Source: a virus
IMG/VR virus record: IMGVR_UViG_3300001351_001046
Span: 1-27,383 of that record
Length of the DNA: 27,383 bases
Direction: 5' to 3' (one strand)
Part shown: positions 1 through 27,383 of the stretch, piece by piece
Position numbering within the stretch: position 1 is the stretch's first letter
Layout of the letters: each line of letters starts with the position of its first letter
Notes under the pieces: generated by a model
Told to the model about the DNA's origin: nothing
Databases searched by the model: none
What the model saw: the letters and a program-made list of their open reading frames with translations, nothing else
Made by a program: the position numbers and the translations under genes

Positions 1-2
1 AT

Positions 3-1052
3 TTTTGTAAAAACCAACAATTGAAGAAGGCCTTAATGTCGTCTGTGGACTTATTGAAAGCAGGCGATTTTGATGGTATTCGTTTTATTGTAGATAATGC
101 TCTAAAAGCAGGACAAGACAAAAACATAGGACATGAATACGCTAAAGATATTGAATCAAGGTATAGAGAAAATTCAAGAGAAATTGTACCAACACCTTGG
201 CCGCGTATTAACGACTTACTTCAAGGTGGATTGGGAAATGGAGATTTTGGTCTTATATTTGGTAATCCAGGAGGTGGTAAATCGTGGTCGTTAGTTTCTC
301 TAGGGGGACATGCGGTAAAAATGGGATACACAGTTCTACATTATACTTTAGAATTAGGTGAGGATTATGTTGGAAAAAGATACGATGCATTTTTCACAAA
401 AATCCCCGTAAATAAAGTAGATGCCCACAAAGATCAAGTAGCAGAATTAATACCACAATTACCAGGAAAGTTAATAATTAAAGAATACCCAACAGGTAAG
501 GCAACTGTCTCAACTATTGAATCACATATTGCGAAAGCAACAAGTATGGGTACTAAGCCTGATCTAGTAATTATTGATTATGTTGATCTTCTTTCATCAA
601 GAAAAACAAATCGTGAACGTAAAGATGAAATTGATGATATTTATACTAGCACAAAAGGATTAGCTAGACAATTAGACATACCTATTTGGTCCGTTTCTCA
701 AGTTAACCGTGCGGGAGCGAATGATAATGTCATTCAAGGAGATAAAGCAGCAGGATCGTATGATAAAATTATGATAACTGATTTCTGTATGTCTCTTTCT
801 CGTAAAAAAGAAGATAAAGTTAACAATACAGGTAGATTTCACTTAATGAAAAATAGATACGGTATGGATGGTATTACTTTTGGTATTGAGGCTGATACTT
901 CAACTGGTCATTTTACCATTAAAAATGAATATGATGAAGATGATGAATCAACAACCTTAGCACCAACTACTCGTTCAAACTCATTTGATACTGATGTTGA
1001 TACTTTTGATAAAGCACAATTACGAAAGAAATTTTTTGAATTAAATCCTTAA
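3..1052 (+). CDS. 41: Replicative DNA helicase, T4 gp41 / DnaB-type (5' partial)
   Basis: Hexameric helicase that unwinds DNA at the phage replication fork. The frame is open to the window edge (FCKNQQLKKAL precedes the TTG at 21), so the true start lies upstream and the visible part is the end of the N-terminal domain plus the RecA-like motor domain. Walker A is GNPGGGKS (about residues 81-88 counted from the TTG at 21), Walker B is LVIIDYVDLL, followed by a SVSQVNRAG stretch typical of the DnaB C-terminal domain and an acidic, Ser/Thr-rich tail. T4 gp41 is about 475 aa; here about 349 aa are visible, so roughly a quarter may be missing. It is followed after 20 bases by nrdB, so replication and dNTP supply are adjacent. 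A RecA/KaiC-like ATPase is the only alternative; the full motif set favours gp41. Confidence 0.9.
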   Translation, partial: FCKNQQLKKALMSSVDLLKAGDFDGIRFIVDNALKAGQDKNIGHEYAKDIESRYRENSREIVPTPWPRINDLLQGGLGNGDFGLIFGNPGGGKSWSLVSLGGHAVKMGYTVLHYTLELGEDYVGKRYDAFFTKIPVNKVDAHKDQVAELIPQLPGKLIIKEYPTGKATVSTIESHIAKATSMGTKPDLVIIDYVDLLSSRKTNRERKDEIDDIYTSTKGLARQLDIPIWSVSQVNRAGANDNVIQGDKAAGSYDKIMITDFCMSLSRKKEDKVNNTGRFHLMKNRYGMDGITFGIEADTSTGHFTIKNEYDEDDESTTLAPTTRSNSFDTDVDTFDKAQLRKKFFELNP

Positions 1053-1072
1053 TATTAAAAATAAACACATAA

Positions 1073-2059
1073 ATGGGAAAAAGAGATATCACAAAAGAAA
1101 GAATTGTTTACAAACCCTTTGAATATCAAGAAGCATCTGATTATTGGTTAAAACAACATCAAGCACATTGGTTACACACAGAAGTACCTATGATGAGTGA
1201 TGTTAATGATTGGAAACAAAATCTTACTGAGTCTGAAAAAAACATTATTGGTACTATCTTAAAAGGATTTGCCCAAACTGAAACCGTTGTGAATGATTAC
1301 TGGACCAATTTAGTAACAAGTTGGTTTAAAAAGCCTGAAATAATTAAAATGGCTGTAACTTTTGGTGCCTTTGAAACCATACATGCCGAAGCATATTCTT
1401 TATTAAATGAAGAATTAGGATTAGACAATTTTAGTGAGTTTCTAGAAGATGAAGCTACAATGGCTAAAATATCAGCATTAACTGAAGTTAGAGATTCTCA
1501 TAATGGAGAAGCAAATTGGCATGAAAGAGCTAAATCATTAGCTATATTTTCTGCATTTACAGAGGGTGTTAATTTATTCTCATCGTTTGCCGTTTTATTA
1601 TCATTTAAATTAGATAATAAGCTTAAAGGAGTAGGTCAAATCGTAGAGTGGAGTATTAGAGATGAATCATTACATTCAGAAGCGGGTTGTTGGTTATTTA
1701 GAACTTTATTAGCAGAAAACCCAGAATTCAACACACCAGAACTAAAAGCAGATATTGAACAAGCAGCTTTATTATCTTTAAAACTAGAATTAGATTTTAT
1801 TGATAAAGTATATGAAATGGGAGACTTAAAAGGATGTCCAAAATATGATTTAGTATCCTTTATCAAACATAGAGTAAATACCAAAATGGGTGATTTAGGA
1901 TATGGTGAAATTGTTAATGGTATAGATAAAGATGCAGTAAAAAGAATGAAGTGGTTTGATAGCTTATCAGGTGGTAAACAACATACAGATTTCTTTGCTT
2001 CGAGGGTAACAAATTATAGTAAAGGTGTTCAAAATTGGGATGTAAATGATTTATTTTAA
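1073..2059 (+). CDS. nrdB: Class I ribonucleotide reductase, small (beta, radical) subunit
   Basis: Holds the diiron-tyrosyl radical that starts reduction of ribonucleotides by NrdA; cytoplasmic, acts as a beta dimer with alpha. Length 328 aa is normal for phage NrdB. Likely metal ligands are E70 (in FAQTE), E101 and H104 (FETIH), E164 (FTEGVN), E198 and H201 (RDESLH). Y108, four residues after H104, is the expected radical tyrosine. The first carboxylate is Glu rather than the Asp of E. coli NrdB, but the Tyr is kept, so this is not an obvious tyrosine-less class Ic protein. The C-terminal tail NWDVNDLF is acidic and aromatic, as expected for docking to NrdA. nrdA follows after one 46-codon gene. 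Confidence 0.95.
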   Translation: MGKRDITKERIVYKPFEYQEASDYWLKQHQAHWLHTEVPMMSDVNDWKQNLTESEKNIIGTILKGFAQTETVVNDYWTNLVTSWFKKPEIIKMAVTFGAFETIHAEAYSLLNEELGLDNFSEFLEDEATMAKISALTEVRDSHNGEANWHERAKSLAIFSAFTEGVNLFSSFAVLLSFKLDNKLKGVGQIVEWSIRDESLHSEAGCWLFRTLLAENPEFNTPELKADIEQAALLSLKLELDFIDKVYEMGDLKGCPKYDLVSFIKHRVNTKMGDLGYGEIVNGIDKDAVKRMKWFDSLSGGKQHTDFFASRVTNYSKGVQNWDVNDLF

Positions 2060-2062
2060 AAT

Positions 2063-2203
2063 ATGGAATTAACACTACTAGCAATAATAGCAATTTTACT
2101 TAGTTCGTTATCTTTAATGGGTAATTTATATATAGTAATTTTGATAATTAAAGAAACATACAAAAGTAAAAAACATAAAACTAAAAAACGTAAAAGAAAA
2201 TAA
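2063..2203 (+). CDS. 46-aa single-pass membrane peptide between nrdB and nrdA
   Basis: Small ORF reading MELTLLAIIAILLSSL at the start, one hydrophobic helix over about residues 2-30, then a tail made almost only of Lys, Arg, His and Thr (KSKKHKTKKRKRK). The stop TAA shares its last A with the ATG of nrdA (TAATG), and the start lies three bases after the nrdB stop, so it is translationally embedded in the nrd operon. By the positive-inside rule the basic tail should be cytoplasmic. Function unknown; no family recognised. Exact packing between two real genes and a clear membrane-plus-basic-tail composition argue that it is real. Confidence 0.6.
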   Translation: MELTLLAIIAILLSSLSLMGNLYIVILIIKETYKSKKHKTKKRKRK

Positions 2204-3918
2204 TGGAAAATAACGCATTACAGGTAGATTATACAAATTGGATAGCAGGTAAAGACTACCCTACTTTTATGGATGAAGTTTCTTTAGCCACAATTTCTAA
2301 AGGGTATTTACTCCCTGGTGAAACTGTAAAAATAGCTTATAGAAGGGTATCTAATGCCGCTGCTATGAGACTAAAAAAACCAGAACTAGCAAATAAATTC
2401 TTCAAAATAATGTGGAATGGTTGGTTAGGTTTAGCATCCCCAGTTTTATCAAACATGGGGACTGATAGAGGTTTACCTATTTCGTGTTTTGGTGTTGATA
2501 CACCGGATTCAATACGTGGAATCGGTTTAACTAACGCGGAACTAATGAAGTTAACAGCATCCGGTGGTGGTGTGGGTATCTCATTATCTCGCATTAGAGA
2601 ACGTGGAGATGAAATTACGGGAAATGGTAAAAGTGAAGGTGTAGTACCGTGGGCTAAAATATTTGATTCATCCATTATTGCTACTAACCAGGGAAATGTA
2701 AGAAGAGGAGCAGCATCTGTTAATTTAGATATTGAACATGGGGATATAGAAGAATTTTTACAAATTCGTAGACCTAAAGGAGATCCTAATAGACAATGTC
2801 TTAACTTACACCAATGTGTAGTAGTTGGAGATTCTTTTATGAGAAAATTAGAAGCAAGAGACCCTGAAGCCATGAATAGATGGGCTACAGTTTTAAAATC
2901 AAGAATGGAAACAGGAGAACCTTATATAATGTATAAGGATAATGTTAATAAAGATAATCCAATTGCTTATAGACTAAATAATTTAGAAGTAAGTATGACA
3001 AATATTTGTTCTGAAATTACCTTATTTACAGATGAAGAACATTCATTTATTTGTTGTTTATCTTCTATGAATTTAGCAAAATATGATGAATGGAAAGATA
3101 CTGATGCAGTTGAATTAGCTACTTGGTTTTTAGATGGTGTAATGCAAGAATTTATTGATAAATCAGCAGGAAAAGATTCATTACAAAGAACTTACAATCA
3201 TGCTCGTAAAGGCCGTGCTTTAGGTTTAGGGGTAATGGGATGGCATTCATTCTTACAACAAAAAGGATTACCATTTAACTCTATTGCCTCTACCGCTCAT
3301 ACTAAAAATATATTTTCTGATATTAGACAAGGGGCTGAAAAAGCATCTATGGAGATGGCTTTGGAGTATGGTGAACCTTTATGGTGTAGAGGAACAGGTA
3401 TGAGAAATACTCACTTACTAGCAGTAGCACCAACAGTATCAAATTCAGTAATTGTAGGTGGTATTAGTGCTGGTATTGAACCCTTACCTGCAAACATTTA
3501 CACATTTAATGGGGCTAAAGGAACATTTATTAGAAAAAATAAGGAATTACAGAAAATTCTAATAGAAAAAGGTGAAGATAAAGACCAATGGTGGGATCAA
3601 ATGTTATCAGAAGATGGTTCAGCACAAGGATTACCAGATAATGTTTTAACACCTGAAGAAAAGGAATTATTTTTAACATTCCCTGAAATAAACCAATTAG
3701 AATTAATACGTCAAGCTGCTATTAGACAACGTTATATTGACCAAACCCAATCATTAAATTTATCATTTGATGTTAATGATTCACCAAAATGGATTAATCA
3801 AGTGCATTTAGAGGCATGGAAATTAGGTATAAAAACATTATATTATTTGAGAACAGATAGTGTAATTAAGGGAGATTTAGGATCTCGTATGAGTGACTGT
3901 GTTAGTTGTGAGGGATAG
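2203..3918 (+). CDS. nrdA: Class I ribonucleotide reductase, large (alpha, catalytic) subunit
   Basis: Reduces ribonucleoside diphosphates to deoxyribonucleotides for phage DNA synthesis. Catalytic residues are visible: C95 in PISCF, then N267/C269/E271 in NICSE, and a Cys pair at 284-285 (FICCLSS) covering the second active-site cysteine. The radical-relay pair is in LYYLRTD near residue 550, and the C-terminal swinging pair is C566/C569 in DCVSCEG. The protein is 571 aa, against about 750 for E. coli NrdA and T4 NrdA: it begins directly at the catalytic N-terminal helices and lacks the roughly 90-residue ATP-cone, so it should escape dATP shut-down by that domain. Last gene before a strong terminator. 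Confidence 0.95.
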   Translation: MENNALQVDYTNWIAGKDYPTFMDEVSLATISKGYLLPGETVKIAYRRVSNAAAMRLKKPELANKFFKIMWNGWLGLASPVLSNMGTDRGLPISCFGVDTPDSIRGIGLTNAELMKLTASGGGVGISLSRIRERGDEITGNGKSEGVVPWAKIFDSSIIATNQGNVRRGAASVNLDIEHGDIEEFLQIRRPKGDPNRQCLNLHQCVVVGDSFMRKLEARDPEAMNRWATVLKSRMETGEPYIMYKDNVNKDNPIAYRLNNLEVSMTNICSEITLFTDEEHSFICCLSSMNLAKYDEWKDTDAVELATWFLDGVMQEFIDKSAGKDSLQRTYNHARKGRALGLGVMGWHSFLQQKGLPFNSIASTAHTKNIFSDIRQGAEKASMEMALEYGEPLWCRGTGMRNTHLLAVAPTVSNSVIVGGISAGIEPLPANIYTFNGAKGTFIRKNKELQKILIEKGEDKDQWWDQMLSEDGSAQGLPDNVLTPEEKELFLTFPEINQLELIRQAAIRQRYIDQTQSLNLSFDVNDSPKWINQVHLEAWKLGIKTLYYLRTDSVIKGDLGSRMSDCVSCEG

Positions 3919-3955
3919 TATATAAATATATACAACATTAATTATAATTAATTTT

Positions 3956-3986
3956 AAGAGAGGCACATTAGTGTCTCTTTTTTTTA
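3956..3986 (+). terminator. Rho-independent terminator after nrdA
   Basis: Stem AAGAGAGGCAC / GTGTCTCTT around a short ATTA loop, followed by a run of eight or more T. Closes the helicase-nrdB-nrdA transcription unit and separates it from the envelope/lysis genes. Confidence 0.85.
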
Positions 3987-4029
3987 TATGTATCAACAAA
4001 TGTAGTTTTTATCTAAAAATGTTATTATT

Positions 4030-4284
4030 ATGTTAAATTATTTAAAAAATAAATGGATGGCTTTTAAAGATATATTTAAAGACGAAAACGACATCAATGA
4101 AAAATCTGTAGTTGGGTTTTTATCTTTTGCTGTTATGGTAATATTTGCTGTTGTTGATCTAGCAACAGGATATTTAGGTAAAGATTTAGTAATTAATGAA
4201 TTTATTTATGATTCATTCTTATATATTACATTAGGAAGCTTTGGAATTGCCGAAGCCGGAAAAATATTTGGAAAAAAAGAATAA
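4030..4284 (+). CDS. Small two-helix membrane protein (possible holin-like)
   Basis: 84 aa. A charged amphipathic N-terminus (residues 1-27) is followed by a hydrophobic segment at about 28-50 (VVGFLSFAVMVIFAVV) and a second, less hydrophobic one at about 60-78, with a basic end (GKKE). Size and topology resemble small phage membrane proteins of lysis regions, but no family signature is seen. It is the first gene after the nrdA terminator and ends two bases before the next start, which links it to the envelope block that follows. A second holin-like gene lies at 7069, so this one may be an accessory or antiholin-type protein; that is inference. Confidence 0.5.
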   Translation: MLNYLKNKWMAFKDIFKDENDINEKSVVGFLSFAVMVIFAVVDLATGYLGKDLVINEFIYDSFLYITLGSFGIAEAGKIFGKKE

Positions 4285-4286
4285 AT

Positions 4287-5513
4287 ATGAAAAAAATATT
4301 ATTTATATTAGTAATTTTAATTTCAACTTTATCCTTTGGACAGGAAAAGAAGGAGGGATTTTTAAAGTCACTTTATACGGATTTCATTCAATATGGAACA
4401 ATATATGCTGCAGGGGATATATCAAATTCAATTGAAGCAGCAGAACCTACCTATTTTGTAAGAACAGGTGAAGGAGGTACATTATATGATATACCCAGAG
4501 TAGAAGATAATACCCCAGATTATCCATTTGATTATAGAATAGGTATTGGAATTAGAAAATTAGCTAGATTCGACTATGAAAGAAAACCTAAAAACTTTTA
4601 CGATGGTACAGAAAGTCAATTAGTATTTTCTTCTCCTACTTCAGCTATTCGAGGATTAGAATACCAACTCCATTGGGAAAAGGAAAGATGGATGGGAATG
4701 GAATTCAGAAACCACAATGTGTTTATAAAACATACAGGTAAATATCACATACTAAAAGTACAGAGTAGAGAAGTACAAAAAATAAACCTAAATTACAATT
4801 CAGCAGAACTTAGAGCTAGATTACCAATAGGTAAAAAGTTTTCTATATCAGCAGGAGCTATTGCTAGGGGTCATGATAGAGCATATGGTTATAATCCTAT
4901 AGAATTATGGTTAAATGAAACCTCAATGGATAACAATGGTAATATGATTCCAACTAATCCTTGGTATACTTTAGGATATGAATATGGATACCAAGATGTA
5001 TTTTATACTGAAACAAGTACTGATCCTATAACTGGAGAAGAAATGGTAAGGTATGATTGGTATTGGTTAAACCCAGAAGGTGATAGAGTAGCAGATTCTG
5101 ATTTAGAATTTAGAGATACTTATTTTACTAGGTTAATGAATAGATATAATGGAGAAAAATGGAGCCAATTAGACCCTTGGGTAGAAATAGCTCCTATTAT
5201 TGGTTTTGATTTTTACCATTACAAAAGAAATTTTTGGCTTCATACTTACGGTAACATAATCTTACCAGCTCATAAGTACATTAAAGGAGATGTTCAATAT
5301 TCATACCTACATAGAAATGGGTGGGGTAAAGGAGGACATATGGAAGATCATGCAATGGGAGACGGAGAACAATGGACAGATTATTCTGCAGGTATTAGCT
5401 TAGGATGGAAAATTAACAGAAATTTAGGAATATTTGTTGAAGGTGAATTTGCTAAAATGTGGGATAGTGAGTTATATCAATCAACTTTTGGAATTAATTA
5501 TACATTTAAATAA
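4287..5513 (+). CDS. Exported beta-barrel-like outer-membrane protein
   Basis: 408 aa with a classic signal peptide: MKKILFILVILISTLSFGQ, cleavage expected after SFGQ as in many flavobacterial exported proteins. The mature part is rich in Tyr, Trp and Gly with alternating short beta-type stretches (YRIGIGIRKLARFDYE, ISAGAIARG, YSAGISLGWKI, FGINYTFK) and ends in an aromatic-Lys strand, a pattern of outer-membrane beta-barrels. A Gly/His-rich stretch GWGKGGHMEDHAMGDG lies near residue 350. No specific family recognised. It sits between a small membrane protein and a membrane coiled-coil in the lysis/envelope block. It could be a surface protein that changes receptor availability or supports outer-membrane disruption; a virion protein is less likely because of the signal peptide. 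Confidence 0.65.
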   Translation: MKKILFILVILISTLSFGQEKKEGFLKSLYTDFIQYGTIYAAGDISNSIEAAEPTYFVRTGEGGTLYDIPRVEDNTPDYPFDYRIGIGIRKLARFDYERKPKNFYDGTESQLVFSSPTSAIRGLEYQLHWEKERWMGMEFRNHNVFIKHTGKYHILKVQSREVQKINLNYNSAELRARLPIGKKFSISAGAIARGHDRAYGYNPIELWLNETSMDNNGNMIPTNPWYTLGYEYGYQDVFYTETSTDPITGEEMVRYDWYWLNPEGDRVADSDLEFRDTYFTRLMNRYNGEKWSQLDPWVEIAPIIGFDFYHYKRNFWLHTYGNIILPAHKYIKGDVQYSYLHRNGWGKGGHMEDHAMGDGEQWTDYSAGISLGWKINRNLGIFVEGEFAKMWDSELYQSTFGINYTFK

Positions 5514-5514
5514 A

Positions 5515-5799
5515 ATGGCAAAACAAATAGGAGAAGATACTAAAATAACATTAGACCTAAAAACAATAGGTTTATTAGTAGTAGGACTATCTTCCTTAAT
5601 AGGTATGTGGTTTGCTCTACAAGCTGATATAGAGGAAGCTAAAGGACTCCCAGAACCAGAAGTACAAAGGATTGAATTCCAAATGAAAGATGAAGCCATT
5701 AGAGAAGCTATCATCAATACCCAGGGTGATGTAGAAGAAATAAAGGAGCAGTTAAAGAAAATAGACGAGCGCCTTTACGAACTACAAACGAGAAAATAA
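5515..5799 (+). CDS. Membrane-anchored coiled-coil protein (spanin-like topology)
   Basis: 94 aa from the ATG at 5515, one base after the previous stop; a longer reading from 5434 would overlap the barrel gene and is not needed. One transmembrane segment at about residues 18-38 (IGLLVVGLSSLIGMWFAL) is followed by a charged helix with heptad spacing (VEEIKEQLKKIDERLYELQ). An N-terminal anchor plus periplasmic coiled coil is the topology of inner-membrane spanins, and the neighbours include a holin-like and a peptidoglycan-active candidate. No sequence family is recognised, so spanin is a topology-based guess. Confidence 0.6.
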   Translation: MAKQIGEDTKITLDLKTIGLLVVGLSSLIGMWFALQADIEEAKGLPEPEVQRIEFQMKDEAIREAIINTQGDVEEIKEQLKKIDERLYELQTRK

Positions 5800-5803
5800 A
5801 AAT

Positions 5804-6205
5804 ATGAAAAAGTTATTATTAATTATATTGTTATTCATTAGTTTTAATAGTTTTTCTCAAACTGTCATTACAGATGATAATTTTGAAAAAACAATTGAAG
5901 GTAGATCCGCATTCCAAGATGATGGGATTACAATAGTAGTAGTAGAATTTTGGGCTTCTTTCAATGATGCTAACTCATTTTCTAAATGGGACAAACTTAA
6001 AGGGATTAAATATTACAGATGTGATATAGCAAAATCACCAAAATCTAAAAAAAATTATAAAGTACGAACCATACCTCATATTATTATATTTAAAGAGGGG
6101 TATGACGAGCATCACTTTAAAGCAGGTTTAGATTTTTCAATCAAACAATCAGTTGAAGAAATACAAGAAGTGATTGATAATTTAAAAAAAGAAAGTAAAT
6201 TTTAA
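5804..6205 (+). CDS. Exported thioredoxin-fold protein lacking the CxxC active site
   Basis: 133 aa with signal peptide MKKLLLIILLFISFNSFSQ, cleavage after SFSQ. The mature part follows the thioredoxin pattern: beta strand VVVEFWAS at about residues 44-51, central strand with YYRCDIA, and the cis-Pro loop VRTIPHIIIF followed by KEG. At the place of WCxPC it reads WASFNDANSF, so both redox cysteines are gone; one Cys remains in the central strand. It therefore cannot be a normal disulfide oxidoreductase and may act as a binding or scaffold domain in the periplasm. Four bases after the coiled-coil gene, in the same block. Confidence 0.65.
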   Translation: MKKLLLIILLFISFNSFSQTVITDDNFEKTIEGRSAFQDDGITIVVVEFWASFNDANSFSKWDKLKGIKYYRCDIAKSPKSKKNYKVRTIPHIIIFKEGYDEHHFKAGLDFSIKQSVEEIQEVIDNLKKESKF

Positions 6206-6217
6206 AAAATAAAGATT

Positions 6218-6454
6218 ATGGCAGACGCAGTACAATGTATTATAGCAATTGACGACGTAAAGTCCTCAATTCAAGGTAATGATCCAAGAACTTGGATGAA
6301 AGCATGTGCAATAGAAACTTTACTAAAAGGTAAAAGTGGTAAGCATTTTAAAAATTGCCTGATAGGTAAAATGGAATCTACCAAAGAACACATCGAAGAC
6401 CCAGCAGGATATGCTGAGGAATTATATAGTAAAATAAAAAAGAAATGTACTTAA
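6218..6454 (+). CDS. 78-aa hypothetical protein with four cysteines
   Basis: Helical, charged protein without signal peptide or membrane segment. Cys at 7, 29, 47 and 77 and several Lys-rich stretches (LLKGKSGKHFKNC). It ends one base before the next start, so it is co-translated with the YkuD-like gene, suggesting a partner or immunity-type role to that enzyme; that is inference. No family recognised. Confidence 0.5.
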   Translation: MADAVQCIIAIDDVKSSIQGNDPRTWMKACAIETLLKGKSGKHFKNCLIGKMESTKEHIEDPAGYAEELYSKIKKKCT

Positions 6455-6455
6455 T

Positions 6456-7061
6456 ATGAGCTGTTATACAAGAGAACAAATAAAATGTGCTGTAGAATCA
6501 AAAGAATATAAATGGTTCGAAGGTGGTAATTATAACTTAAATGTTGTTGGGGTTAGAAACTCTGAAACAAATAACAAAGTTACAAATAAATTTGACGATT
6601 GTATTACAATATCTTATAGTGTAGATGGAGAAGAAAAATTCCACTGTTTCCCATGTACTACAGACCCAGGTAAATATTGGGAAGAAAATTTAATAAATAA
6701 AGATGGTGTAGCTATTTTAGTTCCCGGACAATATAGGAGTTCTCATACAATTAGAAAACATCAAGGAAAGTATGAGGCCCTATGTCAAAAAACCCCTATT
6801 AAAGTCTACAGAGATAATAATAAGGATGGTAAATACGATATGTTAATAGAAAATATTCATGAAGGTATTTTTGGAATTAATATACATAAAGCAGGTTCAC
6901 GAGTAAATGGTTCAACTCAAATAGACAAATGGTCTGCTGGATGTCAAGTTATTTCAAAAGAAACTGATTTTAACCAATTAATGGAATTGGCTTATAAATC
7001 AAAAAGTCTCTACGGTAATTCTTTTACATATACTTTAATTGAATCTAAAGACATATTCTAA
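6456..7061 (+). CDS. Putative peptidoglycan-active enzyme, L,D-transpeptidase (YkuD)-like
   Basis: 201 aa. The C-terminal half has the arrangement of YkuD-type cysteine enzymes: a His in FGINIHKAG (about residue 144), then a gap and WSAGCQVI (Cys about 163), matching the His...[S/T]-x-GC catalytic signature. A calcium-loop-like DNNKDGKYD precedes it. There is no signal peptide, so export would depend on a holin, as with endolysins. Directly upstream of a holin-like gene (next start eight bases after the stop), so I read it as the likely lysis enzyme, an unusual choice for a phage lysin. It could instead be a distant family with another reaction. Confidence 0.55.
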   Translation: MSCYTREQIKCAVESKEYKWFEGGNYNLNVVGVRNSETNNKVTNKFDDCITISYSVDGEEKFHCFPCTTDPGKYWEENLINKDGVAILVPGQYRSSHTIRKHQGKYEALCQKTPIKVYRDNNKDGKYDMLIENIHEGIFGINIHKAGSRVNGSTQIDKWSAGCQVISKETDFNQLMELAYKSKSLYGNSFTYTLIESKDIF

Positions 7062-7068
7062 GAATAAA

Positions 7069-7488
7069 ATGAAAACATCAATCTTTTATATAGCGATCCC
7101 ATTGACATTTATAACATTTATATGTTCCTATTTTATGGAACTTACAGCATCAAATCTTGAACAATATTTGGCAATAGCTCTAGTAGTATTTGCTGATGGG
7201 TTCTTTGGAATTATTGGAGGAATAAAAAGAGAGGGGTTTAAAACCTACAAATCTCTTAGAATTCTTAAAACATTAATGTTTTGGGTTATAATGATTACTG
7301 TAATATTATCAATTGAAAAGGGATTTGATGGTGTTAATTGGCTAAGTGAAACTTTAATTGTACCCTTCCTAGTATTTCAATTAGCAAGCATAATTAAAAA
7401 TGCTTCAATGGCTGGTTTTATTACCAATGATTTAATGAATATCCTTCTCGATAAAATCGATAAACATAAAGGGGATAGAAAAGTATAA
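7069..7488 (+). CDS. Holin-like multi-pass membrane protein
   Basis: 139 aa from the ATG at 7069; an earlier start at 7039 would overlap the upstream gene. Four hydrophobic segments: about residues 5-21 (IFYIAIPLTFITFIC), 31-50 (LAIALVVFADGFFGIIGG), 70-85 (MFWVIMITVILSI) and 95-115 (LIVPFLVFQLASII), with a basic C-terminus (HKGDRKV). Resembles multi-pass holins of Bacteroidetes phages in size and topology. Adjacent to the YkuD-like enzyme, which supports a holin-lysin pair. Confidence 0.6.
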   Translation: MKTSIFYIAIPLTFITFICSYFMELTASNLEQYLAIALVVFADGFFGIIGGIKREGFKTYKSLRILKTLMFWVIMITVILSIEKGFDGVNWLSETLIVPFLVFQLASIIKNASMAGFITNDLMNILLDKIDKHKGDRKV

Positions 7489-7498
7489 AAAACTAGTT

Positions 7499-7527
7499 GG
7501 ATTCCAACTTCTCCTTTCCTATATTTA
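7499..7527 (+). promoter_or_regulatory. Promoter-like module upstream of the EF-hand membrane protein
   Basis: GGATTCC, eleven bases, then TCCTATATTTA. It is a one-base variant of the TCGTATATTTA module seen before several other genes. The -7-type box ends five bases before the ATG at 7533, so the transcript would be almost leaderless. Confidence 0.45.
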
Positions 7528-7532
7528 TAACC

Positions 7533-8687
7533 ATGATGGATAAAATAAAACAAGGAATGTTCCCCTTCCTAATAGGGTTTGCTGCCTTATCAGTATCAGC
7601 ATCTGCTGCATTTTACTCAGTTAGTGGTCTTAGTAAACTCTTTGCGGGTGCATCTTTAGAGGTTATTATAATGGCGGGTTCATTAGAATTTGCTAAGTTA
7701 GTAACTGCCTCACTCTTGTATCAATATTGGGATACTATCAACAAAACCTTAAGAACTTATTTATCTATTGCTACTGTAGTATTAGTATTAATTACTAGCA
7801 TGGGTATTTATGGTTTTTTAAGTGCTGCTTACCAAGAAACATACTCTAAATTATCAGCCGTAGAAAATCAAAAAGGATTTATCCAACAAAAAATTGACTT
7901 TTACCAAAATGATGTAACACGATATGATAAGCAAATTGAAAGAATTTCTAGTAATATTGGTACTTTATCTAATGCAAAAGCTTCGACCATCCAAGTACGA
8001 GACACCTCGGTATCTGGGGGCTTTAGACAAACCATATCCACAACTGAGCTTAGAATGGCGCAGAATCGTATTAACATTGAAGAGGAGAATCGTAAACTGG
8101 CACAACAAAAACGAATAGTAGCATCAGATAGCCTACAGAAATTCCAATTACAAGTATTGGAACTTGACAATAACACCGAGGTAGCTGGTGAATTGGGACC
8201 ACTGCAGTATCTATCGAGTTTGACGGGTTATTCCATGGATAAAATTATAAATGTATTACTACTTATTATAATATTTGTATTTGACCCTTTAGCAATATCT
8301 CTTGTAATTGCCTCTAACTTTGCTTTTGAAAAAGCATACCCTAAAAAGAAATACAAAGAAAACCTATATGGTGAGAAGATAGAAGATTTTGATATTACAC
8401 TTCAAGATGGTTTAGAATATATGGATGATAAAGATTGGGAAGAGGCAGAAAATAGAATGGACATTATAGGTCAGAATGGTAATGAAGGAGAACATTATTC
8501 CGAATTAGATTTAAATAAAGACGGGGTATTGGATAAAATAGAAATACAAACCGCAGAGGATAGAATTAAAAAATTAAAAAATAGACTATCAGAACCTTTA
8601 TCTCAATTCAGAAAAAGAAAAATCCAAGAGGAAATAGATTTTATAAAATCAAAGATACCAGATAACGACGAAACAAAAATTTATTAA
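7533..8687 (+). CDS. Membrane protein with long coiled coil and an EF-hand loop
   Basis: 384 aa from ATG 7533 (a second ATG is at 7536). An in-frame TTG at 7497 lies upstream, but the promoter-like box at 7517 overlaps that extension, so the later start is preferred. Hydrophobic segments lie at about residues 10-30, 38-58 and 75-100, then a heptad-rich region of about 130 residues, a further strongly hydrophobic segment (IINVLLLIIIFVFDPLAISLVI), and a charged cytoplasmic tail. The tail has a complete 12-residue EF-hand loop, DLNKDGVLDKIE, with Asp/Asn/Asp/Gly and the terminal Glu in place. Known function: none recognised. Calcium sensing or structural binding at the membrane is inference. Confidence 0.7.
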   Translation: MMDKIKQGMFPFLIGFAALSVSASAAFYSVSGLSKLFAGASLEVIIMAGSLEFAKLVTASLLYQYWDTINKTLRTYLSIATVVLVLITSMGIYGFLSAAYQETYSKLSAVENQKGFIQQKIDFYQNDVTRYDKQIERISSNIGTLSNAKASTIQVRDTSVSGGFRQTISTTELRMAQNRINIEEENRKLAQQKRIVASDSLQKFQLQVLELDNNTEVAGELGPLQYLSSLTGYSMDKIINVLLLIIIFVFDPLAISLVIASNFAFEKAYPKKKYKENLYGEKIEDFDITLQDGLEYMDDKDWEEAENRMDIIGQNGNEGEHYSELDLNKDGVLDKIEIQTAEDRIKKLKNRLSEPLSQFRKRKIQEEIDFIKSKIPDNDETKIY

Positions 8688-8706
8688 AGTAATACGCAGG
8701 AGGCTT

Positions 8707-8737
8707 GGCTACCCGGGATATCTTTCGTATCTTCACG
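8707..8737 (+). promoter_or_regulatory. Promoter-like module upstream of the 67-aa gene
   Basis: GGCTACCC, ten bases, then TCGTATCTTCACG. Same upstream box and spacing as the modules at 11693 and 16672. A hairpin, GTTGGT / ACCAAC at 8739-8756, follows in the leader, then AACAATAAAGGTTATG. Confidence 0.55.
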
Positions 8738-8776
8738 TGTTGGTAAGAAAACCAACGATTAAAAACAATAAAGGTT

Positions 8777-8980
8777 ATGTTTAAATTAAATGGAGTTATT
8801 GGTTATTTAAAGAATGTATTAAATTACACCCATTCTCAAGTATTAGAGTTTATTAATACCATTCCAGGTGAATGTCAAGGTGATGATGTTATGTTAAAAG
8901 GTAGTGATATCGAAAAATTATTAGGTGTTGCTGAACATAGAAAATTAGAGTGTAATGTTGTTCAACACATTAATTTATAA
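8777..8980 (+). CDS. 67-aa hypothetical protein
   Basis: Small soluble protein of mixed composition with two Cys (in GECQG and LECNV). No motif recognised. It has its own promoter-like module and leader hairpin and is closed by the hairpin at 8991, so it appears to be a single-gene transcription unit, which favours an early, well-expressed small protein. Confidence 0.55.
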   Translation: MFKLNGVIGYLKNVLNYTHSQVLEFINTIPGECQGDDVMLKGSDIEKLLGVAEHRKLECNVVQHINL

Positions 8981-8990
8981 TAAAAAATTA

Positions 8991-9010
8991 GGCTCCCCTA
9001 AAGGGGAGTC
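8991..9010 (+). terminator. Terminator-like hairpin fused to the next promoter
   Basis: GGCTCCCC / GGGGAGTC around a TAAA loop, eight pairs with one G-T. No T-run follows; TCGTATATTTAG begins at 9009 inside the 3' arm. The 5' arm also supplies the GGCTCCC upstream box, so one sequence would end the 67-aa gene and start the next operon. Confidence 0.5.
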
Positions 9011-9020
9011 GTATATTTAG
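9009..9020 (+). promoter_or_regulatory. Promoter-like TCGTATATTTAG box for the dpdA operon
   Basis: Ten bases after the last CCC of the upstream box. Followed by AATTAAAAAAATAGAGGTC and the ATG at 9044. The genes from 9044 to 11687 overlap end to end, so this would drive the DpdA operon. Confidence 0.55.
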
Positions 9021-9043
9021 GTATAATTAAAAAAATAGAGGTC

Positions 9044-9157
9044 ATGAAAGAATTTATCAAGTCAATTAAAGAAAATCCAAGAGAATTTAAAGAGAGTGTA
9101 TTGTTTATATCAACGGTATTTATATTGTTTTATTTTTCAATGTGGATTTTTTATTAA
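9044..9157 (+). CDS. 37-aa membrane peptide
   Basis: MKEFIKSIKENPREFKESV and then a hydrophobic aromatic helix (LFISTVFILFYFSMWIFY). First gene after the promoter-like box at 9009. Its TAA shares an A with the next ATG (TAATG), which supports it being translated. Cytoplasmic charged N-terminus and one membrane helix; function unknown. Confidence 0.55.
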   Translation: MKEFIKSIKENPREFKESVLFISTVFILFYFSMWIFY

Positions 9158-9675
9158 TGAATAACCCATACAACCCAACAACTACCAGAAAACAACTAGA
9201 TGTAAAGTTTTCTAAATTACGTAAACTAAAATACAACGCCTTTAGATGGTGGAGAATGTATGATAATCCTAATAAACCCCTAGATAATAGAGCACTATTT
9301 CGTGATCGTATATTAAATGGTGATTTTGATTATTCACATTACAAATACCAAGCAGATTGGTGTGAGCATGAAATGAATGACGTTGCTGCTAAGTATGGTG
9401 ATGATATAGGAAGATATGTTGAAGAAACATCATTATTACGTTCTCGTAGAAAACGTTTACTCGAGGATTTTGAAAAAGATGAAAATGGTAAATTAGAAAT
9501 GTTAATAAAGGCATTTACTGTTCATTTTAGATGTAATAAAGAACAAGTTTATGAAGAAATTTTCAAATGTAGTGGAGAACTGATAGATCTTTATTATATT
9601 ATAGAAGAGAAATACAAAATAGTCCATATGCCTTATCCTTTAAAGCGTAGAGGACGACCTAAAAAAGTTATATAA
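9157..9675 (+). CDS. 172-aa hypothetical protein with C-terminal AT-hook-like motif
   Basis: Starts at the ATG at 9157 that overlaps the previous stop; a GTG at 9142 in frame is not needed. Helical, charged protein, rich in Arg/Lys and aromatic residues (YNAFRWWRMYDN). It ends in LKRRGRPKKVI, where RGRP with flanking basic residues is the core of an AT-hook, a minor-groove binder of AT-rich DNA. Lies just upstream of a metallophosphoesterase and in the same operon as DpdA, so a DNA-associated role is plausible. No family recognised. Confidence 0.6.
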   Translation: MNNPYNPTTTRKQLDVKFSKLRKLKYNAFRWWRMYDNPNKPLDNRALFRDRILNGDFDYSHYKYQADWCEHEMNDVAAKYGDDIGRYVEETSLLRSRRKRLLEDFEKDENGKLEMLIKAFTVHFRCNKEQVYEEIFKCSGELIDLYYIIEEKYKIVHMPYPLKRRGRPKKVI

Positions 9676-10352
9676 TGAAAATCTGGCACATTAGTGATAC
9701 ACACACATTCCACGAATTATTACAAATACCAGAAGGTATTGATATGGTTATTCATAGTGGAGATTGTAGTAACCCAAGAGACCCTTATACAAATGAACCT
9801 GAAGTAAGAAGATTTATTGACTGGTTTAGTAGTTTAGACATAAAGTATAAAGTATATGTTGCCGGAAATCATGATACATCGATTGAAAAAAAGTTAGTAA
9901 CTAAAGCAGACTTTAATGAACACGGCATTGTATACTTAGAAAACGAAACTTATGAAATAGAAGGTATTAAGATCTTTGGATCTCCACATACTCCTCAATT
10001 TGGTAATTGGGCATTTATGAAAGCTAGAAATAAGTTGGATAGAATTTGGGGAAGAGCAATCCCAGATGATGCCAATATTGTTATTTGCCATGGTCCACCA
10101 CGAGGGATGTTAGATTTGTCCTATGATAGAAATAATCTTATGGAGCATTGTGGTGATAAATCACTAATGAATAGAGTTATGGAAGTAAAACCAAAACTAA
10201 TGTTATTTGGTCACATCCACAACAACAAAGATATAGTAAATGCAGGTACTAGAAAGGTATATGGTTTAGATACTATATTCTCAAACGGTTCTGTGGTTAC
10301 TGATGGAAAATTTGGTAAATTAAGTAGTCAAGGAAATATATTTGAATTATGA
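9675..10352 (+). CDS. Calcineurin-like metallophosphoesterase
   Basis: 225 aa with the full metallophosphoesterase motif series: HISDTH (residues 5-10), HSGDCS, AGNHD, CHGPPRG and FGHIHNN, which together form the two-metal site. Phosphodiester or phosphomonoester hydrolase; substrate unknown. The protein is shorter than SbcD/gp47-type recombination nucleases and lacks an extra capping domain, resembling cytosolic single-domain phosphoesterases. Its start shares the last A of the previous stop, and its end overlaps the next gene by ATGA. Confidence 0.85.
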   Translation: MKIWHISDTHTFHELLQIPEGIDMVIHSGDCSNPRDPYTNEPEVRRFIDWFSSLDIKYKVYVAGNHDTSIEKKLVTKADFNEHGIVYLENETYEIEGIKIFGSPHTPQFGNWAFMKARNKLDRIWGRAIPDDANIVICHGPPRGMLDLSYDRNNLMEHCGDKSLMNRVMEVKPKLMLFGHIHNNKDIVNAGTRKVYGLDTIFSNGSVVTDGKFGKLSSQGNIFEL

Positions 10353-10654
10353 TACCAGGAGTACAACCTAAATTATTATTAAATTTTGATACTGAAGAAC
10401 CTAAATATAGGTTAGTTCGTGAAAGAGATAAACTTGTAAAAGAATCAGCTAGAGTTTTATGGTTAGAATTTAATGAAGATAGAACTTTTAAAGAACAATT
10501 TGAAGAAGCTTCAATTGGTAGAAGTTTAATTATGTCACCATTCAATCATTATTTTACATGGCAAACTTCAACAGTAACCGAAATTGTAGAACAACGAGAG
10601 GATTATATTAAATTTAAGACAGGAAATAGTAATTACGAATTATTTAAAATATGA
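10349..10654 (+). CDS. 101-aa hypothetical protein
   Basis: Soluble, charged, with no signal or membrane segment. N-terminal IPGVQPKLLLNF, and central RERDKLVKESARVLW helix; the second half is aromatic (HYFTWQTS). Overlaps the phosphoesterase and the next gene by four bases each (ATGA), so it is coupled in translation to both. No family recognised. Confidence 0.6.
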   Translation: MIPGVQPKLLLNFDTEEPKYRLVRERDKLVKESARVLWLEFNEDRTFKEQFEEASIGRSLIMSPFNHYFTWQTSTVTEIVEQREDYIKFKTGNSNYELFKI

Positions 10655-10899
10655 AAGAACAAGAAATTAAAGATTTAGGATTTGAAGTACAACATGAAAC
10701 AGTGGAAAGCTCAGGACACGATACAGATTGGCATTACTATACACTTGATATAGGTGATATTTGTTTAATTACAAATTCTAATGATGAAGCAGTAAAGGAT
10801 GGATGGGAAGCATCTATATTTGACTTTCCATCTTGTGTAATTAAAAATATTGGTGATTTGAAAGCTTTAATTAACATTATGAAAAAGAATAGTATATGA
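10651..10899 (+). CDS. 82-aa hypothetical protein
   Basis: Small acidic protein, likely alpha/beta, with aromatic and His residues (SSGHDTDWHYYTLDIGD). No catalytic motif recognised. ATGA overlaps at both ends, immediately ahead of dpdA, put it in the same translational chain. Confidence 0.6.
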   Translation: MKEQEIKDLGFEVQHETVESSGHDTDWHYYTLDIGDICLITNSNDEAVKDGWEASIFDFPSCVIKNIGDLKALINIMKKNSI

Positions 10900-11687
10900 A
10901 AGTATCACACGAAGTACCCCGCTGTTTATTAACAGTATCCCCCGAGTTCAATGATTACGAATATATATTACCTCACTTGTTAGATCAAGATGAAGAATAT
11001 AAACAATATTTTTTAGATGCTAAAGCTAAAGGACGTTATATTGTAATGGACAATTCATTACATGAACTTGGAGAAGCATATAACAGTGAACGTTTATTAT
11101 ATTGGATTAATGAAATAGAACCAGATGAATTTATGGTACCTGATGTTTGGATGGATTGTCATCAAACAGCAGCACAAGCAAAGTACTGGCTTCAATTTAA
11201 ATTCCCAGAAAAAACTAAAAAGATAGCAGTAATTCAAGGTAAGGATAAAAACGACGCTTATTTATGTGCTGGGTTATTAAGGGAATTAGGTTACGATAAA
11301 TTATGTGTATCTTATGGTGCTACTTGGTATAACAATTTCTTCCCACACACCAATGTGGATATGGGAAAAGCATTAGGTAGAGTACGATTTGTACAAGGTT
11401 TATTAAATTTATCTCATTTAAAAGATGTTAAATTTCATTTATTAGGATGTGCAATACCTCAAGAATTTGGTTGGTATGACAATGATTCTCGAATAGAATC
11501 AATTGACACCTCAAACCCAATAATGGCTGCTTTAGAAGGTACTTGGTATAGTGAAAATGGTTTAAATTCTAAACCAAAGGCAAATATGAATGACTATTTT
11601 GATATAGGCTTTTCAAAGGTTGATTATCTAAATGTTAAATATAATGTAAATAAATTTAGAGAAATAGTTAAAAAACATATCACATAA
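10896..11687 (+). CDS. dpdA: DpdA-like DNA 7-deazaguanine transglycosylase
   Basis: 263 aa, related to the tRNA-guanine transglycosylase superfamily in its phage DpdA form. DpdA swaps guanine in DNA for a 7-deazaguanine base. Features I recognise: YIVMDNSLHELGE (residues 48-60, an active-site Asp at 52 in the position of the TGT DSGGFQ segment), KIAVIQGKDKN, LCVSYGA, and HLLGCAIPQEFGWY followed by IESIDTSNP, where the Asp may be the nucleophile. The zinc-site cysteines of bacterial TGT are absent and the protein is shorter than TGT (about 375 aa), as in phage DpdA. The presence of folE, queD, queE and queC downstream strongly supports this call. Last gene of the operon from 9044. Confidence 0.8.
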   Translation: MKVSHEVPRCLLTVSPEFNDYEYILPHLLDQDEEYKQYFLDAKAKGRYIVMDNSLHELGEAYNSERLLYWINEIEPDEFMVPDVWMDCHQTAAQAKYWLQFKFPEKTKKIAVIQGKDKNDAYLCAGLLRELGYDKLCVSYGATWYNNFFPHTNVDMGKALGRVRFVQGLLNLSHLKDVKFHLLGCAIPQEFGWYDNDSRIESIDTSNPIMAALEGTWYSENGLNSKPKANMNDYFDIGFSKVDYLNVKYNVNKFREIVKKHIT

Positions 11688-11692
11688 AACTA

Positions 11693-11723
11693 GGATACCC
11701 CATATATCTGTCGTATATTTACG
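11693..11723 (+). promoter_or_regulatory. Promoter-like module, best example
   Basis: GGATACCC, ten bases, TCGTATATTTACG. Followed by an A-rich leader ending in AAAAATAAAAGTTATG. Drives the genes at 11753-12644. Confidence 0.6.
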
Positions 11724-11752
11724 TATTAGAAACAATTAAAAAAATAAAAGTT

Positions 11753-11944
11753 ATGATGTCACTTTTCGATTACCAAGGTCACGCAGATAAAGACGGGACA
11801 GGATTAAAAGTTAATGCTTATGCCATGTTAAAAAAACAACCTTATAAAAAAAGGTTATTAGAGTTTAATGGTATGGAAGTATTTTTATATACCGAAGAAT
11901 TTCTAAAGGAATTTTTTGAAATCCAAGAAATTTTTAAGGCATAA
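11753..11944 (+). CDS. 63-aa hypothetical protein
   Basis: Starts at ATG 11753 or the adjacent ATG 11756. Contains MSLFDYQGHADKDGTG and a Lys-rich middle, with an acidic/aromatic end (YTEEFLKEFFEIQEIF). Soluble. First gene after the best promoter-like module and therefore likely highly expressed. No family recognised. Confidence 0.6.
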   Translation: MMSLFDYQGHADKDGTGLKVNAYAMLKKQPYKKRLLEFNGMEVFLYTEEFLKEFFEIQEIFKA

Positions 11945-11947
11945 ATT

Positions 11948-12457
11948 ATGGCAAATAGCAATAGAACAGAGATCTATATAGAAGGATCTAAAGAAGCAAT
12001 TGATAATTTTGTAGAACGATTTGAAAAGTGTCATAGTGGTCCTTACCCAAACCAAGAAGAAAACCCCCACATAGCAGATGAATTTGGGGCAGATGCTGAA
12101 TTATTTATTGATAAAGTTGGTTCAAAATGGATAGAAATTTGGGATGAGGGATTTTATCGCTCAAGTGATAATAGATGTGAAATCTATTTAGATTCAGCTT
12201 GGTATCCACCATCAGATATGATTTTAGAAATTTATAGACAAATGGCTGAAATTGATGATGAAATCAAAGTATCAGGTAAATACTGGGATGAAGGACATCA
12301 ACCAATAGGAGTATTCGAAGTATACTATGGGCAGATAATTTCGGAAGAACAAAGTATTGATGATGATGAAGATCAAGAATATTTTTGGGGTGATGTAATT
12401 GAACCTGCGTTCGAAATCCTCCAAGAGAGATTAGATAAAGTAATGAAAGAAATATAA
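11948..12457 (+). CDS. YubB-ferredoxin-like (DUF1281-type) protein
   Basis: 169 aa. Pattern includes a 60-80 region with KVGSKWIEIWDEG, then LDSAWYPPSDMILEIYRQM and a GVFEVYYG strand. The 'SAW-x-PP' segment followed by an amphipathic helix and a G-V-F strand resembles the YubB ferredoxin-like domain found on plasmids and phages, whose function is not known. The C-terminus is very acidic (SIDDDEDQEYF). The stop overlaps nothing but the next start is only one base away. Confidence 0.5.
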   Translation: MANSNRTEIYIEGSKEAIDNFVERFEKCHSGPYPNQEENPHIADEFGADAELFIDKVGSKWIEIWDEGFYRSSDNRCEIYLDSAWYPPSDMILEIYRQMAEIDDEIKVSGKYWDEGHQPIGVFEVYYGQIISEEQSIDDDEDQEYFWGDVIEPAFEILQERLDKVMKEI

Positions 12458-12458
12458 T

Positions 12459-12644
12459 ATGGCAGAATTTATAAGACACGCATTAGGTCTTTGTGGAGAG
12501 CACTACCATCCAAACCTATTGACACTTCTCATAGGAGGGGTTGGGTTTTCAACTATTTTTTCGTATGTTCGATCATATATAAAATGTAAAATTAATCAAG
12601 CGTTTGCCTATACGCAAAATACCTGGCAAAAATTAAATAAATAA
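12459..12644 (+). CDS. 61-aa single-pass membrane protein
   Basis: N-terminus MAEFIRHALGLCGEHYHPN is followed by a hydrophobic segment, LLTLLIGGVGFSTIFSYV (about residues 20-38), and a basic tail. The segment just before the helix, LCGEHYHP, concentrates Cys and His and could bind metal; that is inference. Last gene of the 11693 unit. Confidence 0.5.
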   Translation: MAEFIRHALGLCGEHYHPNLLTLLIGGVGFSTIFSYVRSYIKCKINQAFAYTQNTWQKLNK

Positions 12645-12649
12645 AAACA

Positions 12650-12676
12650 GGATTAGCCTATATCCATATAATACCT
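12650..12676 (+). promoter_or_regulatory. Degenerate promoter-like region before queC
   Basis: GGATTAGCC at 12650 and CCATATAATA at 12664 resemble the upstream box and the TATATT box but do not match the TCG core. An 11-base direct repeat AATACCTGGCA occurs near 12618 and again near 12670, flanking this region. Confidence 0.3.
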
Positions 12677-12700
12677 GGCAGTTATAAATTTAAATAAATT

Positions 12701-13585
12701 ATGAGTAAAACAAAAAAACATTGCGTAGTTAGTCTTTCAGGAGGAATGGATAGCAGCACATTACTATTAAGAGCATTAAAAGAATATGATACTGTAACAG
12801 GTATTTCATTTGATTATGGTCAAAAACACAGAGTAGAATTAGAAAGAGCTCAACAATTAGTAGATTATGTAAATAATAACCCTATGAGAGTATATCATCA
12901 TGACCATGCTGAAAATGGTTTTGAAGAAGTATATTCTAAAATTAATTACCGTCAAATTAAATTAGATGGTTTAGCAGATTTACTAGATTCAGCATTAGTT
13001 GAAGGTGGAGATGATGTTCCAGAGGGACATTATGAGAATGATAATATGAAAGAAACAGTTGTACCTAATAGGAATAAGATATTTGCTTCTATTACACAAG
13101 CTGTAGCATTATCCGTAGCAAATAAAACAGGAGAAAAATGTCATATTGCTTTGGGAGTACACGCCGGAGATTTTGAAGTTTATCCTGATTGTAGACAAGA
13201 ATTTAGAGATGCCGATGATACCGCTTTTAGAGAAGGTAACTGGAACGCTGATATGGTAGGATACTTTACACCTTATATCAAAGGTAATAAATTTACAATA
13301 TTACAAGATGGGGAAAAATTAGTTGAGGAACTAGGTTTATCATTTGATGAGGTGTACAAACGTACAAACACCTCATACAAACCATATCCTTCAGGTAACT
13401 CAGATTATAAATCAGCATCAAGTGTTGAACGTATTGAAGCATTTATCGAATTAGGAAGACGTGACCCCGTTCAATATGAAGATGAGAGTGGCGAAGTATC
13501 TTACGAAGTAGCAGAAGCACACGTAAGAGAAATACTTGCACAACATGGTAAAACCCATACTGTAGCTGTATTAGGAAGAGATTAA
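12701..13585 (+). CDS. queC: QueC-like 7-cyano-7-deazaguanine synthase without zinc cysteines
   Basis: Uses ATP and ammonia to convert 7-carboxy-7-deazaguanine (CDG) through the amide to preQ0. The N-type ATP-pyrophosphatase loop is SGGMDSS (residues 13-19), with FDYGQKHRVEL at about 37-47, VPNRNKIF at 121-128 and GVHAGD at 152-157, all QueC landmarks. Length 294 aa exceeds the usual 220-235; the extra part is C-terminal. The family's Cys4 zinc motif should lie in residues 222-243, but this stretch reads TNTSYKPYPSGNSDYKSASS with no Cys at all, while the flanking VERIEAF is kept. So the enzyme is either zinc-independent or altered in the nitrile-forming step. Lies between dpdA and queD. Confidence 0.85.
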   Translation: MSKTKKHCVVSLSGGMDSSTLLLRALKEYDTVTGISFDYGQKHRVELERAQQLVDYVNNNPMRVYHHDHAENGFEEVYSKINYRQIKLDGLADLLDSALVEGGDDVPEGHYENDNMKETVVPNRNKIFASITQAVALSVANKTGEKCHIALGVHAGDFEVYPDCRQEFRDADDTAFREGNWNADMVGYFTPYIKGNKFTILQDGEKLVEELGLSFDEVYKRTNTSYKPYPSGNSDYKSASSVERIEAFIELGRRDPVQYEDESGEVSYEVAEAHVREILAQHGKTHTVAVLGRD

Positions 13586-13601
13586 GAATGCATTTTCAAT
13601 A

Positions 13602-13635
13602 AGGGTATTCATATGTATAATAAAATGGATACCCT
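13602..13635 (+). promoter_or_regulatory. Hairpin around the first ATG of the HNH gene
   Basis: Inverted repeat AGGGTATTCAT (13602-13612) and ATGGATACCCT (13625-13635), 11 pairs with one G-T, loop of 12 bases. The loop contains an in-frame ATG (13613), and another ATG (13637) follows the stem by one base. No T-run, so a terminator is unlikely; control of HNH translation is possible. Confidence 0.45.
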
Positions 13636-13636
13636 C

Positions 13637-14035
13637 ATGAAAAAATGTATTGATTGTAAAAAAGAATTAGAATTAGAATCTTTTCCTTATGATAAAAGTA
13701 GAGACCGATACTTAAGCGTTTGTAAATCCTGTACTAGTAAGCGTACACAAGCTTATAGGCTTAAAAATAAGGATAAGTGGAGGGAATATGACAGAACCTC
13801 CAATAAAAAGTATAAACAAGTAATCAATGAATGGAAGTCTCAGGGTTGTAGTAAATGTGATGAAAAAAGACCTTGGGTTATAGACGCCCACCATTTAGAC
13901 CCAAATGAGAAGGATTTTATGGTTGGGGCAACAAAGAGGAGTATTAAAGTAGTAAAAGAAGAATTAAAAAAATGTATACCTTTATGTTCAAACTGTCATA
14001 GAGATTTACATTATAGAGAGACAGAAAAGCTGTAA
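13637..14035 (+). CDS. HNH homing-type endonuclease with zinc-binding cysteines
   Basis: About 132 aa from ATG 13637, with alternative in-frame ATGs at 13613 and 13625; the later start gives MKKCIDCKKELELESF, the usual beginning of this protein type. Two N-terminal CxxC pairs (CIDC and CKSC) form a zinc finger, then a basic helix, then the HNH nuclease: CSKC, VIDAHHLDPNEKDF, CIPLCSNCHRDLHY, with catalytic HH and the second zinc ligand pair. A free-standing mobile nuclease of the kind common in T4-like phages, inserted between queC and the tRNA array. A hairpin covers its start region. Confidence 0.85.
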   Translation: MKKCIDCKKELELESFPYDKSRDRYLSVCKSCTSKRTQAYRLKNKDKWREYDRTSNKKYKQVINEWKSQGCSKCDEKRPWVIDAHHLDPNEKDFMVGATKRSIKVVKEELKKCIPLCSNCHRDLHYRETEKL

Positions 14036-14134
14036 TAGATGATGGTGCTAAAAGGATGAAAAAAGGTTTGTAGTAATCCAAGCGTAAGCAAATCATTAAT
14101 CAGAAACCTTGAAAGACCCGAAACGTCTCTTTTC
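14036..14134 (+). other. Structured leader before the tRNA array
   Basis: No ORF or tRNA. It contains the inverted repeat AAGGTTT / AAACCTT and, at 14117-14137, CCCGAAA / TTTCGGG. The latter's 3' arm runs into the first three bases of tRNA-Ala, so the fold competes with the tRNA acceptor stem or guides processing of the array. Confidence 0.35.
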
Positions 14135-14208
14135 GGGGGATTAGCTCAGTTGGCTAGAGCGTCTGCTTTGCAAGCAGAAGGTCATCAGTTCGATTCTGAT
14201 ATTCTCCA
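14135..14208 (+). tRNA. tRNA-Ala (anticodon TGC)
   Basis: Acceptor GGGGGAT / ATTCTCC, D-arm GCTC/GAGC, anticodon stem TCTGC/GCAGA with loop TTTGCAA, T-arm ATCAG/CTGAT with loop TTCGATT. CCA is not encoded. Confidence 0.9.
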
Positions 14209-14212
14209 CATT

Positions 14213-14285
14213 GCTTCTGTAGCTCAGTTGGTAGAGCAGCTGATTTGTAATCAGCAGGTCGTCGGATCGTAGCCGGCCAGAAGCT
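14213..14285 (+). tRNA. tRNA-Thr (anticodon TGT) with unusual T-loop
   Basis: Acceptor GCTTCTG / CAGAAGC is perfect, D-stem GCTC/GAGC, anticodon stem GCTGA/TCAGC with loop TTTGTAA. T-stem GTCGG/CCGGC, but the loop is ATCGTAG instead of TTCGANT: the 54 and 58 positions are swapped to A and T. CCA not encoded. Confidence 0.85.
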
Positions 14286-14292
14286 CAAAATA

Positions 14293-14377
14293 GGAAGATT
14301 GGCAGAGTGGTCGAATGCGGCAGTCTTGAAAACTGTTGACTGTAACAGGTCCGGGGGTTCGAATCCCTCATCTTCCG
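14293..14377 (+). tRNA. tRNA-Ser (anticodon TGA)
   Basis: Acceptor GGAAGAT / ATCTTCC, anticodon loop CTTGAAA, long variable arm as in serine tRNAs, T-loop TTCGAAT in GGGGGTTCGAATCCCTC. The discriminator is G, as expected for Ser. Confidence 0.92.
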
Positions 14378-14382
14378 CAAAA

Positions 14383-14451
14383 TGTAGGTCCACATTGTGG
14401 ATATATGTTCCTTCATGGGATTAAGGATTGGGGGTTCCCGGTCGCCTACAG
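14383..14451 (+). tRNA. Degenerate tRNA-like element, possibly Pro (GGG)
   Basis: Fits the regular spacing of the array. Acceptor TGTAGGT / GCCTACA (seven pairs, one T-G), D-arm ACAT/ATGT with GG in its loop, and an anticodon arm CCTTC/TAAGG with loop ATGGGAT giving GGG, although the closing C-T pair fails. Only 17 bases lie between anticodon and acceptor stems, so variable region and T-arm are truncated. Could be a decaying tRNA or a tRNA-derived RNA. Confidence 0.45.
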
Positions 14452-14454
14452 TAA

Positions 14455-14527
14455 TGTCTTATGGTGTAATTGGTAACACGTCTCGTTTTGGTCGAGAAGA
14501 GTCTAGGTTCGAGACCTAGTGAGACAA
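14455..14527 (+). tRNA. tRNA-Gln (anticodon TTG)
   Basis: Acceptor TGTCTTA / TGAGACA, D-stem GTGT/ACAC, anticodon stem TCTCG/CGAGA with loop TTTTGGT, T-arm CTAGG/CCTAG with loop TTCGAGA. Last tRNA of the array; the next gene starts 15 bases on. Confidence 0.92.
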
Positions 14528-14542
14528 CTAAAATTAAAAGTT

Positions 14543-14707
14543 ATGAAAAAACAAGAATTACCAGATGCAAAAAAACATCAACAAATTAGCTTTATTAAAT
14601 CAGGAATCCGTTTATTAGGTTATGGAGCTTTATGGTTTAGCTTGGATATTGCAGTTATTTTACTTATATTGAGTGAAATAGTAGGAATAGGAGAAGAATT
14701 AGTATAA
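14543..14707 (+). CDS. 54-aa single-pass membrane protein
   Basis: Start at ATG 14543 after an AAATTAAAAGTTATG leader; an earlier GTG frame would run into tRNA-Gln. Charged N-terminus (MKKQELPDAKKHQQ), then a hydrophobic region from about residue 22 to 45 (YGALWFSLDIAVILLILSEI), acidic end. Function unknown. Confidence 0.5.
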   Translation: MKKQELPDAKKHQQISFIKSGIRLLGYGALWFSLDIAVILLILSEIVGIGEELV

Positions 14708-14716
14708 ATAATAATT

Positions 14717-14869
14717 ATGAGCAAAGAAATAGAAACTTACGTAAGAGAAAATTACAAAAAAACATTTGGTGATAAACCATTAATTATTGAAGAGAGAGAA
14801 TCATGTTATTTAGTATCAACTAGTAAGGATGATTCACCTTTAATTTTAAGTAAAAACATAAACAATTAA
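14717..14869 (+). CDS. 50-aa hypothetical protein
   Basis: MSKEIETYVRENYKKTFGDK followed by short beta-type stretches (LIIEE, YLVSTS, LILSKN). Preceded by TAATAATTATG and followed eleven bases later by the thioredoxin start. No family recognised; the regular spacing and start context support it. Confidence 0.5.
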   Translation: MSKEIETYVRENYKKTFGDKPLIIEERESCYLVSTSKDDSPLILSKNINN

Positions 14870-14879
14870 AATAAAAATT

Positions 14880-15122
14880 ATGAGTAAAATTTATTATTTT
14901 TCTGCGAACTGGTGTCAACCTTGTAAACAGTTAGCACCAACAATGGAAAGAAGTGGTCTACCATTTCAAAAAGTTAATGTAGATGAAGATTCAACTTTAT
15001 CAGCAAAATATGGAATTAGAAATGTTCCTACTTTAGTAAAAGTAGATAATAGTGGTAATGAAGTTAGTAGATTAGTAGGTAACAACCCACTAGAAAAAAT
15101 TCAAAGCTGGTATAATGGGTAG
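14880..15122 (+). CDS. Thioredoxin
   Basis: 80 aa, a compact cytoplasmic thioredoxin. Active site WCQPCK at residues 12-17, FQKVNVDED strand, and cis-Pro loop RNVPTLV near residue 50. Shorter than bacterial thioredoxins (about 105 aa), as in phage versions. A likely role is to reduce the C-terminal cysteine pair of the phage ribonucleotide reductase; this is inference from family use, because nrdA lies far away. It overlaps the next gene by eight bases. Confidence 0.9.
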   Translation: MSKIYYFSANWCQPCKQLAPTMERSGLPFQKVNVDEDSTLSAKYGIRNVPTLVKVDNSGNEVSRLVGNNPLEKIQSWYNG

Positions 15123-15390
15123 AACAGCAATAGATATAGTTTTAGAAGGAGTATCTAGTGGTAGTATAACCCAAGAAGATGCTAAAATTCTATTAGAAGT
15201 AATCAACCAAAAAGGAGGTAATACTTTTGTACCTGTACCTTACAGAGAAATAAACATACCAGATTGGACATACGATCCATATAGACCAGGTCAACCTTGG
15301 TATACAGTAACAAGTCATACATCTGGATATTCTCAAGCAGAAGGGACTACAGATAATCAACCAAAAACAACATTAACAACAAATGGGTAA
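15115..15390 (+). CDS. 91-aa hypothetical protein
   Basis: An N-terminal helical half (AIDIVLEGVSSGSITQEDAKILLEVINQ), then a Pro/Tyr/Trp-rich half (VPYREINIPDWTYDPYRPGQPWY) and a Thr-rich end. The second half looks disordered or adhesive rather than enzymatic. It overlaps thioredoxin and queD by eight bases each, so it is firmly part of the thioredoxin-queD-queE transcription unit. No family recognised. Confidence 0.55.
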   Translation: MGRTAIDIVLEGVSSGSITQEDAKILLEVINQKGGNTFVPVPYREINIPDWTYDPYRPGQPWYTVTSHTSGYSQAEGTTDNQPKTTLTTNG

Positions 15391-15850
15391 ATTTCAATCA
15401 AGTAAAGTATTTGACGGGTTTAGTACAGTATTTCGTCAACACAATGCAGGAAGTACTCATTGTAGGTTTGTACATGGTTATGGTATATCATTTAAAGTCT
15501 ACTTTGAAGGTGAATTAGATGATCGTAATTGGGTTTGGGATTTTGGTGGTATGAAAAGAGCTAAAACTCAAATCGATGGTATGTCTCCAAAAGAATATTT
15601 CGATTTTATGTTTGACCACACTATGATTATAGCAGAAGATGACCCATTTAAGGTAGCTTTTATAGAAATGGGAGAGGCAGGAGCAGCACAAGTAAGAATT
15701 ATACCAGCTACAGGAGCAGAAAAATTTGCTGAATTTATATTTAACAAGGTTAACCCTTTCGTATTAGAAGAAACAAATGGTAGAGTTAGAGTTACTAAGG
15801 TTAAATTTATGGAGCATGGTAAAAATGCAGCATATTACGTAGAAGATTAA
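15383..15850 (+). CDS. queD: QueD-like 6-carboxytetrahydropterin synthase (variant metal motif)
   Basis: 155 aa, second step of the 7-deazaguanine route: dihydroneopterin triphosphate to 6-carboxytetrahydropterin. It has FSTVFRQHNAGSTHCRFVHGYG at the place of the QueD zinc/catalytic segment, with C27 and H31; the usual HGH is HGY (Y33) and the early His is replaced by Phe, while extra His (20, 26) are nearby. WVWDFGGMKRAK and FDFMFDHTMIIAEDDP are typical of this family's longer, Trp/Asp-Phe-Gly-Gly subfamily. Its N-terminus overlaps the preceding gene and it lies just ahead of queE, which supports the call. Confidence 0.8.
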   Translation: MGKFQSSKVFDGFSTVFRQHNAGSTHCRFVHGYGISFKVYFEGELDDRNWVWDFGGMKRAKTQIDGMSPKEYFDFMFDHTMIIAEDDPFKVAFIEMGEAGAAQVRIIPATGAEKFAEFIFNKVNPFVLEETNGRVRVTKVKFMEHGKNAAYYVED

Positions 15851-15881
15851 TATAATAGTGAAACAACCACATTAAAAAATT

Positions 15882-16670
15882 ATGGAACATAAAAAATTAA
15901 AAAGGGTAGAGGATTACGATAAAGTTCTACCGATTGTTGAGGTTTACACAGCAGTTCAATCAGAAGGATCAAGAGCAGGTTACCCTACAGTAGTTATTAG
16001 AACCACAGGATGCACGCATCGTTGTTATTTCGGTGAGGGTGGATGGTGTGATTCTTTTTATACTTCAATTCACCCAGAAAAAGGTAAGTATACATTCCAA
16101 TCAATAATTGATATGTACAAAGCAAACCCCCATATCAAAGAAATGATGTTAACGGGAGGCTCACCTACAATGATACCTCACTTAGTTAACGAATTAACAC
16201 ATTTTGCACATGAGAATGGTATTTTTATTACTATCGAAACTGAGGGATCTCATTTCCTCGCCACAGACTATCCTATTCATTTGTTATCTATTAGTCCTAA
16301 GTTTTCTAATTCTGTTCCTGTCTTAGGAGTAGAAACACCTCAAGGTGCTATCACAGACCAAAAAATGATTGATAGACATAATAAGCTTAGACTTAATTAT
16401 AAAGCTATGTCTGACATGATGTCCTACCACCCAGATTATCATATCAAACCAGTATGGGATGGTAAAGATGAAAAGACATTAGAGGAAATTTTAACTTTTA
16501 TTAAAGTTATGGATATACCTCAAGATAAAGTATGGTTTATGCCTGCTGGAGATTCAAGAGAGGGTCTATTTAAATCTTACCCTTTAGTATTTGATTGGGT
16601 TAGAGATAATGGTTATAGAATGACTTGGAGGCCTCACATAATAGCCTTCCAAGACCTTCGGGAGGTGTAG
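15882..16670 (+). CDS. queE: QueE 7-carboxy-7-deazaguanine synthase (radical SAM)
   Basis: 262 aa. Converts 6-carboxytetrahydropterin to CDG using SAM and a 4Fe-4S cluster. The family start is clear: VEVYTAVQSEGSRAGYPTVVIRTTGC. The cluster cysteines are C44, C48 and C56, a CX3CX7C spacing rather than the radical-SAM CX3CX2C, because YFGEGGW is inserted before the third Cys. The SAM-binding LTGGSPTM follows near residue 95, and an IETEGSH strand and LSISPKFSNS agree with QueE. Followed by a promoter-like module and folE. Confidence is high for family, lower for reaction details. Confidence 0.88.
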   Translation: MEHKKLKRVEDYDKVLPIVEVYTAVQSEGSRAGYPTVVIRTTGCTHRCYFGEGGWCDSFYTSIHPEKGKYTFQSIIDMYKANPHIKEMMLTGGSPTMIPHLVNELTHFAHENGIFITIETEGSHFLATDYPIHLLSISPKFSNSVPVLGVETPQGAITDQKMIDRHNKLRLNYKAMSDMMSYHPDYHIKPVWDGKDEKTLEEILTFIKVMDIPQDKVWFMPAGDSREGLFKSYPLVFDWVRDNGYRMTWRPHIIAFQDLREV

Positions 16671-16671
16671 T

Positions 16672-16700
16672 GGATACCCAAATAAAGTTTCGTATATTAT
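16672..16700 (+). promoter_or_regulatory. Promoter-like module before folE
   Basis: GGATACCC, ten bases, TCGTATATTAT, then a leader with AAATAAAAAGTTATATCAATG. Same architecture as 11693. Confidence 0.55.
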
Positions 16701-16721
16701 ATTAAATAAAAAGTTATATCA

Positions 16722-17414
16722 ATGGAAAATAGAAGAAAACTCCACGAACAGTTAGAAGTGGTACAAGAGGGATTCGCAAACGGTGTAGCACCAGGATTCC
16801 CATTTAATGATGAACAAAAATTAGCAATGATTGAGGAAGCTGAAGAAGCTTATGGTAAGTTTTTAACAGCACTAAAATGTGATTGGAGAAATGACCCAAA
16901 TTCAGCAGAAACTCCAAGACGCGTAGCAAAGGCATATGTAAATGATTTATGGGCTGGTAGATACACTCAAATGTCCCCTATCACTTCATTCCCATCAGAT
17001 GGTTATGATGGTATTATTATAGAACGTAATATACCGTTAACTTCAATGTGTTCTCATCACCACCAAACAATAGATGGTGTTGTTCATATTGGATACATAG
17101 CAGGAGAAGATGGACAAGTAATTGGTTTATCTAAACTAAATAGAATTGTAGAGTTATTTGGTAGAAGAGGAGCAATACAAGAACAATTAACATCAGCTAT
17201 TCACAATGCCGTAGAAAAAATTACTGAAGGTAATAAAGGTGTTATTGTTACTATAGTAGCAGGACACAATTGTGTTTCATGTAGGGGTGTTAAACACCAA
17301 GGTGCTTCAATGGTAACCACCAAAGTATCTGGTGTGTTTAAAGATAATGATAATGTAGCTAGAAAAGAATTTTTTGATAGCTTAAAAATTAATAACGGAG
17401 GACATAACATATAA
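16722..17414 (+). CDS. folE: GTP cyclohydrolase I
   Basis: 230 aa. Opens GTP to dihydroneopterin triphosphate, the entry step of the 7-deazaguanine pathway. Hallmarks: ETPRRVAKAY (residues 63-72), SMCSHHHQTIDG (C110, H112, H113), GLSKLNRIVE, FGRRGAIQEQLT, and HNCVSCRGVKHQGASM with C184/C187. These include the zinc ligands and the catalytic His. A phage with queD, queE, queC and dpdA nearby uses it to raise the precursor supply for base modification rather than for folate. First gene of a unit that continues to 18663. Confidence 0.95.
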   Translation: MENRRKLHEQLEVVQEGFANGVAPGFPFNDEQKLAMIEEAEEAYGKFLTALKCDWRNDPNSAETPRRVAKAYVNDLWAGRYTQMSPITSFPSDGYDGIIIERNIPLTSMCSHHHQTIDGVVHIGYIAGEDGQVIGLSKLNRIVELFGRRGAIQEQLTSAIHNAVEKITEGNKGVIVTIVAGHNCVSCRGVKHQGASMVTTKVSGVFKDNDNVARKEFFDSLKINNGGHNI

Positions 17415-17419
17415 GAGAA

Positions 17420-17920
17420 ATGGCATTAAAAGCAGATAATAAAATATTTTTAAGTTGGATTGATGTAAATGATGCAGTTGATAACTTATGTGATAAAATT
17501 CGACATGACCAACCTAATATAGATTCAATCCATGGTATTGCTAGAGGGGGGTTAATCCCCGCTGTCTTAATATCACATAAACTAGGTTTACCTTGGACTG
17601 ATGCTATATTACCTAATACTCTAGTAGTTGATGATATATGCGATTCAGGAGTTACTCTAGAAAAATCCCCAGGGGTTTATACCGCTGTATTACATTATAA
17701 ACCTCATACATCTTGTTTTAAACCAACTCTTTGGTCTAAGATACATGAAGGGGATGAATGGCTTATTTACCCTTGGGAGACTAAAAATTCAGATCCCATA
17801 CAAGATTATTTAAAAGAAGATAAGATATGGTATGATGGTAATTATATTGCGGGTATGACGAATGACAAAGAAGGGTCATTTATGAAATTTCAAAATAAAA
17901 TAAAAACTAAAAATAAATAA
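17420..17920 (+). CDS. Phosphoribosyltransferase-like protein
   Basis: 166 aa, type I PRTase fold: IHGIARGGLIPAVLISHKLG near residues 38-58 and the PRPP loop LVVDDICDSGVTLE near residues 69-82 with the two Asp. C-terminal half has EWLIYPWETK, often seen in xanthine/hypoxanthine-type PRTases. It would join PRPP to a purine-like base. Six bases after folE, so a link to salvage or to the deazapurine pathway is possible; substrate cannot be read from sequence. Confidence 0.8.
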   Translation: MALKADNKIFLSWIDVNDAVDNLCDKIRHDQPNIDSIHGIARGGLIPAVLISHKLGLPWTDAILPNTLVVDDICDSGVTLEKSPGVYTAVLHYKPHTSCFKPTLWSKIHEGDEWLIYPWETKNSDPIQDYLKEDKIWYDGNYIAGMTNDKEGSFMKFQNKIKTKNK

Positions 17921-17923
17921 ATT

Positions 17924-18121
17924 ATGAATTATTGGCAAGTAGACGTAAAGTTAACAATGGAACATGAAAGTGGCAAAATCCAAAAAGTAACAGAAAAATA
18001 CCTAGTAGAAGCAGTATCACCAACAGATGCAGAAGCTAAAGTATACAAAGATTTTGAAGGTGAAAGTAATTTTACAGTAGACAAAATCGTAAAAACAAAA
18101 ATTATTAAAATTATATCTTAA
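17924..18121 (+). CDS. DUF4494-like protein
   Basis: 65 aa. WQVDVKLTMEHESG, then QKVTEKYLVEAVSPTDAEAKVY and a final beta strand, closely resembling the short DUF4494 family of Bacteroidetes, whose function is not known. Good support for the host group. Its stop shares an A with the next start (TAATG). Confidence 0.7.
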   Translation: MNYWQVDVKLTMEHESGKIQKVTEKYLVEAVSPTDAEAKVYKDFEGESNFTVDKIVKTKIIKIIS

Positions 18122-18663
18122 TGAGTAATCAATTAAGTTTATTTAGCGAAGCAGATGTGCCTTTTGTTAATGAAGTAGAAATATTTAACGGCACATTCGG
18201 TAAACCAAATAATTATGAACCAAACATACCAGAAAAAAAAGAATGGCAATTCGTTTACGACTTCGTACTCGAAGAACTTGAAGAATATAAAGAAGCTTGC
18301 GAAAAAGGAAACATCGTGGAAGTTTTGGACGCTTTGTGCGATATTGCTTATGTTTCCCTTGGGAACGGTACTATGTTACACGGTCTTAAAGATAAGATAT
18401 GGCCAGCTTATCAAGAAGTACAAGCAAGTAATATGTCAAAAGCTTGCGTATCTGAGAAAGAAGCCTTGGATACCGTCAGCTTACGAAGTAAGGAACAAGG
18501 TGAGGCCTGCCATTTTACGAAACTTGAGGAAGGACGGTATATTGTCTATAGATCTAGAGACAAAAAAGTAATGAAAAATGTTAATTACTTTAGACCTGAC
18601 TTATCGCAATTCTTTACAACTGAGGAATTGGCTAAAAATTATTTAGCAGAAACGATTATATAA
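18121..18663 (+). CDS. MazG-like nucleoside triphosphate pyrophosphohydrolase
   Basis: 180 aa. All-alpha NTP-PPase signature EELEEYKEA followed by EVLDALCDIAYVSLG (E-x-x-D), the metal-binding pattern of MazG/HisE-type enzymes. QASNMSKAC with following Glu continues a pattern seen in the Bacteroidetes branch. Hydrolyses NTPs or dNTPs to monophosphates; phage MazG proteins can clean nucleotide pools or alter the stringent response, both possible here. The N-terminal MSNQLSLFSE tail resembles a clamp- or SSB-interacting end only loosely. Confidence 0.75.
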   Translation: MSNQLSLFSEADVPFVNEVEIFNGTFGKPNNYEPNIPEKKEWQFVYDFVLEELEEYKEACEKGNIVEVLDALCDIAYVSLGNGTMLHGLKDKIWPAYQEVQASNMSKACVSEKEALDTVSLRSKEQGEACHFTKLEEGRYIVYRSRDKKVMKNVNYFRPDLSQFFTTEELAKNYLAETII

Positions 18664-18669
18664 AACTTA

Positions 18670-18686
18670 GGCTCCCGTAGGGAGCC
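18670..18686 (+). terminator. Terminator-like hairpin fused to the polymerase promoter
   Basis: GGCTCCC / GGGAGCC with GTA loop. The second arm abuts TTCGTATATTTAC at 18687. Same arrangement as 8991 and, with a longer stem, 26634. Confidence 0.5.
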
Positions 18687-18687
18687 T

Positions 18688-18700
18688 TCGTATATTTACA
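18688..18700 (+). promoter_or_regulatory. Promoter-like TCGTATATTTACA box before DNA polymerase
   Basis: Eleven bases after the GGCTCCC box. Leader TCAAATAAAAGTTATATAAATG follows. Confidence 0.55.
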
Positions 18701-18719
18701 TCAAATAAAAGTTATATAA

Positions 18720-20480
18720 ATGTATAAGAAAGCATATACTGGTAATAAATTAAAACATTTAGGTCCTAATTGGGTTGAAATCCACCTTTGGGAAGAGGAT
18801 AAAGGACATCAAATAGTACCTTACAACAACATAGCATACCAGGAATGTACTGAAGAAGAACAAACACATACTGGGTTAAATGGTGAGCCTCTTAAACCAA
18901 TATCTAAATGGTTTTTTTCTAAAAACCCTGATTACAGTTCTAAGAATACCCCAAATTTACATTTCCACGATATGAAACCCCATCAAAAGTTTCTAGTTGA
19001 AAAATATGGTGTAAACGATGTTCCTTCTAAAGGGCATAGAGAAGTGTTTTTTGATATTGAGTGTGAAATAGGGGGTGCTTTAACTGAAGAATATATTGAA
19101 GATGCACCAATGCCTATTACCTCTATTGCTTGGTGGGATAAACAAAAAGATTATTGGTCTATTCTTATTTTAGATAAAAAAAGTCAACTAAAACATACAA
19201 AAACGGGAGAAAACAAGAATAAAGAAATTATACCTTGTGCTACTGAAAATGAATTGTTAGCTAAATTTGTTGAAGCAATAAGAGAAATGGATCCTGATAT
19301 TTTAGTAGGATACAATTCAGATTATTTTGATATTCCTTATTTGTACTACAGAATGTGTAGAACAATAGGTAAAGATTGGGCTGATCATTTATCTCCTATT
19401 GGTAAAGTTAATTCAAAAAAGGGTAACAAATATTTCTTTAAACAAAATCAATATGTAGATATTGTAGGTATTGAATCATTAGATTATATTCGTTTACATA
19501 AAAAATATAGTTGGAAGGATGAACCAAGTTGGAAGTTAGATGCTATTGGAGCCAAATATGTTGGTATGAATAAGGTTGAATATGAAGGAAACCTAGATCA
19601 ATTATTCGAAACAGATATCCATAAATTTATTCAGTATAACTTTGTTGATGTAGAAATACTTCAAAAATTAGATGAAAAATTACAATATTTAGCTTTAACT
19701 AAAAATATAGCACACAAAGGAAAACACAATTACAGTGAAGTGTATGCTAATAGTATTTCACAAGATGGAGCAATTTCAGCTTATTTATTATCCCAAGATA
19801 TAATTCCTCCCCCAAAAGAACCTAATCCACAAAAGAAAGAATCGTATGCAGGAGGATACCTTTTTTGTCCCAAAGCAGGATTGTATAAATATATGTTTGA
19901 TGAGGATTTAACATCGCTGTATCCGTCTATAATAATGTCTATAAACATAGGTAAGGAAACATTCGTGGGTCGTATTGTAGATGCTAATGAACGTAATAAT
20001 AGACTGGGACTTAACGATTTAAAGGAACGTGATCCTGAAGAATTATTATTAGTTGAAAACGGCAAACGTAGACAAACTAATGTTAAAGTAAGTGACTTAA
20101 TTAATATAATTGAATCCCAAAAGTTAGCTGTAGCAGCTAATGGCTCAATGTTTAGAACAGACAAAGAAGCAGTATTATCTACTATTCTTAAAAAATGGTT
20201 TGAAGAACGAGTTATTTATAAAACCCGTATGAAAAAAGCATATAAAGCCGGTGATAAAGAATTAGGTGAATATAATCATTTAATGCAGTACACCATGAAA
20301 ATTTTGCTGAATTCACTCTATGGTGCGACAGCTTTACCAAGCTTTAGGTATGGAATGAATTTCCAAACATTAAGTGAAGCAATCACATTATCAGGACACA
20401 GAATTATTCAAGAATCAGCTTTATGTGCTAATAGACACATGAATAAAGTTATGAAGGGTCTAATTCAATTAGATATATAA
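18720..20480 (+). CDS. 43A: DNA polymerase, family B (gp43), N-terminal fragment
   Basis: 586 aa carrying the N-domain, the 3'-5' exonuclease and most of the palm/fingers. Exonuclease residues: D112 and E114 in FFDIECE, which agree in numbering with T4 gp43; GYNSDYFDIPYLYYR; YNFVDVEILQKLD. Polymerase motif A is FDEDLTSLYPSI (near residue 395) and motif B KILLNSLYGA (near 527). It then stops after VMKGLIQLDI without motif C. The missing YxDTDS and thumb are encoded at 21940. Together the pieces give 897 aa, nearly the length of T4 gp43 (898). Not a simple frameshift, since 1.46 kb with four genes lies between. Confidence 0.92.
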   Translation: MYKKAYTGNKLKHLGPNWVEIHLWEEDKGHQIVPYNNIAYQECTEEEQTHTGLNGEPLKPISKWFFSKNPDYSSKNTPNLHFHDMKPHQKFLVEKYGVNDVPSKGHREVFFDIECEIGGALTEEYIEDAPMPITSIAWWDKQKDYWSILILDKKSQLKHTKTGENKNKEIIPCATENELLAKFVEAIREMDPDILVGYNSDYFDIPYLYYRMCRTIGKDWADHLSPIGKVNSKKGNKYFFKQNQYVDIVGIESLDYIRLHKKYSWKDEPSWKLDAIGAKYVGMNKVEYEGNLDQLFETDIHKFIQYNFVDVEILQKLDEKLQYLALTKNIAHKGKHNYSEVYANSISQDGAISAYLLSQDIIPPPKEPNPQKKESYAGGYLFCPKAGLYKYMFDEDLTSLYPSIIMSINIGKETFVGRIVDANERNNRLGLNDLKERDPEELLLVENGKRRQTNVKVSDLINIIESQKLAVAANGSMFRTDKEAVLSTILKKWFEERVIYKTRMKKAYKAGDKELGEYNHLMQYTMKILLNSLYGATALPSFRYGMNFQTLSEAITLSGHRIIQESALCANRHMNKVMKGLIQLDI

Positions 20481-20821
20481 TGGAAATAGAAAGTAGACCT
20501 TGGGGAATGTATGAAGTATTATTAGATGCCCCTGAATGTAAGGTAAAAAGAATAACAGTAGCACCTGGTCAAAGGTTATCATATCAATACCACTACAAAA
20601 GAAAAGAAATTTGGACTGTAGTTAAAGGTAATTTAACAATTATTTTAGATGGTGAAAAAGTATTTAGAGGACCTGGACAATCAATAAAAATTGGTTTAGG
20701 AGATAAACATAGAGCTTGGAATGAAACAGGTGGAGTAGTTCAATTTATTGAAGTACAAACAGGAACGTACTTTGGTGAAGATGATATTGTAAGATTAGAA
20801 GACGATTATAAAAGATTATAA
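20480..20821 (+). CDS. Mannose-6-phosphate isomerase-type cupin
   Basis: 113 aa cupin matching the stand-alone C-terminal domain of type II phosphomannose isomerase/GDP-mannose pyrophosphorylase. SRPWGMYEVLL, VKRITVAPGQRLSYQYHYKRKEIW with Q-x-H...E metal ligands, DKHRAWN, and IEVQTGTYFGEDDIVR. Would interconvert mannose-6-phosphate and fructose-6-phosphate, or bind sugar. It starts at the last A of the polymerase N-part stop (TAATG), so it is translationally coupled to it. First of four genes between the polymerase halves. Confidence 0.85.
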   Translation: MEIESRPWGMYEVLLDAPECKVKRITVAPGQRLSYQYHYKRKEIWTVVKGNLTIILDGEKVFRGPGQSIKIGLGDKHRAWNETGGVVQFIEVQTGTYFGEDDIVRLEDDYKRL

Positions 20822-20887
20822 TACCCCGCGCAAACCAAGAGGTAGTGCGTTAAACGCGCGTAAAATGCGCATAAATTACATAATAAT
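20822..20887 (+). other. GC-rich palindromes in the gap between polymerase halves
   Basis: Two perfect eight-base palindromes, ACGCGCGT (20854-20861) and ATGCGCAT (20865-20872), three bases apart in an AT-rich setting. Also CCCCGCGC upstream. No ORF. Possible operator, hairpin or recombination seam. Confidence 0.35.
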
Positions 20888-21151
20888 ATGGCACTTAAAA
20901 AACAATCAATTAGGAGTAACCAATTAATTACAGAAAATGGAGAACCTATTTCTAAAGAAGAATTAATTGCAAGAAGTGAAGAATGGAGTGAAATCCAAGA
21001 AAATTTCTTTAGAAAAATGATTAAACAGGGAGGTACTTTTAAAGTAGCGGGTATAAAATATAATGTATCCCTAGTTGAAAGAAATGACCTAGATTCAAAT
21101 GGAAACAAACCAGTAAAAGTACAACCATTACCTGGAGAAAGAACCTTTTAA
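20888..21151 (+). CDS. 87-aa hypothetical protein
   Basis: Basic N-terminus (MALKKQSIRSNQLI), an acidic helix (KEELIARSEEWSEIQENFF), then beta strands. Soluble; no motif recognised. Second gene of the insert between the polymerase halves; it starts a few bases after the GC-rich palindromes. Confidence 0.6.
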   Translation: MALKKQSIRSNQLITENGEPISKEELIARSEEWSEIQENFFRKMIKQGGTFKVAGIKYNVSLVERNDLDSNGNKPVKVQPLPGERTF

Positions 21152-21161
21152 ATATAAAAAT

Positions 21162-21545
21162 ATGTTAGTAGAAGTATCAAACGGAGAGTTATTAGACAAA
21201 ATTTCAATTTTAGAGTTAAAAATGCTTAAAATTGAGGATAAAGAAAAATTAGTTAATGTTCATAAAGAATTTGACACCTTAAACCCTTTAGTTATAGAAT
21301 TATTTGAAAGATATGATGGGCAACTTCAAAACCACTATCTTGAATTAGCTAAAATTAATGGTGAACTTTGGGATATAGAAGATTGGATTAGAGATTGCGA
21401 ACGTGAAAAGAGATTTGACAAAGAATTTGTAGAACTAGCTCGTTCTGTGTATATTACCAATGATAAGAGATGTGAAGTTAAAAAATTAATTAATATTTTA
21501 ACATCATCAGGTTTAGTAGAAGAAAAATCATATAAAGAATATTAA
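21162..21545 (+). CDS. DUF6165-like protein
   Basis: 127 aa. LVEVSNGELLDKISILELKMLKIEDKEKL at the start and LWDIEDWIRDCEREKRFDKEFVELARSVYITND-type region, ending EEKSYKEY, the pattern I associate with DUF6165, which is often found in surface-polysaccharide gene clusters. Predominantly helical. Its stop shares an A with the next ATG (TAATG), so it is coupled to the cytidylyltransferase. Confidence 0.65.
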   Translation: MLVEVSNGELLDKISILELKMLKIEDKEKLVNVHKEFDTLNPLVIELFERYDGQLQNHYLELAKINGELWDIEDWIRDCEREKRFDKEFVELARSVYITNDKRCEVKKLINILTSSGLVEEKSYKEY

Positions 21546-21943
21546 TGGTAAAAGGGGTTATAGCAGGTAATTTTGATGTAATGCATCCGGGTTATATAGC
21601 AATGTTTAAAGAAGCATCAGCTAATTGTGATTGCTTAGTAGTAATGTTACATACAGACCCTTCTAAAGAACGACCTGAGAAACTTAAACCTATATTAAGT
21701 GTAGAGGAGCGTAAAGCAATGTTACTCTCTCTTATTTATGTTGAGGATGTAGTAAGGTATACTTACGAAGGTCAACTATTAGATTTGTTAAAATACGGTG
21801 AATTTGACGTTAGGTTTTTAGGTGACGATTATATTAATAAACCCTTTACAGGTGATAATCTACCGATTAATGTGTATTATCTTAATAGAGACCATGGTTG
21901 GTCAACAACAAAATTTAAAAAATTAATATTACAGTCAATATGA
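21545..21943 (+). CDS. Cytidylyltransferase-family nucleotidyltransferase
   Basis: 132 aa. Nucleotidyltransferase fold: GNFDVMHPGYIAMFKEA (residues 8-24; HxGH is altered to HPGY), VVMLHTDPSKE, SVEERKAMLLSL, FLGDDYI and the closing STTKFKKL, as in glycerol-3-phosphate cytidylyltransferase or the HldE-type domain. It would charge a sugar- or alcohol-phosphate with a nucleotide. The changed second His of the signature may lower or alter activity. Ends by overlapping the polymerase C-part start by four bases (ATGA). Confidence 0.8.
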   Translation: MVKGVIAGNFDVMHPGYIAMFKEASANCDCLVVMLHTDPSKERPEKLKPILSVEERKAMLLSLIYVEDVVRYTYEGQLLDLLKYGEFDVRFLGDDYINKPFTGDNLPINVYYLNRDHGWSTTKFKKLILQSI

Positions 21944-22875
21944 AACATTTAGAAGAAACACCTTGGTGGATTTGTGATGCAGATGATGAGAATTATTGTG
22001 CTTATGTAGACACGGATTCTAATTATTTTAATGCTGAACCGTTGCTTCTTAAACTATACCCTAATTTTGAAGAGCTTACTGATAAAGAAAAAGATGATAT
22101 TCTGGAAAAAATAGCATTGAAATATCAAGATATTATCAATGAAGATTATGATAGATTAGCACGTGAAGCATTTAATGTTACTGAACATAGACTTGAAATG
22201 AAAACCGAATGTGTTATCCGTTCAGCCTATTTTAGAGCAACAAGACGTTATGCACAATGGATTACAAAGCAAGAAGGTATTGAAAACGAAACACTAGACA
22301 TTAAAGGTTTAGAGTTTATGAAAGCAAATTTCCCACCTATTTTAGGATCATTTTTTAATGATATATTACAACAAGTATTAAAGGGTGAAGAAAAAGCTAG
22401 TATATTAGATCAAATAAAAGTATTTAAAAAGTCTATACTAGATGGTTCAATCCCACTTGCTAAGTTAGGTAATCCATCAGCAATTAAAAAATTAGAAAAA
22501 TACTCAGGTAAGAGTACTAGAGCCGGAGAAATGTTTACTGAAATCCTTAAAGGTGCCCCCGCACCGGTAAGAGCAACAGTTCGTTATAATGATTTATTGA
22601 GACTATGGCAGTTAGATAAAAAACATAATTTAATTACACAAGCGGATAAAGTTAAATTTATATACTTAAAAGATAACCCATATAAAATTGAGGCATTAGC
22701 CTTCCAAGACTATGATATCCCTGAAAAGGTAAATGATTTTCTAGAAAGATATGCCGATAGACAGAAAGTATTTGATTCAATATTATTAAATAAATTAGAA
22801 GGGTTTTTTTCGGACTTGCAATGGTCTTTAGATTTAAATCCTTACACAAATGCATTAGCATCCTTTGAGATATAA
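21940..22875 (+). CDS. 43B: DNA polymerase, family B (gp43), C-terminal fragment
   Basis: 311 aa. Begins just ahead of motif C, YVDTDSNYF, with D24 and D26 as catalytic metal ligands, then a basic RATRRYAQWI stretch equivalent to the KKRY region, and the thumb. The C-terminus ends NPYTNALASFEI. Needs the N-part (18720) for all other active-site residues, so the two must assemble. Its start overlaps the cytidylyltransferase stop by ATGA, which makes translation of the C-part depend on the inserted genes. Confidence 0.92.
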   Translation: MKHLEETPWWICDADDENYCAYVDTDSNYFNAEPLLLKLYPNFEELTDKEKDDILEKIALKYQDIINEDYDRLAREAFNVTEHRLEMKTECVIRSAYFRATRRYAQWITKQEGIENETLDIKGLEFMKANFPPILGSFFNDILQQVLKGEEKASILDQIKVFKKSILDGSIPLAKLGNPSAIKKLEKYSGKSTRAGEMFTEILKGAPAPVRATVRYNDLLRLWQLDKKHNLITQADKVKFIYLKDNPYKIEALAFQDYDIPEKVNDFLERYADRQKVFDSILLNKLEGFFSDLQWSLDLNPYTNALASFEI

Positions 22876-22883
22876 AATAAATT

Positions 22884-22894
22884 TCGTATATTAC
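22884..22894 (+). promoter_or_regulatory. Promoter-like box before the sliding clamp
   Basis: TCGTATATTAC with TTTG at 22864-22867, 19 bases before the TATATT. This copy also carries a Bacteroidetes-type -33 TTTG. Leader AATAAATAAAAAAATAATGG. Confidence 0.55.
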
Positions 22895-22910
22895 AATAAA
22901 TAAAAAAATA

Positions 22911-23633
22911 ATGGTTAATAAGAGTACACTCACTAGCGTCATTTCAAAATATTATTTAAACGGACTAAATAATCAAGTAAAATGGAGAATTAAAGATAAT
23001 CAACTTACAGTATACGCAGGTAGTAATGGTCGGGTATGTAAAGTACAACACAATAACTTTAATTTAGAAGATGCAGAATTAGGAATATTTGATACCCATA
23101 AGTTAAGTAAATTACTTTCTATTACTAGTGGTGAATTAAATATATCACTTGAAAAAATCAAAGCAGTTTATACTAAAATGCATGTTGCTGATTTAAATTT
23201 TGATTTAACATATTCATTAGCAGATATCTTAATTCTAGGTAAAAATACTTATTATGAAGACCCTGAAGAATTTGAAATACAAATAGATTTAACACGAGAA
23301 GATATTGACCATTTAATTAAAGCAAAAGGTGCTTTAGCTGATGTAAACAATATGTTAATTACTACTACTCAAGATTTTGATGGAGTAAACGTATGTGAAA
23401 TAGTATTTGGTGATAATACTGGTTTTTCAAATAAGATTACTTACCAACTTAGAGGAAATATTACTAAAGGAGATATTCAAATCCCATTTGATTCAGATAT
23501 ATTTAAAGATATATTAAGTGCCAACAAAGATATGGAGAAAGGTACATTAAAAATATCAGAAGTAGGTATGTTAAAAGCAAATTTCTCAACAGAAGAAACA
23601 GAAAGTGAATACTTTATCGCGAGAAACGAATAG
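22911..23633 (+). CDS. 45: Sliding clamp (gp45)
   Basis: 240 aa, T4 gp45 length (228) and pattern: two repeats of a clamp fold with LTVYAGSNGRV, FDTHKLSKLLSI, and ILGKNTYYEDPEEFEI, then DREDIDHLIKA-type second-domain helix and IPFDSDIFKDIL. Forms the ring that holds polymerase on DNA and, in T4, couples late transcription. It follows the polymerase C-part after a promoter-like box, as in a replisome cluster. Confidence 0.85.
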   Translation: MVNKSTLTSVISKYYLNGLNNQVKWRIKDNQLTVYAGSNGRVCKVQHNNFNLEDAELGIFDTHKLSKLLSITSGELNISLEKIKAVYTKMHVADLNFDLTYSLADILILGKNTYYEDPEEFEIQIDLTREDIDHLIKAKGALADVNNMLITTTQDFDGVNVCEIVFGDNTGFSNKITYQLRGNITKGDIQIPFDSDIFKDILSANKDMEKGTLKISEVGMLKANFSTEETESEYFIARNE

Positions 23634-23679
23634 GTCACATACGTATAAAGGAATTTAATATTGCAGGGCTAGGGCATGC

Positions 23680-23691
23680 TGTTATATTCAC
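23680..23691 (+). promoter_or_regulatory. Weak promoter-like box before the Hsp20 gene
   Basis: TGTTATATTCAC resembles TCGTATATTCAC at 24193. A small hairpin, CCGAGAGCTTCGG at 23702-23714, lies in the leader. No gene is seen from 23634 to 23734. Confidence 0.35.
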
Positions 23692-23734
23692 AAATAATAA
23701 ACCGAGAGCTTCGGCCTCACAAAAACTAAATGAT

Positions 23735-24154
23735 ATGAGTACATTATTCAATGAACGGACACCGTTCGACTTACTATTCCGTAATCTTTTTAAGACAGAC
23801 GGAGTTTTCCAACCAACAACGTTTGAAAACAAACAACCACACCCACTAGATATTTTTTATGACGATGAAGGACTTCATTTTGAAGTTGCTTGTACTGGTC
23901 TAACTAAAAAAGACATTCAACTAGAAATTGATGGAGATCTTTTGAAGATTATCTATAATAAACCTAATGACGAAGAGTTTGATTATAGTGGCTACATTTA
24001 TAAAGGATTAGCCTCCAGATCTTTTAACTTAGGTTATAAAGTAGCATCTAAATTCGAACTAGAGAAATTAGAAGCTGAAATGAAAGATGGTTTGCTTCAT
24101 CTATTTATTCCAATCGCGGAATCTAAAAAAGCAAAAACAATCAAAATAAAATAA
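23735..24154 (+). CDS. Small heat-shock protein, Hsp20 / alpha-crystallin
   Basis: 139 aa. N-terminal FDLLFRNLF, then the alpha-crystallin domain: IFYDDEGLHFEVACTGLTKKDIQLEIDGDLLKI, ASRSFNLG, AEMKDGLLHLFIPI. C-terminal tail KAKTIKIK contains an I-x-I-type motif for oligomer assembly. Holds unfolded proteins for refolding, which fits the GroES/EL pair downstream. Hsp20 genes are common in marine T4-like phages. Confidence 0.9.
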   Translation: MSTLFNERTPFDLLFRNLFKTDGVFQPTTFENKQPHPLDIFYDDEGLHFEVACTGLTKKDIQLEIDGDLLKIIYNKPNDEEFDYSGYIYKGLASRSFNLGYKVASKFELEKLEAEMKDGLLHLFIPIAESKKAKTIKIK

Positions 24155-24192
24155 AAGTTTTACCAAAAAAGCGTGTCCTAGCGCAATATTAT

Positions 24193-24205
24193 TCGTATAT
24201 TCACG
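24193..24205 (+). promoter_or_regulatory. Promoter-like box before the chaperonin operon
   Basis: TCGTATATTCACG; the upstream box is weak (GTCCTAGC). Leader TAATTAAAATCAGTTATATG. Drives 24225-26428. Confidence 0.55.
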
Positions 24206-24224
24206 TCTAATTAAAATCAGTTAT

Positions 24225-24548
24225 ATGTCAGAAACAAAACGAAGAAAATCAATTCAATCCATTACCGACCCTCTATTAGAACCATTTTTTATTACAAAAG
24301 ATGAATACAGTTATACTGTAAAACAAAATGTAACATCAGATGCTTCACATTTTAGATCTAAAGGTAATGCTAAAACCTATGAAAAATCATTGTATTATTT
24401 TACAAGTTTAGGGCAGGCATTAACTAAAATAGCAAGTTTACAAGCTGATTTAGAGGATGTAACATCACTACAAGAATATATTGAAAATTACGAACAAATA
24501 AGTACTAACATTAAAAACTATACAGATGGCATTAGAAGCATTGTTTGA
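24225..24548 (+). CDS. 107-aa hypothetical protein ahead of groES
   Basis: SITDPLLEPFFITKDEYSYTVKQNV near the N-terminus, then a basic Ser/Lys region and a helical end (LTKIASLQADLEDVTSLQEYI). No family assigned. It overlaps groES by 23 bases, so the two are translationally coupled, and the gene is the first of the chaperonin operon. Confidence 0.6.
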   Translation: MSETKRRKSIQSITDPLLEPFFITKDEYSYTVKQNVTSDASHFRSKGNAKTYEKSLYYFTSLGQALTKIASLQADLEDVTSLQEYIENYEQISTNIKNYTDGIRSIV

Positions 24549-24822
24549 TGCAGTTATCGTTAAACCGATAGAAGCAGAAGAAACCACATATGGTGGTATT
24601 ATTGTCCCAGATATTGGGAAAGAAAAAAATGAAACAGGTGAGGTTATAGCAATCGGCCCTGGTAAACCAACGATTACAGGAGAATTTATAGCTACCCAAC
24701 TACAGATTGGAGACAAAGTTATACTACCTACAATGGGATTCACAAAATTACCTTATGACGGTGATGAATACTATGTAGGGCCTGAAAATCAAATCTTAGC
24801 AAAAATTATAGAAAATGAGTAA
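24526..24822 (+). CDS. groES: Co-chaperonin GroES
   Basis: 98 aa, the normal GroES length. DAVIVKPIEAEETTYGGIIVPD includes the mobile loop (about residues 17-32), then GEVIAIGPGK and GDKVILP strands typical of the family, and a C-terminal strand AKIIENE. It caps the GroEL ring. Overlaps groEL by eight bases. T4 supplies only a GroES substitute (gp31) and uses host GroEL; here both are encoded. Confidence 0.93.
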   Translation: MALEALFDAVIVKPIEAEETTYGGIIVPDIGKEKNETGEVIAIGPGKPTITGEFIATQLQIGDKVILPTMGFTKLPYDGDEYYVGPENQILAKIIENE

Positions 24823-26428
24823 ACAAGTTACATTAGGAGCAGAAGCTCGGAAAAATTTAGTAAAGGGTATTGATATATTAGCAGATGCTGTAGTATCAAC
24901 CTTAGGACCAAATGGTAGAAACGTAGTTATTGCAAATGATCAAGGAGCACCACAATCAACTAAAGATGGTGTTACAGTAGCAAAATCTATTTCTCTTAGC
25001 AACCCAGAACAAGAATTAGGGGTACAGTTAGTAAAACAAGCTGCTATTAAAACAGCCGAAAAAGCAGGAGATGGTACAACAACTTCCACTTTGTTAGCAC
25101 GTGAAATGATTAAAGCAGGATTAAATGCCTTAAATAATGATGAAAATGCTGTTCAAATTAAACGTGATATAGATAAGGCGGTTACTGAAGTAGTTGCAAA
25201 TCTTAAAAAGAATGTCTCTGAAGATATTTCAAGTGAAGAACAATTAGAACAAGTAGCTAGTATTTCTGCTAATAACGACCCTGAAGTAGGTAAGTTAATT
25301 GCAACAGCCATTGAGAAAGTTGGAATGGAAGGAGTTGTTCATATTGAGGAATCTCGTACTGGAGAAACTTATTTAGAGACAGTTGAAGGTATGCAGTTTG
25401 ATAGGGGTTATAAATCTCCTTACTTTGTTACTAATAACAATACAATGTCAGCTACATTAGAAGCTCCTTTAATTTTACTATCAGAAAATAAGATCACTCA
25501 GGTAAAAGAATTATTACCCATTTTAGAAGCAGTTTCTTCTCAAGGAAAATCACTTTTGATTATTGCCGAAGATATTGATCAAGAAGCATTAGCTACTCTG
25601 ATTGTAAATAAGATGAGAGGTACAATGAAAGTATGTGCTGTTAAAGCCCCAGAGTTTGGTGATAGACGTAAATTAATCTTAGAAGATATTGCTACAACAA
25701 CAGGTGGTCAAGTGTTTTCTAGAGATAAAGGTATGAAATTAGACAAATTCTCTTGGGAATGGTTTGGTGAAGCTAGAACAGTAACTGTTGAGAAAGAACA
25801 AACAACTATTGTTGATGGTAAAGGTACAGAAGAAGATATCAATCAAAGAGTTGAAGAATTACAAAAACAACTAGAAAAATCTCAAACACCTTTCGAAACC
25901 GAAAAGTTACAAGAACGTTTAGCTAAGTTTGTTGGGGGAGTTGCTATTATTCATGTAGGTGGAAACACTGAAACGGAAATGAAAGAAAAGAAAGATAGAG
26001 TTGATGATGCTCTACATGCTACAAAAGCAGCAATTGAAGAAGGTATTATCCCTGGTGGTGGAATGGCATTATTATATGCTTCTCAAGACATAAAATCAGA
26101 TTCAACTGGAGCTAGTATTGTAAAAAAAGCATGTAGAAAACCATTTAACCAAATCTTAGTTAATGCCGGTTATGATAATACCCAAGCAGAAATTTTAGCA
26201 TCAAAGTTAATTGATTCTAATAACACTTGGGATGGTTATAACATCAAAACCGAAGAAGTAGTTAATATGAAAGAAGCAGGGATTATTGATCCTACTAAAG
26301 TAGCTAGAACAGCATTACAAAATGCAGCTTCAGTAGCAGGTACTGTTTTATTAACTGAGTGTACAGTAGTGAATGAACCGAGTGAAGACTCACAAGCAAT
26401 AGATCCATCAATGATGATGGGGATGTAA
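24815..26428 (+). CDS. groEL: Chaperonin GroEL
   Basis: 537 aa, near the bacterial 540-548. STLGPNGRNVV, DGVTVAKSI, GDGTTTSTLLAREM (the ATP-site Asp), PEFGDRRKLILEDIA, EGIIPGGGMALLYA and the Met-rich tail DPSMMMGM are all standard. Forms the folding chamber, probably for abundant capsid proteins. Complete reading frame; nothing suggests decay. Confidence 0.96.
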   Translation: MSKQVTLGAEARKNLVKGIDILADAVVSTLGPNGRNVVIANDQGAPQSTKDGVTVAKSISLSNPEQELGVQLVKQAAIKTAEKAGDGTTTSTLLAREMIKAGLNALNNDENAVQIKRDIDKAVTEVVANLKKNVSEDISSEEQLEQVASISANNDPEVGKLIATAIEKVGMEGVVHIEESRTGETYLETVEGMQFDRGYKSPYFVTNNNTMSATLEAPLILLSENKITQVKELLPILEAVSSQGKSLLIIAEDIDQEALATLIVNKMRGTMKVCAVKAPEFGDRRKLILEDIATTTGGQVFSRDKGMKLDKFSWEWFGEARTVTVEKEQTTIVDGKGTEEDINQRVEELQKQLEKSQTPFETEKLQERLAKFVGGVAIIHVGGNTETEMKEKKDRVDDALHATKAAIEEGIIPGGGMALLYASQDIKSDSTGASIVKKACRKPFNQILVNAGYDNTQAEILASKLIDSNNTWDGYNIKTEEVVNMKEAGIIDPTKVARTALQNAASVAGTVLLTECTVVNEPSEDSQAIDPSMMMGM

Positions 26429-26458
26429 ATTAATAATTAATAAATAAATAAAAAAAGA

Positions 26459-26626
26459 ATGACAAAACAAGAAATTTTTGAGGTAATTGAAGAAAACTTT
26501 AATATCTTAGCAGCAGAACACGTAGGAACTACAAAAGCAAGTCAAGGACGAGCTAGAAAAGCAGCACAAGCTATTAAGAGAGTAATTACAGATTACAAGA
26601 AAGCATCTGTAGCAGAATCTAAATAA
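26459..26626 (+). CDS. Histone H1-like (Hc1-type) small basic protein
   Basis: 55 aa. MTKQEIFEVIEENFNILAAE, then SQGRARKAAQAIKRVITDYKKASVAESK. The last 30 residues, with G-x-x-R-A-R-K and a basic helix, match the short histone H1-like proteins of flavobacteria. It would bind DNA non-specifically. Starts after an A-rich leader following groEL and is closed by the hairpin at 26634. Confidence 0.65.
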   Translation: MTKQEIFEVIEENFNILAAEHVGTTKASQGRARKAAQAIKRVITDYKKASVAESK

Positions 26627-26633
26627 AGTAATT

Positions 26634-26664
26634 GGGGGAACTTTTGGTTCCCCCATTTATTTTT
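26634..26664 (+). terminator. Strong terminator hairpin fused to the next promoter
   Basis: GGGGGAAC / GTTCCCCC with a short TTTTG loop, followed by ATTTATTTTT. Ends the chaperonin/H1-like unit. The promoter-like box begins at its end. Confidence 0.75.
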
Positions 26665-26674
26665 CGTATATTAT
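26664..26674 (+). promoter_or_regulatory. Promoter-like box before the 93-aa gene and clamp loader
   Basis: TCGTATATTAT, five bases before the ATG at 26679, with the CCCCC of the hairpin about ten bases upstream. Transcripts would be nearly leaderless. Confidence 0.5.
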
Positions 26675-26678
26675 ATAC

Positions 26679-26960
26679 ATGGAAAAACAAAAAACACAAA
26701 TAGAAGAAACTAATATATTAATAGCTATAAGACAACCACCTGGTGATCGCTGGCAATTAGCAGATGAACCTCAAGGGAAAATATACACTAACCTAACAGA
26801 TGTTTTAGAAGCATATATGCAAAAATCCGGATTTAGAGGTGACTATCGGTTAGCACCCTTAAAAGGTAATTTATATGCTGTTAGTGTTGAAGAGGTACAA
26901 ATTACAATAGAACCAATTAAAACATATTCGATCTATGGAGAACTTTCAGAAACAAACTAA
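26679..26960 (+). CDS. 93-aa hypothetical protein before gp44
   Basis: Soluble, with DRWQLADEPQGKIYTNLTDVL and a beta-type end (LYAVSVEEVQITIEPI). No family recognised. It overlaps the clamp-loader start by 26 bases, which couples their translation. Confidence 0.55.
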   Translation: MEKQKTQIEETNILIAIRQPPGDRWQLADEPQGKIYTNLTDVLEAYMQKSGFRGDYRLAPLKGNLYAVSVEEVQITIEPIKTYSIYGELSETN

Positions 26961-27383
26961 TAGTTTACTTGTTGAGAAATTTAGACCTACTACTTTAGAA
27001 AATTATGTTGGTAATGAAAATATCAAGAAATCAATTTCTAAATACTTAGAACAAAATGATATTCAAAATTTAATATTTTATGGACCCGCTGGTACAGGAA
27101 AAACAACTTTGGCAAAACTTTGTGTTCAAAATCTTAATTGCGATCACCTTTATATTAATGCCTCAGATGAACGGGGTATTGAAACGATTCGTGATAAAGT
27201 ACAAGGATTTGCGAGCGTGGCTTCTTTTAAACCACTTAAGGTGGTCATTTTGGATGAAGCTGATTTTCTTACTATACAAGCGCAGGCTTCTCTCCGTAAT
27301 ATCATTGAAACTTTCTCGCGTACGACGAGGTTTATTATGACTTGTAATTTTGTAGAGCGTATCATTGATCCTCTACAATCTAG
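26935..27383 (+). CDS. 44: Clamp-loader ATPase subunit, gp44 type (3' partial)
   Basis: 149 codons visible, still open at the window edge. Walker A GPAGTGKTT and Walker B VVILDEADF mark an AAA+ ATPase; SLLVEKFRPTTLENYVG is the usual N-terminus of clamp-loader subunits and FSRTTRFIMTCNF is sensor 1. Opens the gp45 ring for loading. In T4, 44 lies just downstream of 45; here the chaperone genes separate them. Confidence 0.9.
   Translation, partial: MENFQKQTNSLLVEKFRPTTLENYVGNENIKKSISKYLEQNDIQNLIFYGPAGTGKTTLAKLCVQNLNCDHLYINASDERGIETIRDKVQGFASVASFKPLKVVILDEADFLTIQAQASLRNIIETFSRTTRFIMTCNFVERIIDPLQS

Follow-up and report, generated by a model that had tools for sequence, protein, structure and literature searches.

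The question raised by this locus is whether a phage that carries genes for 7-deazaguanine synthesis beside a DpdA-like gene replaces guanine in its own DNA and, if so, by which base. The window, by which we mean the whole stretch of 27,383 nt that was analysed, holds on its + strand open reading frames for a DpdA-like protein, QueC, QueD, QueE and FolE. A preliminary description had placed the four pathway genes and the DpdA-like gene in a 6.5-kb span, and the open reading frames, the family matches and an AF2 fold bear this out. We propose, with a probability of roughly 0.75, that these genes form a module with which a marine phage of Bacteroidota type places 7-deazaguanine in its DNA, and in which the pathway would supply preQ0, DpdA would exchange it for guanine and the ejected guanine would be recycled. 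The identities of the genes and their order are supported by sequence or by model. Dozens of IMG/VR contigs have this gene set with its order preserved, so the module is not a chance grouping. Between the queC and queD genes lie an HNH endonuclease gene, four tRNA genes and a thioredoxin gene, while folE is followed downstream by a phosphoribosyltransferase gene and then by a mazG-like gene. Genes for ribonucleotide reductase are also located within the window.

The dpdA region comprises:
10896..11687, + strand: predicted DpdA of the immuto/Firehammervirus family, a DNA-guanine transglycosylase of only 263 aa (AF2 fold, TGT and 7UI4 matches, both Asp)
11049-11051, + strand: putative catalytic Asp52, aligned in all 27 sequences
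11505-11507, + strand: putative catalytic Asp204, aligned in all 27 sequences

The DpdA-like gene gave no Pfam or NCBIfam match above the curated cut-offs; the PHROG family that it matches, phrog_19058 (3.9e-41), has no named function. Searching PDB sequences with phmmer returned no match for the protein, and fold comparison alone succeeded. Its AF2 model (pLDDT 94.8, pTM 0.91) is a TGT-like TIM barrel that aligns with TGTs and the bacterial DpdA 7UI4 (Foldseek E-values 6.5e-7 and 8.8e-7; Z 16.6-17.1 across ~230 residues). D52 and D204 are present in 27/27 aligned DpdA sequences, including the distant Iggy DpdA, and are equated with TGT D102 and D280 by motif position, not by coordinates. The sequence kin of the protein are the DpdA of Flavobacterium phage vB_FspM_immuto_2-6A (hereafter immuto), which represents a sister type of phages, and the product of an unannotated gene of Campylobacter phages CP220 and CPt10. 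Identity with the CP220-group proteins is 36% over 98% of the length, the deep branches of the DpdA tree being long and unsure. The genomes of the DpdA relatives that we examined in phage records carry preQ0 genes. Placement within the DpdA family, which had been set as a check in the preliminary description, thus came out favourably by fold, catalytic residues and kinship. It provides a proposed function for a gene family mostly annotated as "hypothetical", the label borne by the relatives in most phage records that carry one. Cui and colleagues reportedly introduced in 2023 the name DpdA3 for a complete-replacement DpdA subfamily; our literature search for DpdL and DpdA3 yielded no relevant work. 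Upstream of dpdA lies a further conserved gene (9142-9675) without any Pfam or PHROG match, which occurs in 62 window-type loci and in no immuto-type locus.

The genes of the pathway and their associate are:
12701..13585, + strand: QueC, a 7-cyano-7-deazaguanine synthase lacking the cysteines of the zinc site (PF06508, 2.5e-37)
13364..13435, + strand: QueC residues 222-245, where the alignment places the missing C(x)8CxxCxxC zinc motif, now TNTSYKPYPSGNSDYKSASSVERI
14880..15122, + strand: thioredoxin-like gene (PF00085, 6e-14), a module member conserved in both the window-type and the immuto-type phages
15383..15850, + strand: phage-type QueD with an HGYG motif (phrog_2389, 1.2e-35; PF01242, 2e-13)
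15882..16670, + strand: QueE, radical SAM 7-carboxy-7-deazaguanine synthase (phrog_2076, 6.9e-51)
16722..17414, + strand: FolE, GTP cyclohydrolase I (PF01227, 1.3e-43)

The key residues of the first three enzymes of the route are invariant, i.e., the zinc ligands C110, H112, H113 and C184 of FolE, the active-site residues C27, D78 and H79 expected of the PTPS family in QueD, and in QueE the radical SAM cluster cysteines C44, C48 and C56, spaced C-x3-C-x7-C. FolE and FolE2 are swapped at the same site among related loci. The HGY motif of QueD was considered as a lineage-specific trait and rejected, as the alignment revealed it in common phage QueD. FolE, QueD and QueE would convert GTP to 7-carboxy-7-deazaguanine, from which the zinc-site-less QueC would form the amide and then preQ0, and the short DpdA would swap the guanine of finished DNA for the free base.

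That guanine in the phage DNA is modified at all seems very likely; which base takes its place depends in part on QueF, an enzyme that acts on preQ0. The preliminary description reported no QueF in the window, and our homologue search not only agrees but extends the absence to all 68 de-duplicated loci with window-type DpdA and all 13 longer records (to 138.7 kb). Conversely, QueF was present in 10/10 immuto-type records searched whole, this sister type possessing both QueF and a formyltransferase. The archaeosine enzymes ArcS and GATase_7 (PF17884 and PF13537) were not found in 13 window-type records. Because neither QueF, nor the formyltransferase, nor an archaeosine enzyme was found in window-type phages, preQ0 appears to be the likeliest base, somewhat better than an even guess, with the amide second. 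Of the three candidates named at the outset (preQ0, the amide and the carboxy form) the first two therefore stand in that order. The third is unlikely, given that the module encodes QueC, whose clade has cellular members that behave as preQ0 synthases would. Since the window covers only part of a phage genome, a tailoring gene could be located elsewhere in the phage. Two relatives (loci L020 and L021) encode a four-cysteine QueC beside a class-II amidotransferase (PF13522, below cut-off); they may make dG+, and the final base may thus not be fixed in the lineage. The window-type and immuto-type phages, which have a common core and differ in the presence of QueF and the formyltransferase, form a natural pair for finding the genes that set the final base.

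The same module could instead place 7-amido-7-deazaguanine (dADG) in the DNA, if QueC halted at the amide or DpdA took ADG, a reading that we consider a real but clearly less probable option. ADG is a known QueC intermediate (PMC13329287), and in CP220 and CPt10, whose DpdA is 36% identical, 100% of dG is replaced by dADG, as cited in PMC8306585. That CP220, with a related DpdA, has dADG and not dPreQ0 counts against the preQ0 prediction. Yet the amide is not tracked by the loss of zinc, as the QueC of CP220 has all four cysteines, whereas that of immuto has none and immuto nevertheless encodes QueF; an ADG output as the consequence of zinc-site loss was ruled out on these grounds. Cellular zinc-site-less QueC members also co-occur with QueF, which argues against the amide. 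Whichever base is inserted, complete replacement of dG appears to be a better prediction than partial replacement, and one that we mildly favour, since the closest functionally known DpdA relatives, CP220 and CPt10, replace all of it.

Each insertion would eject one guanine, and each new base would cost one GTP. The fate of the ejected guanine draws attention to the genes next to folE:
17420..17920, + strand: GpT-type purine phosphoribosyltransferase, candidate guanine recycler (NCBIfam PRK09177, 3.9e-11, below the family cut-off; 1VDM, 2.8e-11)
18121..18663, + strand: MazG-like nucleotide pyrophosphohydrolase (phrog_671, 1.3e-27), a conserved neighbour

The PRPP motif VVDDICDSG and the C-terminal EWLIYPWE of the phosphoribosyltransferase, the latter of the W..xPW(E/D) form, align with 1VDM and GpT-2, and both are conserved among the homologues. 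We found that these occur almost only in 7-deazaguanine phages (three independent queries of 50,697 phage records), with a further one in a 55.7-kb gut record without QueD. The gene is conserved beside folE and missing in 8/94 spanning loci. We propose that the enzyme recycles the guanine ejected by DpdA, a role for which we see even odds. The guanine would probably be converted to GMP, and GTP formed from it would enter FolE for the next 7-deazaguanine, closing the loop. A text search, with most subscription journals outside its scope, found no paper that links the phosphoribosyltransferase to 7-deazaguanine. The link offers a simple, testable answer to what becomes of guanine during its replacement in phages.

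The phosphoribosyltransferase could also be read as an entry to the nucleotide pool: it would make a 7-deazaguanine nucleotide which, once reduced and phosphorylated, would serve the phage polymerase as substrate, with DpdA in a minor role. Genes for the MazG-like hydrolase and the ribonucleotide reductase share the window with it, and a modified-dGTP route was formerly proposed for Campylobacter phages (PMC6884629). We regard this route as improbable, as DpdA with its full fold and both catalytic aspartates is conserved in the lineage, and the Campylobacter phages themselves carry a DpdA of this family. Crippen and colleagues, moreover, reportedly found no dADG phosphates in 2019.

Slightly less probable still is that loss of the zinc site has left the phage QueC unable to make preQ0, and that preQ0 is provided by the host or CDG is inserted. 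The C(x)8CxxCxxC zinc motif counts as a hallmark of QueC, and all four of its cysteines are lost from the window protein; no member of its phage clade has a four-cysteine motif. However, the gene is widely retained, and its other catalytic motifs are invariant: the protein keeps SGGxDS, YxQxHxxE, VPxRN, YPDC and the essential Tyr, as does canonical QueC (PF06508 cluster 1). Its model, matched best by 3BL5 (Z 17.1), also retains the QueC fold through residue 254. The clade extends to Pirellulaceae, Marine Group II archaea and Legionella-like bacteria, and in 12 cellular genomes with TGT the zinc-site-less protein is the only full-length QueC, QueF being found in 9/12. Because it is the sole full-length QueC in cells with TGT and, in bacteria, QueF, the zinc-site-less enzyme probably still makes preQ0, judging from genomic context. 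A large clade that spans phages and two domains of life allows the role of the metal to be tested directly. More tentatively, and as a combination less likely than not, we suggest that QueC can dispense with its zinc site, the members of this clade in phages, planctomycetes, Marine Group II archaea and gammaproteobacteria still producing preQ0, and that guanine-replacing phages run a closed guanine cycle.

Supply of queuosine for host tRNA rather than modification of phage DNA, raised in a 2019 survey for phages with Que genes and without DpdA (PMC6884629), is the least probable reading, as the module has a dedicated DpdA, from a family retained in phages whose DNA is fully modified, and QueF, which queuosine requires, is absent from window-type phages.

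Among the known systems, immuto shares the core genes with the window (identity of 69% for QueC, 68% for QueD and 35% for DpdA), as well as the zinc-site-less QueC, the phosphoribosyltransferase and MazG. Only immuto possesses QueF and the formyltransferase, neither of which is found near the window-type module, and it encodes a family-A polymerase in contrast to the family-B enzyme of the window type, with no family-A polymerase gene near the module of the latter. The Campylobacter Firehammervirus phages CP220 and CPt10 have the related DpdA, preQ0 genes and a phosphoribosyltransferase, but differ in their canonical four-cysteine QueC, scattered genes, a different QueD and their host. Canonical QueC (B. 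subtilis 3BL5, E. coli) resembles the window protein in fold, catalytic motifs and essential Tyr, and differs in having the zinc motif. Phages 9g, CAjan and Rosebush (DpdA/DpdA2) likewise combine the four-enzyme preQ0 route with a DNA-guanine transglycosylase, though from another DpdA branch and with partial replacement, and 9g uses Gat-QueC for dG+ (PMC6884629).

The interpretation in the preliminary description, of a phage that modifies guanines by means of FolE, QueD, QueE, QueC and DpdA, is right in substance. The sequence analysed is an IMG/VR virus record 27,383 bases long. All five genes were found on the + strand where claimed, among the following features:

9142-9675, protein of 177 aa, unassigned to any known family, near DpdA
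10896-11687, + strand, DpdA candidate
11753-11944, small ORF 3' of DpdA, no family match
12701-13585, + strand, QueC
13613-14035, HNH endonuclease, flanked by QueC and the tRNAs
14135-14528, four-tRNA cluster (Ala, Thr, Ser, Gln), within the module
15383-15850, + strand, QueD
15882-16670, + strand, QueE
16722-17414, + strand, FolE
17420-17920, phosphoribosyltransferase
18720-20480 and 21940-22875, family-B DNA polymerase in two ORFs with ~1.5 kb of other genes between
24526-24822 and 24815-26428, ORFs reading as phage GroES and GroEL, downstream of the module

FolE, QueD, QueE and QueC are each supported by clear family matches. The DpdA candidate has no match past the curated cut-off in Pfam or NCBIfam, and the one family that it matches strongly is a PHROG with no function assigned; its identity is supported by fold, conserved residues and phage kin. 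An AF2 model built from 57 viral sequences (pLDDT 94.8) gave as top PDB matches tRNA-guanine transglycosylases (TGTs) and the bacterial DpdA 7UI4 (Foldseek E 6.5e-7 and 8.8e-7), with structural alignments over ~230 residues at Z 16.6-17.1. D52 and D204 are present in 27/27 aligned sequences, including the distant DpdA of Pseudomonas phage Iggy. Sequence relatives include the DpdA of Flavobacterium phage vB_FspM_immuto_2-6A (immuto) and proteins, mostly without a functional name in their records, of Campylobacter Firehammervirus, Chryseobacterium, Weizmannia and Bacillus phages. In the neighbourhoods inspected, preQ0 genes lie near these relatives, except in CP220, where they are located elsewhere in the genome. 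In one related locus (L091:9022-9804, record G030), DpdA is broken by in-frame stops.

Among IMG/VR relatives, the conserved order is DpdA-QueC-thioredoxin-QueD-QueE-FolE-phosphoribosyltransferase-MazG-polymerase, and loci with the window type or the immuto type of DpdA share the same core genes. FolE and FolE2 interchange at one site, exactly one being present in 94/94 loci spanning QueE to MazG. Immuto-type loci often encode QueF (48/59) and a formyltransferase (51/59), whereas both are absent from window-type loci (0/68 each). The absence of QueF noted for the window thus extends beyond it: none was detected in any of 13 longer window-type records (up to 138.7 kb), while longer immuto-type records do contain it. 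Neither ArcS (PF17884) nor GATase_7 was found in these 13 records. As QueC is present and QueF, formyltransferase and the archaeosine enzyme were not found, gene content points to preQ0 as the first candidate base and 7-amido-7-deazaguanine (ADG) as the second; the carboxy form, also listed initially, would need an idle QueC. The final base may differ among relatives, since two loci (L020, L021) carry a canonical four-cysteine QueC and a class-II amidotransferase where the usual QueC would sit. Loci with a third DpdA type (L156, L129; G011:29551-29706, G021:11034-11183) encode a weakly QueF-like protein of 213-219 aa, no more than a few kb from DpdA.

Two points merit specialist attention, namely a zinc-site-less QueC clade and the association of a phosphoribosyltransferase with 7-deazaguanine phages; we found no prior description of either in the literature searched, which covered the relevant papers incompletely. 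In alignments, the window QueC retains, among the motifs given in PMC13329287, SGGxDS, YxQxHxxE, VPxRN, YPDC and the tyrosine that corresponds to the essential Y189, and has SYKPYPSGNSDYKSASS at the expected position of C(x)8CxxCxxC. Its model (mean pLDDT only 79.2) best matches B. subtilis QueC (Z 17.1, residues 5-254). The cysteine loss extends across the phage lineage, immuto included, and to nearly all of the nearest cellular relatives (Pirellulaceae, Marine Group II archaea, Cysteiniphilum, Thiotrichales, Legionella gresilensis). Those of the cellular relatives that were sampled form one supported clade with the phage QueCs nested inside; the Iggy QueC also lacks the cysteines, yet is placed elsewhere in the tree. 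In 12 cellular genomes checked, the zinc-site-less QueC is the only full-length PF06508 protein; TGT occurs in 12/12, and QueF in 9/9 bacteria and 0/3 archaea. In a bacterial locus (L263), queF immediately precedes this queC. The simplest reading is that these proteins would be functional preQ0 synthases not using the canonical zinc site.

The gene 3' of folE encodes a GpT-type purine phosphoribosyltransferase, present in 86/94 loci spanning QueE to MazG. Searches of 50,697 phage records with three different queries recovered homologues in immuto, the Cellulophaga phiST group, Campylobacter Firehammervirus, Brevundimonas MaInes/StAshley, Synechococcus BUCT-ZZ01, the PA5oct/Paride group and a few unannotated records. 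All the named groups have 7-deazaguanine genes (for PA5oct, see also PMC7824862). The gene adjoins folE in Brevundimonas phages and in L333, a phage-like contig from a Bacilli MAG, and lies within the Que operon of BUCT-ZZ01; one 55.7-kb gut record has it and lacks QueD. L333 also carries a 592-aa QueE-like ORF (435-2213) with an apparent intein interruption right after the radical SAM cysteine motif. Every base that DpdA inserts should free one guanine, and FolE would spend one GTP on each new base, so guanine salvage beside FolE would be an economical explanation, with a nucleotide-pool route remaining a rival. DpdA kinship and the phosphoribosyltransferase pattern, and these only, suggest that dG replacement may be complete. 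Cui et al. 2023 reportedly named a DpdA3 subfamily and tied it to complete replacement. Campylobacter phages were classed as DpdA-less in a 2019 survey (PMC6884629); in two of them, CP220 and CPt10, the ADG nucleoside dADG substitutes 100% of dG, as cited in PMC8306585.

The 177-aa protein is conserved close to DpdA in 62 loci of the window type and in none of the immuto type, and relatives of the small ORF, with an SLFDYLG-like motif, adjoin DpdA or QueF in related phages. None of the related phage loci, after de-duplication, was found to contain the HNH endonuclease, which is therefore probably a recent mobile insertion. The polymerase halves abut without a gap in two relatives (L040, L042) and are separated by 0.2-1.7 kb in the others compared. 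Annotated GroES and GroEL likewise follow the module of immuto. The system is of a known kind, a predicted 7-deazaguanine modification of phage DNA, and the lineage carries a version of the immuto module that has no QueF.

Follow-up and report, generated by a model that had tools for sequence, protein, structure and literature searches.

The closest precedent for the polymerase locus described here comes from the Aeromonas phages 44RR and 25, in which a T4-type family B DNA polymerase (PolB) is likewise encoded by two adjacent genes (43A/43B). A conserved replication gene is also broken, with other genes lying between its halves, in the fractured genes that carry split inteins and freestanding endonucleases and that were reportedly described by Dassa in 2009 (a study cited in PMC10448857). 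For phage 25, the two gp43 halves are reported to co-purify with polymerase activity, and the NrdA of phage Aeh1 is described as split into two chains that work together (PMC2988022). The PolB of Methanothermobacter thermautotrophicus is given as two polypeptides (PMC7776575, citing Kelman 1999).

Split phage polymerases are therefore already known, and what is new here is a different split site, fixation of the split across a whole lineage, and metabolic cargo in place of a homing nuclease or intein. By alignment, the 44RR break lies at approximately T4 residue 510, before motif B, whereas the break described here lies at residue 609. The Aeromonas break holds an untranslated spacer or, in phage 25, a seg nuclease, while in the present lineage it holds metabolic cargo or nothing; unlike in 44RR and 25, a broad lineage has the split throughout. 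In contrast to the split-intein fractured genes, the window's break has neither an intein fragment at its ends nor a nuclease. The Aeh1 NrdA, found with mobE, is also a split essential phage enzyme, but it is a different enzyme and its nuclease is still present, and the Methanothermobacter PolB, although also of family B, is cellular and archaeal. In the literature covered, which takes in few subscription papers, we found no description of this lineage's split.

The window, by which we mean the whole stretch of DNA analysed (a viral record of 27,383 nt), holds a T4-like replication region with genes for a gp41-type helicase, the two subunits of ribonucleotide reductase, GroEL, four tRNAs, a MazG-like protein, the polymerase and a probable sliding clamp, together with a FolE-like protein and a small heat-shock-like protein whose labels come from sequence reading alone. 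For the sliding-clamp candidate, all 24 matched chains are PCNA or beta clamp, with a best E of 0.008. Close to tRNA genes, between 12701 and 17414, lie genes for QueC, a radical-SAM protein and the FolE-like protein, which together suggest a phage 7-deazaguanine pathway. A near-identity DNA search of named phages with the window returned no match. Among contigs of bacterial genome assemblies, five hold relatives; the assemblies of four are labelled Flavobacteriaceae or Flavobacteriales and that of the fifth simply 'bacterium'. Marine flavobacteria are the likely hosts, the binning of phage contigs being weak evidence. The genes of the polymerase region are listed in Table 1.

Table 1 Genes in and around the divided polymerase of the window.
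Feature	Coordinates	Strand	Profile matches
MazG-like pyrophosphohydrolase, upstream neighbour of polymerase	18121..18663	+	PF01503, phrog_671
DNA polymerase N part, 586 aa	18720..20480	+	PF03104, PF00136, phrog_262 25-567
Cupin, mannose-6-phosphate isomerase C-terminal family, 113 aa	20480..20821	+	PF01050 E 1.7e-27
87-aa orphan protein	20888..21151	+	no Pfam, PHROG, PDB or fold match
DUF6165, 127 aa	21162..21545	+	PF19662 E 2.3e-14
Cytidylyltransferase-like, 132 aa	21545..21943	+	PF01467 E 1.1e-11, phrog_7878 E 4.4e-29
DNA polymerase C part, 311 aa	21940..22875	+	phrog_262 565-842
Probable sliding clamp (gp45/PCNA-like), downstream neighbour	22911..23633	+	weak profile matches

The polymerase belongs to the T4-type (gp43) family B enzymes, as its exonuclease domain, motifs A, B and C, and thumb are all found. 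The N part, which matches T4/RB69 gp43, contains the exonuclease domain and its motifs, motif A (DLTSLYPSII) and, as its final catalytic motif, motif B (KILLNSLYGA), and terminates with ANRHMNKVMKGLIQLDI and a stop codon. The C part opens with MKHLEETPWWICDADDENYCAYVDTDS, so that motif C (YVDTDS) starts about 22 residues in; it consists of a conserved head (MKHLEETPWWICD), this motif, an RRYAQW motif, the thumb and the C-terminal tail ASFEI. Alignment to T4 gp43, which the initial annotation of the locus had proposed, places the last position aligned to the N part at residue 609. In a profile search the two parts adjoin on phrog_262 (25-567 and 565-842 of 856 positions), and therefore no portion of the enzyme is absent or duplicated. 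The break at residue 609 puts the motif A aspartate and the motif C aspartates on separate proteins, and on the best reading it falls within the loop that joins the motif B helices to the motif C strand. The initial annotation had described gp43 as ending after motif B and resuming before motif C 1.46 kb later. This is borne out by the adjoining profile matches, by a 1459-nt gap that contains four intact genes, and by the same split in 98 distinct loci. It had also equated the total length with that of T4 gp43; the sum of the halves (586 + 311 = 897 aa) is indeed close to 898 aa, but the agreement is partly coincidental because the fingers region of T4 is longer in the alignment.

The initial annotation had noted sugar-type genes within the break and overlaps at most borders. 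Two of the four inserted genes, the PF01050 cupin and the PF01467 cytidylyltransferase, are sugar-type, the latter being close to phage heptose-1-phosphate adenylyltransferase-like proteins; the other two are DUF6165 and the 87-aa protein, for which sequence, PDB and fold searches gave no match and the structure model is of medium confidence (pLDDT 72). The account of the borders needs correcting, as three of the five overlap, through TAATG between the N part and the cupin gene (at 20480) and between the DUF6165 and cytidylyltransferase genes (at 21545), and through ATGA between the cytidylyltransferase gene and the C part (21940-21943). The remaining two are gaps, one of 66 nt after the cupin gene, in which RNA structure is not significant (z -0.9), and one of 10 nt between the 87-aa and DUF6165 genes. 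As the initial annotation had noted, no nuclease is seen in the insert, Pfam and PHROG searches of the four protein genes returning no nuclease family match.

A scan of IMG/VR with each half recovered approximately 125 loci holding both, and the addition of a profile search gave 155 loci in which both halves are complete, corresponding to 98 distinct inserts in the window's clade (clade A). A further scan with a more distant relative identified a sister clade (clade B) of 78 loci with 64 distinct junctions. This search of related phages for the same split, also suggested in the initial annotation, shows it to be present in 98 of 98 distinct loci of clade A, with no single-gene polymerase, and in 64 of 64 distinct junctions of clade B, with no single-ORF member. 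An assembly artefact, the concern raised there, is rejected because the split repeats in more than 150 distinct junctions. The next relatives outward, including Microcystis phage Mel-JY01, almost all encode the polymerase in one open frame, and in our trees clades A and B are sisters, each supported at 98, with the single-gene polymerases outside. The simplest reading is that one split event predated the divergence of both clades. At the junction itself, an N tail of ANRHMNK plus about 10 residues is common to 77 of the 98 clade A loci, and residues T7, P8, W9, I11, C12 and D13 of the C head are conserved at 96-100% in the clade; the single-gene relatives do not have this conserved junction head.

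Both halves are under purifying selection, the median pairwise dN/dS being 0.17 (N part) and 0.14 (C part); values for the insert genes are 0.18-0.43. We modelled the polymerase of one clade A locus (L120), in which the halves lie in one frame with a single TAA between them, as one chain by reading the DNA through and treating the TAA as a residue, so that the fused model imposes covalent continuity. The model (pLDDT 85, pTM 0.78) has disordered junction residues (584-621), and its best PDB matches are to RB69 gp43, with a TM of about 0.8. It supports a canonical gp43 fold with the break in what would be a tolerant loop, and speaks to the fused chain rather than to the assembly of two chains. 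The initial annotation had proposed a stable two-subunit polymerase, and the fixation of the split in two clades, the constraint on both halves and this model agree with that proposal. The split, its fixation and the selection on it are apparent at the sequence level, and we infer that the two halves assemble and are active together. In our view the locus very probably encodes an old, fixed, non-covalent two-subunit polymerase, the break in which later became a site for cargo.

The contents of the break turn over extensively. Across the 98 clade A loci the insert ranges from 0 to 4.2 kb and takes 27 architectures. The 87-aa gene is nearly constant (95 of 98 inserts), while DUF6165 is found in 58 of the 98 loci, the cupin in 27 and the cytidylyltransferase in 16; rarer cargo includes a DegT aminotransferase, a GNAT acetyltransferase, an FkbM methyltransferase, a formyltransferase, a glycosyltransferase-like (GT2-like) protein and a phosphomannomutase (PMM). 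When mapped on the polymerase tree (76 representatives), each of the three commoner cargo genes shows at least 14-16 changes of presence. The sugar theme covers only part of this cargo, several families being without annotation. No homing nuclease was recognised with Pfam and PHROGs among the 20 cargo families of the clade, of which several are matchless and the 53-aa and 52-aa families lay outside the scan. The flanks are conserved: 94 of 98 loci have a MazG-like gene upstream of or close to the polymerase, and all 98 have the probable clamp gene after the C part. Three clade A loci (L120, L180 and L183) have a gene-free break, and in L120 the last residues of the N tail (NISPRPYGI) are similar to the beginning of the cupin (ESRPWGMYE), a weak hint that this locus has lost its insert. 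A cupin like that of the window also lies outside the polymerase in L358 (1155-1481), between phosphoribosyltransferase and MazG genes, and cargo genes therefore sit elsewhere too. The L183 phage contig carries tmRNA and tRNA genes upstream of its polymerase (160-847).

A stop-start overlap, as between the two halves in the bare form, is typical of genes that are translationally coupled and made in matched amounts. Among the 95 insert-bearing loci, such an overlap (4 nt or 1 nt) is present at the N border in 66 and at the C border likewise in 66, and the start of the C part keeps its position at or just past the stop of the preceding gene, whichever gene that is. As most insertions keep the border overlaps, the C part would stay translationally linked to the gene before it.

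The sister clade shows the break in a simpler state, as 51 of its 64 distinct junctions are bare (41 ATGA, 8 TAATG). In 10 sister-clade loci, which are most of those having about 10 kb of upstream sequence, the 87-aa gene lies 6.5-9.5 kb upstream of the polymerase, and in four distinct junctions it lies between the halves. Because of these two locations the 87-aa gene is independent of the break, and has moved in or out several times, with at least 4 changes of entry or exit on the tree. Other sister-clade breaks contain a small Smr-domain gene or a DUF2452 gene, and the break of L373 contains hexapeptide transferase and DegT genes. The initial annotation described the split gp43 genes of Aeromonas phages as usually lying near homing nucleases, and for those phages this is apt. 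In the two clades studied here, however, the only nuclease recognised in a break is the SegE-like GIY-YIG gene of one sister-clade locus (L434).

These distributions bear on a further proposal, that translation of the C part needs the inserted genes. In its full form the insert would be a regulatory relay required for the C part, with the four-gene insert functionally tied to the polymerase, as might be read from the overlap of the C start with the preceding stop in most loci and from the near constancy of the 87-aa gene in clade A. However, most sister-clade junctions and three loci of the window's own clade have a bare split, the cargo varies freely and changes repeatedly, and in the sister clade the 87-aa gene lies kilobases away. 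Dependence of the C part on these particular genes, as initially claimed, is not supported and does not stand against the bare relatives, and a regulatory relay is improbable.

Breaks before motif C are also found in other polymerases. In LR756508, a 484-kb uncultured phage, several genes likewise lie between the halves, but intein-like sequences are present in both halves and the cargo includes a cytidine deaminase. Its intein-like insertions are at the motif B and motif C sites (L001, 7349-10417 and 13411-15288), and its break holds four genes, two of them similar ORFs. An independent origin of this break was suggested by a first tree and was not retained, as a common clade is compatible with the AU test (p 0.71). 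The break of the L197 group is independent of the window's (AU p 0.003). In L285 (7671 and upstream), and also in L197, L274 and L275, the polymerase is split by a nuclease-like ORF and its N part ends in an intein-like tail; for this group and for LR756508 we assigned the intein and nuclease labels by reading the sequences, without a family match. The C part of L285 opens with MKIKTIKKKNVGVDYNVYTDT, meets a stop inside motif C and, 5 extra bases later, resumes in a different frame. This reading recurs in several contigs, making this a candidate frameshift or bypass, or a broken gene. In L112 (about 10001-13423) the halves are truncated at the break, the N match extending only to residue 519 and the C match beginning only at 131, a candidate for a damaged gene or an assembly fault. 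Because the L197 and LR756508 breaks are near the window's site, the region before motif C looks prone to breakage, and we hypothesize that this perhaps reflects the homing of inteins or nucleases at the pol-c site close by.

An alternative is that one polypeptide is produced after all, the insert being removed or bridged by self-splicing of an intron, by a split intein, by frameshifting or by reading through the stop. Besides the intein-like sequences that LR756508 has at its pol-b and pol-c sites in addition to its gene break, and the intein-like N tail and nuclease-like ORF of the L197 group, this reading could draw on the C frame, which is -1 to the N frame in most bare loci, and on the in-frame halves of L120. 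However, an Rfam scan that covered the window and five relatives matched tRNA and tmRNA alone and no group I or II intron, and an intron-interrupted polymerase is rejected. An intein at the window junction is also rejected, as the N tails run only about 10 residues beyond the helix and the C head, similarly too short, has no intein signature or motifs. Furthermore, the insert is a chain of intact genes of variable length and frame, while the start codon and head of the C part are nearly invariant. We therefore regard a single polypeptide as very unlikely. That the split polymerase is a decaying relic or pseudogene while another enzyme replicates the genome is extremely unlikely, for although the window is a 27-kb fragment and a second polymerase could lie elsewhere, purifying selection is strong, all catalytic motifs are retained, and the split is fixed in two clades and adjoins a probable sliding clamp in every clade A locus.

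With a two-subunit enzyme as the preferred reading, the gp43-type polymerase of this large lineage of marine T4-like phages would be produced permanently as two polypeptides from one gene cluster, and the placement of the motif A and motif C catalytic aspartate sites on different chains would require non-covalent assembly. Ancestrally, the genes for the two halves probably overlapped directly (ATGA or TAATG), the root state (bare or with the 87-aa gene) being read by parsimony from quick trees with shallow support. The 87-aa gene would later have entered the break in the window's clade, to be followed by swappable cargo, often for sugar or surface-glycan modification. Insertions that restored the end overlaps would have been tolerated, leaving the C part coupled to its nearest upstream gene. 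Cargo turnover and border overlaps are themselves read directly from the loci, whereas translational coupling and a benefit from the cargo are what we infer from them. More tentatively, the break could be a standing docking site at which phages swap cassettes of host-surface and sugar genes through recombination within the conserved polymerase halves, the cassettes being retained since disruption of the chain would cost the phage its C part, and the 87-aa protein might be a polymerase-associated factor captured into the break.

The lineage indicates that the division of a replicative polymerase between its two catalytic aspartate motifs can be stable across a large group of phages, and that a break, once opened, can serve for the swapping of metabolic cargo rather than for housing a homing element. 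Together, the bare, one-gene and multi-gene states form a natural series on the origin, assembly and exploitation of split enzymes.
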